DNA from: Argopecten irradians | Lineage: Eukaryota; Mollusca; Bivalvia; Pectinida; Pectinidae | Length of the DNA stretch: 64,000 bases | NCBI RefSeq assembly: GCF_041381155.1 | Contig: NC_091147.1 | Coordinates: forward strand, 37,078,053 to 37,142,052 | Direction of reading: 5' to 3' | Made by a program: the position numbers and the translations under genes | The notes under the pieces: generated by a model | The model's input: only the letters and a program-made list of their open reading frames with translations | What the model was told of the DNA's origin: nothing | The model's database searches: none | Part shown: positions 1 to 64,000 of the stretch, piece by piece | How positions within the stretch are numbered: the stretch's first letter is position 1 | Layout: each line of letters opens with the position of its first letter

Positions 1-2897
1 CCTGGCTGTTAATAGGACGTAAAACTAAACAAACCAAACAAAACATATGTACATCACGCAAGTATAAAGTGGGGGGGTTCTCCCGTCTCTTGCATTTCAG
101 TGATCCATTTATATTTACCTACTTTCCCAATCGCGCACGTTACTGACTCTTGACGTACACTGTTTTCTATCGGAATTCGTTTGTGTTCGCTTCACCCACG
201 TTTTTGACCCACCATTTTGTTTACATATGCAGTGCATTGTGGGAGGTCACTAAAGTTCAACACTACTATATACTATCGTTACAAAATTCGACCGGGCCGG
301 TTCAAAATACAGAAAGATGGAATTTCCATTATAATTATTTTATTTGACACATTTGCACAATAATTGATATATATTACTTAGTAAGGTATCTGCCACGTCT
401 TAAATATGTATTTTACTCAAATTTACATGGTTTATTTAGGTTCATGTCCCTTTAATACTATCTACCAGCTGCTCCTGAATACATCATTACGGAGTAAATG
501 GTGTCTCTTTTACATATCAGAAGGTGAATCATATAATAAAAACAGACAGCATGCTTTAAAACCAGGCTGTTACAGACAACTGTGTTTTTATATTCAAAAT
601 CAATATAATACACTCATTCACCCCTAAAGGCTCATTTAGATTCTTCTAAATCAAAGACTTGACCAGTCCATTTTGAAATATCAGGGGTGAATAAGTAATA
701 GCTTTTTATATCTTTTATTGATTCATTTTTTTGTATTTATAATCAGTTTTCAAAAGTGTAGTAAGGTCAATTACTAGCCCCATCCCGTCAGACTTAATTA
801 AGTTTGGAGAATAGCAGAATTGAGAATTGGCTTAACGAGATGAAACATATCTCTAGGGTATTGACAATTACATTTTGTTCAGGTATTAGCTGTGCGATAA
901 TAATTTTTGCGGTTTCGCTTGCATAACACATTCACCCGCTGAAACACTAAAATTGACCATTCCGGCCTTCGAACTAGATAAGTCTTAATGGATCGTCATG
1001 GATAAATGGCCGAATTAATGCATATATCACAAAGAATTTTGTGATAAATTTTAAAGTGCTTTGAACTTGCGTTAATAGTTGCTAAATTTTAACATCAATT
1101 ATCAGTTAATACTATTGTGTGTAATTTGACATTCCTAAGGTTATATTCTTGATCATATTTACGTTTGTGACATTTAAGATAAAACCCCATATGTGTGATA
1201 ACTGTGTATATCCTCTGGCAATTTACTTAGTTCCATTCTATAACGTAACCGGATTAATGTCACGGCCATCCTAATTGCCTAAAGGACACTGACCACGGCT
1301 GATTAATCTGCCAATGAGCGATATCTGTCAATCATAATTCTGTAATTTTATTGTATGTACATTATCTAAGCATGAAATATTTTATTTGTAAAGCAGTTAG
1401 GTCTCCGACTTTGTACGGAACACATCGGCTATATTCTGGACACTCCAGAATAGCCATCCGTCAAGTCAAAGTTATCATCATTAAATTCCAAAGTTCAACT
1501 TCAACATTTTCTTTCGTCATCTTTACATCGTGACAAAACGTACGGAAGTTTCCGTATGTTACATATATGTCTTTGAAATGAACGTTATACTTTACCGTAT
1601 AACCGGTTATTTTCACGGAGATAATATTTACGAAATTTCGCTGATCATTGCTATGATCGCGAATATTTGATACATGAAATCACGAGCAATGATTAAATTA
1701 TGTAAACCATGAAATCCAGATTCCGAAATTTAAAGCCGCTTTATTTATGTAAAGGTCAGAAAAGACTCCGTGTATATGATTTTGTAAAATCGAATCCGAT
1801 AAAACAAAATGGTGCAAATATACACACAATGAAGCATACGGGCAAGATTGCTCGGTGAAAGAACTATGACCCGAAACTTGTAACCTTATTACTGACACAG
1901 TCGCACTGTCGCACATTTTACATTTTACTGTCGCACATTTTGTCTAAATATACGAGCTGCTCGGCAAATGGCGAGTTAACCGTATCAACTGACCTCTGTT
2001 TGACTTTATCAAGATATTGATTTAAAGGCATTCAAGATATCACTAGATTCAAGGGGAGCGAGGAGTTCAAATTTTAAGTTTGACTCTCCTTTTAAATGTG
2101 TAAATTGGTATTAAGTTCATAGTAACAATAATTTATAGAATTTAAATAAACTGCTCTAACTATAAAAATTGCACTTCTTTGTCATGACTTATTATCTTTT
2201 TTGTTTGAGAACTGATTACAATGTTATTGATAGAGTCAGTGTCAGAAATGATTTTTGAAATATGATAATCCATTTCCAAACCTTTATCCTTGATCATATG
2301 TACTTTAATAGTACATGTACTTTTATTTTCACCTTAACGACCAAATGTCCCATTTACTGCCTGTACTGTCACGCGTTGCTGTTACGAAAGCTTTGGAGTC
2401 ATGACTTAAAATCACGCGTGTTCACGTGTTAGTTGATAATTATTACAGGTGAAGCCTTAATATTGATACGGATATGCACAGTTGGGTCATTCTGTTTAAT
2501 ATATTCTTGATCACTTCCAGGCATGATACTTCATACATATCTATCAATCGTGAAATGTGTTCGCTATTTATGAAGTAAATTATCTAGCTAATTATTGTAA
2601 AATGAAAAGTGAAATTTAAGTGAGGTAAAAAAATTATAAAAGAAATGAAATCCATTATTAGTTCTTATTTCATTATACTTAATTCACTAATTTTATGGAA
2701 GATCTTCTCGCGATAATGCTAGTGTTCATGTTGTGAAGCCGTCCCACAAATACTACTAGGATCATTATTCGTAGCAATTGTTTCACATTAAGAAATTTTA
2801 GAAAGAAGACAAACTATTTCTAAATCATGGAGTAGTCGTTTTGAAAATTATTTCCAGCTTTTTAGTTCATAGATTTAAACGGTTCTCTGCAAATTAC

Positions 2898-3017
2898 GTA
2901 ATGGAGATAAGCCAATAACTGTACAATATGTGGGATAGAGAACTGTATCGTGGCCCGTCAGCGCCGAGATCTGTTCTCTATCCCCCATATTGTACAGTAT
3001 GAAGCTTATCTCTAACT
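2898..3017. repeat. Hairpin in MCT-A intron 1
   Basis: GGAGATAAGC...ACTGTACAATATGTGGGATA on the left and its complement ATACTGTACAATATGGGGGATA-type on the right, around GTGGCCCGTCAGCGCCGAGA. Confidence 0.8.
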
Positions 3018-3952
3018 TAAAACATAGCAAGTCTTTGTGTTAATAAAGTACACTTTTATTTCTAATATAAGCCAGGTTTTTTTTGCCTTTGTCTACGAGC
3101 TAAGGTAATTCTACCAATCTGCATTCAACCATGGCAAATCCGATATAGACAATTGCAACATATAACCTTTGCCCGTGTTATATGTGATGAATAGCATTCA
3201 AGAACGGAATGTAGAAGCATGCTTTTGGGTTGGACAACTATCTGTAAATTCATTTTTATCATGTCCACCGACAGTGATGGAGGGATATTATTTTCTCAAT
3301 TTAAGCGATAAATTAAGGTGGCTTTTACTAAAAGGACATTTCTTTCCAATGTCTGATGTGACATATGAAACTAGACTTGCAATTGAGGCGTTTGTTTGAA
3401 AGCGTCTTGCTAAAATGATCGCATACCAGTTCAAAACAGTTGGTGCACCCAGAACTTTCATTGAATTCATGGGTTTTTGAAATTTCGGCCTCTCTAGGGA
3501 CAGTTTTGGATTTATTTATACCCCGATGATGTGCAAATTCATTCAACAAGCCAATGGGATTTAGACGAAATTCTGGAATATTGTTGAAACAATATCAAAA
3601 TAAGTGTAAAATTACAGTGTAAATGATTTGGATATTTAAAATCAAATGTGGTGTACAAATACTACATGGTTTCAGAATGTGGAAATTGGAGTTAATGTTG
3701 TAGATAAGTGTTGAATGATGAATTTATAATAAGGATGAAAACTCTATCTGGGATATATAAGGAAATTCCGGGGATGTGTTTAATTCCGCATCAATAGAGG
3801 ATTAAATTCTCCTCATATTCATTGTGTGGGATTTTTTCTTAATTTGGATTTAAAAATAATGGAATATTCCTGCAGGTTGTGTGTTGTGTTTTAACAGTAT
3901 TATGGGATTATGCTTGGAGACATGTACTCACCCGTATTGTGTAACTCTCCCA

Positions 3953-4030
3953 TATGCTATCTTTTACCGTCTTATAAGTGACTGTCTTATATTAGAGTCA
4001 CATATAAGACAGTAAAAGGTAATATATAGG
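3953..4030. repeat. Short inverted repeat in MCT-A intron 1
   Basis: ATCTTTTACCGTCTTATAAG TGACTGTCTTATATTAG is mirrored by CATATAAGACAGTAAAAGGT. Confidence 0.7.
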
Positions 4031-4634
4031 ACAGTTACAGGTAATAGTCCGATAATCTGGGAGTTAAAGTACAGAAACAACAATAGATGACATCACTACT
4101 ATGTTTTAACTTAGCTTATATATAAACTGTACTACAAATCAAAGCTATACTGCGATTAAAGGTTTATTGAAAGATACAGATATTGTATAATTTTGAGAAA
4201 AAAAATCCTTTGGTTTTTAAATCTCATCCTTGTAGAAAATAAAATTCATTAATGGTTGATTGTTCAAGTTTCATGATTAAAAAAAATCTCAAAACCCTGA
4301 AAAGTTATCTCACATGACGTCGATACTCTTTCCAAATCCCCAGTTTGTAATACTGACACAATGATTATGTAGATGTTATCATGAATTTTTGGTACACATA
4401 TTCTTACATATTACGGAGCTACCTCCCTTGCTGGTAGGTATCCTTTGTGACGTCATTATTTTATAAGCGAAATTCATGTTATCTCATAAGAAATGCAATA
4501 CACTAGAATTAAAAATGCAAAATAAAATATTTGAACCTCGGTAACTCGAAGACCTAGTATATTTTTTTCATATCTCGAAGTGTTATCCTTGTACTGCTGA
4601 CTCGAGTTTATAAGGTTGAACTTTAACAACTTAC

Positions 4635-4797
4635 CGACTAGAACAACCCAAGCCCATCCGTGATCAATCGGTACACCATCATCATCATCATCATCATCAG
4701 TTGCAGCAGTATCATGTTCGGTACTGTCAGGTATCAGTTGTGATAAATTATCTTCCTTTATTTCACGGAATTCCCTCCTTTCTTTTGATCCTGACAT
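4635..4797 (-). CDS. MCT-A: first coding exon of an SLC16-like monocarboxylate transporter (partial gene)
   Basis: The ATG at 4797 opens 54 codons plus one base, ending at a consensus donor (G|GTAAGT, GT at 4634-4633, phase 1). The N-terminus is cytosolic and acidic, with a run of seven Asp, followed by IDHGWAWVVLV. This matches the conserved SLC16/MCT motif D-G-G-W-G/A-W at the start of membrane helix 1. The family co-transports monocarboxylates or related small solutes with protons across the plasma membrane; the substrate here is unknown. The next exons must lie at lower coordinates, and none was recognised in 1-4634, so the first intron is at least 4.6 kb and the gene runs off the left edge. 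The phase-1 break after helix-1 residues is compatible with exon 2 of MCT-B at 63826, which suggests paralogues with shared gene structure. Confidence 0.8.
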
Positions 4798-6025
4798 AGC
4801 GATGACAGCGGTTTAGATGTTAGATCTATAAATAATACTTTGATAAAGGAACATGCTCTCACACGAAGTACATATGTAAATTATGAGTAGTATATATTAA
4901 CATTTCACTAATAAGATATTACGAAGATATCAGACGATTCACGATCCCATTTGTACAACTCGCCAGGTCTTTACTGGTCATACTTCAGAAGCAGACGATC
5001 TCCTCCCTATCGCAGTGTAGTGAATGATACCGAGATACCTGGAAACTGTTTTAAAAGTACTTTTTAAGTTCACGTCAAACATTGAATGCATTATTAATGA
5101 GCCTGTTAACAACAGGTGGGATAACGAAAGTAGGCATCACGTCACCCTCGATACTCCAGGGGTTACTTTTACTGTCGTTATATACACCCATGGATTATCT
5201 CATAGTAAAACAACTTACAAATTACAGGCCTATAGAAAAATTACAGAGGTGTTGATGCCTAACTTCAAGGCAGCACAGTCAACTACAGTGTACCGTTATT
5301 GGATTGTTTTGGTGTACATCAATGGACCAAACTACCTATCACACCTCTGGTAAATAACTCCAGAATCTGATTGGACGAGAAAGACACGACATACTCTTAT
5401 GTTGGAAAGCTACCAGTATAATATCAGCTTTGATATTAGGCGTGCGCGAGAAGATTTTGAAGGTGACATCAAGGTTGATTTTCATCTTTAGCGGACGTGA
5501 TGGCATAAACAAATATGCCTGCTGCTCTATTCCTGGTTAGACAATCAGAGTAAAAGTTTCAACTTTTTCCATGCCTGGTCAGCCAATCAGGTTTGGTTAC
5601 TTATAAGTGCTCCATGCATACGTCAGTCAATAAATCAAAAGGTTACCAGTTTACAAGTTATAAAGTTTACATTAGCCAAGGCATCAACATGTTATTATCT
5701 TACAGTTGTCCATACCTGGTCAAATTTGGAAGTTTACGGTTGTTTCATGCCAATCAAATTAACAATTTAATGTCGTCCCATGACTGGTTAGCCAATCAGC
5801 TGCTTGCAATCTACTCTAAACATGTAGCCTGTTGAATCACCTGTAAACAGATGATATAGGATAAAGAGTTAAATTTTATTGTTGACTGATTATAAACTGC
5901 AATTTTGTACAAAGATTTCAAATGTAGTGCGTCATGTTGAAATATACGTGCATAAATGCAGTTCCCACACTAGTAAATGACACAAGATAAAAACGATTCC
6001 TCTTATTTGCATATCTTTTCAGTAA

Positions 6026-6598
6026 AAGGGACAATTCAGTCTAAGGGAACATTAAAATTTCTACATATACCAGAAAAAACCCAGTTCTAATGGAAATTAG
6101 ATCAGTCGGCTTTACTGTGATATGCCAGAAAAGCCCATGGTGGTGAAATGCGTATGAAATGTTCAAACTCTCTCGCTGTCCGCCATTACTCATTGTGGTC
6201 GAACATCTTGTATGCCGAACCCTGTTCCTTGCTCGTATGGTAATGCTACTTTTGTCTAGAACTGCTCAAATCGCTCTGACAGTAGTGTGTTTACCTTATA
6301 TTGTGAATTGTCCTGCCTAAAAATCATTATATCACCTCCACAGTGGTTATGTTGTTCATTTGTTTAACGTGCGTGACTTTGGCTTGTATATGTGTACAGC
6401 GTACATATTGTACCTGCTTAATCGTATTGATCAACGATTTGTAATTTCTACGGTATCAATTAAAATACTAAACAATGATGTGGAATTTGTCAATATTTCA
6501 TATTATATGTTTCATAAGAAATGTAGAACAATACATTTATGCCATATTTTGCTTCTTGGTTATGTAAAAGAATTTCCCTGAGTGAATTGTCCCTTTAA
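6026..6598. mobile_element. Family F element (about 570 bp, terminal AAAGGGACAATTCA)
   Basis: Left end AAAGGGACAATTCAGTCTAA, right end GAGTGAATTGTCCCTTTAA. A second copy lies in reverse orientation at 55157-55725, sharing the whole interior including CAACGATTTG, GTACAGCGTACAT and ATGTTTCATAAGAA-T. No transposase frame. The family is longer than a typical MITE but looks non-autonomous. Confidence 0.85.
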
Positions 6599-6926
6599 TT
6601 CTTCCGTAACAATAATTCTTCATATTTCAACTTGTTGATGTTACAGCAGGTTATCAATTAATTGAGTGAATCGAGGAATCGCTGTCTCCAAGTTAACGGC
6701 AAATGTTATCAAACTAAGACAGTTAACACAATGTATTTCCATAGTAACTTGTTTATTCCATTGATAAAATATTTGAAGGATCCTGTTACATTTAAACTCA
6801 TCTTTACATTTGACCTTCGTCAATGCAGATCAGGCATAATCTGATGCACATTCACACTTATATGTTAATGTTGTTTGCATCGATGTACTCTTACACTGCG
6901 TTTATTTAACGGATGACTTTTATTTT

Positions 6927-7044
6927 TTGTTCACTGCTGTGTAAACTGCATTTGTTGGACAGACATTTAAAATGACGCGAGGTAGTGCGTCATATTGAAA
7001 CATCTGTCCAACAAATGCAGTTTACAAACCAGTAAACAAAAAAA
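6927..7044. mobile_element. Family C hairpin MITE copy
   Basis: TGTAAACTGCATTTGTTGGA and its complement around GACGCGAGGTAGTGCGTC. Confidence 0.85.
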
Positions 7045-7751
7045 ATATTCCTTTTATTTACATTTTAACCGACTATTTATCTTATATATTTAAATGTTTC
7101 GATAAAATAAAAATCCATTTTATCAACTTTATACGATGGATGTAACAACCGGCCAATTCATGGAATCCCGGAACAGCTGGCTCTAATTTGGCTGTCAAAA
7201 TAACCGGCTGTGCGGTATTTATGATATTGTTAAACTTATAATTATATCGGTATCATCTTGTGGACTATTTATCGAAAATTCCATCTCAGATTATCGTAGT
7301 TATCTAGCTATACAACTAAACCAATTTTGGAGATTTAAAACACATTTTTTTTTAAAATTATGCCGATAATCTGAACCACGGAAATGAATATTAAGTTATA
7401 AATCTTTGAGAAAAATGAGACTTGAGCGTTGAAGGTTGTTTTCTCGATCGAGTGTTTTATTTCACATGTTTATTACATGAATGTTTAATAACAATTTACA
7501 TAACAATGAATGTCGTTCTAAAGTTCTATGTTAACGCGTTTTAATTAAAAATCAAGGCTACATGCACCTCTTGAGATTCATTATTTTGTTGACAGAAAAC
7601 TTTAACGAAAGTGACTCGTAATTCTGTAGTAATTACGACGACAGTTTACAGTACGAGGTAGTCTAACAATGACAACTGCTATTTTCATACAATACAATAA
7701 AACCCTCGTTATTGATTTGGTTTCCTGCCGGAAACATACCGTGCTTATAGA

Positions 7752-7897
7752 GATTGAATGTATTTTTCTAACTTTCATTGCGGCTATGAATAGCGGAAGC
7801 TATCTACATATCCCATGGAGCGCGTTAGCGCTCCTCGGAATATATGTAGATAGCTTCTGCTATCCATAGCCGCTATGAAAATTAGAAAAATATATCC
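7752..7897. repeat. Hairpin with GC-rich core, intergenic
   Basis: GCGGAAGCTATCTACATATC and its complement flank GAGCGCGTTAGCGCTC, with outer arms TTTTTCTAACTTTCATTGCG and its imperfect complement. Arm length is about 60 bp. Confidence 0.85.
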
Positions 7898-8250
7898 AAT
7901 CCATATATTTATATAAGAATAATCTATTAAAATGAAAATTATTGAAAGGTCATTATTTCATATTCAAAATTATGACACCCATATACGACGAGAAACGAGA
8001 TTAAAGGAACAGCTGAATGACAAAGCCGTTCCACAACGTCGCGGCCGACCTATGTTTGCAAATGGCAAACGATAAACAAGAAATATAGTTAAAATAAGTT
8101 TTGATTGACTTATTACAGTAAACCTTAATTGATTCTATGTTAAGAAACAACACATTAGAGATTATACATTTAAATATTGTGTGGGCCTATTTTATTGATA
8201 TGAAACTGGCGTATTATTTAAAATCAGCTGATAGATGCATGAGAATCGTT

Positions 8251-8403
8251 GTATTCATAGTGTATTCATAGTGTATTCATAGTGTTTTCATAGTGTATTC
8301 GTAGTGTATTCATAGTGTATTCATAGTGTATTCATAGTGTATTCATAGTGTATTCATAGTGTTTTCATAGTGTATTCATAGTGTATTCATAGTGTATTCA
8401 TAG
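8251..8403. repeat. 11-bp minisatellite, about 14 copies
   Basis: Units of GTATTCATAGT with rare single-base variants (GTTTTCATAGT, GTATTCGTAGT). Confidence 0.95.
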
Positions 8404-9000
8404 GCAAATATTCGTTTTAGTCAGTTAGTTGATCATATAGTGAAGAAACATTCAGATTTTCAATATGTGTTCATGAAAATAATTTAGACCTTGAACAAAT
8501 TTGATTTTATACGTACAATAAGGTTGTTTGCATAACGTATGTCCTTGCTCTGAATTAAATATATATAAGAATATCTGAATACATGTATATACGATTATAC
8601 TGTAATATAAATGCATATACTAGACCTTGTCAGAATGTTTATTACTCTCACCAGGCTAAAATAACAAAATGCGAATTATTTGTTATTCAAATCTCATATT
8701 AAGGCCTAATGACGCATGCATTATATAAAGATGATTTTGAAGGTTTGCGATCCATTAGTATGCTAACACATCCATTTGCATTAAGGCTTCGTCCCATCAT
8801 CGAACTTGAACAGAAAGACGAGGTTTCAAATTAATGTTATCACCTATTTGCATTGAATACTCAATGCCGGAAATGCTCCCTTATTAGAAATACACTGTAT
8901 GGCAGATTGCATAAAGGTTGTGTTATTGTTGATGTGATTAATGTTTATAGTATAGGATGAATGTGATGAGTCATGTGTATGTGATATGATGAGTGAGAAC

Positions 9001-9024
9001 CCCCCCCCCCCCCCCCCCCCCCCC
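9001..9024. repeat. Poly-C run of 24
   Basis: Twenty-four consecutive C after GAGTGAGAA. A long homopolymer of this kind is a likely site of length error and can form an i-motif or G-quadruplex. Confidence 0.95.
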
Positions 9025-9699
9025 GAGGTGTCGGGACATTTGTTTACATTGTTGAAGACAGAACCTAAGGTCACAACCTTGGCAGTTTTCAGATATATAA
9101 CATGTTTCTGGGACATTAAAAAGGCAAGGAAAATCCTTGACGACATTCCATTATCAAATAGCAAGTCATAATCTTGTATTATATTTGTTCGAGGGATATT
9201 GCCATTTAACACTGTCGTTAGGCAGTTAACTTTAAAAAAAATGCGAGACAATCGGCCCACGTTCGTATCAACACCCTAGAAACATGAAACAGTACATAAT
9301 TTAACGGATCGACATGCCTTTCAAATCTTCTGAAGCGAAATGTTGTTGCCTGTTTTAATCTTTTTTTGTTTGTTTTTTTTTCAAAATCAGTATATTATTA
9401 TTCCAAAACTAGTTCCCAGCCTACATGCCATTGTCAATATTATATACAGACAAATGATTCAAATAATCGCCTGAGATAGAAAAAGCAGTATATTTACTAC
9501 ATTCTTATTGAATAATTAAGCTTTATGTTATTTACATTGTAATATCGGCTACACTGATCCATTGTTGAAATTACCTCAATATATAAAAGAGCAAGCTTCA
9601 TATATTGACAATAAAATAACTACGTATACAGTGGACAGCCTGAGTGGAAGGCATCACCAATGGATTCTTCATTTGAAGCCTATATTGATTTAGATAAAA

Positions 9700-10672
9700 A
9701 AAACTTAGGTGCATTGCATGTTTCGTATATCAAATCAGATCTACTTACATTTTTGTGATATTTTTATTTATTTTTCATTACTTCAAGGTTGAACATTCTA
9801 CTGATGTACAATAAACATACAATAATTTAGTTAAAAAAACAACATAAGATGCATTGCATGTTTTGCATATCGAATGAGATCTACTAACAATTTATTCATA
9901 TCTATCTATTTCTTTTTTATCAGTTCAAGGTTGAACAGTCTACTGATGTACAATCAACATGCAATGATTTTGATAAAAAAACCATAAGATGCATTGCATG
10001 TTTTGCATATCGAATCAGATCTACTAACATTTTATTCATATCTATCTATTTCTTTTTTATCAGTTCAAGGTTGAACAGTCTACTGATGTACAATCAACAT
10101 GCAATGATTTTGATAAAAAAAAACCATAAGATGCATTGCATGTTTTGCATATCGAATCAGATCTACTAACATTTTATTCATATCTATCTATTTCCTTTTT
10201 ATCAGTTCAAGGTTAAACAGTCTACTGATGTACAATCAACATGCAATGATTTTGACAAAAAAAACCATAAGATGCATTGCATGTTTTGCATATCGAATCA
10301 GATCTACTAACATTTTATTCATATCTATCTATTTCCTTTTTATCAGTTCAAGGTTGAACAGTCTACTGATGTACAATCAACATGCAATGATTTTGATAAA
10401 AAAAACCATCAGATGCATTGCATGTTTTGCATATCGAATCAGATCTACTAACATTTTATTCATATCTATCTATTTCCTTTTTATCAGTTCAAGGTTAAAC
10501 AGTCTACTGATGTACAATCAACATGCAATGATTTTGACAAAAAAACCATAAGATGCATTGCATGTTTTGCATATGGAATCAGATCTACTAACATTTTTTT
10601 CATTTCTATTTATTTCTTTTTTAATTAGTTCAAGGTTGAACATTCTACCGATGTCAATCAACATACAATGAT
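9700..10672. repeat. 141-bp tandem repeat, seven copies
   Basis: GCATTGCATG recurs about every 141 bp (9712, 9851, 9992, 10134, 10275, 10417, 10557), each followed by TTTTGCATATCGAATCAGAT, TATCAGTTCAAGGTTGAACA and GATGTACAATCAACATGCAA. Outer copies are more diverged than inner ones. It is intergenic, between the IgGFc-binding gene 3' end and MCT-A. Confidence 0.93.
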
Positions 10673-10774
10673 AAAGGTTTATACATATTGATTAGCCAAT
10701 AAATGGCATTTAAAAATATTTACAGTCTTCACTGACACTCAATGTCCGTGGTTTTGGAAAAAAACCACTATGAT

Positions 10775-11012
10775 AAATATAAACTTTATTTATTTTACAT
10801 TGATTACGAAACAAGTTATACAACTTATGCAAATCACTCTTGATGGCCCGGATGTAAGCGCGCGAGGGATCTTAGTGTGGGAGGAAACCGGAGTGCCCGG
10901 AGAAAACCCACGTGATCGGGAAGGTGACCCCTAACCTTTTCACGTCCGTGCCGGGGATCGAACCCCGGCCGGCTAGGTTAAAGGCGAGTGGCTAAACCAA
11001 CTATGATATATG
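10775..11012 (-). mobile_element. tRNA-derived SINE (minus orientation)
   Basis: The minus strand has a tRNA-like head with box-B-like GTTCGATCCCCGGC at 10955-10970 and an A-box-like TAGCCACTCGCC region, then the body motif CTCCGGGCACTCCGGTTTCC, and a 3' tail including TTTCGTAATCAATGTAAAAT. The copy at 60590-60820 shares the tail and body, so this is a dispersed family. Confidence 0.82.
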
Positions 11013-11166
11013 TACAGCATGGCGAGGGATTTTGTTGTAAATGAACAACCATCACTTTAGCAGATGGTGGAATTAATATTGCCAGTACCGGATATCATGA
11101 TTATATCTGCAATTGGAAAACCATCCTTAAAAGACGAGGAGTTCCGCTTGAATCAACAGTTAATTA

Positions 11167-11366
11167 TTCCGAATTTGCATATTACAGAGTTATCTGCACT
11201 TGCGGGTAGGTATTGATTGTGACGTCATATGTGTTTGGGAACGTTACGTCATACGTTTCGGAGAAAACGACGTGAATTGCGCTCACGAAATAATGACGTA
11301 ACAATCGATACCTACCCGCTAGGGAGCTAACTCTGTAATATGCAAAGACGGAATAGGAAGTTGACA
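11167..11366. mobile_element. Family A MITE (about 200 bp, long inverted repeats with TGACGTCA)
   Basis: Termini read TTTGCATATTACAGAGTTA and its complement; each arm carries CTTGCGGGTAGGTATTGATT and GTGACGTCA-like sequence. Other copies lie at 32870-33036, 33237-33427, 38331-38511, 47849-47985, 52361-52557 and 63053-63243, with fragments at 4402-4470, 21399-21462 and 58885-58905. No coding capacity. Confidence 0.88.
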
Positions 11367-11972
11367 ATCCCAACATGTAGCAGGAAAATACGAGTGTCAC
11401 AAAGACAGTTTCTGATAAATAAAAAGATCACCACTCTCACGGAAACTATCAAATTAAAAACATTCATTGTTTTATATTATGAGACGATAATGATAAATGA
11501 GTCAGTGTAAATATCGTACACCATGCTTTGCAATGCGTTTCGTCAATCCATAATTATATATAAAGGCAGAACGTCTTCATGTGAATTCAAGTTAAATTTC
11601 AAATTTATCATCCTGGTGAAAGTTTTCATGTCGATTATGGATGGAAACGGTAAATTATTTTAGTAGTCAAATCAGGGTAAAAATGACTTAAACCAGACCT
11701 TAATCTGAAAAGAAGTTGATTTAAAATCCAAACGTTACATTTTGTGAATTATATTATTTATTCTTACGTCTTTGTGTCATCTTGTTTGGCTCTTAGCGGT
11801 TCAGACTAATAACATAGATAAACTTAACTAATCGTTTAGCGTTCTTCATTCACTAGAATATACTATCACATTTTGCATTTTATGAAATTGACTTTTTAGT
11901 TCTATTTCAGACCTTTTACGGGTGTTAATCAGTCAATACTGATATTATCAATGTTCATTGTGTGGGCGTTCT

Positions 11973-12289
11973 TCACTCATTTGAAAAGGCTCTTCCAATA
12001 AATCTGAACATCTGCAAAATGTTTCCAATATCAGCGATGAGCAGACAAGCCCCAAGCGTCCCAAGGACAATGGCAGCGGTATAACCTATGAACTTTGACG
12101 ATATGCGTTGGTCCTCCGCAGACGACAATGTTCGCAGATACTTGCTGGTGGTGTTTGGATTGACAGTCAATTCCTTTTTCAGCGATTTTGTATAATTTGC
12201 GATCTCTTCCATGCTGTAGTTTTTGAAACTGCAACATTTACATTGTTCGGGTGCTTTCTGTAAGTTCTGATCTGTGTTGGAGATGACAT
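11973..12289 (-). CDS. IgGFc-binding gene exon 4 (Cys cluster, membrane helix, stop)
   Basis: Acceptor TTTCTTTCAG|ATGTC, stop TGA at 11975-11973. It encodes the CKCC cluster, the Thr-Ser-rich SAEDQR segment and FIGYTAAIVLGTLGACLLIA. A candidate AATAAA lies at 11762-11757 on the minus strand, about 212 nt after the stop. Confidence 0.87.
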
Positions 12290-15200
12290 CTGAAAGAAAT
12301 ATTACTCAATTTCAGTTAGAGAACCGGTGCTAAGATACAGTTACATCAATTTGACCTTTTGACGTAGTGAACTGTTGTACGAAACTGCACTGAAAAGCTC
12401 TCCAGGATTTTATCACATGGGATAAGCTTAATTTTGTCAGACAGCAGTAATTTACCGAAAGTTTTTAATCGTGGAAGAGTTACATTAACATACCACTATG
12501 ATTTGACATCATTATTTCGTTAATTTTGTTTTATCACAATCGTATTAATATATCAAACGAAAATTAAATCGATATGAGTGATGCTTTAAACACATACAAA
12601 TGTACTGCAAAGTATCAGAAATGGTTCATTAGAGATAAAAAAAAATGTTGTTCATATGATAACCGAAAGAAATGTTTTTTGAAAGATCGTGACTTTTGTT
12701 ATTAAATTGAAATGAAAAGAAGAGTAACTTTTAACATCGGGCTTTTGCTTTTCACCCTATAACAGATATCTATATTAGTTCTGAAATCTTTAATTCATTT
12801 TGAAAAACACCTATATTCAACTGGAATCACAAATGTAAAAAGACTATGTTAAATAATTTTAACTAAATAACTTCTTTATACATGTGGATATTTCAGCTAC
12901 GACTTACAAACATGGCGACCTGAAAGGATACTTAAAAGAAAATCCAATAATGTAACTTTGAGATTACTTACCTTGGTAGAATTCAGGTGCAAGAGTAGTC
13001 GTTTTGTTATCTAGAGATAAAGCTTTCTCCATCTGGCCATTGTATGCACTTGACTGATTCGACATCGACAAGAAAAATCAAACATTGTAAGAGTAAATGT
13101 ATTATATATATCATCCTCGATGCAACAGCGATTGCAATCACTTTCATTATATCCACCTCTGTCAGGACAAACCTGAAGATTCTGCGTGCGACACCAAATG
13201 GCACAGGTAGTTTGGTCCTTTGACGTGCATCTAAAGAATCGAACAACGGCACACTTTTTGATCAGAGTGTTTCTACTGAAAAGCCTTCATTTTTGCTATT
13301 ACAATATCGATTTGTGGATATTGCGACTGTGATAGTAGCCCTGAAGATCGAGAAGTGGATATTGCGACGGTGATAGTAGCCCTGAAGTATCGAGAATGAA
13401 CATATGTTTATCTCAGTTAATACTTATTTCAACAAAATTTTAGGTTGAAGTTGATAAAAGAGTGATCTTGTAATCAATTTCATATAAGGTTGTTATACAA
13501 ATGCTTTTGAAAATGATTAGATTTTTCAGGATATAATCTAGTATGTCTAAATTGTTAACGTATAAAAAATATGAAAAATAGAGTGATATCCCCATATCCA
13601 GAAATAGAAATAAATGTTGTACAGAGACGTTGTTCCCTTCCCTTAAAATAACTGTATGGGAACCTTAAAGATGCAATGCGCTTGACGAATGGCGCTTTCT
13701 TTATCAAACACAGGAACAGACGAATTAGAAGTTTTCTTTAGATGCAAAAGTTATTTACACCGTTACACCACCATTGAAAAGTTTCAGCTTCTTATTTTAC
13801 GTCAAGATAAAAGCATTCAAAATAATAAATTGCCTCCCAAAAAAGTCCAAAGCGCCTTGCTCTGTAGGGAATGAAGAACTGATTGCGCATCCACCAAAAG
13901 CAAAGTTATTTTATATTGTTGTTTGTTTTAATAAGACATAAATTCACATGAGTAAACAACAACAAATGATGAGTATCGCCTATGATCTTTCGGCGGTGGA
14001 GCATCTTTAGGTAAATACATCTAATTAGATTTCTTAAAATAAAATGTTACTTACTGCGGAAGTATGGTACAAAAGGGGATATGCCGTTGAGTCATCTGTT
14101 GCCGTTTGTCCGTGCACGAAACCGGAAGCTATGAAAGAGTCGTTTCCGGAACCGGAAGTGATAGTGTATACCGTGTTTCCAGTCAGATTCTCAAGATGTG
14201 TGATACAGTAACCAAGGAAACTAGGGCATTCAATAAATTTGGGCGAGATACTGGCAGGTTCCATTTTCAAACTAGTGTTGGAGATTATTACTATCTCTGC
14301 ATTGGTTAGCAGGCGTGATACATACGTCATCAGACTGCCTGTGACGTCATCTAAAGGAGACATAATAGTCATGGAACCGAGAGCGGTATCATTGTTGATC
14401 ATCATTGTAACCAGAATAGGTTCGGTTGAAGTCAGTAAACAGATCTCTTGCTCGAAATTTAAAGTTTCAAATGAGCCTGTCTCCGCTAACGCAAAGGCTC
14501 TAGCTTCACCTTTGCAGGTGTAAGTGACAATTGTTAGAGGTAAACTTGACGTCACTTTACAGTGGTATGTGAAATTTCGAGGAGGAGCGGTAACATAGGT
14601 TTTACCCCACAGGTGTAGAGGTGGAAGTTGCTCTACAACGTGGTACATATTGGGGTAAGTTCCACTGAGTCTATTACCGCTAAATACACTGACTGTCTGA
14701 GATGAGTTTATCCGAGTTCCGGTCAAATCACCAGTGGAGTATATCTGCATTGTGCTATATTCATCCAGAGTTTCCATTATAATGCTGCCGTTTACATATA
14801 CTGTGTCGTTGTAAGTAACATTATAATTGGTAAGTAAACTAACTTCGACTGTTGTATTTGACCATACGCCGACAATTAGAATCACGCCATTGTCTTTCCC
14901 AGTAACGACATAGTAGATGTTGCCTTGGACACGAACCGGAAGTGAAAGATAACCTCCTAGATCATGCTGTGAAATGTGGGAACTTGAGGCGTACACGAGC
15001 AACTCACCGTCGGAAGTGATTTTGATGCCTTTACGACTTAAACCAGAACCAATCACCTCGACGGCGGCATCGAACCTCTGAATAAATATTTCCTTGCTGT
15101 TCAAAGTAAACGTACTCACTAAATTGGTGTAATTTATGATATTACCAGTAACAATGGTATCATTGGGATTTAGAAGCGTAACCTCGAAAGTGACAGCGTT

Positions 15201-16250
15201 GTTACTTTTTCTATTTTTGATACATCCAAGCATATGGACTTCTAGTAGACTTTCCGCGACGATTCCTTTGACTGTAAAGGAAATAAAACGTATAGGACTA
15301 GGTTTATTTTTCGTAAAATTGAAAAAAATTATTTGTAGTCACATTTCTATTCTATTGTAGATACAATTGTAAAATGTAAACACCCGAGTTGAAAACGGCC
15401 TATACTTAATTTCCTACACTCGTGTTTCACTCGTAACTCTGAGAGTGGATGAGAACAATACCACCATATGCGCACTGTAGTACTTCTCCAAAAACACATG
15501 ACACAAGCGAAGACCATAAGTTTATAAACAAAAACATAATATATTATGTATAGATTTTTCAATGTTTAATAAACTGAAAAACAAATTTTGTTTACAGTGT
15601 AAGCTAAACTTTACATCCTACTGCACCAGGAGTGCACTACATGTAAACTACAGGTAAACTAATAAGTGCATTACGTGCAGTCAGGTGTGACCACTAAAAG
15701 CCCTATACAGGTAATGGGCAGTACCAATGGATGCCTTTATTAGCTACCTGTACCTGTATTTTTTATCTAACGGTACATATTTGTATCATTATTACTTGTC
15801 TCGCCGATAGTCTTAGTCTATCTAATTTGTCTTGTAATTTTTAAAAAATTTGACACGCTATTTTTTCTTCATGAATCAATTGAAAACAATAAGGTTTGAT
15901 GAATCTAGCTATAGAAAACATTCAAATTGCTTCAGGTGCCTTATAAGTGTTACAACACATAAATAATGTATGGTAAAATTGTTGTTTTATGCATGATTAG
16001 ATGGAAACATACCTGCAGAAATCACTTTACAATTACAAATAACACTGTAAAAATCTGAAATAACATTGTAGAAAGTACTGTAATTCTCAAAATAATTTTT
16101 TTTTTGTTATGAATGACATATTAAAAGCCCCTTTTGAATTGTTGAATATGAAAAACGCGGCACATGTAACTTTAATGTTAAAATATTACCTGCAATGGCT
16201 ATCCAGATACTGACGACGGTCATGAAACTAAGACGCCCCAGTGAAAACAT
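11973..16250 (-). CDS. IgGFc-binding-domain membrane protein, 4 exons, 558 aa
   Basis: Exons 16250-16190, 15271-14055, 13053-12972 and 12289-11973 sum to 1677 nt in frame. Residues 1-20 (MFSLGRLSFMTVVSIWIAIA) are a signal peptide. Exon 2 (about 405 codons) matches the IgGFc-binding N-terminal domain: an opening FTLNSKEIFIQRFDAAVEV, VYASSSHISQHDLGGYLSLP, YYVVTGKDNGVILIVGVWSN and YHVVEQLPPLHLWGKTYVTA. Many N-x-S/T sites fit an extracellular domain. Exon 4 has a CKCC cluster (470-473), an amphipathic segment (LKKELTVNPNTTSKYLRTLS, SAEDQRISS) and a membrane helix (about 520-540). I recall that C-terminal module from many uncharacterised mollusc proteins. Proteins with this domain are linked to mucus and innate defence in animals; the ligand here is unknown. 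Exon 3 is the weakest part. Confidence 0.83.
12972..13053 (-). CDS. IgGFc-binding gene exon 3 (short linker, provisional)
   Basis: The donor CAAG|GTAAGT is strong. The acceptor GTCGAATCAG|TCAAGT is the one that keeps phase 0 from exon 2 and phase 1 into exon 4. It encodes SSAYNGQMEKALSLDNKTTT and LAPEFYQ, a plausible juxta-domain linker. A Cys-rich open frame lies immediately upstream (about 13100-13260) and may belong to a longer exon; see findings. Confidence 0.5.
13305..13397. repeat. Two-copy tandem duplication in IgGFc-binding gene intron 2
   Basis: GTGGATATTGCGACTGTGAT AGTAGCCCTGAAG-type sequence occurs twice, about 43 bp apart. On the minus strand each has a CTTCAG|GGCTACTATC acceptor-like site. 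Confidence 0.8.
13570..14010. mobile_element. Family B MITE copy, IgGFc-binding gene intron 2
   Basis: Ends TCGGCGGTGGAGCATCTTTA at 13990-14010, and shares CATCCACCAAAAGCAAA with the family. The left end is diverged, so its boundary is approximate. Confidence 0.7.
14055..15271 (-). CDS. IgGFc-binding gene exon 2 (whole IgGFc-binding domain)
   Basis: Acceptor TTTCCTTTACAG|TCAAAG, donor TTCCGCA|GTAAGT, 1217 nt, phase 1 in and phase 0 out. It is one long open frame. The intron-retention reading stops only 18 nt past the donor. Confidence 0.9.
16190..16250 (-). CDS. IgGFc-binding gene exon 1 (signal peptide)
   Basis: ATG at 16250; donor ATTGCAG|GTAATA, phase 1. The frame is open upstream to 16334, but that end is GTG and the extra residues are not signal-like, so 16250 is chosen. 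It yields a 20-residue hydrophobic leader. Confidence 0.78.
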
Positions 16251-16330
16251 GTCTGCCTCTGAGTCAGTGACTGTGCAATTACATCTGGGTATGTTTTGAA
16301 GGAATGGTATGAACGCAATTGATAATCTTG

Positions 16331-16376
16331 TCACGTGATCGGATTATTTGCATTGATTAACCATAATAAATATATG
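16331..16376 (-). promoter_or_regulatory. Candidate promoter elements of the IgGFc-binding gene
   Basis: Within 130 nt upstream of the start codon, the minus strand has a TATA-like TATATTTA (16374-16367), a perfect octamer ATGCAAAT (16353-16346) and the palindromic E-box TCACGTGA (16338-16331). The spacing would put transcription start near 16340. Motifs of this length arise by chance, so this is suggestive only. Confidence 0.35.
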
Positions 16377-16741
16377 CAAAGCTATACACAACGTGATAGA
16401 AGCATGTAAAATATAAGAACATTGCTTTCATTCTAACACTAAATATCCTTTCTCTTGTTGACTTATTGTTATGGAAATGTTTATATAATAATAAAGCAGT
16501 ATAAACTGATATTCAAATTAGATTGATTTCTTGAAGTGCAGGCCGCATTGTACTATTGATATCAAATGTATATGGCCAAGCCTAAATGGAATTTTATTTT
16601 GTACCCGCATTATGAAATGAGACATAATACCATTTACTGTAAAAGTAGTCCCAAAGTCAACATGAAGTTGATATTCAGGTTTACAAGGATTATCTATTAT
16701 CGGTAGTCATTGTTTGGTTGGATTAACTAGAATATATGTTT

Positions 16742-16912
16742 TTTATGTTATTTAAGGATTAACTTGAATAGATTTTTTATGTTATGGAGATATAACACAA
16801 AAATCTGAGTGTACTCTAAATAAAAAGCGAAGCGGTTTATGATGAGAGTACACTCAGATTTTTGTGTTATATCTCCATAACATAAAAAATCTATTCAAAT
16901 TAATCCTTATAA
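16742..16912. repeat. Long perfect hairpin, arms about 75 bp
   Basis: The left arm contains AATAGATTTTTTATGTTATG, GAGATATAACACAAAAATCT and GAGTGTACTCT; the right arm is its almost exact reverse complement, separated by about 30 bp including AAAGCGAAGCGG. A diverged half-copy follows at about 17120-17240 (AGAGTGTATTCTGTAGACAG). Likely a young hairpin MITE. Confidence 0.88.
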
Positions 16913-17544
16913 TTTAATTTACTAAAGATAATTTCTTCAACATTTAAAATTCATTTTGGGACTCTTTTGTCTATGAAATCAGTACGCCGTCATCTCAGCC
17001 AATCAGAAGCAACGTTATAAACGGCGACGCCATTTTTTCCTTTAAGGGCTGATAAAGTAAATTTTTAAGCCAATGAAAATGCTCGTAACAAGCAAAATTG
17101 AATTATAGATATACAAAAGACAAAAAATAGAGTGTATTCTGTAGACAGTTTGTTATGAATTTTTTTCTCAGATTATTGTGTTACACATCTATAACATTGA
17201 AATGTATTAAAATTAGTCCTTAAAATCTTTCACCATAACCTATTCAAGAAGAAAAATACTCAATACATAATTTATAAAATAAAATATAAGTATTTATTTT
17301 AAACACCAGTTACAAGTCTCGTAATTACATGAAAGCATTTCCTGCCTTATATGAAAAATCAACAGACAGGTCGCGAAAATTTGCATCCGCTTGTTATCAA
17401 GATTTTACAGTATATACTATAAACGTACCTATTTAAGCGGTAGTTTTCTTCTAGTACATCGCTTAATATTGTAAAACAATGTTTTCGGTACTGAACCACC
17501 GAATTGCCTAATTTAGAAATTTAAATAAGTTTATTTATATATTT

Positions 17545-17576
17545 TGATGGTGTGTGTGTGTGTGTGTATATGTAGG

Positions 17577-17610
<34 letters not shown>

Positions 17611-17632
17611 TGTATGTATTTATGTATGTATG

Positions 17633-17667
<35 letters not shown>

Positions 17668-17685
17668 GGGTGTATGTATATGTTT
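17545..17685. repeat. GTAT/GT microsatellite
   Basis: A (GT)n stretch grades into (GTAT)n with a few interruptions. The predicted minus-strand frames of Tyr-Ile-His-Thr repeats are artefacts. Confidence 0.95.
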
Positions 17686-20600
17686 TTTTATGTTCGTGTT
17701 TGAATGAAGAGAAATATTGAGAAAACAAAAGTAAGTTAATAAAAAATTATTGAGAATGATAACCAACTTACTCATAAAAGTGAATATTCTCTTACCTGAG
17801 TGAAAAAGAGAAAAAAAAATATTAAACCATAATCTACGGCTTAAATTTATCGTCGTTAACAGAGGTACATAATGCACACATACCCATATCACTTTATTTC
17901 ATATTAAACAAAACAAAAACACAAGAGGGGTTTTCATAACGATTTCAATTTCAATATCAGTTCCTAGAAATCACGGACAAACGACGACAAACATTAAGTA
18001 GAATAAACATTGGATCTTCGTTAACAATACTGGCTAGACTGATATCAATTGTGAAACTGGAATTCAAAGTACCACACCAACAAAAACAAATAACAACAAA
18101 AACTGGTGCATTTCATTTTCGAAGTAAACATGTAGTACATAAGCATTTCCTACACTATAAAGTATTTATTTCAAACCTCAAAGTAATTTCATTGTCAATT
18201 TTAAAGCCATACATGCGAAAAATTAAGCACCCGTGAAAAATACTAATAAACCGAATGGTATTTCAAAGGCAAACAAAGTTTTTGATTTGATAACATAAAA
18301 AATATCGTCCTTATATTATTCTTCAGCTTCAGCTGTACTATACAACATCAGCATCAACATCAATGACTTATGGATAAGATAGGCAGCAAGAAATAAAGAA
18401 AAAAAATAAAATGTGTAAAAGTCTAAAATCTATATAAATAGCTGTATTGGAAAAAAAGAGTACATTTTTTTCGATGTCATTTGTGAGTTATCAGTCTTTT
18501 TCATAAACTTATTGCCTCATAAGGATTTAATCTTATTTTCATTCAACAACAATTTAAAAAAAATATATAATATTTCGCTTGTCATGAATTTAATGATATC
18601 AGCAGATAAAAGACAAAGGTTATCAAGGTTTGGTATAAAGAAGTTATATCCCTTTGATAATGGTGAATCCTTTGTAAGTGCCTTACGCTCCACAAATAAC
18701 AAATTGACCGATCGCCGTAATTCAATATATGACCACACCTCGTGCTCGCACATGCGCATGCACCTATTAAATGTGCGAGTAAACATCGTAACATACACAA
18801 AACAAAATACAAAGTCACGTGCAGTACTTTGGTGTTTTGATTGACAGCTAGCAATACGACAATAGGATACTGCAGGCCACACAGTTAAACATTTAAAAAT
18901 ACCATTAAGAGGAATCGTCCTTAGACAATCATATTCATTACACAAACTATAAGTTAAGCATAATACTAAGCATTTTTGTTTTCTTGTGTTTAATTCTAAC
19001 TTATATACGGATATATACACGTATATACATTTCATATTTTACTAAATGTAGGTAACTAATACTTAAATTACATTATTCATTAAATAACATAATACTTACA
19101 TTGATAACATCAAATAAGTTGATTCATCATTATCTTTAACAACAGGAATATCATTTAATCAGCATTTATAAAGCCGTAGTGGGCTTTGAGGTTTGTGTGT
19201 GCCACATTACCTAACTCTAACCATCTTTGTATTGTATTCTTTTTTTCCCTTCTGATCTGATTTCGCTATAGTTACTATAAACTTTATGACTTAACTGACG
19301 GTTACTATAATCAAGCGCTGTAAGTACAAGATATTATTACGCCAACTTACTTTGCGTTTAATTAAAGTACAACAAATTTTGTTGCGCCAAAATCTGAATA
19401 CGCCAAAAACGAACTTTAATTCCTTGCAGTATTAAAAAAAAAACAGAAAATTCTCAGAAAAGTAATATAACAATTTTAAGTAAAAATAATTTAAAATCTC
19501 TATTATGTGCAACCTTAATTACAACAAAAATCGACCTAATCAGTGGAATGTTTCTATAGTTAGAAAATCTCTCACAAAATAAATCAAGAATCTGATCATA
19601 AAAAATGGAATGGATCCAAAAAGTTTTACCTAGTATATTTTTCGGCCAAATAGACCTCGTCCTATATTCAGAAAACATTTCTCAAAATAATTCTAGCATC
19701 TGTTTATTAAATAATAGGATGGATAAAGATACATTTTATCTCATATTTATTACGACCAAATAGGCCTCGTCGTACACAGTTATGAGCGACATAAAACATA
19801 CATAAATGTAAATGCAAAGATCTTAATGGTAAGCAGGTCAACTCTGATATGGACATGAGTGCATGTGCACGTAACAGTCTATTTCAGTGCAAAAGTCAAT
19901 CAAAGCATCAGTACTGTTAAACAGCCTTTTTCCATGGCAAACTAATTTTCACAACGACTAGTTTCACATTTCCATGTCTTGTGTTTTTAGCTTCCCATTA
20001 CGGTTTGCAATACTTCGCCTATTCCCAGTAAGGTTTTTTTGTCATCTGCACACTTCATTGTACGCATAATCTAATTGCACGTGCATTTGGTATGACTCCT
20101 GTTCCGTGTCAGTGAACGTTACCGCAAATCCTGGAGTACTAATTTCAATGTGTCTATTTATAATCCATAAAGTTATCGTTGTACATCACGCTGCTCTGCT
20201 ATTTGTCTTCCCATTAAAACTATTCTTTGATTTTATACTTTTTATACTTTAATTTCCAAGAATATGGCACATCATTGCTATCATCTGGATTTTCCACCAA
20301 TCACAACTTGGTAGTGATTTGGTTAGGTGAAACAAATCTGACGCCTTTCTGACCGGAAGCTGTAAACATAAGGACCACTATGCATTATTATCATGGCTGA
20401 CCTCGCTAATGATTATGGTATTATATAAATACTGATATGTACTGTTAATCAAATATCTTTCGCGTGCGATTTAATTTAGCGAATTTCGCGATCCAAGTAA
20501 ATTCGCGAAAGCTTCTCTGCGCGAATAGATATCTACATTATTTATATTGATTGGAATTTTATTTGTTTAATAAAAAAAATACGCGTAAAATAACCTTCAT

Positions 20601-21585
20601 GAACTTCTTTTGAAATGGAAATCGCGAAAGTTTTTTTTACAGAATATGGAGCGTCCGGAAAATCTAGTAATATATAATTTGTCTGATTTTTTTACTACAA
20701 TTCAAATATTAACAATTTTTATATATAAGCAGAACACTGCATAACTGTTCTGAATTTAATTGGTTTATATATTTGGCTTTTGAAAATCACCAGCAAATAA
20801 AATATGGAAGAAAAACATCTGATAGAAACATTCAGTAAACCTAATATCTTATCGACATTTTTTCACTTTTCTTACCTAAATTGTAACTTTTATTTCTGTG
20901 CTTTACTTTGACGATTCTGAAAAGAAAACCCGTTAATTGTAAAAAAATTATAATTTTGCCTAAGGTGAAAGATTCCGTCAGTATACAATTGTTGAACAAT
21001 TAATTGATACAGATTGAGGTAGGAGATTTACACTAAAATTTCCCTGAATAAGCCGCTATCGTTCATATTAAATCTTATGAACCTGCATTAACATGCCGCA
21101 ATCGTTTTATATTTTAAATGTTATAACACGCAGAAAATATTCAATCGATCTACGCAATCGTTTTACTTTTTAATGTTAAAACAAGCAGAAAATATCTTGT
21201 TAATCTGCCGTTGTCGTTATAAATATATCGGTTTATTTTTTTTTCTAATGTACATAAAAAACATTTCTGTTTCATAAATGATAAGGTAATACTCAGCTCA
21301 GCGATATGTTTAATAATGAAATAATAAGTGTTGGTATGAAATAATTCAAAATCCCAAGTAAAACCTGATTTTTAAAAAAAAACTACACTACACTGTCTTT
21401 GCAAATTAGAGTTGCATCCCTTGTGGACAGGTGTCCATTGTGACTTCATTATTTTTAAGACCAAATTATTTACCTCGTTTACTTTTTAAGATGTGGTAAT
21501 ACAAATAGCATATGCATATATAGAATATCTTAGTTGTAGAAAAAGAAAATTATCGCGAATATTTTAACATTTTAACATTGTATCC

Positions 21586-21827
21586 TTACCGCTTTTTCTT
21601 TTCCCTGCGGCATGCAGATTTGAAATCTTCACATGTGAGATCCCTAAGGAATCTCCGCGTGTACATCAAGTACGCGAAGGTGGCAGCCATCCCAATAGCA
21701 GTGAGCCAGAAGAAGACGAACCAGGGGATGTTTGGGGGGTACTCAAAGAACGTGATGTATCTCTCCGTAGTGGTTGTTGTTGGTATAGTAGTTGTTGTGT
21801 AAACAACGACAGCAACATTTGCTGTAC
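21586..21827 (-). CDS. Cadherin-like gene exon 16 (stalk, membrane helix, tail, stop)
   Basis: Acceptor TTACAG|GTACAGC, then 80 codons including TAA at 21588-21586. It encodes the last strand, a Thr-rich O-glycosylation-like stalk, WFVFFWLTAIGMAATFAYLM as membrane helix, and a short basic tail with two Cys (833, 840). A candidate AATAAA lies at 21237-21232 on the minus strand, about 350 nt downstream. Confidence 0.85.
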
Positions 21828-24800
21828 CTGTAAATAAATTCATAAATGAAGGATAGAAGAAGGATAACTATTGCCATTATTATTTAGTTATTTTTGGAAC
21901 GAAATGATATACATCAGAGGAATTAACTTAAAACATATAATAAAGCTAGAGTTGATGTATGTTCAGGTTTAAATGCCATATACGGTATATCCCCCAACAG
22001 CATTTCAGGAAAATATGACCATCACGTTTTAATTCATTCATTTATTCTGGATAAATAATTAAAGATAAATGATTACGATGCAATGAAATAAATGTTTGCA
22101 GTTCAACAAATAGAAAATGATGAGCGAGAACAAATGTATGTCACTATCGACTTGATGAAAATATTAGAAGAAAAAATATCAACATTAGGCCTAATATTTT
22201 TTGACAAGATCGAATCATAAACTGCGTCCCAAAAATCTTCCGTAGACTATGTCCTATATGGAATGAAATACTGATTTTGCATGCACCAAAAGCAAAATGA
22301 ATTATCATATATTATTTGTTTTTGTATTTGTTAGAAAAGTACATTGTATACACACACGGGTAAACACCAATTATTGCTCAAATGTATCGTTTGTACTCTG
22401 TCAGCGGTGGAGCATCTTTAAGACATCTGATTTCATTTGATTGATATCTGGTTGCCGTAGTGACCATCTTTAAGATATACTTATTTAAGCATTTAACAAA
22501 CACCGGAGATAAAAATATAATAAGTTGATAATAATATAAGACTCTTTCAAATCTGGATATGAAGGATAGGGATATTCTACCCGAAGGTCACAAAATGCAG
22601 TAAAACCCGCGAGTGTTTTGCAATATTTTGTGATCCCGAGGGTAGAATATCCCTATCTTTCACATCCACTTATGAAAGAGTATTTTTCTTTCATACCTCA
22701 ACGTTTAATTGCAATTTTACAACTAAATATCCCGCCATTTTGAAATAAATTCGAAGAAATCCACGACTAGAAATCAATTTTCCATACATGAAAAATTACG
22801 TGATATTTTCAACCCAAATTCCGTTGTTTTTATCTTTTATAGTAAAACCAGTCATAGTTTTGAAAAATATCTTAAAATTTTACTGAGAAAAAAAGAGATT
22901 TTGTTGACGCCGTGACGTCATGAGGCTTGAATTTTTTATTGCGTTGGAAGCCATGCAATACAATACAACCTCAGGCGACATGAGTGTATTGCCCTAGACC
23001 AGCCAGTATTACACCCGTAGGTGTATTGCCCAAGACCAGCCAGTATTACACCCGTATGTGTATTGCCCTAGACCAGCCAGTATTACACCGTAGGTGTATT
23101 GCCCTAGACCAGACAGTATTACAACCGTAGGTGTATTGCCCTAGACCAGCCGGTATTACACCCGTAGGTATGAAAAAATACAGATTACGTAATACCTCCG
23201 ACCACACATAAATGTTAGATTTATGATATGATAGTACTTGTAAGGCCACCGTAATCCGTAACTGTGGCAGTAAAAGGGAAGTAACCTCCGTCTCCATAGG
23301 TTGATAGTGGCCTATTGAGGAAGATATTGCCAGTGCCGCTTACTCCAAAGTCAGCGCCGTTTAATCCGGATGTGTCAAGGGAATAAGATATGGCACCTGG
23401 AATACATTCAAATAATATATCAAAGGGATAAGACATTGTACTTGAAATACATAAAATAATGTGTCAAAGGAGTAGGACGAGTAGGACATGTTACTTTGAA
23501 TACCTAAGATTAAATGTGTCAAAGAAGTAGGACGAACAGGACATGGTACCTGGAATATCTAAGTCAAGAGTACTTGTATAATAAAATGTGTCAAAGGAGT
23601 AGGACATGGTACCTGGAATACCTAAGATAAAATGTGTCAAAGGAGTAGGACATGGTACCTGGAATACCTAAGATAAAATGTGTCAAAGGAGTAGGACATG
23701 GTACCTGGAATACATAAGATAAAATGTGTCAAAGGAGTAGGACATGGTACCTGGAATACCTAAGATAAAATGTGTCAAAGGAGTAGGACATGGTACCTGG
23801 AATACCTAAGATAAAATGTGTCAAAGGAGTAGGACATGGTACCTTGAATACCTAAGATAAAATGTGTCAAAGGAGTAGGACATGGTACCTGGAATACATA
23901 AGATAAAATGTGTCAAAGGAGTAGGACATGGCACCAGGAATACCTAAGATAAAATGTGTCAAAGGAGTAGGACATGGTACCTGGAATACCTAAGATAAAA
24001 TGTGTCAAAGGAGTAGGACATGGTACCTGGAATACCTAAGATAAAATGTGTCAAAGGAGTAGGACATGGTACCTGGAATACCTAAGATAAAATGTGTCAA
24101 AGGAGTAGGACATGGCACCTGGAATACCTAAGATAAAATGTGTCAAAGGAGTAGGACATGGTACCTGGAATACCTAAGATAAAATGTGTCAAAGGAGTAG
24201 GACATGGTACCTGGAATACCTAAGATAAAATGTGTCAAAGGAGTAGGACATGGTACCTGGAATACCTAAGATAAAATGTGTCAAAAAGTAGTAGGACATG
24301 GCACCATGGAATACCTAAGATAAAATGTGTCAAAGGAGTAGGACATGGTACCTTGAATATATAAGATAAAATGTGTCAAAGGAGTAGGACATGGTACCTG
24401 GAATACATACTAAGATAAAATGTGTCAAAGGAGTAGGACATGGTACCTGGAATACCTAAGATAAAATGTGTCAAAGGAGTAGGACATGGTACCATGGAAT
24501 ACCTAAGATAAAATGTGTCAAAGGAGTAGGACATGGTACCTGGAATACCTAAGATAAAATGTGTCAAAGGAGTAGGACATGGTACCTTGAATACCTAAGA
24601 TAAAATGTGTCAAAGGAGTAGGACATGGTACCTTGAATACCTAAGATAAAATGTGTCAAAGGAGTAGGACATGGTACCTGGAATACCTAAGATAAAATGT
24701 GTCAAAGGAGTATAAACAAGGTACCTTGAATACCTAAGATAAAATGTGTCAAAGGAGTAGGACATGGTACCTGGAATACCTAAGATAAAATGTGTCAAAG

Positions 24801-27800
24801 GAGTAGGACATGGTACCTTGAATACCTAAGATAAAATGTGTCAAAGGAGTAGGACATGGTACATGGAATACATAAGATAAAATGTGTCAAAGGAGTAGGA
24901 CATGGTACCTTGAATATCTAAGATAAAATGTGTCAAAGGAGTAGGACATGGTACCTTGAATACCTAAGATAAAATGTGTCAAAGGAGTAGGACATGGTAC
25001 CTGGAATACTAAGATATAAAAATGTGTCAAAGGAGTAGGACATGGTACATGGAATACCTAAGATAAAATGTGTCAAAGGAGTAGGACATGGTACCTGGAA
25101 TACCTAAGATAAAATGTGTCAAAGGAGTAGGACATGGTACCTGGAATACCTAAGATAAAATGTGTCAAAGGAGTAGGACATGGTACCTGGAATACCTAAG
25201 ATAAAATGTGTCAAAGGAGTAGGACATGGTACCTGGAATACCTAAGATAAAATGTGTCAAAGGAGTAGGACATGGTACCTGGAATACCTAAGATAAAATG
25301 TGTCAAAGGAGTAGGAGGACATGGTACCTGGAATACCTAAGATAAAATGTGTCAAAGGAGTAGGACATGGTACCTGGAATACCTAAGATAAAATGTGTCA
25401 AAGGAGTAGGACATGGTACCTGGAATACCTAAGATAAAATGTGTCAAAGGAGTAGGACATGGTACCTGGAATACCTAAGATAAAATGTGTCAAAGGAGTA
25501 GGACATGGTACCTGGAATACCTAAGATAAAATGTGTCAAAGGAGTAGGACATGGTACCTGGAATACCTAAGATAAAATGTGTCAAAGGAGTAGGACATGG
25601 TACCTGGAATACCTAAGATAAAATGTGTCAAAGGAGTAGGACATGGTACCTGGAATACCTAAGATAAAATGTGTCAAAGGAGTAGGACATGGTACCTTGA
25701 ATACCTAAGATAAAATGTGTCAAAGGAGTAGGACATGGTACCTGGAATACCTAAGATAAAATGTGTCAAAGGAGTAGGACATGGTACATGGAATACCTAA
25801 GATAAAATGTGTCAAAGGAGTAGGACATGGTACCTGGAATATATAAGATAAAATGTGTCAAAGGAGTAGGACATGGTACCTGGAATACCTAAGATAAAAT
25901 GTGTCAAAGGAGTAGGACATGGTACCTGGAATACCTAAGATATAAAATGTGTCAAAGGAGTAGGACATGGTACATGGAATACCTAAGATAAAATGTGTCA
26001 AAGGAGTAGGACATGGTACTGGAATACCTAAGATAAAATGTGTCAAAGGAGTAGGACATGGTACTGGAATACCTAAGATAAAATGTGTCAAAGGAGTAGG
26101 ACATGGTACCTGGAATACCTAGATAAAGATAAAATGTGTCAAAGTAATAATGTCAAAGGAGTAGGACATGGTACATGGAATACCTAAGATAAAATGTGTC
26201 AAAGGAGTAGGACATGGTACCTGGAATACATAAGATAAAATGTGTCAAAGGAGTAGGACATGGTACCTGGAATACCTAAGATAAAATGTGTCAAAGGAGT
26301 AGGACATGGTACCTGGAATACCTAAGATAAAATGTGTCAAAGGAGTAGGACATGGTACCTGGAATACCTAAGATAAAATGTGTCAAAGGAGTAGGACATG
26401 GTACCTGGAATACCTAAGATAAAATGTGTCAAAGGAGTAGGACATGGTACCTGGAATACCTAAGATAAAATGTGTCAAAGGAGTAGGACATGGTACATGG
26501 AATACCTAAGATAAAATGTGTCAAAGGAGTAGGACATGGTACATGGAATACCTAAGATAAAATGTGTCAAAGGAGTAGGACATGGTACATGGAATACCTA
26601 AGATAAAATGTGTCAAAGGAGTAGGACATGGTACATGGAATACCTAAGATAAAATGTGTCAAAGGAGTAGGACATGGTACCTGGAATACCTAAGATAAAA
26701 TGTGTCAAAGGAGTAGGACATGGTACCTGGAATACCTAAGATAAAATGTGTCAAAGGAGTAGGACATGGTACCTGGAATACCTAAGATAAAATGTGTCAA
26801 AGGAGTAGGACATGGTACCTGGAATACCTAAGATATAAAATGTGTCAAAGGAGTATGGACATGGTACCTTGAATACCTAAGATAAAATGTGTCAAAGGAG
26901 TAGGACATGGTACATTGAATACCTAAGATAAAATGTGTCAAAGGAGTAGGACATGGTACATGGAATACCTAAGATAAAATGTGTCAAAGGAGTAGGACAT
27001 GGTACCTGGAATACCTAAGATAAAATGTGTCAAAGGAGTAGGACATGGTACATGGAATACCTAAGATAAAATGTGTCAAAGGAGTAGGACATGGTACCTT
27101 GAATACCTAAGATAAAATGTGTCAAAGGAGTAGGACATGGTACCTGGAATACCTAAGATAAAATGTGTCAAAGGAGTAGGACATGGTACCTGGAATACCT
27201 AAGATAAAATGTGTCAAAGGAGTAGGACATGGTACCTGGAATACCTAAGATAAAATGTGTCAAAGGAGTAGGACATGGTACCTGGAATACCTAAGATAAA
27301 ATGTGTCAAAGGAGTAGGACATGGTACCTGGAATACCTAAGATAAAATGTGTCAAAGGAGTAGGACATGGTACCTGGAATACCTAAGATAAAATGTGTCA
27401 AAGGAGTAGGACATGGTACCTGGAATACCTAAGATAAAATGTGTCAAAGGAGTAGGACATGGTACCTTGAATACCTAAGATAAAATGTGTCAAAGGAGTA
27501 GGACATGGTACCTGGAATACCTAAGATAAAATGTGTCAAAGGAGTAGGACATGGTACCTGGAATACCTAAGATAAAATGTGTCAAAGGAGTAGGACATGG
27601 TACCTGGAATACCTAAGATAAAATGTGTCAAAGGAGTAGGACATGGTACCTGGAATACCTAAGATAAAATGTGTCAAAGGAGTAGGACATGGTACCTGGA
27701 ATACCTAAGATAAAATGTGTCAAAGGAGTAGGACGAGTAGGACATGGTAACTGGAATACCTAAGATAAAATGTGTCAAAGGAGTAGGACATGGTACCTGG

Positions 27801-30800
27801 AATACCTAAGATAAAATGTGTCAAAGGAGTAGGACATGGTACCTGGAATACCTAAGATAAAATGTGTCAAAGAAGTAGGACAAGGTACCTTGAATACCTA
27901 AGATAAAATGTGTCAAAGGAGTAGGACATGGTACCTTGAATACCTAAGATAAAATGTGTCAAAGGAGTAGGACATGGTACCTGGAATACCTAAGATAAAA
28001 TGTGTCAAAGGAGTAGGACATGGTACCTGGAATACCTAAGATAAAATGTGTCAAAGGAGTAGGACATGGTACATGGAATACCTAAGATAAAATGTGTCAA
28101 AGGAGTAGGACATGGTACCTGGAATACCTAAGATAAAATGTGTCAAAGGAGTAGGACATGGTACCTGGAATACCTAAGATAAAATGTGTCAAAGGAGTAG
28201 GACATGGTACCTGGAATACCTAAGATAAAATGTGTCAAAGGAGTAGGACATGGTACCTGGAATACCTAAGATAAAATGTGTCAAAGGAGTAGGACATGGT
28301 ACCTGGAATACCTAAGATAAAATGTGTCAAAGGAGTAGGACATGGTACCTGGAATACCTAAGATAAAATGTGTCAAAGGAGTAGGACATGGTACCTGAAT
28401 ACCTAAGATAAAATGTGTCAAAGGAGTAGGACATGGTACCTGGAATACCTAAGATAAAATGTGTCAAAGGAGTAGGACATGGTACCTGGAATACCTAAGA
28501 TAAAATGTGTCAAAGGAGTAGGACATGGTACCTTGAATACCTAAGATAAAATGTGTCAAAGGAGTAGGACATGGTACCTGGAATACCTAAGATAAAATGT
28601 GTCAAAGGAGTAGGACATGGTACCTGGAATACCTAAGATAAAATGTGTCAAAGGAGTAGGACATGGTACCTGGAATACCTAAGATAAAATGTGTCAAAGG
28701 AGTAGGACATGGTACCTGGAATACCTAAGATAAAATGTGTCAAAGGAGTAGGACATGGTACCTGGAATACCTAAGATAAAATGTGTCAAAGGAGTAGGAC
28801 ATGGTACCTGGAATACCTAAGATAAAATGTGTCAAAGGAGTAGGACATGGCACCAGGAATACCTAAGATAAAATGTCTCAAAGGAGTAGGACATGGTACC
28901 TGGAATACCTAAGATAAAATGTGTCAAAGGAGTAGGATATGGTACATGGAATACCTAAGATAAAATGTGTCAAAGGAGTAGGACATGGTACCTGGAATAC
29001 CTAAGATAAAATGTGTCAAAGGAGTAGGACATGGTACCTGGAATACCTAAGATAAAATGTGTCAAAGGAGTAGGACATGGTACATGGAATACCTAAGATA
29101 AAATGTGTCAAAGGAGTAGGACATGGTACCTTGAATACCTAAGATAAAATGTGTCAAAGGAGTAGGACATGGCACCAGGAATACCTAAGATAAAATGTGT
29201 TAAAGGAGTAGTAGGATATGGAACATGAAATACATTAAAATGATGAATCAAAGAGCAGTGCATTATTCTTGAAATACATCAGATAAAAAGTGTCAATTGA
29301 GTAGGATTATGAATGTATGTACCACTGGTTTGATAGTTCACACCATTGCTGTTAAGTTTCATTGTTTTAAAGTGAATAGTCGGGCAAAGAAAACCAGTCT
29401 AAATGCGTTCATTGGCCTTCCAAAAGTTCTCACATATTAATACGACGGTCAAGTTCTGCTTAGTTTCCCAGTTCTGACCATTAAAGTAAAGAAAAGTTGA
29501 AAGCATTGAAAGCGAGGCTGCGTGGAAATGTAACCACGGACATAGTGAGCCGGGAGGACGTTTTAGAATTCCCAAACTTTAAATCAATTTTCTCGTACGC
29601 AGACAGATTTTGACGAGAGATTTTATTTTTCCATTTCATAAGAAATTATACTGGATACATTCACACCATTTTTACCGACTTTAGCCATCCTTGCCCGACT
29701 GTTCACTTTAAGTAAAGTTACTTAGGAGAAGTTGTTATATTCCGACAGCAGACGACAAATAGACATACAGCAAGGGTTATTCCAGTGATGTGAATATTCT
29801 AAAATAACCATTTAAAAATCATTATTTTGAAACTTATCGCAAGATATGCAATATTCTCTCTGAATCAATGGTATTTTGAAATTTTTTGCATTTCATGTAC
29901 TATTCTATCTGAATTGATGATATTTTGAAAGTTATCGTAGGATATGTAATATTCTCTCTGAGTTCATGGTATTTTGAAACTTATCGCAATATATGCCATA
30001 TTCTCTTTGAATTTATGGTATTTAAGCTGCTCGTCAGAAAGCCTTACCATATATTCCTAGATCTCCATCGGTGGCTTCTATATTCCCTATAATGTCGCCA
30101 ACGTTACTATAAATGTTCGTAAAAATAGTGTAATCTAATTCACCGAATGTTGGCACGTGGTCATTGACGTCATTAATTGTTACTATAAGTTGTGTAGTGT
30201 CAGTATATTCTCCGTCTGATACCGTTGCTATGCAGGTCAAAACTGACGCTGTACCAGCAATGTCAAGGTCGTATATATCACTCAAGGTCACATCTGCAGT
30301 GTTTGGATTCATTGCGATTGCCGGACAATCGACACTATACGTGTGTGTATCGCCTGTATCTTGATCTGTTACGGTGAAGCCAGGATTTCCAAAGTTCTCT
30401 CCAGCCTATAATATATACAAGAAAACCTGCCTGAGCGACTACCTCTGTATAAAGACCACCTGCTTATAAAAGTCTCTTTCTTGGAGTCATAAATGGTCAT
30501 TTATAACACAAGTTGACCTGTATATAAAGACAAAATCCTTATAAGACTACGTTACTGTTGGTCCTGGGATTGTATTTTAAACATGATTGACTGTACAGTA
30601 CACCAAATGTGGCTTAATGTCCGTAGTGAATAACATTAAAAGTATGAGGAACGATTTATTCTCAAAAACCCTTATGTATATGATGAATTACGTATGCAAT
30701 AAATATAAATGATCTGCAATGAGTTTCCACTCATATTAGACCTATGATGCAAGTTTTAGCAGCGAAAAATGAAGCAAAAATTGAAACGAGTATCATAAAT

Positions 30801-33800
30801 CTAATATGAAAGGAAACGAATGATAGATTTTGTTATCATATAACTGCAATTCGCAGTAAATAAAGGAAGTAATTACCATGCGTATGAATACTATTAAAAT
30901 GTATTCAGCCAATCACAATACATATAGCTTATATCACATGTGCATTATATATGAAATTTATGAAAATGATAATTCCTCTCGTATACATTAAATACAACAT
31001 AAAATCTGTAATAGTATACAGCCAAAGTTACAGAAATTGCCTGAGGATGGCCAAAAGACTGAAAATTGTAAAAAAAAAAAAAAAAAAAAAAAAAATAGAG
31101 ACATTTGTACTTTTTCATTTGTTTATGTTCCTCTTCTGGAAGACGATTGTTTGAACATACAATGTGAAAGATTACTTCTACATACATTGCCCTCGTTGCC
31201 GTTGATATAATAGATGGTATTTCCAAAGGCTGGTGGTTCGTTGATGTCGATCACATTCACTGTAAAGGTAGGGTAGGAATCCGTGTCCTCTCCGTCTGTT
31301 ACACTGACATCTACCGTGAAACTTTTACTAGCCAAACCCTCATAGTCAATGGTATTGGTTGTTGACGTGGACAATAAACCAGCTAAAACCATAATTCATT
31401 GTTGATGAAATTCTAGAGTCGAAAAATTGTTATGCTCCCAATAAATGAACTTCGTGTGCATATCAAACGTCTTCATATTGATAATAGATTATAGATATTT
31501 CCTTCTTTCTATTTAGATATGCCTTTTTCATTTTAGTTACAACTTTCTTTATTTGAATTCGTCATACACCAATATAATATACAATTAATACAATGGAAAA
31601 TAAAAACACTATTCTAAGACACTTATGTAAATCTATCACCTACATATACTAATGCATTATTGCTGGACAGCTATAGATAATTGTAACTTATGCATTCATT
31701 AAAAATTACTTAAGTTTAATAAACTGCAGAGTATACAGATCTACAAATGTAGTTTGAAGTTAGACAATATAACATACATTGTTTCAATTCAACTTGTTGT
31801 ATGACAGAAATATTTCAGATTAAAAAGTAATTTACCACCACTTATCATTTATTTTATTAATTATTATTTTTATTATTATCATTGTATCATTATTTTTAAT
31901 CATAATTATTATTATTTTTTAATTATTATTTTTATTTCATTTTATTGATTTATTGTAAAAAAAAATCGTTTTTTTTTTCATTTTTTTCCATTTTTTTTTA
32001 TATATAGATAATTAACCAAATAAAATGGTAATAACAATTAGGAAAGAGGAAATAATCAAACCTTACATAATGATGTCTTATAACATGCTAATTGATAAAA
32101 AGGTCGAACACTTACTAGTTGTATCAAACGAAAATACGGAAGCACCTTCGCCAGCTGGAGTGAAGGTGGCGCTATAGGTCAACGGATCAAGGTCAGTGTC
32201 AGCGGCCGACACAAGGTAGATAGAGGTACCTTTGGCGATGTTTTCCATAAATGACAGACTGAATGTTAGCGGTGCAGTCTGAATAACAGGGCCTGAATTT
32301 ATCCCTAGACAGGAAATATAAACAGGATAACGTTATTTAATTTACGAAAAAAAGCACGACTTTTTCTCTGTCTGCACCAATATGTATTTAACATATATCA
32401 GCAACGGTACAAATGTATATCTCACAACAAATTTAGAACAAAATTTTGTGGTTTGGTTTGATGAGATTTTCATGTGGATTCGAATATTCATTAATCAGCA
32501 GTAAATATTTGGCTATGCACATTAGGGAATCGTGACCTGGGGAAATAGCGTGTACTTTTCCGACTAACGAATTTTACACGAATCCTCGTAATTCAACTTT
32601 CGATATGAAATAAAATTCGCCCATAATCCCATCAAATCATATACCATAGTGACCAGTAAGGAATTGTCTTCAATGTAGGCTAAAGATATTTAGATTGGAT
32701 GATTTTTGTGGTATTCAGAGCATTTTAAAATTGATACCCCATTTTCTGGAAATGTGATACAGGGCTTAGTACACAACCTTTCAGTATTTTTAGTTTTTTG
32801 GGGTTTTTTTGGAACCTGTGGGCTACGTAATTGACTCGACAATGTTTTGTTTTCAAGCACATTCTATATTTGCAAATTACATAATTATCTGCCCTTGCGG
32901 GTAGGTATTGAATGTGGCCATATGCTTAGGATCATAACGCTCATAATTTTCAGAAACTATGACGTGAATTTCGCTTACCAATAATGACGTCACTATGGCT
33001 ACCAACCCGCGAGGGAGACAACTCCGTAATATGATAAACCAGATTTTTTTTATATAAGGCCAGGTTCGGGACTTACCAGTAACTATAACAGTCAGCGACA
33101 TTGGCCCGACAGTATTTGTCCCGTCAGAGATTGTGACGTATACATTGTATCCAGGATTAGTTAACATCGATATGTCTTGACTAGTTTGTATTTCACCAAC
33201 TGGAAAAAAACCGATTCGTTTGATTTGTTTCACTTCCTATTCCGTCTTTGCATATTATAGAGTTAGCTCCCTTGCGGGTCGGTATCGATTGTTACGTCAT
33301 TATTTTATGAGCGCAATTCACGTCGTTTACTCTGAAAAGTTTGACGTTACGCTCGCAAACACATGACGTCACAATCAATACCTACCCGCAAGGGCAGATA
33401 ACTATGTAATATGCAAATACAGAATTAACAACCGGAGTCATTGAAGGACATGTTATGTTTTAGGAGTGGAAGGAAAACCAGCGAACCCGGAGAAAAATCA
33501 CCGACTTGCTGTGAATACCTGGAAACTGCCCCCGTGTGATTCAAATTCACGACACAGAGGTGAAGGAAAAAGGTAAATGGTAAGTTTTTGAAATGCTATC
33601 AAAGATACTGTTATAGGTAAAATCTTGTGAAAATCATTCTATTCTTAGTAGATATCTTTATAAGGGGATTTTTAAAACATTGCCCATTTGGAGAACATTT
33701 CGAGTAGAGCCAAAGTTTGACCATTTTTCCTTAAATCACAATCTATACTAGATTCATAACTAATATAACGATTAATACCAGAACATTTTCTATACAAGGT

Positions 33801-36800
33801 TAAGTTTGGTAAAAGTGGCTGAAAATCGTGCATTTTGTACCCTAAAATGAAGGGGTAGGGGTCTCATATGTTGTTATTCATAACTGGTATATTTACAAAA
33901 AATACCACTGGAAAGTAAAGTCTGCAAACATCTATAAATATCAAACACCTCGATAGGAAATTATGGTATAAATCTCTCGTGTATGGGTCAAAATGGCAGA
34001 ATTTGCATATATGCCTTATGACCTCAAATAGTAAATTTCTTTAAAGGTCTTCTACCTTTCCGGAGCAAAAATTACAAGGTTTCTGAAAAAGATTAATAAC
34101 ATAAGAAAATGTATATCGTTGATTTCAGACAAAGTAACAACACCAAACATATGCAAGATTTCCGGCTGAATATATGATACTTTAGAAATCCATTTCGCTG
34201 TTTTGCCGTCTGGCGCAGTGATAGTCAACCATCGCGCGGTATTCAGGACGACGACGGGAAACATAAGACGATGCCCGTTATGAAAATTTACATTTTATTT
34301 ACTTAATTTAATTTTTCAGAAGATTATGATGAGTGTAGTATTAATGGTAAGCTAGTAACTTTTGCGACACTACAACATTACCAATCTCGTTTTACATTCC
34401 CATTTTAAAAATTAAAAGCCGTTTCGGAAAGGTAGTGGGCTTTTAAGACTAACTCTGATTTTGTATTAAAACATTTACAAACTATGTAACGTATTTAAAC
34501 AAAAAACTGGGAAAAAATCATAAAACAAAACGTTATTTATCTGAAATACATCATACAAGACATCACACCAGATGCACAAAGAACACACGCGCGGTTATCT
34601 ATCTGACATACATCACACCAGATACACAAAGAACGCATGTGCGGTTATCTATCGGACATACATCACACCAGATACACAAAGAACACAAGCGGTTATTTAA
34701 CGAACATACACAACACCAGATACATAAATAACACACGTGCGGTTATGTATCGGATATACACAACGCCAGATACACAACGGACACACCTGCGGTTATTTAT
34801 CTGACTTACATCACACCAGGTACACAAATAACACACGTGCGGTTATTTATCGGACATACACAACACCAGATACACAAAGAACAAATGTGCGGTTATTTAT
34901 CTGACTTACATCACACCAGATACACAAATAACACACGTGCGGTTATTTATCTGACTTACATCACACCAGATACACAAATAACACACGTGCGGTTATTTAT
35001 CGGACATACACAACACCAGATACACAAAGAACAAATGTGCGGTTATTTATCTGACTTACATCACATCAGATACACAAATAACATTCGTGCAGTTATTTAT
35101 CGGACATACACAACACCAGATACACAACGAACACACGTGTGGTTATTCATCTGACTTACATCACACCAGATACACAAAAAACACACGTGCGGTTATGTAT
35201 CGGACATACACAACACCAGATACACAAAGAACACACGTACGATTATGTATCGGACATACACAACACCAGATACACAAAGAACACACCTGCGGTTATGTAT
35301 CGGACATACACATCACCAGATACACAAAGAACACACGTGCGGTTATGTATCGGACATACACAACACCAGATACACAAAGAACACATGTGCGGTTATTTAT
35401 CGGACATACACAACACCAGATACACAAAGAACATACGTGCGGTTATGTATCGGACATACACAACACCAGATACACAAAGAACACACGTGCGGTTATATAT
35501 CGGACATACACAACACCAGATACACAAAGAACACACGTACGATTATGTATCGGACATACACAACACCAGATACACAAAGAACACACCTGCGGTTATGTAT
35601 CGGACATACACATCACCAGATACACAAAGAACACACGTGCGGTTATGTATCGGACATACACAACACCAGATACACAAAGAACACACGTACGATTATGTAT
35701 CGGACATACACAACACCAGATACACAAAGAACACACCTGCGGTTATGTATCGGACATACACAACACCAGATACACAAAGAACACATGTGCGGTTATTTAT
35801 CGGACATACACAACACCAGATACACAAAGAACACGCGTGCGGTTATTTATCTGACTCACATCACACCAGATACACAACGAACCCACGTGCGGTTATTTAT
35901 CTGACATATATCCCACCAGATACACAAAGAGCTCACGTGCGGTTATTGTGAACGGACAGATGGCCGTAGAACACGTGGGAGGGTTGAAGGTTATGACGTC
36001 ATTGACGTCAGCATCAGTGGCTGTCACCGTAAACAAACTCGTCCCAATGGCTATGTCTCTTGCAATCGTAGTCTTAGCTGCCAAAATAAAAATGTTTATC
36101 AAAACCTCATATAACAATGCTTTCTTATTTTTCATCTTTGAAAATAGAAACACATCAAACTTTTAAAGATTTTCGCTTGACAAACGTGATGTAACCTGAA
36201 TGTGTGCGATATTGCTGTTATTGATACAGAACATACAGTTAATATCATTTTTATACATGGATTTATATTCCTTGTTATGGATATCAAATTATGATAATAT
36301 TCATATTAGTGATATTAGAAAAAGCGTTGTTATAAAAAATATCATTAACTATAATAATTATTATTTCCATAATTGATAATTATTCAAATTTATCCAAATA
36401 CTTGTACTTAGTTTCTGAATCTTAACCATGGAATTGGAAAAAAACAAAACATTAGTAATGGATAAGCAAAGGGGGGAACAATTCAACTTATCTTATATTT
36501 ACATGTAAGATCATTAAAAGGGAGAACCATTTTGATAAGCCGTTTTCGGGTCCTGTCGTTTGCATTAACGCTAAACATATATTATCATAAATTGATAATA
36601 ACATTTTTTGAAACTTTAGACATAAAAATTATATATTGATAAAACCGGGTATTGTGAGCATAGACTGATTCCCGCCTTATCTTCAGTTACCTCCCTTACG
36701 GAAACTACACATCGGAGTAACAATCGCAACATCTCGGAGAAATTTCCGACAATGTTCGGAAATTTTTCCGAAGATTGTCGGAAATATTTCCGACGATTGT

Positions 36801-39800
36801 CGATAATTTTTCCGATTATTGACGGAAATTTCTCCGAGTTGCTGCGATTGCCTAAATGAAAGGGGCTCCGTCTGGCGGAGAGTAGATAACTAAGGGAAGA
36901 TAATTAGTCTAATGTTAGCAGAAATTACCTGGTAAATTAGTGAATACTGGTGGAACGTTTGAGATGACGTAGACGTAGAAGGTTTCAGTGTCCGAGGATC
37001 CATAGGCGTCGGAACACGTGACATCAAACTCATACTTCTTAGTGGTGACGTAGTCGAAACCAGGGTTCAAAATGTTGTTTATTTCATAGGCTGTTTTTTT
37101 AAAAAGAATAAAACATGTATTTACATGGTAATATAGTAAAGTCTTACTTTCGCCTATTGGCGTGGTAATGAAGTGAAGATTTACTTTCGCCCATTGACGT
37201 CGTAATGAAGTGAAGATTTACTTACGCCCATTGGCGTGGTAATGAAGTGATGACAAACTTGCGCCAATTGGCGTGGTAATGAAGTGATGACAAACTTGCG
37301 CCAATTGGCGTGGTAATGAAGAGAAGACTTACTTTCGCCCATTGGCATGGTAATGCAGTATAGACTTACTTTCGCCCATTGGCGTGTTAATGAATTGCAA
37401 CTATGAATTGGAAAATTAATTACGCCTATTACGAAAAAGAATTGAAGTCTTTCTTCGCCTATTGGTATGATAATCAAACGAAGACATACTTACGCATTTT
37501 GGCGTGATAATGAATAGGACCAATGCATTAAATATTTACTTGCATATTGGCGTGATAAAAAATTGAAGATACATTGAAATCGCGCATATTGACATGTTAA
37601 TGAATTGAAACAATGAATTGCCTGTTGGCGTCATAATGAATTTAAGACTTACTTGCGCCTGTTTGTATGATAGTAAATTCTGGAGCTGCCGCCAGTGTAC
37701 AGCTGGTAACACTATCTACTGGAGAGGCGTCTGAGGTTGTGATGCTATGGAGTAGTGTCTGGGCGGTGAGGTCCTGACTTACAATAACGTAATTCGGAAG
37801 GTTGGTGATATAGATAGGCTGTTAATTACAAAACATCATATTGACTTACAATATTGTGACTCGGAAGGTTGATGATATAGATAGGCTGTTAATTACAAAA
37901 CATCACATTGACTTACAATACTGTAACTCGGAAGGTTTTGATATAAATAGGATGTTAATTACAAAACATTATATTGACTTACAATACTGTAACTCGGAAG
38001 GTTGATGATATAGATAGGCTGTTAATTACAAAACATCACATTGACTTACAATACTGTAACTCGGAAGGTTGATGATATAGATAGGCTGTTAATTACAAAA
38101 CATCACATTGACTTACAATATTGTAACTCGGAAGGTTTTGATATAAATAGGCTGTTAATTACAAAACAGCATATGTGTTCCAACTGACTTTTATAATAAA
38201 ATCAGCCCAGTCTCTCAACATTAAAAACTTTTACCGAGAATTTAGTTGTTATGTTGATCCAGTGATGTCACAAGAGTTTATTGCATTGGTAGTCATTTAT
38301 AATACAACCTCAGACGAGAGTATACTGTATTTTCATATTACAGAGTTATCTGCCCTTGCGTGTAGGTATTGATTGTGACGTCATGTGTTTGCGAGTGTAA
38401 CGTCATACTTTTCGGAGAAAACGACGTGAATTGCGCTCAAAAAACAATGACTTAACAATTGATACCTATCCGCAAGGGAGCTAACTCTGTAACATGCAAA
38501 GATGGAATTGAATATGATAAACCAGTATTGCATCCATATGAGACAAAAAATGATATATACCGAGTCAGTGACGGTTATGGTAAGTACCCTTGTGGTCTGT
38601 GCTCCACATGGATCCTGCACTTGGAACGTTAAAGGGTAGTTGTTAGGTGTTAAAGTATTTATACTTGTTGTCACCGTAACTGTTAAATAAACAGATATAT
38701 TAATTAGCTAATAAATTAATAACTTTGGATTATATTTTTTTTAATTGATGTAAAATCATATCAATTAACATTAAATTTTTATTACTTAATATAAAATTTT
38801 ATTTAATAATATGAATTTTTATTAATTGATATAAATTTAAATTAATAACTTAATTGATTTATTATTTTTTATTAATCAATTAATTTTAATGAATAATAAA
38901 TATTAATTTTAATTATTTAATATAATTTTATTAATTTATGTGTGAATTTATTAATTAATATTAATTTTAATAACTTTAAAATAAACGATATTTCACTAAA
39001 GTTTTAAACGCAAAGGGACGATTGGCGGACTAAATATACATACGTGTGTTCGGATCAAATGCAAATTCAGTGGAAGCTGTCTGCATACTCGCTGTAACAG
39101 GGTCACCATCAGCATCAAACACCTCAAAGACATAGGTTACAAAACCCGTCGGTGATATATCCATTATAGTTGTTGACATGACAGCATTCGTAATGACGGG
39201 TGCTGCATCTACAATAAGCAATATTAACTTTTAGTGTTATTAGGTCCACGTCGAATTAACAGACAGTGTCATTTCTATAAGGTCGAAGAAACCACGAGTA
39301 CCCGGAGAAAAACAACCGACTAGCAGTTAATAGCTGCCAGCTGCTCCACATTGGGTTCGGACAAGCAACCCAGATGTGGGGGCTTGTGGTTATATAACGG
39401 GGCATCTTAACCACTCGTGATCGGCAACCGCAGTAGCCACGTATTCCCCAGTCTCTCGCCGCTGATTGAGAGTCCGGTCCGGTTTTGCTCTGAAGTTCGG
39501 TAAAGCTTTTCATTTGCAGATAGAAACACATCTATATATATATGACGATTTTTTTTTTTTTTTTTTTTTTTTGAGAAAAACATTCTTTATCACACTAAAA
39601 CAACGAAAAATAGAAGGTTAATTGAGATTTTTGGACGCAGCCGTCCATGTTTATTTACCATTTCAACATACCCTCTACCAGTTGCAAACAGCAGTCGGAC
39701 CAGACTCTTATTCGGTATATGTCGTTCAGCGGCGAGAGTCTGGGAAATGCAAGACTACCACCGCGGTGTCTAACACGCAATATACACTTCTTAAGATTTT

Positions 39801-42800
39801 TATACCCAAACATATATGTGTTGGCCCATGTAATTTCGCAAGTTTTCCCCTATCTAAATCTTTACAAACGAAGTATATGGTACTGGTTGCGGCCACAATC
39901 AAATGATGGTACTACAGAAGTGCAAAATGATTTTTAATGCTTTTAATTATTTTCGTTTCCGTTAAAATATGCTGTTTTCCAAAGCGTAAGTAACGTTTTA
40001 ATCTGTTGCAAAATCCTAGTTAGTGTAGGCCCTCTATAATGCTTACATTAAAATGTCTTAGTTTCTTAATTCGTCATTTCTAAAATATCAATTCAGTAAT
40101 GTTTACTTTTTAATATCATCACTTTTTGTTTATCGCTAGGTACTGCCATTATAAGTTGATGCATGATGCTTACTAGGACTTATGACTGCTTGGAATCCAA
40201 ACCGTCTATCCATTGTTGTGCCTTCCGTCCAAGGGTATGTACCGCCAACTGCCACCGCGCCTACAGTAGTCGATGTTTTAAAATTTGGCCCTCCTCCATT
40301 TATTTTATAACTGACCACAGAGTTCCCGGGGGAATACCTGACAATGATCATGTGACTTTAACTACATTGTAATTAATCATCAATGGAATTGTATTACAAC
40401 TAAAAGTTCGGGATATTTTTTTACATAAACTAATAAAAAATGCATGTTGTAATATAGCACAAAATGATTTTCTTTTATAATAACTACTTGGAATTTCTAA
40501 CACGTACATATCACCAAAACATTTAAATAATAAGACAACATACAAAACACTGACTTAAATGTCAGTATCACCAGAACAATTTAATAAACGACATGTAAAA
40601 ATGGTTTATAAATAACATGTAAATATCAAGACAACAATTAAAGCGAATAGTCGGGCAAAGGAAACCAGTCTAAATACGTTCTATGGCCTTCCAAAAGTCC
40701 TTGTATACCATAATGATGGTCAAGTTCTGCTTACGGGGTCCAGTTTTGACCATTGAAATTATCGGGAAACCCCGTGTAAATTTAGCACAGTTCTAAATAT
40801 AAATTCGCCTAACTGTTTGAAAACGGGGCTGCGTGGATATGCGTTAAGAGTGAACTCCACTAATAGCCGGTCGGGAAGACGTATTAGGATTCCCATAATA
40901 TATATTAATTTCTTCGCATACAGAGGGATTTTGATGGGAGATTTTATTTTTCTATTTCAAAAGAAATTATACTGGATATATCAAAACCATTTTTACCGAC
41001 TTAAGCCTTTGTTTGTCTGACTATTCGCTTTAAGCTGTTAAAACGAGACCGACAATATATAGATTAATGTGAATCATACCAGAACAAATAAATGTCAAAA
41101 CGGTAAACACAACATTGAATTTCATGTAAATATCACGATAACGGAAAACTATTAAAACGAGCCACAAAACAATTGCATTAATGTGAAAATCACCATAACA
41201 ATCAAGCTATTAAAACGAGACACAAAACAATTACATTAATGTGGAAATCATCATAACAATCAAGCTATTAAAACGAGACACAAAACAATTACATTAATGT
41301 GGAAATCACCATAACAATCAAGCTATTAAAACCAGACACAAAACAATTACATTAATGTGAAAATCACCATAACAACCAAGCTATTAAAACCAGACACAAA
41401 ACAATTACATTAATGTGAAAATCACCATAACAATCAAGCTATTAAAACGAGACACAAAACAATTACATTAATGTGTAAATCACCATAACAATCAAGCTAT
41501 TAAAACGAGACACAAAACAATTACATTAATGTGAAAATCACCATAACAATCAAGCTATTAAAACCAAACACAAAACAATTACATTAATGTGGAAATCACC
41601 TTAACAATCAAGCTATTAAAACCAGACACAAAACAATTACATTAATGTGGAAATCACCTTAACAATCAAGCTATTAAAACGAGACACAAAACAATTACAT
41701 TAATGTTGAAATCACCATAACAATCAAGCTATTAAAAAAAGACACAAAATAATTACATTAATGTGAAAATCACCATAACAATCAAGCTATTAAAACCAGA
41801 CACAAAACAATTACATTAATGTGAAAATCACCATAACAATCAAGCTATTAAAACCAGACACAAACAATTACATTAATGTGAAAATCACCATAACAATCAA
41901 GCTATTAAAACGAGACACAAAACAATTACATTAATGTGGAAATCACCATAACAATCAAGCTATTAAAACGAGACACAAAACAATTACATTAATGTGGAAA
42001 TCACCATAACAATCCAGCTATTAAAACCAGACACAAAACAATTACATTAATGTGAAAATCACCTTAACAATCAAGCTATTAAAACCAGACACAAAACAAT
42101 TACATTAATGTAGAAATCACCATAACAATCAAGCTATTAAAACCAGACACAAAACAATTACATTAATGTGGAAATCACCATAACAATCAAGCTATTAAAA
42201 CGAGACACAAAACAATTACATTAATGTGGAAATCACCATAACAATCAAGCTATTAAAACGAGACACAAAACAATTACATTAATGTGAAAATCACCATAAT
42301 AATCAAGCTATTAAAACGAGACACAAAACAATTACATTAATGTGGAAATCACCATAACAATCAAGCTATAAAAACGAGCCACAAAACAATTACATTAATG
42401 TGGAAATCACCACAACATTCAAGCTATTAAAACGAGACACAAAACAATTACATTAATGTGAAAATCACCATAACGATCAAGCTATTAAAACGAGACACAA
42501 AACAATTACATTAATGTGAAATCACCATAACAATCAAGCTATTAAAACCAGACACAAAACAATTACATTAATGTGAAAATCACCATAACAATCAAGCTAT
42601 TAAAACCAGACACAAAATAATTACATTAATGTGGAAATCACCATAACAATCAAGCTATTAAAACCAGACACAAAACAATTACATTAATGTGGAAATCATC
42701 ATAACAATCAAGCTATGAAAACCAGACACAAAACAATGAGTTGCATGTACGTAAATATATCTCGTACTTACCAGCCTACAATATCACCTGCCAGAACCGG

Positions 42801-45800
42801 AATTCCATCAGCGAATGTATCCGTATTGTCACCTGTAGCTAAAACAAAAATCAACAGACAGTCGTTGAAATAATGAAATAAAATGAAAACAAACACACAA
42901 AGAAAAAAAAAGAAAATCTAATCGTAACGGGCATTTAATCCTCAATCAATCCAAACTCGTATTTCATTAAGGTCAAAATTTCTGTTTAACGTCTAAATTG
43001 TGATTTTGTATGTACATGTACCATCTTTTTTGGATTCACCCGATTCTGATTGCTAAATTTCCAGTCCTTTTAAATGATTGAGAAGTAGTTGGTGTTTTGA
43101 GTTTTTGACAAATGATCTCCTAATTAGTTATCACTCTGTAAAATTTACAAGTTGTATGTTTTACTTATTCTAATTTTATCAGAACTTTTATTTTCTAGAT
43201 GGAGTGTATGCGAAGAACGTAGGAGCATTCATCCATGATATTCAAAGGGGTTACTCTCACTGACGTTATATACATCCCTCGAATATCTCGTAGTAAAACT
43301 GGGGGCAGTTCAGAAGAAAATATACTGACACATCACAGACCTGCAGATACTTTCTTTGGTGATTGTAGCGAGTGCGTCTGCTAAGTTTAAAGCCACAAAT
43401 AATTGACTGTAACAATGACCATATTCATGACGTCGGGAAGGGAGATAAATATAATTAAACAAAATGATTACTAGTATTGATCAAATTCTTGATTTGTTTT
43501 GGTGGTGGTTTTTTTTTTTTTTTTTTTTTTTTTTAAGAACAGTTTCGGTCATATGTGTTGTGATCAAATGACACATTAAGACAGGCATTTAACCTAGAAG
43601 ACAAGTGTTGTGATTATCTGATCACAGCAGGTGCTGTTTTCTTCGAATTTATTTTTTTTAAATGGGAGTGGGTATTATTGTTGTAAAATTATAATAAAAC
43701 GTCGAGATATAAGGAAACTTACATTGATATTCTATCTTAGTATCACGAAATGTTGTTAAGCACTCGGCAAGCCTCAGGTTTTACAACATTTTGTGACATG
43801 TGGGTAGAATATCCCTATCCTTCATATACACACATGAAAGAGTCTGATAGTCTGTAACAATCCTAACCTAGGCTATCTTGACACGAGCTATCGCATTGCG
43901 ATCGCATTACAGACTTGAAAGACGATGCAGTTTAACCTGAGTATTGTTTGAATTAGTGTTATATAAAATTTTCATCTTCATGAGTGGTTTGGTAGTCGAC
44001 ACATTTTAACTTGCATTTTTTTTAAAACCCCACTACCTTTCAAAAACGGTTTTTAATTTTTAAAATGGGAACGTATAACGAGATCGATAATTTTGTAGAG
44101 CCGCAAAAAATATCAACTTTCCGTTAATACTACATTGAAACAACAATGAAATGAAACTCCGCAGTTATCATATATTATGCAGGAAATCATGCATATGTTT
44201 GGTGTTGTCACCTTATCTTAGGTCGTCGATTTGTATTTTCTTATCTTATTAATATTATTAAGAAACATGTAAATTTTTCTCCAGAAAGGTAGTGGGCCTT
44301 TAAGATTAATGCTACATAGAATTTTCATCTTCATGAGTGGTTTAGTAGTCGACACAATCTAACATGCAGTATTGTTACGTCTATCGCTGTATAGTATTGT
44401 TACCTGTATTAGTTACTTGGTAGTCGACGTAGCTTTACCTGCGGTATTGTTAACATTAGTAGAAAAATAATAAATACAATTTTCACCTGCACGAGTGATT
44501 TCGGAGTGGATGCAATTTAGTCTGCGTTACTTTTACGTCTAGTATTTGATTGATCATTACCTACAGGAATGGTTTTGCATAGGAGACGATGCAGGTTTAT
44601 TCAAAATTAGTCTAATGAAATGCATTTTACCTGCAGTATTGGTTTTGGAGACGATGCAGTTTAACCTGCATTTTTACTATTAATGCTATAAAATATCATT
44701 TTACCTGCAGGAATCGTTTGGCACAAGATGCAGTTTAACCTGATTTTTACGATTAGTGTTTTAAATATCATTTTACCTGTAGGAGTGGTTTGATGTTGTC
44801 CTATCAACTCATAGGTCCCTCCAACGTCTCTCCAGACTTGAAAAAACACTATGTCAACAACTTGAGCGTGATAAATCCATTGATAGATAACGCCACAGTC
44901 ACATGTTACTGCATGATCGGTCCACAGGCTCATTCCTATAGGGTAACATTTTATATTTATTTTAGTTTTGAAGCAATATACACTTCTTTCAGCCTAACTA
45001 TCATACATTCATTTAAGCATGATTGTCACTGTTTTTTTAACTTCATCGGGGTATGAAAGAAATTTTAAGCAAACAAAATTCATTTTACCATGATAACATG
45101 AAATACATTAAAACGTACGATTCCTTTGATTCGCCAAAGAATTTTTCTCCACAGTTGTATGAAGAAAAAAAAGTATCTGCCAATCAGAAAGACATATTTA
45201 GTATGAAAACAAATATGCATGTATACCGCAATGAAGTAAAATACAGAGCGTCTTAAGTTTTGAGTTCATGCAGATAATTAGCTCATACCAATACAGAAAA
45301 TAAATATCGAATCCACAAAACTGTGTAAGACAGCATAGGAAGATTATTTCTAAACTACCTTAATTGGCAACCATAATGATGAAATTATGAATAAATATTT
45401 AATTTACGATAGATACCAATATTTGGTATTGTAATATTTCCTGTTTACATGTATAACAGTGTCTGTGATAAGTTGAAGCATATCACATGACAGGAAAATA
45501 AAACATCGTATTTCCCTCGGGGTTGAGACATTGTATTTCCCTGGGGCGCGTGCCCCTATGGTGACCGCCCTTCTTTCACACGGAGTTATCGCCCATACCG
45601 ACTGTACAATAATGACGGACGAAGAGTAAAACTAAATTTTTACTCATCGCAAGTTTAAGTAATATCTAACCCAGAGTAGCCAATCGTGAATTTTCGGCAT
45701 TATAAACAATGCATGCCCCCGATGGAAGTGTGTCATGAAGGTTTATTTACCCTAGGATGTAATATTTCCCTCGGGCAAGCCCTCGGAAAATATAACACTT

Positions 45801-48800
45801 TTGAATTCGGGTTCATATAACACTGTCACCGGGGCCATAAATGCATAATATATACTGTATCAGCTGTTATGTATGTGAATATAGTTATTACTCAACTTAC
45901 CCACTTGATTGAAGTCTCGTGTGTTGCGAGTTAGTGGCGTGTCATCTCCAACATACGCCCCAGCTGTACAAGGAGCACCTGGGCAGGTAAAAATAAGGAT
46001 GTGCATAGTGGCTAACAACTGGTTTTTCTTGTACAAAATAAACGTTATTTTGGTCACTAATTTGCAAATTGACAAATGCCATTAAAGCAGCGCCCTCAAG
46101 CGTGATTTCTGGACGAATATCTTTACTATCTCTGTTACACTACCTATATGAATTACTTTTTTAATGTTTTGTCTTACAAAAAAAATAAAGTTTTGATACA
46201 AATACGTCAAATAAAAAATAGAAAAGCAGTTTTTCTACATAAATGTTGCGGAAACTATATTTTCTGAAACAAATTCTTTCAATGAAATACAATACACAAG
46301 TAATCAGTATAATATGATGATTTAAAGTACATTTAACAATAACTGGATACGAAACATGTTTGAATTAAAATAAAATAATGGAGGAAAAAAGGCCATTGAT
46401 GTATAATTGTAAACATATTTTATTGGACACGACTGTCATTTTGGGCGACCTTTTTTTTTTTGGGGGGGGGGGGGGTGGTTGAAGGTAATCTTCTTTTTGT
46501 TTTTATTTATCGCAGTAAGAAACGACATTCCTGTCATTGTGATACCTCCATTGTCATTAAAAAAAGAAAGTTCATCCAAGTTTATGCAAATTTGAATTGT
46601 AATCAGTGGAATGAAACTGTTCAGAATAAGGTTCGTTAGAATTTTTGTAGACTATTATATCTTCCTTTGTAATGCTTTCTGAATAGATAAGGTACTTTTA
46701 AATCATTTTCATGTTTGATTTTACTGATATTCATCATATCTTATATGACTGAAGGGGAAATTACTTTAGCTTCCTGCTTCGTAGACAAACAATTGTATTT
46801 AAATGTCTAGTTTGAATGCACAATATGTTGTCTAACGCGGTAGTCAATGCCGAATAAAAGAAAACCTGGGATTTAACTATGCTACGACCTTTCTGTCCTG
46901 ACTAGAAGGGGAAGAACATTGTCATTTGACCATGGACTGTCGGCACAGTGGTATTTACACGCACCGCGTCACCTTTACAAATCTACCTATATGGAGTTAA
47001 CTGATTTCCAGTCGCACATGTAGAGAGCAGAAAACTATTGACACATACTAAATACTACGCAATAGTATAAACAACAGTTGAGAAACATCAGAGTCGCGGC
47101 TTTGTACTTCAATATATTTATAGTTATAGAAATGGTTCGATATGTGGCCTGACATCTAAACCTATTGGATAATGATTGCTCTATTATTTGAATTTGCAGG
47201 TGTTATTTTGCTCCAAGTACAACAGTTGTAATATTAAGGCGATAATACTGTACTTCCGGTTATATGCCCTATTTTTACTGGGGGGAAAAAAGAAGAAAAA
47301 AACCGACATCTGACTCAAAAGACTATAAATGTTGTACAGTTTTTTTGTGAATCATAATTTTGTGATAGCATTGTCCTGAGATATCGAAGATTTCATATCG
47401 AGCATTCCATTTGCAGAATCAACTGGTACGAACCCGCTGTATCTGTGATGAACGCGCTGTACCATCCGAACCGAACCGGTACAAGTGGTTCGTTTTCAGA
47501 AGCGTACCACTTGTATCAAAGATGGCGGACCCGAAATTCTTCATTTGTCATCGGAATGTTTTCTTTGTTGAAAAGAAGGCAGAGCGTATTCATATCCGAT
47601 AAAATTACATGGATCGTTAATTTCAATGTGTGCTGAAACTATTAAGGTATTATTTTTATATCCATGTTATCTTTAACATTGTAAATACTTTTATACTCGA
47701 AGCGTATCTTTCATATGGGTGCCGCCATCATGGAAAAAATCTAATCGCGATTCATTTGGCGGTGCCGTATCACTTTAGTGCAACTGGTACGAATCCGCAA
47801 ATGGAACGCACGGATACTCTACAGTGCTTATAGTTTTGTCACTCCGTCTCTGTACATTACAGAGTTACCTCCCTTGTAGATATCAGGTATGACGTTATTG
47901 TTTTGTCTGAAAAGTAAGTACGTTTCGTTCAGAAACACGTGACGTCACAATCAATACCTACACACAAGGGCAGATAACAGAATAGACAAAGAACACAAAG
48001 TATCTCTTAGTTTTAATGAACAACCTGCCCTTGTGTATTTTATTAAGTTGACGGTATAATAGGGATACATAAAAAAAACATAACCCAGTTAGTTAACATC
48101 ATATCAATTTGCGTTGGATACATGCACGTATCAATTCTTACAGATTGTCTATCACGCCTAATTACCACGTAGAAAGTTACTATTACTACACCGCGAGACA
48201 TACAGTGAAATGAACCTATTACACAGGAACGTTTGGTGACGTAACTTCCTTTTAATTAATAGAAATGTTTTAACTCTATAATGGTTGTTAATAAACTTAT
48301 CTTCTTTTTCATTTTAAGAAGCAGATCTTTAAATGCTCGAGAGAGCATAAACGATACCCATAAATTGAACAATAACTGATGTATATTCGTATTAATATGT
48401 GTCTAATTAACACAAAAATGTATATAAAATAATTTAGTTTACTTTTGGTACGTGCACAATCAGAACTATATTCCAAAAAGGGCATAGTGCCGTGGAATTT
48501 TTTTGGGACGCTATTAAATATTTTTGATATTATCATCATGATTTAAAATAAGAAACTCAAACTTTTCAATGGTATTAATGGTGTAAAGTAAGTAACTTTT
48601 TGTAACTTAAGAAAAATACTAATTCGTCTGCTCCTGTTTTTGATAGAGAAAAATTCCATTTGTCGGCGGTGGAGCATCTTTTTAAAAAAAAAAACCCCAT
48701 ATTAACAGTTTAATCGATTTGGACAAAGCCATATTCTGATATCAATTAAAATAAGGATTGTTATATAATTCGTATAGGTGCAAAATCCAAGTTGAAACAA

Positions 48801-51501
48801 AACATATCAGGTTCTCGAAAGCAGCTATGCTGTTAACAGAAACAGGATATTTATTCGGTTTCTGACTAATGATTTTTGTACAAAACCAGCTAAAACACAA
48901 TTAACAAACTAATTTCCTGATTCATTCATATGATCTAAATAATTACTTACTACCATAATATTAATATTAAAGATATTAATATCAAAGAGCATGAGTATCA
49001 TCTACATACAAATAAGCACCTAATAATGAAAAGACATTTTAGCATATGAAATGATAATCCATTTTTTAACTCCAGCAAATTCAGGATTCGATATAGATTC
49101 CAAAGATTTGTTTAAATATTGATTGCAATTTTTTCAATTCATCGGGGTTGGAAAGAAATCAGTATCATATATCATTAACCGATATATTACAAAATAGTGA
49201 CATCAATGTTTATATATTTTTTTTCAAATTATTTTCCAAAATAAAATAGTTTAAAGATGCTCCACCGCCGACAGACCAAAAATGATATTCATCATTTGAA
49301 CAATAATTGGTGTTTAATCGTGTATATAATAGTCTAATTAACACAAAAAATAATATAAAATAATTTATTTTGCCTTTGGTACATTCGGATTCAGTATTTC
49401 ATTCCATATAGGATATAGTGGTACGGATTTTTTTCGGGATGGAATTAATTATTTTTCATATTTTTAACTTGAAGTAAAATTAGAAGCTCAAACTTTTCAA
49501 TGGTGGTAATGGTGTAAAGTAAGTAACTTTTGTAACTGAAGAAAAATACTAAATCGTCTGCTCCTGTTTTTAATAGTGAAAATACCATTTTTTATCTACG
49601 AAATACAGGAACTGATGGATTAGTATTTTTCTTAAGTCCCAAACGTTACATAGAGGATACACTATCACTATCACTCGAGCTTCTTATTTTATTTCAATAT
49701 AAAAGTATTTAAAATGATCATTTGCATTTCGAGAAAAATCCATGTCACAATTCCATATATGGAATGAGATACTGATTTCGCAGACAAGAACTTTACTCAA
49801 TTTTTGTGTTAATCAGGTGTATTTAAACATCGGCAATTTTAATACACATCAATTATTATCCAAATAAATTAATATTATTATGCGGTGGAGCATCTTTAAT
49901 TTACAAGTAAACAAGTATTTCCAATTCTGTTCTAAACTTTCATTTTATAATGAAGAGTGTTCATTTTCAAAATGTAATAATAGATAACTTTTTTCTTTAA
50001 AATCCTACAAATGGTTAATGTACTTTCTAACAGAAATAACTTAATAAAGGATACAAAAGCTAAGCGCTGATAAAAATATACAAACAAAATCAATATTTTT
50101 CAAAGAAGTTATATAAAAATATGTTTTGCTACCAATATATTTGAATTGACGGCAAAAGTCATTATATAAATTGGTAACAACGTAATATGTGTTACGAAAA
50201 TTGGTGTTGGCTTATTGTATTTGTAGACTATTTCTGATTCTGGTATAATTTTTATAAGAAGCATTTTTCAAGGTACAACGAATGTGATGTAATATAACAT
50301 TAATTAAAAAATATTTTCGTATATTCTTGATCTCCCATTAAGGCAAATCAATTACTTTATAGAACGGGAATGGTTTTACAACTTTATACCTATTTTTTTT
50401 TCTTTGTTTTCACAAGAAATCCGACTTTGTGATTGGTTGATTCCTTTTCTTAACAGCTCTATCATATCGATGTTGCATATTAATTTGAGAAAACAATGCC
50501 TTTGAAAATAATTGTAATCGTACGTTAAAGATGCTCCACCGCTGACAAATACCATTTGTTGACCAGCTTAACCCACCTACCAATTATGGTACGTCGACGA
50601 TATGATAAAATTTAAACATGATTTATAGATTAGATGCGCTTTTATTGTGACGATAAAAATTCTTGCAAATTATCACTGCATTATAGTTTCAATCACAAAA
50701 AAATCACGATTTTGAATAGCCGTCATTATGTTATTAACACAGCATTAACGAAATGCGTCAACAAAATTACTATTTTCTCATTAAAATCTTGACGTTATTG
50801 TCAGAAACTAAGTTGGTTTAATTAAATGTAGGACAAGCAATAGGATTTGTGTTAAAATAACACGCAATGTTCATGTATATAGAATTGACTTGCAGTCACG
50901 GCTGTCTTCGAACTTAGGGATCACATTTTGTGATCTTCGGATAGGATATCCCTATCCTTCATATATATGACCTGTTTGAAATATTGACTTAATGCGTGAT
51001 TAAAATTCTTAAACCGTAATAAAATATATTTTTGCATGAAAAAAATGAAAATACTGTGTAAAATCTTTTGACTAATTTATAAATATAGAACATTAACGAA
51101 CATACTTTATATGAAGGATCTCCCATTGATAATATCTTTTAGTTAGCAAATTTGCAACGTTTGATTCGGATAAAACAGTGCTTTAATGTCATTTAAATTA
51201 TTAAAAAGTGATTGCAGTCTCATCTGATAATTTTTATTGTGATGTAAGTAGTTTTTCTCAACAATGTAGAAAAGCTCCACATGACAATCATCTAAGATCC
51301 TCTTAATGCCATCAACATTACATATTTTGACGGAAAAGTATTATCTTTTGATAGCATTAAAATTTACAATTAAATGTTTCGGAAATTGTAGACCCTACTT
51401 TAAAAGTAATTATAAAAACTACATAAGACAATATACTCACCATGTGCTAGTGAAATCATTAGCATACAAACGCCGGATATAAGTAAGAAATCCATTGTCA
51501 T
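21586..51501 (-). CDS. Cadherin-repeat single-pass membrane protein, 16 exons, 847 aa, with unfamiliar N-terminal module
   Basis: Exons: 51501-51441, 45978-45901, 44935-44777, 42832-42772, 40337-40174, 39208-39044, 38679-38561, 37818-37653, 37090-36929, 36077-35937, 33199-33077, 32304-32116, 31382-31186, 30405-30048, 23396-23238, 21827-21586. Lengths sum to 2544 nt, every phase joins, and no internal stop appears. Residues 1-20 form a signal peptide. Residues 21-175 form a beta-rich region I do not recognise (VVDIVFFQVWRDVGGTYELI and DIVGWYSPG). Residues 176-768 hold about six cadherin-type repeats with DINEPPAF (575-582) and canonical DVNDHVPTF (674-682) calcium motifs. A Thr-rich stalk follows (778-788), then a membrane helix (about 803-823) and a 24-residue basic tail ending REKKKR. 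The tail has no catenin-binding region, so this is a non-classical cadherin-like surface protein. The role is probably calcium-dependent adhesion or recognition; this is inference. Eight tandem arrays occupy its introns. Confidence 0.85.
22230..22425. mobile_element. Family B MITE, 5'-truncated, intergenic just before the cadherin-like last exon intron
   Basis: Shares TTGCATGCACCAAAAGCAAA and ends CTGTCAGCGGTGGAGCATCT. It lies in intron 15. Confidence 0.75.
22549..22682. mobile_element. Family G palindromic element (about 135 bp)
   Basis: Arms ATGAAGGATAGGGATATTCT and AGAATATCCCTATCTTTCAC flank ACAAAATGCAGTAAAACCCG. Related copies lie at 43728-43843 and 50908-50975. Confidence 0.82.
22982..23168. 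repeat. 37-bp array, five copies, next to exon 15 donor
   Basis: The unit has GTGTATTGCCCTAGACCAGC then CAGTATTACACCCGTAG. It lies about 70 nt beyond the exon 15 donor in intron 15. Confidence 0.9.
23238..23396 (-). CDS. Cadherin-like gene exon 15 (rest of repeat 6), acceptor copied in the 46-bp array
   Basis: Acceptor GTATTCCAG|GTGCC; 159 nt, phase 1 at both ends. It encodes GAISYSLDTSGLNGADFGVS and onward to FTATVTDYGGLTS, completing the repeat opened by exon 14. The only phase-correct donor found is ACAA|GTACTA, an unusual context after GT. Joining to exon 16 gives GGLTSTANVAVVV, the expected final strand, which supports it. A stop follows 12 bases into the intron if the donor is skipped. 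Confidence 0.8.
23397..29225. repeat. 46-bp minisatellite, about 123 copies, built on the exon 15 acceptor
   Basis: The unit starts TAAGATAAAATGTGTCAAAG and ends GGACATGGTACCTGGAATAC plus C on the plus strand. Spacing is 46 bp with very few indels from about 23540 to 29215; copies nearest exon 15 (23400-23540) are decayed. On the minus strand each unit reads ATTCCAG|GTACCATGTC then CTACTCCTTTGACACA, matching the true exon 15 start ATTCCAG|GTGCCATATC then TTATTCCCTTGACACA. The third variable site gives CAG, AAG or CAT before GTACC. It occupies most of intron 14. Open frames predicted in it are artefacts. Confidence 0.95.
29368..29711. mobile_element. Family E MITE copy, intron 14
   Basis: AAAGTGAATAGTCGGGCAAA at the left and CTTGCCCGACTGTTCACTTT at the right. 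It lies between the 46-bp and 49-bp arrays. Confidence 0.85.
29815..30030. repeat. 49-bp array, four copies, next to exon 14 donor
   Basis: ATTTTGAAA recurs at 29824, 29873, 29922 and 29971, inside units with CTTATCGCAAGATATGCAAT and ATTCTCTCTGAAT. It begins about 20 nt past the donor at 30047 and does not clearly include it. Confidence 0.85.
30048..30405 (-). CDS. Cadherin-like gene exon 14 (repeat 5 and start of repeat 6)
   Basis: Acceptor TATATTATAG|GCTGG, donor ATATG|GTAAGG, 358 nt, phase 0 in and phase 1 out. It holds the clearest cadherin signature in the window, TINDVNDHVPTF, and NIEATDGDLGIYG, the A-x-D-x-D-x-G-x-x-G pattern that must be followed by a Tyr-Ser strand, supplied by exon 15. 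Confidence 0.9.
31070..31095. repeat. Poly-A run in intron 13
   Basis: About 26 consecutive A in the 0.78-kb intron between exons 13 and 14. Similar T runs lie at 39549-39572 and 43508-43534, and a T10 run followed by about 13 G lies at 46451-46475, all within introns of the cadherin-like gene. Confidence 0.9.
31186..31382 (-). CDS. Cadherin-like gene exon 13 (end of repeat 4, start of repeat 5)
   Basis: Acceptor TATGGTTTTAG|CTGG, donor GGCAAT|GTATGT, 197 nt, phase 1 in and phase 0 out. It encodes VDVSVTDGEDTDSYPTFTVN and then DINEPPAF, the inter-repeat calcium linker, then NTIYYINGNEGN. Confidence 0.85.
32116..32304 (-). CDS. Cadherin-like gene exon 12 (repeat 4, first part)
   Basis: Acceptor TTCCTGTCTAG|GGATAA, donor ACAACTA|GTAAGTG, 189 nt, phase 1 at both ends. 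It encodes MENIAKGTSIYLVSAADTDL followed by DPLTYSATF, close to the E-N-x-x-x-G-T-x-V-x-x-x-x-A-x-D-x-D cadherin pattern. Confidence 0.85.
32870..33036. mobile_element. Family A MITE copy, intron 11
   Basis: Left arm ATCTGCCCTTGCGGGTAGGT, right arm CCCGCGAGGGAGACAACTCC; the middle has a mutated TGACGTCA. It lies 40 nt downstream of exon 11. Confidence 0.8.
33077..33199 (-). CDS. Cadherin-like gene exon 11 (end of repeat 3)
   Basis: Acceptor TTTTTTTCCAG|TTGGTG, donor TTACTG|GTAAGTC, 123 nt, phase 1 at both ends. It encodes NPGYNVYVTISDGTNTVGPM and SLTVIVT. The exon sits between two family-A MITE copies (32870-33036 and 33237-33427). Confidence 0.82.
33237..33427. mobile_element. Family A MITE copy, intron 10
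   Basis: Complete copy from ATTCCGTCTTTGCATATTAT to ATATGCAAATACAGAAT, 38 nt upstream of exon 11. Confidence 0.88.
34031..34446. mobile_element. Family D MITE copy, intron 10
   Basis: Opposite orientation to 57439-57835; ends GTTTCGGAAAGGTAGTGGGC. Contains ATGCAAGATTTCCGGC and a spurious 70-codon frame. Confidence 0.8.
34555..35945. repeat. 50-bp minisatellite, about 28 copies, built on the exon 10 donor
   Basis: The unit contains GATACACAAAGAACACACGT followed by GCGGTTATGTATCGGACATA and CACAACACCA (plus strand). The last unit merges into exon 10. The minus strand reads TGTCCG, ATAACCGCAC|GTGTGTTC and TTTGTGTATC, against the true junction TGTCCG, ATAACCGCAC|GTGAGCTC and TTTGTGTATC. Since the unit has no stop on the plus strand and 50 is not a multiple of 3, it produces long apparent plus-strand frames (up to 270 codons) in all frames. 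Confidence 0.95.
35937..36077 (-). CDS. Cadherin-like gene exon 10 (repeat 3), donor copied in the 50-bp array
   Basis: Acceptor TTTTGGCAG|CTAAG, donor AACCGCAC|GTGAGC, 141 nt, phase 1 at both ends. It encodes DIAIGTSLFTVTATDADVND, a recognisable first half of a cadherin repeat with the T-A-T-D-A-D calcium motif. The last 22 or so bases recur, slightly altered, in each 50-bp unit that follows. Confidence 0.83.
36690..36850. repeat. Inverted repeat packed with CGGAAATTTTTCCG motifs, intron 9
   Basis: ATCGCAACATCTCGGAGAAA and its complement TTTCTCCGAGTTGCTGCGAT bound a run of four CGGAAA...TTTCCG palindromes joined by GATTGTCG. Every half-site occurs in both orientations. Confidence 0.8.
36929..37090 (-). 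CDS. Cadherin-like gene exon 9 (end of repeat 2)
   Basis: Acceptor TAAAAAAACAG|CCTATG, donor TTACCAG|GTAATT, 162 nt, phase 1 at both ends. It encodes YVTTKKYEFDVTCSDAYGSS and VISNVPPVFTNLPG, a repeat boundary equivalent to D-x-N-D-x-x-P-x-F but lacking the Asp pair. Confidence 0.83.
37130..37652. repeat. 37-bp decaying array built on the exon 8 donor
   Basis: Units such as CGCCCATTGGCGTGGTAATG then AAGTGAAGATTTACTT recur from 37145 to about 37500, with more diverged copies up to the exon. On the minus strand several read GGGCG(A)AAGTAAGTC, echoing the true junction GGCGCAA|GTAAGTC and its intronic flank. Confidence 0.85.
37653..37818 (-). CDS. Cadherin-like gene exon 8, bracketed by arrays of both of its own splice junctions
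   Basis: Acceptor TGTAATTAACAG|CCTATC, donor GGCGCAA|GTAAGTC, 166 nt, phase 0 in and phase 1 out. It begins PIYITNLPNYVIVSQDLTAQ, the start of a repeat. An internal GTAAGTCAG lies 36 nt into the exon and is the donor-like sequence copied in the 67-bp array upstream. Immediately beyond the true donor lies the 37-bp array of donor copies. Confidence 0.82.
37819..38168. repeat. 67-bp array, five extra copies of the exon 8 acceptor and first 36 exon bases
   Basis: CGGAAGGTT recurs at 37794 (true exon), 37862, 37929, 37995, 38062 and 38129. On the minus strand each copy has TGTAATTAACAG, then CCTATCTATATCATCAACCT and TCCGAGT, ending ATT|GTAAGTCA. Each therefore looks like a complete 36-nt (sometimes 35-nt) mini-exon with acceptor and donor. 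Confidence 0.93.
38331..38511. mobile_element. Family A MITE copy, intron 7
   Basis: From CATATTACAGAGTTATCTGC to AACTCTGTAACATGCAAAGA, 50 nt downstream of exon 7. Confidence 0.85.
38561..38679 (-). CDS. Cadherin-like gene exon 7 (repeat 1, second part)
   Basis: Acceptor TTATTTAACAG|TTACGG, donor GACTCG|GTATAT, 119 nt, phase 1 in and phase 0 out. It encodes NYPLTFQVQDPCGAQTTRVL and TITVTDS, the last strands of a repeat. The phase-0 exit lets in-frame mini-exons be inserted before exon 8. Confidence 0.8.
39044..39208 (-). CDS. Cadherin-like gene exon 6 (repeat 1, first part)
   Basis: Acceptor TTATTGTAG|ATGCAG, donor ACACAC|GTATGT, 165 nt, phase 1 at both ends. It encodes AAPVITNAV and VTYVFEVFDADGDPVTASMQ, the E-strand-like V-F-D-A-D-G-D pattern of a cadherin-type repeat. 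Confidence 0.8.
39266..39485 (-). mobile_element. Diverged SINE copy, intron 5
   Basis: GAAACCACGAGTACCCGGAGAA keeps the conserved body; a tRNA-like GGTTAAGATGCCCCG head lies at 39398-39412 on the minus strand. A further fragment of the same body lies at 33455-33560 (GCGAACCCGGAGAAAAA), and a solo head at 52550-52610. Confidence 0.6.
40174..40337 (-). CDS. Cadherin-like gene exon 5
   Basis: Acceptor CATTGTCAG|GTATTCC, donor CCTA|GTAAGCATC, 164 nt, phase 2 in and phase 1 out. It encodes YSPGNSVVSYKINGGGPN and closes the N-terminal module. A weaker GT seven bases upstream (ATAA|GTCCTA) also preserves phase 1. Confidence 0.75.
40639..41034. mobile_element. Family E MITE (about 395 bp, terminal AAAGCGAATAGTCGGGCAAA)
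   Basis: Left end AAAGCGAATAGTCGGGCAAA and right end GTTTGTCTGACTATTCGCTT are inverted copies. The second copy is at 29368-29711 and shares GACGGTCAAGTTCTGCTTA, GGGAGGACGTTTTAGAATTC-like and GAAATTATACTGGATA blocks. It lies in intron 4, directly before the 58-bp array. Confidence 0.85.
41100..42740. repeat. 58-bp minisatellite, about 28 copies, next to exon 4 donor
   Basis: The unit contains AACAATCAAGCTATTAAAAC, GAGACACAAAACAATTACAT and TAATGTGGAAATCACCAT. It begins 31 nt beyond the exon 4 donor. Copies differ mainly at ACGAG versus ACCAG and GTGG versus GTGA. No copy of the exon itself was seen in the unit. Confidence 0.95.
42772..42832 (-). CDS. Cadherin-like gene exon 4
   Basis: Acceptor TTAGCTACAG|GTGACA, donor GGCTG|GTAAGTACG, 61 nt, entering phase 1 and leaving phase 2. 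It encodes DNTDTFADGIPVLAGDIVG. The split Trp codon (TG|G) is completed by exon 5, giving DIVGWYSPG. Confidence 0.78.
43728..43843. mobile_element. Family G palindromic element copy, intron 3
   Basis: TTGATATTCTATCTTAGTAT on the left and GTAGAATATCCCTATCCTTC on the right, with ACAACATTTTGTGACA near the middle. Confidence 0.75.
43960..44776. repeat. Decayed array of exon 3 donor copies
   Basis: The true junction CCACTCCTACAG|GTAAAATG recurs on the minus strand as CGATTCCTGCAG|GTAAAATG (GT at 44704), CCAATACTGCAG|GTAAAATG (GT at 44630), CACTCGTGCAG|GTGAAAAT (near 44487) and weaker forms back to about 43980. They are spaced irregularly and interleaved with GATGCAGTTTAACCTG. A family-D MITE (44022-44303) interrupts it. 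Confidence 0.75.
44022..44303. mobile_element. Family D MITE copy, intron 3
   Basis: Begins AAAACCCCACTACCTTTCAA and ends CCAGAAAGGTAGTGGGCCTT; the middle is shorter than in the other copies. It sits inside the decayed exon 3 donor array. Confidence 0.8.
44777..44935 (-). CDS. Cadherin-like gene exon 3 (N-terminal beta module)
   Basis: Acceptor ACCCTATAG|GAATG, donor CCTACAG|GTAAAATG, 159 nt, phase 1 at both ends. It encodes QWIYHAQVVDIVFFQVWRDV and GGTYELIG. The donor is the first of a decayed series of similar donors running down to about 43960. Confidence 0.8.
45901..45978 (-). CDS. Cadherin-like gene exon 2
   Basis: Acceptor TACCTGCCCAG|GTGCTCC, donor GTGG|GTAAGTT, 78 nt, phase 1 at both ends. 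It encodes APCTAGAYVGDDTPLTRNTR and a few more residues at the mature N-terminus. It is preceded by the 5.46-kb intron 1. Confidence 0.75.
47849..47985. mobile_element. Family A MITE copy, shortened, intron 1
   Basis: ACATTACAGAGTTACCTCCC on the left and GTGACGTCACAATCAATACC with AAGGGCAGATAAC on the right; centre reduced. Confidence 0.8.
48325..49898. mobile_element. Cluster of three family B MITE copies, intron 1
   Basis: Copies at about 48325-48687 (ending TGTCGGCGGTGGAGCATCTT), 49253-49597 (beginning AAGATGCTCCACCGCCGACA) and 49600-49898 (ending GCGGTGGAGCATCTTTAA). The last two abut in a way that suggests nested or truncated insertion. Confidence 0.75.
51441..51501 (-). CDS. Cadherin-like gene exon 1 (signal peptide)
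   Basis: ATG at 51501 begins MTMDFLLISGVCMLMISLAH, a hydrophobic signal peptide, ending at CATG|GTGAGT in phase 1. The length (61 nt, 20 codons plus one base) and phase equal exon 1 of the IgGFc-binding gene at 16250, a usual arrangement for secreted modular proteins. A second in-frame ATG two codons downstream could also be used. Confidence 0.8.
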
Positions 51502-51544
51502 CTTGCGGTGAAATCTTTCTCCTCCTGCTTGCCTTTATCGAAGA

Positions 51545-51553
51545 AGTTTATAT
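51545..51553 (-). promoter_or_regulatory. Candidate TATA box of the cadherin-like gene
   Basis: CATATAAAC on the minus strand lies about 50 nt before the first ATG, which would place transcription start about 20 nt before it and give a very short 5' leader, unless an upstream non-coding exon exists. Confidence 0.3.
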
Positions 51554-52111
51554 GACTTGTATCATAAAAGTAAAGAGCACTTCACCTGTATCCTCTCGCA
51601 TATAACCAATGGAAGGGCGAGTTCGATTACGTACCAGAGCGCTATACTCCCCAATCTCAACAATAGATTCGATTCATATTATTACCAAAACGCAAGTGAT
51701 GTGTCTTTGTCAGCAATACAGGTTATTATAATCTGTTTCACAAGGATATCACATGTTATCAAATTGTATACAACTTGTTTATTCCCAGAGACTTAATTCA
51801 ATAAGCATGCCCCTTCACGGTAGGTCCTAAGCGAAGTGACTAAAAGTTTACATACATGTAGTTACGGGACGGAGTTGATAGAGGACACGAGAAATGTAAA
51901 AGTATGCGTTTTGAGATAATTAAGTTAGGATGTTTCCTTTTTACTTGCCATACTGTAAACCAAATAGATTTTTGCGGGCAATTTAATTTCGCGTATTTAG
52001 AAATCGTGAAAGTTTATCAATCACCACGAGAATATTTTAGACGCGGGCTCAGTAGAATCTAACACTCACAGAATAAAGCAAGATGCTAAATTGAATTACA
52101 GTGTATAACTA

Positions 52112-52300
52112 AATTATGTGATCGGGTGGTGTGGTAAAACCAATTACCTTTCACCTAGCCGGCCGGAGTTCGATCCCCGGCACGAATTTAACAAGGTCAG
52201 GGGTCACCTACACGGTCACGTGGTTTTTCTTCGGGTACTCCGGTTTCCTCCCACACTAAGATCCTTCGCCGGCTTGGATGTAGTAAGTGAGACTTTGATA
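52112..52300 (+). mobile_element. tRNA-derived SINE (plus orientation)
   Basis: Head GGTGGTGTGGTAAAACCAAT (A-box region), box B GAGTTCGATCCCCGGCACG at 52166-52184, and body TCGGGTACTCCGGTTTCCTC. The 3' end is truncated relative to the other copies. It is not a tRNA gene because it lacks a foldable anticodon arm and has the SINE body attached. Confidence 0.82.
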
Positions 52301-52360
52301 ATCTTTTTACAAGACCATTTGGTTTGCTTAGTTTAAACAGCCAAGGTCATTGTGGTAATT

Positions 52361-52557
52361 TCGTCCTTGCATATTGCAATACATTACCTATTATGCATGA
52401 CCATATGTAGGTATCGATTGTGACGTCATTATTTTGTAAGCGAATCTCACGTCGTTTTCTCTGAAACGCATGACATTACGCTCGGAAACAAATGATGTCA
52501 CAATCAATACCTACCCGCAAGGGCAGATAAATCTGTATTATACAAAGACGGAATATG
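52361..52557. mobile_element. Family A MITE copy, intergenic
   Basis: Near-complete, with CGATTGTGACGTCATTATTT and TACCCGCAAGGGCAGATAAA. It is inserted just beside a SINE and followed by a second SINE-head fragment. Confidence 0.85.
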
Positions 52558-53039
52558 CCAGGACATCTTAACCACTAGGTCACCTAAAGGGCCTGATGGA
52601 CGGTGCTTTAAAATGGTTGACTTGTATGTGTTCAAGCTTAATTGGACACAGAGGTTATTTGAGTCGACTGCAAAAAAAATGATCATTAAATCAAACATTG
52701 GTGTTGTTTAAGAATGAGAAATTTAAAGCTACTTTTCACAAGTGAGATTCAGCAAAAAAAAATAAATCTCTTTCATCTTCATAAATATACAGATCAATTA
52801 ATGTTTATAAATTTCAATTGGTACTAGAAAGGTATTTTGTTGTGAATGATTTCAATTCTCTCGCTTGAGGAAGGAAATATATAAAATTTTATTCTTTACA
52901 ATATTTTTTATCGATTTCTTAATTTTTTTTAACTGTTATATTTATATTTTTCTCGTATGGGAATTGATTTATATAATATTTTAGACGTTAAACAAGCTTT
53001 CATCATTTTCGTGTTGTTTTTTTAACCAAAATTAAATTT

Positions 53040-53398
53040 AAAGATGCTCCACCGCTGACAAATAGTATTTTTTCACTATCAAAAACAGAAGCAGACGATT
53101 GAGTATTTTTCTTCAGTTACAAAAGTTACTTACTTTACGCTATTACCACCTTTGAAAATTTTGAGCTTCTAATTTTACTTCAAGTTAAGAATATAAAAAA
53201 TAATTAATTGCATCCCGAAAAAAATCCTTAGCACTATATCCTATATGAAATGAAGTACTGATTACGCATGCACCTAAAAATAAATTATTTTATATTATTT
53301 TTTGCGTTAACTAAACTTATACATACACGATTAAACATCAATTAGTGTTCAACTGATATCTATCGTTTATGCTCTGTCGGCGATGGAGTATCTTAAAT
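53040..53398. mobile_element. Family B MITE (about 360 bp, terminal AAGATGCTCCACCGC)
   Basis: Ends are AAGATGCTCCACCGCTGACA and CTGTCGGCGATGGAGTATCT, inverted copies of each other. The inside is AT-rich with GCATGCACCTAAAA and a Thr-poor spurious frame. Other full or partial copies: about 13570-14010, 22230-22425, 48325-48687, 49253-49597, 49600-49898, 50527-50556. Confidence 0.85.
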
Positions 53399-53990
53399 AG
53401 GTTTCATTGTACATATATTACCTAGTCAGTATATGAACAGGTAATGACGGTATTAATAGAAGTAAAATCAGTAATATTCGTGGGTATATATTTTCACGAC
53501 TTCGCAAGACATTATCGCGATCTCAAAAACCTTGTTGGGTAAAGAATTTGTCTATGATTTCTCAAATAGTGCCTTAGAGAAGTTTAGATTAGGAAATGTT
53601 TCTTTTTTGTATAGACTCCTGAAAGCATGCTATCCTTATTGCTTTGAATAATATCAACTAATTACTAATTATTAGACTTGAACTTGTACATATTTTGTAA
53701 ATTTCTATTTGCTTTGTTTTGTTTCTTGTTTTCATGTTAAATGTCATTCTTTATGTAATCTTCAATTTTGGAGGAAATAAAGATAATAATAATACACGAT
53801 TAAACATCAATTAGTGTTCAACTGATGACTATCGTTTATGCTCTGTCGGCGATGGAGTACATTGTACATATATTACCTAGTCAGTATATGAACAGGTAAT
53901 GACCGGTAATAGAAGTAAAATCAGTAATATTCGTGGGTATATATTTTCACGACTTCGCAGGACATTATCGCGATCTCAAAAACGATTAAT
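53313..53990. repeat. Direct duplication flanking a retroposon-like 3' end
   Basis: The block from ACACGATTAAACATCAATTA to CATTATCGCGATCTCAAAAA occurs at 53313-53530 and again at 53793-53982, with small deletions. Between the copies lies AT-rich sequence ending GGAGGAAATAAAGATAATAA TAAT, which looks like a polyadenylation signal plus simple-repeat tail of a non-LTR retroelement. Confidence 0.7.
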
Positions 53991-55156
53991 CGGTCAATCA
54001 TTTGCTTGATGGCAACATTTAAAATTCATAAAATTGAAATTTGCTTTGTTTTAGTCACAATGGCAATTTTAACACCGTATAACAGGTTTACACAAACGTT
54101 ATTAAATGATCAAAAAGAAATAATTAGTAAATCATTTGTTTCATCAAATTCAAGTTCAAATTCGGTTTTTAGTCACAATCGCAATTTTTTTTACTTGCAA
54201 AATATCCGGTGTTACATATCATGCTGAAAATTTGATTAAACATTGAACGGTATTAACTTGACATGATGTTTATGACGTTCGCTTTCATAATAAGCTCAGC
54301 TATACTAAAGACAGCGGGTGGTCGTGGTGACTTTAAAAAACGTGACACTTTGTGGACCATAGATTTGAGATATTATCCTTGTAGTGTTCTATATCTGACA
54401 ACAATCGCAAAAGCTTCACACAAGACCAGCGTGGTGTGTCCATGTGGTGTTTTCAAAAAGTACATCTTGACCTTCGACCCTCAGTAGTGTTATAAATATG
54501 CAATGCTTCTCTTATCAAACATTCAAATTATAAACAGGTGAGTTGTGAACAGGAAATTAGCCCGTAGCAATACATTCTCTTTTTAATAGAATAATTATCA
54601 GTGTCTGTTCAAAGTTAGAATAATTACTTTTAGACATGAGTAAATCCTTATATGATAACAGAAGACATCAGAGCGAAAGTATGAAGGTCTAGTTTCGTGT
54701 ATTATGACATGGAGGCCTATGGAGATTACAAGCCAGTATAGGCCATAGTTTTCCACAATGAATAGATTAACCCTTTGAGAATTGTTAAATGCATTTCGTG
54801 TGTACAATAGATTTAAAGTAGGAAGAAGTTTGGGGAGAAATTGGAGATACGGTTGGTTACCTAGTGCAAAGCAGTGGAAGGACAAAGGAGAGATACATAT
54901 ATATATACGAATGTCAAATTTAATAATAGATTCAGATGTTAAATATAAGTGAATATAATGCCTGGTGATTGGTCCATTTATCACAGAATGGCCGAACTTT
55001 GACGTCGTACACCTATTTTTGCATTTAATACCACGATGTGAAATATGACCCGCTTTAGTGCCTTAACGTGAGAGTGGTGTACATCAATAATCTGGGCAAT
55101 CGTAAAACTTTTTCTGTTTGCTTTAACTATAGGAGTTTTGTGTCAATACTAACTTA

Positions 55157-55725
55157 AAGGGATAATTCAATAAGGCTAGTTCCGTTACACAACCACGAAG
55201 CAAAATATAATAAATGTATTGTTCTACAATTCTTATGAAACATAAAACAAAATATATTGACAAATTTCACGACACTGTTAAGTATTTTAATTGATACCGT
55301 TGAAATTCCAAATCGTTGATCAATACAATTAAACAGGTACAGCATGTACGCTGTACCTATACCCGAGCCAAAGTCACGCAAGTTAAACTAACGGAATACA
55401 TAACCACTGAGGATTTGATGAAATTATCTTTATACAGGAACATGTATCTACAAACGTAAACACACCACTCCAAGAGGGATTTGAGTTGTTCTCGACAACA
55501 ATTTTTTTACTCCACTGGCAAGGGCCAAGGTTCGGCATACAAAATGTCTGACCACTATAATCAGTAAGCGAGATTGAACATTTCACATACTTTTCACAAC
55601 AGTGGGCTTTTCTGGCATATCTAAGTAAAACCAATTACAATGTAATCTAATTTCTAGTAGAACTGGTTTGTTTCCGAATTATGAGGAAATTTAATGTACT
55701 CTTAGACTGAATTGCCTCTTTAGGT
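55157..55725. mobile_element. Family F element, reverse-oriented copy
   Basis: Begins AAAGGGATAATTCAATAAGG and ends CTGAATTGCCTCTTTA; its interior is the reverse complement of 6026-6598 with scattered substitutions and a few indels. Confidence 0.85.
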
Positions 55726-56394
55726 GAGAGGAAGTATAATAGATACTATATGCATATACCTACATGTATATTTTTAATAGCTTTCCACGGAAAAAATAAA
55801 CTACAATTAAATTACAAACCATGAAGACTGTTGGGAAGCTTTACGGTCGCCATAAATATGACATCGATAAATATGGTGCAATATTTGTTAATTAAATAAG
55901 CCATGGAGTGTTATTGTAACGGACTAGTACTGGTGATTTAACGTTGATATGACATAGGTACTCCTCTGAAATACCCGGTTGTGTCTATTCTCTTTCACTC
56001 CGAATCTATCTATGTATTTTCAATACTAAAGTTACTTCAAGATTTTTTTCATTTTAGTGCAAACAAAATAAAAAATATAATATTAAATCTTTCAATTTAA
56101 AATATCGTTGACAAGTTGAATCATGAATTCAAATTTTGTCTTTTAGAAATTGAGGAGTCAAGAAGTATCCATACTTTTCTTAAAGATTGCTTTCAATTTT
56201 CATATAATGTACTGCATGTAGGAATGTAATGTAAATCTTTAATCATATATCAGCAAATAAAATATTCAACAAATACTGTACCAATGGGATGAAAAAATAT
56301 AAAGTTACTGTGGAACCATCTTTTGTGTTCTTTCTGAATTTGACAATATTTCCCGCCAAAGGTCGAAATGTAAATATAAGGAATGATTGTTATT

Positions 56395-56520
56395 GTTTGT
56401 TGTTTACTGGTGTGTAAACTGCATTTTTTGTACAGATATTTCAACATGACGCGCGTTAGCGCGTCGTTTAAAATATCTGTACAAAAAATGCAGTTTACAT
56501 GCCGGTAAACAACAAACAAT
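56395..56520. mobile_element. Family C hairpin MITE (about 120 bp)
   Basis: A near-perfect inverted repeat: TGTAAACTGCATTTTTTGTA on the left and its complement on the right, around ACGCGCGTTAGCGCGTC. Other copies: 6927-7044 and a decayed one at 5877-5990. Confidence 0.88.
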
Positions 56521-57438
56521 AAAAACCATTCCTTAAATGAACTTGGATTCTATTCTGATATATGTTTATTTCCTAAGCCAGAAACATATGCGGTGACAGA
56601 TATTGTTCATACAGAGTAGTACGTTTTACTATGAGATTGTCCAGGGATGGATATACCGATAAATGAAAGTAACCCCTGTAATATCGAGGATGATTCATCT
56701 AAAAATCAATATGTACGTGACCAAGTAACGTTGGCGTAATAGTCTTACTGGCGAAGATCTGAAGTTCAAAGTTCATATCATTGAATTCAATGTTTAATTG
56801 AAATCAGCTATGTTTAAGTTGTTGATGTAAAACCATGAGGTCTTTTTTTTTCTTTTGGAATAAAAATGTAATAACGGCAACGAGAAGTAATAAATTAAAA
56901 TGGAATACTTTATATATGTATCTTCCAGGGTGCGACCCCGGAGTTTAAAAGTGATATGGAAATTGTGGAAGCACAAAGGGTATATACTGCAGAATGATCA
57001 GAATAATTTTATCCCTTTCAATCCGGCATCGGATATGTATTCTGACGAGAGTTTGGTTGTCTCCGGGACATATTTTGAACAGGATTATCTCCCTTATATT
57101 GACAATAAATTTGTTGATTTTCATAAATTCATTTTTTTAACTTCTTTTTTACGCATGTCTCATTAAGAGACAAGGACGGATATCATGTCAGTATCGATAC
57201 TTCATATCCATATTTTCGTACTTTCACTTTCAATATAATAACACAACTGATATTCGACTCGATATTGATTTTATTCAGTCAAGTAAAATTATTCTGTTTT
57301 AATAGATTAAAACGCAAGGTACAATTCAATGTATACTAGAAAAGTGTTTGTTACAAAAATAAAAAGTTATTACTTAGCTAAAACAATATTCTATGTTGTT
57401 AATAGTTTACAAACTATAAAATATTTAAAGTATGTTAA

Positions 57439-57835
57439 AGGCCCACTACCTTTCCGAAACGGCTTATAATTATTAAAATGGGAATGTAAAACGAGACCGA
57501 TAATTTTGAAGAGTCACAAAAATTATTAACTTACCATTAATACTACACGTATCATCACCTTATGAACAATTTTATTAAATAAAATGTTAATTTTCATAAC
57601 GCGGGTCGTTTTATGTTTCCCGCCGTCGTCCTAAATACTGCGCGGTAGTTGACTATAGCTGCGCCAGGCGGCAATACAGCGAAATGGCTCTCCTCTGTTT
57701 TCATATATATACGGGAGAAACCATGCATATTTTTGGTGTTGTTACCTCATCTTATGTCATCGATTTATATTTTCTGATGTTATAAATGTTTTAACGAAAC
57801 CTTTATGTTTTACTGCGGAAAGGCAGTGGGCCTTT
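57439..57835. mobile_element. Family D MITE (about 400 bp, terminal AAAGGCCCACTACCTTTCC)
   Basis: Begins AAAGGCCCACTACCTTTCCG and ends GGAAAGGCAGTGGGCCTTTA. Copies at 34031-34446 (opposite orientation) and 44022-44303 share GGGAA-GT-AAACGAGA-CGATAAT and a CATGCATATNTTTGGTGTTG core. Confidence 0.85.
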
Positions 57836-59262
57836 AACAAAATCATTACCAAACAAGCAACGACAATTGTGACATATTTTTCAATAACATTTTTTTTTTT
57901 TTTTCAAATTGCCGAATCAAACGGAAATGATATACTCTAGTTGCCTTACTCTACATAACCACATATTTTACTTATTTACAAAATATATTATGCATAGTTT
58001 TTAATACGCCTCTTTTACATGTATACAGCTGTATATATTATTTTACAAATAGAGAATAAAAACACATTCGGCAAAAATATTTTCAAACTTTCAAATATTA
58101 TCTTAAAATGAAAATCTATTGTCATCACCAAATTTTAAAATCATTCAAATATTGGCACACAAAATAAGAACAGTTAATGAATTCATTGAATAATCAACCG
58201 TTCAGCCAAAGTTACTGGTACAGTTTGATTAAAGGATAGATGTTAAAAGAACAGCTTCTATCAGAAATTCTGCTTTGGAGCTCCACACATCTACATGTAA
58301 TGGTTTGAAATGTTGTAACATATGTTAGTAATACCCCAGGTTTGTAGAAAACACGTAATATATATATATGATCTTCAACGAGTATTCATTTCATAAATTG
58401 TATCTAGGAGTGTAAGAAACAAGATCAAGAATGGGTTTTCTTTTTTTCGAACCAAGGCGAGTAAAACTCACATTCTCAAAACCAGTTTTATAAAATTTAC
58501 TTTAAAGATACCTTTTATATTTTATTTTGTCAAAAACAAACATAACGGCCATTCTTAAAATCTACCGTACTAAACACAAGACAATTTCACAATTTGTAGA
58601 CTTGCCGTATAACTTTCCTATAAAACGACCTTATATGTGTATGTGAAAAAAATAATGTATTGCTGTGAATTTGTTATTTTATACGGTTCACTTTTATTGC
58701 CTAGTAGGTAAGAGATATAAAACAAACACGATAAAATGCATAAAACTGTTTTAAATAGTTAGTATAACCATTACTTTGCTACATTATCAGTAATAAGCAC
58801 CAATTGTAGCTCTAAAGACGACATCATTATCTCCTAAAAGATTTTTGAGCTACAATATTGCACCTAATGTGATAAAAGTATTCCGTCTTTGCATATTACA
58901 GAGATGTATTTTTGCATCTACATCATCGAAAGTGATAAGAAATTCCATTAAAATAATAAATTCGTAAATGGAATTGAAATCGCGAAATTTTTTAGCCGCC
59001 AAAGAAAGTTGGTTTAAAATATCCGCAATTTTACTGGTCTTAGATCTTTCTCTCTCGCTCTATGGTACAAGGTACACGAGATCTTTGCACGTGCTCATGC
59101 TTAAACTTGCGGTAAGAGAATCATTCACCCTGTTTGGGGTGAGACAGGAGATCTCAATCCTCCCTGATTAAGCTATCAAACACCCGACAAACCCTCGTAT
59201 TTGACAACTTAAAATCTTACCCCTCGATTGAGATTCACCCATAAGGACGTGAAAGAATTCTT

Positions 59263-59411
59263 TCAAACCTCCCTTTCAATGACAGTATTTGTCATATCGT
59301 GTTTCACAGCAGCTTTATCAAACAACACAACTAAAATGGCCGCTGCCAGTGATGTTGCACCCATGAAATGAAAGGTAGCGTGGTACTCATTTGTGCTGTC
59401 TCGGAGGTATC
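59263..59411 (-). CDS. MCT-B last exon (helix 12 and C-terminus)
   Basis: Acceptor CTCATTTCAG|GATACC; the frame ends in TGA at 59265-59263. The start GYLRDSTNEYHATFHFMGA matches the G-x-L-x-D-x-T-x-x-Y-x-x-x-F-x-x-x-G segment before the last helix in SLC16 proteins. A possible AATAAA (58698-58693, minus strand) lies about 565 nt downstream and is not a firm polyadenylation call. Confidence 0.84.
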
Positions 59412-62400
59412 CTGAAATGAGAAGTTTTAACAAAATTGAGTTAACACATAATGTTGAATTAAAGAAAAAGAAAAGAGGCAGTAGTAATAAATTGGCAAAG
59501 ATATCCATGAGCCTTAACAACTGGTAATAAGTACATCGTGCAAAGCTATGCTTATACTCTCAAGCTTTCCTAAAATAATATTGACCTTAAATCGTCTGTT
59601 TTGATTAGAATATACTATGCCGCTCACCGAAAGATGTCTTCATGCAAAATATTATGCTTATCACTAAGGGCTAAAGATTGCCCACAACATTTTTGTTTAA
59701 ATATCTTTATATTTTAGCCAAACCAATATATCCTCAAATTTTCAAAACCAGGAACACAAAAGGAACGCTTTTGGGGAATAACCGCGAAATATTACATCAC
59801 ATATTTCATATTGGGTTTGTTTCGCTGGGTTTATTTTTGTTGTATTCCCAGTTTTCCTGAAATCCGATAATTCATTACCCCAGCGAGATATTTTGAATTC
59901 CATTATCTTTATACAGATGGTAATACTGCATATAAAGGAACTAGTGTACCGCGAAATTATAACTTCATGTATATGTTCTGTTAACAAAACCGCGAAATAC
60001 TGTACTGTTGTTAAATTTCGCGGACGTAGAAATTCGCGATTTATTGTTAGACATTATTCGCAGGAGTTTATTTTCGAAAATTATCTTTGAAAGCGTTATT
60101 TAGACGAAAGGCTAAATGTAAAACCTGGTAAAAATGTAAAACCACGATTTTGAAAATTTCGCGAGGTAATAAACTTCATGAATTTGGGTGGATCCTCGAA
60201 TTCAGCGAAATTAAAAACCCCGCGAATATTAGCAACTGTACATCATGCGCCCCTCGAATTAAAAGCGCAATAGGGTAACGTTAAGACACTTACCAAGGAT
60301 TGGAATAATTCCAGATACAAAAGATCCTTTGAGTAATATCATAACTGCCATGCCGGTTGGAAACATGTCACGTCCAATAGAGGTGGATAGAATTGGAGGA
60401 AACACTACAAATATGATCCCAGATGTTAGACCGTAGGACGTTGAGAACAGAACGAGTGACCAATACGTCCGATAAAAAGGGGTCAGTTGCATAATGACCC
60501 CAGCTATTACTTGGGTAACCATAGCAATTTGTTGTCTCCTCACCCATGGCAGGTCTGCTATATAACCACAAACGACACGTCCTGAAATACAAATCATGAA
60601 ATTTATTTCAGAATATAAACTTTATCTATTTCACATCAATTGCGAAACAAGTCGAATAAATTTTGGTGGCCCGGATATCAGAGCGAGAGAGGTCTTAAAG
60701 TGGGAAGAAACCGGAGTGCCCGGAGAAAACCTAGGCGATATGGCAGGTTACACCTTATCTTTTCACGTTCGTGCCGTAGATCGAACAACGGCCAGCAGGT
60801 AAAAGCGAGTGGCTTCATAATTTTAAACGGGAATTATGAGTTGAAAGTGACAGTGGAAAGAAGCGTAATGGAATTCAGTTAAAGAGCTATAAGTCACGAG
60901 CGTTAGATAACAATATTTCGCCCGTTGTCAGTATAATGTGACTGAGTGGAGTGTGTTGCTTGGTGTTTTCGACAGCATGTTTCAGTGATATAGCACTATA
61001 AAAAGGACAATTTACAGAAAAAGTTGCTAACGTGATCTTCATTTGTTGAAGGTATGCTGTGTCATCCACTATACAAGAACACACAACACGAATATACCGC
61101 AGTCACTAAAAACACACACCCGCACTTCATACACGCTACACACCACATACATGGTAGGCCGTCCTTACATGACCCTTGCTGTTAATAGGACGCTAATTCT
61201 TGATTAAAGGTAAGGTCAAGTCGCGACGAAAGTCATGAAAATTACTTCCAATAAGATAGAACAGAAACCTTATGACTTAATTTACTCACCCACAAAGGAA
61301 CATATATTTTGAATAGAGACAAGAATGGCTATCTTCGAGTTGGACACTCCTCTGTCTTTGGCGAAAGAAGGCGAGAAAAGATGTGCCGTCTCGGCACCTA
61401 CACTACCCAGGCAGTATATTGGTATAAGTAAAAGGAAATATCTATTTTTCCACAGTTTTGGGCTAAACATTTGCCATGATTTACATTCATTAAGTAGACA
61501 TTTCATCGAACATGACACAGCCGATGACTTAACAGATTCGCTGTCCTTCGGACCATGTCTTACTATCTCCTGTGAAAGGTTCGTAAAATCGCCAATACTT
61601 AAATACCTATAAATATGATTTTCTGAATAAGCATTGATTACATCCGTGCCTAATGTGTTAATATGGTTAACACTTTGATTTATATCTTTAATAGGATGCA
61701 CTGTGTGTTTAGGTGATGAGAGATCTGGGGCTGACACACTTGTTGCGTTTTTGCAATAGCCAGAAAGCAAGGCTAAAGATTGTTGTGTTGAATGAAAGTC
61801 ACCGTATACAGTAGACAAGCCATTTTTTTGACTATGTCTTGCTTGCGACGTCTCTTTTTTTAATTGATTGATATCAGTACCCCCTTTCAGTTTGTTTCCC
61901 CTTGCCTTTTGCAGTTTTTGATAGAACTCTATTGGTCGTAGTAAACATGCTGGCGGGAGACAATTCAGCAGTACACCAGCCGTCAGCAGTAAGGCTCCTT
62001 CTAGTCTGTATTCATCCAGGATATACCTAATTAGCGGCGGTAATGCTATGCCTCCTAAGGCATAACCAGACATTAGAACACCATTAGCGAATCCTAGACG
62101 CCCGTGGAAGTATCTCCCGATTAAGACAATGGCTGTAGGATATACCAAAGCCATCCCTAGTCCTGGGGAAAAAAAGAAAATTTAATATTTATTTATTTGA
62201 TGTAATTTTTAGTAACAAATTTAATTTCTAGACGAAAAGAAAAAATACAATTGTATAGTGAATTTTGGTTTGTTTTCATACTAAATCCGACCTACTGATG
62301 GCAGATTCTTTTTCTTCATACTACTATAATTAATTTTTATTTGTTTTCATACAGTTGTGTGACCGCACAACGTTCCAAAAACTGCGTGCTCACATCGTCC

Positions 62401-63826
62401 GCATATCGTGCATACATGTACATCGTGCGCACATCTGTGCGGTTCGGATCGCACACCGCACATCGTGCATTTATGTACCTGTTATCGTGTGCGCATTTTT
62501 ATCTGTGCGGTGTGGAGATCGCAACACCGACACAAAAGACTGTTTTAGTGTCACATACACTGGGAAATAAAATATCATGTACTGCACATAGTAACCACTA
62601 AAACTCTGCATGCATTTTTATGTACTGCACATGTCACATGCATTTATATACATGCACTGCACATGTACAGTGTACATATGTATGTGAGGATACAGGTATA
62701 CACTGTACCTGCATACACGTAATTATAAATGACCTGTGAACTGTAAACTATAGGCACAAAAAAGGCACGCAAAATAACTCAGTTTGCAATATCTGACTAC
62801 ATCTCTCCCCTGCTTACCGCTTAGTATACTTTGTGTGAGAATGAGTAGTTCAAAATTATGTACTAATGAGCCCAATCCGAATCCAGCCACCGTAACAAGG
62901 ATTCCCGCCATCTGACAAGTCCGGATGCTGCAGTGACGTAACAGTGACGTCATAACGGGGACCGCTGCAAACATAGAATATATTAAATGATCATTTATCA
63001 TTTTCATAGACTGCCTTATCAAACGCCGTCATATATGTTTTCCTGATTTAATATTCCATCTTTGCATAGCATAGAGTTACCTTCCTTGCGGGTGTGTATC
63101 GATTGTGACGTCATTATCATGTGAACTACATTCAAGTCGTTCTTTCTGTAAAGTATGGCGTTACGCTTCGCAAACACATGACGTCACAATCAATGCCTAC
63201 CCGCAAAAAGCAGATAAATATGTACTTGAAAAATACAGAATAGCTTTTGAAAAATTCGTCGTTCGTGTGTGAAAAGGTATAGTAAAGACTCAACTGGGTT
63301 ATGCAAATTCGACGTGGGTTCCACACAAGATTAAGGATGTCCATAGCAGCAGTGCAGAGAAGGGCAATCTATCAACGCTGTCGTATCGAACAACATGATT
63401 GAAATTTTCTAGTAGCGAACTTTTTTTTGTGATAGAAAGGCATGTGCATTCCTTGTATAGATGTTCAGCATCGATAACCGTCGTGGTCAAGTCGACGGCC
63501 GTTTTGCTATTACCATTGAAGTTAGGTACACTATATTAAGTCCGATATCATTAGTGAAAGAAAGTACTACAGCTTTATAAAAACCATTGCTCAGTAGTCT
63601 AACAGATTGGTTTCATAGTATAGTTTTCAATTTTTCTTTTTATATACAAAACATTTTTGAAATTGGCAAACAATAAACGTACTTAGTATACAAAAGAAGG
63701 CGAATTGTAGCGAGGATATAAGCGAGGTGGTGGAGACAGTGCTGTCATAAACTTCCAGGATCTCCACGTAGAATAATCCAAAGCTCTTAAAGACTCCGGC
63801 GTACAGTGTTGTGATGAGGGTAGTGG
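59263..63826 (-). CDS. MCT-B: SLC16-like monocarboxylate transporter, exons 2 to last (5' exon outside window)
   Basis: Five exons join in phase: 63826-63683, 62964-62818, 62162-61290, 60581-60294 and 59411-59263 (stop TGA). All internal introns are phase 1. The visible part is about 534 codons. A first exon like that of MCT-A (about 54 codons) would bring it near 587 aa, a normal MCT size. The order fits the major facilitator fold: helices 1-2 (AGVFKSFGLFYVEI), helices 3-4, then the second SLC16 motif region (GRYFHGRLGFANGVLMSG). A long hydrophilic loop of about 130 residues separates the two six-helix halves, followed by helices 7-12 with GRVVCGYIADL, a GR-x-x-x-G-x-x-x-D loop motif typical of MFS carriers. 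The protein should sit in the plasma membrane as a proton-linked or passive solute carrier. Substrate cannot be assigned from sequence. Confidence 0.85.
60294..60581 (-). CDS. MCT-B exon 5 (helices 8-11)
   Basis: Acceptor TTGTATTTCAG|GAC, donor CTTG|GTAAGTG, 288 nt. It encodes GRVVCGYIADL and four hydrophobic stretches including WSLVLFSTSYGLTSGIIFVV. An upstream in-frame ATG at 60597 is intronic. Confidence 0.85.
60590..60820 (-). mobile_element. tRNA-derived SINE (minus orientation), MCT-B intron
   Basis: Shares GAAACCGGAGTGCCCGGAGA, GTGCCGTAGATCGAACAACG (decayed box B) and the 3' tail TTCACATCAATTGCGAAACA with 10775-11012. The 3' tail starts only about 10 nt upstream of exon 5's acceptor. 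Confidence 0.8.
61290..62162 (-). CDS. MCT-B exon 4 (helices 4-7 and central loop)
   Basis: Acceptor CCCCAG|GACTAGGG, donor GTGG|GTGAGT, 873 nt with no in-frame stop. It encodes GLGMALVYP, the YF-x-x-R-x-x-x-ANG-x-x-x-SG motif, two further helices, a hydrophilic Ser/Lys-rich central loop, then NRYFLLLIPIYCLGSV starting the second half. The loop between halves is cytosolic in this family and varies most between paralogues. Confidence 0.87.
62818..62964 (-). CDS. MCT-B exon 3 (membrane helices 3-4)
   Basis: Acceptor TTTGCAG|CGG, donor AGCG|GTAAGC, phase 1 at both ends, 147 nt. It encodes CSIRTCQMAGILVTVAGFGL and LLILTQSILSG, matching the helix 3 and helix 4 part of the fold, where SLC16 proteins usually have cytosolic Arg between helices 2 and 3. 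Confidence 0.82.
63053..63243. mobile_element. Family A MITE copy, MCT-B intron
   Basis: From ATTCCATCTTTGCATAGCAT to AAAATACAGAAT; both TGACGTCA motifs intact. Confidence 0.85.
63683..63826 (-). CDS. MCT-B exon 2 (membrane helices 1-2)
   Basis: The acceptor is CTTGTTGTAG|CC and the donor is CTAA|GTACGT. The reading enters with phase 1 and encodes TTLITTLYAGVFKSFGLFYV and onward, the classic helix 1 to helix 2 segment of SLC16 proteins. An upstream in-frame ATG at 63866 lies before the acceptor and is not taken as the start, because the family always has a D-x-G-W-x-W segment first. Confidence 0.82.
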   Translation of the reverse strand, partial: PLPSSQHCTPESLRALDYSTWRSWKFMTALSPPPRLYPRYNSPSFVY

Positions 63827-64000
63827 CTACAACAAGTAGAATAGATGTTACTGAGTCTATTATCATAGTGTGTCAAAAATGGGACAAATGTCACAGGGGA
63901 TATTATTTTAGCGAATCATAATTTCGCGTTATGTCTAAGTTATGTAAAAGTACATGTAATCTACCTATTGATACTATATGGCGAATAAGACCACACTGAT

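Follow-up and report, generated by a model that had tools for sequence, protein, structure and literature searches.

Why should tandem arrays lie at eight exon boundaries of a single gene? The question is raised by a window of 64,000 nt from the scallop Argopecten irradians (contig NC_091147.1), the whole stretch of DNA analysed here. A first-pass annotation had noticed the arrays in a cadherin-like gene. This observation turned out to be mostly right, its first interpretation only partly so. We consider it probable that the arrays are mirages as known from amphioxus, widespread in the scallop genome, born or kept near exon edges and tolerated through exon-proximal splicing.

Gene model

The cadherin-like gene is located on the minus strand, and its exons and arrays are given for this strand. 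In the predicted gene model 15 exons are joined in frame to 813 codons. Sequence comparison reveals the same exon ends and phases in five paralogs, except for exon 2 (45901..45978), whose frame joins without paralog support. Exon 3 (44777..44935) has AG/GT ends and a phase fitting its neighbours, and the paralog exons show 43-60% identity. Exon 4 (42772..42838) is placed by the gene model. Exons 8 (37653..37773), 10 (35937..36077), 14 (30048..30405), 15 (23238..23396) and 16 (21586..21827) are placed by the gene model together with paralog exons, whereby exon 16 contains a transmembrane stretch, recognised by eye, and the stop. A wrong gene model or an assembly artefact might mimic arrays at junctions. 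This is very improbable in view of the long open frame over 15 exons and of the five paralogs, whose exons agree in ends and phases. Moreover, array copies match at 75-95%, unlike assembler stutter.

Arrays at exon-intron boundaries

TRF recovered the arrays at or near all eight boundaries, and the annotated distances to the modelled exons hold. The arrays at the exon 3 donor, the exon 10 donor and the exon 15 acceptor overlap the junction. The first, a mirage of 74-bp units with 2.3 copies by TRF (44623..44792), overlaps the end of exon 3. Its unit copies ...CTACAG/GTAAAATG (slashes mark the junction), and both extra copies lie downstream with GT kept. Degenerate units resembling this array run back to about 43900 as judged by eye. 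The mirage at the exon 10 donor (34565..35947) consists of 28 copies of a 50-bp unit, ...ATAACCGCAC/GTGAGC, and overlaps the exon end; GT is kept in 20 of 27 copies. The acceptor mirage of 46-bp units (23370..29211) begins inside exon 15 and comprises ~122 copies plus degenerate exon-proximal ones. Its unit is TATTCCAG/GTRCCATRTCYTAYTCC, and AG is kept in 98 of the 118 extra junction-spanning copies. According to TRF the exon-proximal copies are degenerate (75% match) and the interior is homogeneous (94%).

Exon 8 is flanked by arrays on both sides. A mirage of 37-bp units copying GCGCAA/GTAAGTCTT lies downstream of its donor (37126..37652), although TRF calls only 37126-37394 and the degenerate units reaching the exon are seen by eye only. 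The junction probe detects six further copies, the nearest 283 nt downstream, all of which keep GT. At the acceptor, a 67-bp array with 5.9 copies (37775..38168) stops 1 nt short of the exon. Its match extends no further than the penultimate base of the intron, and the acceptor's final G as well as all exon bases are absent from the unit. Hence four arrays (exon 3, 8 and 10 donors, exon 15 acceptor) contain exon end plus splice site, and not five as annotated. Exon end and splice site are likewise absent from the units at the donors of exons 4, 14 and 15. These arrays are intron-only and start 34, 24 and 68 nt beyond the respective donor, within the roughly 70 nt given before: 27 copies of 58 bp without junction match (41149..42737), four copies of 49 bp (29823..30023) and five copies of 37 bp (22984..23169).

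Units were aligned to their junctions. As a null, 1000 80-mers were drawn at random from other parts of the window, and their maxima were 22-29 for five arrays. Scores were 77 for the exon 3 donor (null maximum 25), 70 for the exon 10 donor (29), 56 for the exon 15 acceptor (28) and 45 for the exon 8 donor (22). The exon 8 acceptor unit scored 58 by an intronic match only. For the 58-bp, the 49-bp and the 37-bp array at 22984, the match to the own junction was not beyond the null or only intronic at the array edge.

Unit lengths in this gene (37, 37, 46, 49, 50, 58, 67 and 74 bp) and unit sequences differ. Separate origins are thus plausible, in line with the repeated events proposed before. 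For two arrays, the one of 37 bp at exon 8 and the one of 46 bp at exon 15, no other locus was found in the 846-Mb genome by a search that skips very common words. A comparison with Rfam yielded no match at gathering thresholds. Many intronic arrays in one genome could also be explained by a mobile or dispersed satellite inserting at splice junctions, or by introner-like elements. We regard this as very improbable, since junction-spanning units hold exon sequence of their own gene and both arrays searched are locus-specific. Furthermore, paralogs share intron positions and phases, so that no intron was gained there.

Six related genes

The six related genes are the cadherin-like gene and its five paralogs. 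All five paralogs examined have junction-copying arrays with units differing from those of the cadherin-like gene. Junction-spanning arrays number 4 of 9 in the latter, versus 0.62 expected. For all six genes the number is 15 of 39 (17 including two weak cases), whereas a founder model expects 1.77. None of 200,000 simulations of this model reached 14 spanning arrays, which was the count until the arrays of C15b exon 9 were recognised. The model takes intron age as uniform; young transposon insertions in introns would make it too strict, but hardly eightfold. The exon 9 donor array, present in four of the six genes, may be one old event.

Further junction-spanning copies were detected at 14 of 131 junctions, in contrast to 0 of 128 exon-interior probes. 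C15b exon 9 contributes two more junctions, resulting in 16/133. Summed over the 14 junctions, all 416 extra copies are located on the intron side, and 381 of them keep GT or AG. Across these genes and the kinases described below, array units measure 28-95 bp, and donors and acceptors are both affected.

Each of the 14 arrays with 10 or more copies is located at a junction or no more than 70 nt away, compared to 12 of the 25 smaller ones (Fisher P 0.0006). The 10-copy cut was picked after the data had been seen, and an array of period 44 that counts as far (439 nt) is just below it. Copy number is associated with junction proximity also by a Mann-Whitney test (P 0.0004). Even among the 25 arrays without a junction copy, 10 are found within 70 nt of a junction versus 2.8 expected.

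Arrays with period <15, entropy <1.5 or score <60 were left out of the distances, and an 18-bp array upstream of the first modelled exon of C15p is not among the 39. C15b exon 16 and C15c exons 7 and 8 were excluded from the distance, junction-probe, founder-model, decoy-score and copy-number counts, C15c exon 16 from the last four of these, and the open donor of C15b exon 15 was omitted. C7a exon 8 is missing from the distances only; with it, the C7a array at 13404 would be 150 nt instead of 754 nt from a donor and still count as far.

Unrelated genes

Among unrelated kinase exons, 5/39 have a junction-copying array. The 39 exons were selected from 142 matches by a fixed rule (no stops inside, open frame ≤130 aa). 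After merging rows by hand, 5 of 17 kinase arrays span a junction (binomial P 0.004, null rounded), whereby all 72 exon matches were kept in the underlying row set. Mitochondrial-carrier exons, the first 12 of 83 matches under the same rule, showed no junction-copying array (0/12; TRF only, flanks of 130 nt). Within the window, the IgGFc-binding ORF (14.0-15.3 kb) and the MFS-type ORFs (60.2-63.9 kb) are both free of TRF arrays.

The genome therefore contains mirages in several genes that are not related to each other. With five paralogs and the kinase exons affected, the notion of a process confined to one gene does not hold. In the related genes and the kinases, arrays are not equally frequent at random intronic positions but in excess at junctions. 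This part of the earlier expectation stands; yet arrays are also frequent at the junctions of other genes.

Decoy splice sites

The extra copies represent decoy splice sites, which were scored for 12 junctions after setting aside the two weak cases as well as C15b exon 9. For 6 of these 12 arrays, the score of the real site is equalled or exceeded by most decoys. At the exon 9 donor of C15p this is true of 106 of 115 decoys. If used, 370 of 386 intact decoys are computed to bring a stop codon into the message and 4 a frame shift. The remaining 12, among which 10 are near the exon 9 donor of C15p, would lead to an open in-frame insertion. Because so few open stretches would result, we rejected the idea that the arrays are coding. 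Considering only the nearest intact decoys, 3 of 14 would give an open in-frame insertion, hence decoy use would not always be ruinous.

Selection for multiplied splice sites, as backup or regulatory decoys, had been one of the mechanisms suggested before. The 381/416 decoys with intact GT/AG and the strong C15p exon 9 decoys would fit such a role. We nevertheless judge it unlikely, because nearly all intact decoys would insert a stop or shift the frame if used, arrays without splice-site copies crowd the junctions too, and homogenisation would suffice to keep the sites similar.

Splicing seems to ignore decoys by position, as far as can be deduced from sequence. An intron with more than 100 decoys, most of them scoring no lower than the true donor, still has to be spliced, and hence position rather than site strength would have to decide. 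Mirages in several unrelated mollusc genes make splice-site choice testable in nature. They are also a warning to gene annotators, since decoy junctions may confuse the alignment of spliced reads.

Origin of the arrays

We propose that a small tandem duplication spanning an exon-intron boundary, or up to ~70 nt away from it, would found a minisatellite, which might then grow into the intron via slippage or unequal exchange. Splicing would use the exon-attached copy only, leaving the intron-side copies as decoys, and for this reason the arrays would be tolerated. Birth and expansion, or else retention, appear to be favoured at exon edges.

Why the arrays sit at junctions is addressed by a variant of this explanation. 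Duplications might arise across introns and survive near junctions, with the constrained exon edge keeping a master copy and deletions of the splice site being removed. Retention of this kind is a serious candidate, if somewhat short of an even chance. It agrees with large arrays being confined to junctions and far arrays having few copies, a pattern to be expected if long persistence is limited to junction arrays, and with the most diverged copies of the exon 15 array being exon-proximal. It is at odds with the arrays near junctions that lack junction copies (10/25), and with kinase locus L065, where a recent-looking array, with 2.3 copies of 95 bp that are almost identical by eye, already spans the junction.

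Alternatively, the splice junction itself might drive local tandem amplification, in that a process at the exon edge (transcription, splicing or chromatin) founds and expands arrays within ~70 nt. We offer this more tentatively. Several to ten per cent of junctions would then have a junction-copying array, and essentially all large intronic minisatellites would be junction-anchored. The observed rates are 16/133 in the related genes, 5/78 kinase exon ends and 0/24 carrier exon ends. As a set, the arrays lend themselves to examining whether tandem duplication has its hot spots at exon edges.

Comparison with known systems

Mirage minisatellites were reportedly described for amphioxus Adh3 by Canestro 2002. 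Intron gain via tandem duplication is said to have been treated by Gao and Lynch 2009, and potato RdRp is reportedly a case in which the duplication carries splice signals. Intron gain by tandem duplication was rejected for our arrays, with exon ends and phases common to the paralogs wherever the exon was found. According to the accessible part of PMC3087553, which cites Rogers, introns can be gained by tandem duplication of AGGT segments. The arrays share with this process a tandem duplication that carries splice signals; in contrast to it, no new intron is formed here, as intron positions and phases are common to the paralogs.

Two intronic or internal repeats are more distant parallels. The abalone TSSK1-like gene harbours a minisatellite with a 27-bp unit in intron 3, likewise a mollusc intron, for which junction copying is not described in the accessible text (PMC6905558). 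Human genes in segmental duplications contain internal tandem repeats, and some variable ones are placed at exon-intron boundaries, similar to the present arrays, and change the structure of the gene; unlike the scallop arrays, they average 30-bp units in four copies, half being in coding sequence (PMC2812944, portions available).

The closest match is the amphioxus mirage, so that the first-pass annotation was mistaken in knowing no named system of this kind. In the portions of PMC3087553 and PMC3902484 at hand, mirages are tandem repeats across exon-intron boundaries of the Adh3, globin, TnC and PGBD5 genes with units of 10-160 bp. They have been reported for a handful of amphioxus genes, and a general occurrence in cephalochordates is suspected; those of globin have a homogenised interior and divergent cluster edges (PMC3087553, same portions). 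Our literature search, with most subscription journals outside its reach, found no mirages beyond amphioxus. Scallop and amphioxus arrays agree in a minisatellite-sized unit that spans a 5' or 3' exon-intron boundary, in decoy splice signals and, for the exon 15 array, in a homogenised interior with a divergent edge. The scallop arrays differ by occurring in another phylum, by reaching up to ~122 copies and by being found several times in one gene and in unrelated genes, with their excess at or beside junctions measured against intron positions.

Gene model and paralogs

For the minus-strand cadherin-like gene 13 exons were fixed from AG/GT ends and phase. Exons 2 and 16 prolong the frame to a total of 813 codons followed by a stop, and the protein matches Pfam Cadherin (E 3.4e-17). 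Searching the genome that holds the window (846 Mb) with this protein revealed a gene on contig C15 with exons 58-71% identical to those of the focal gene as well as more distant relatives on C7 and C15. We analysed five paralogs, namely C15p (the closest), C15b, C15c, C7a and C7b, together with the focal gene. Exon ends and phases of the paralogs match the model at every exon located, hence the exon boundaries were not drawn to suit the arrays. Exon 2 is the sole exon lacking paralog support.

Tandem arrays in the window

The window has a GC content of 34%. TRF recovered all arrays listed in the first-pass annotation, together with AT-rich tracts and, beyond the focal gene, some further arrays. 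Of the five arrays that had been proposed to copy a splice junction (donors of exons 3, 8 and 10, acceptors of exons 8 and 15), each is tied to one junction far above the null when its unit is compared with all junctions. True copies are however only four, since the array at the exon 8 acceptor stops short of the acceptor's final G. The remaining arrays of the gene lie 24-68 nt into the intron. TRF also reports a 22/44-bp palindromic repeat (TCGGAAATATTTCCGA, 36734-36837) 91 nt beyond the exon 9 donor, which is not junction-derived. No TRF array touches the IgGFc-binding ORF (14037-15338, minus strand) or the MFS-type transporter (60262-63872, minus strand), of which four ORFs were tried: two match Pfam MFS_1, in one case below the cut-off.

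Outside the focal gene, a 141-bp array of 7 copies is located at 9686-10672. By eye, two focal-gene intron segments (29340-29720 and 40640-41035) are similar with inverted, GTGAATAGTCGGGCAAAG-like ends and look like a non-autonomous transposon pair. Another element, recurring at 32890-33035, 33260-33420 and 38340-38490, was noted by eye to have inverted TTGCGGGTAGGTATTGATTGTGACGTCA-like termini.

Arrays in the paralogs and enrichment at junctions

All five paralogs carry arrays of their own. Probes taking 30 bases from either side of a junction revealed further junction-spanning copies at 14 of the 131 junctions in the six genes, while none of the 128 exon-interior probes had further copies. 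Intron probes fell inside repeats in 62 of 183 cases, a rate that reflects array length and is no fair null for array number. Exon 9 of C15b (C15b 8947-9947; C15:30758947-30759947) bears junction-copying arrays at both ends (acceptor 74 bp, donor 72 bp), which raises the tally to 16/133.

Arrays were collapsed and their founders placed uniformly, whereby 1.77 of 39 arrays are expected to span a junction. Initially 14 were scored as spanning, a number matched by none of 200,000 simulations; with C15b exon 9 corrected and two weak cases excluded (the donor of C15p exon 4 and the acceptor of C7b exon 7) it is 15/39. Arrays classed as intron-only before that correction are found ≤ 70 nt from a junction in 10 of 25 cases versus 2.8 expected (P 0.0002), three of the 15 not near being in fact those of C15b exon 9. 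Arrays with 10 copies or more, 14 in number, all sit at or close to a junction, as do 12 of 25 smaller ones.

The exon 9 donor carries an array in four of the six genes, with periods of 30, 48, 52 and 72, which may be due to common descent or to recurrence. In C15p it is a 30-bp array of 119 copies (C15:1578655-1582226; C15p 18655-22226). The same paralog has an 18-bp array of about 320 copies (C15:1560001-1565766) ending 58 nt ahead of exon 3.

Decoy splice sites

Summed over 14 junction rows in the six genes, all 416 extra junction copies are intron-side, and 381 keep GT or AG. Units include up to 43 exon bases; the underlying ungapped walk breaks where copies differ by gaps, which leaves 0 at two junctions against 7-43 at all others. 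A position matrix built on the six genes (63 donors, 68 acceptors) served to score the decoys. At least the authentic score is reached by 106/115 decoys at the C15p exon 9 donor, 51/53 at the C15b exon 7 donor, 9/11 at the C7a exon 9 donor, 9/13 at the C15c exon 12 acceptor, 2/2 at the focal exon 3 donor and 1/1 at the C7b exon 8 donor. Rates are lower at the C7b exon 9 donor (4/12), the focal exon 10 donor (5/27) and exon 15 acceptor (6/118) and the C15p exon 6 acceptor (1/24), and zero at the C15p exon 16 acceptor (0/29) and focal exon 8 donor (0/6). Hence strength alone cannot choose the right site in several introns. Based on established exon definition, the right site would be picked by its attachment to the exon.

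Use of the 386 intact decoys is predicted to cause a stop in 370 cases, a frameshift in 4 and an open in-frame insertion in 12; for the nearest intact decoy of each of the 14 junctions the numbers are 10, 1 and 3. At the C15p exon 9 donor 102 of 114 intact decoys would meet a stop, and 10 open in-frame decoys would add decapeptide repeats (GKSPVITKLP-like).

Unrelated genes

Among 39 protein-kinase exons with 500-nt flanks, selected by a rule blind to the flanks, 13 stretches hold an array and in 9 an array touches the exon match within 60 nt; the same criterion applied to the cadherin-like family gives 22 of 72 exons. Base-by-base reading revealed a junction copy at five kinase exons: donors of L050 (39 bp), L065 (95 bp) and L084 (36 bp) and acceptors of L053 (46 bp) and L060 (50 bp). 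Five of the 12 other kinase arrays end ≤ 70 nt from the exon (binomial P 0.03, rounded null). None of 12 mitochondrial-carrier exons has a junction copy within 130-nt flanks; one array lies ~50 nt from an exon match. The pooled 5/51 is a rough figure from two families, insufficient to call all gene classes alike.

Relation to amphioxus mirages

Tandem repeats across exon-intron boundaries, named mirages, are described for amphioxus globins and Adh3; their units measure 10 to 160 bp, splicing is regular, and the arrays have homogenised interiors and unstable lengths (PMC3087553). PGBD5 and TnC are further examples (PMC3902484). The literature searched, thin on subscription journals, yielded no mirages beyond amphioxus, which does not prove absence. 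As the amphioxus repeats likewise span boundaries and no report from elsewhere surfaced, we file the scallop arrays under this known kind, the new part being their scale and the phylum.
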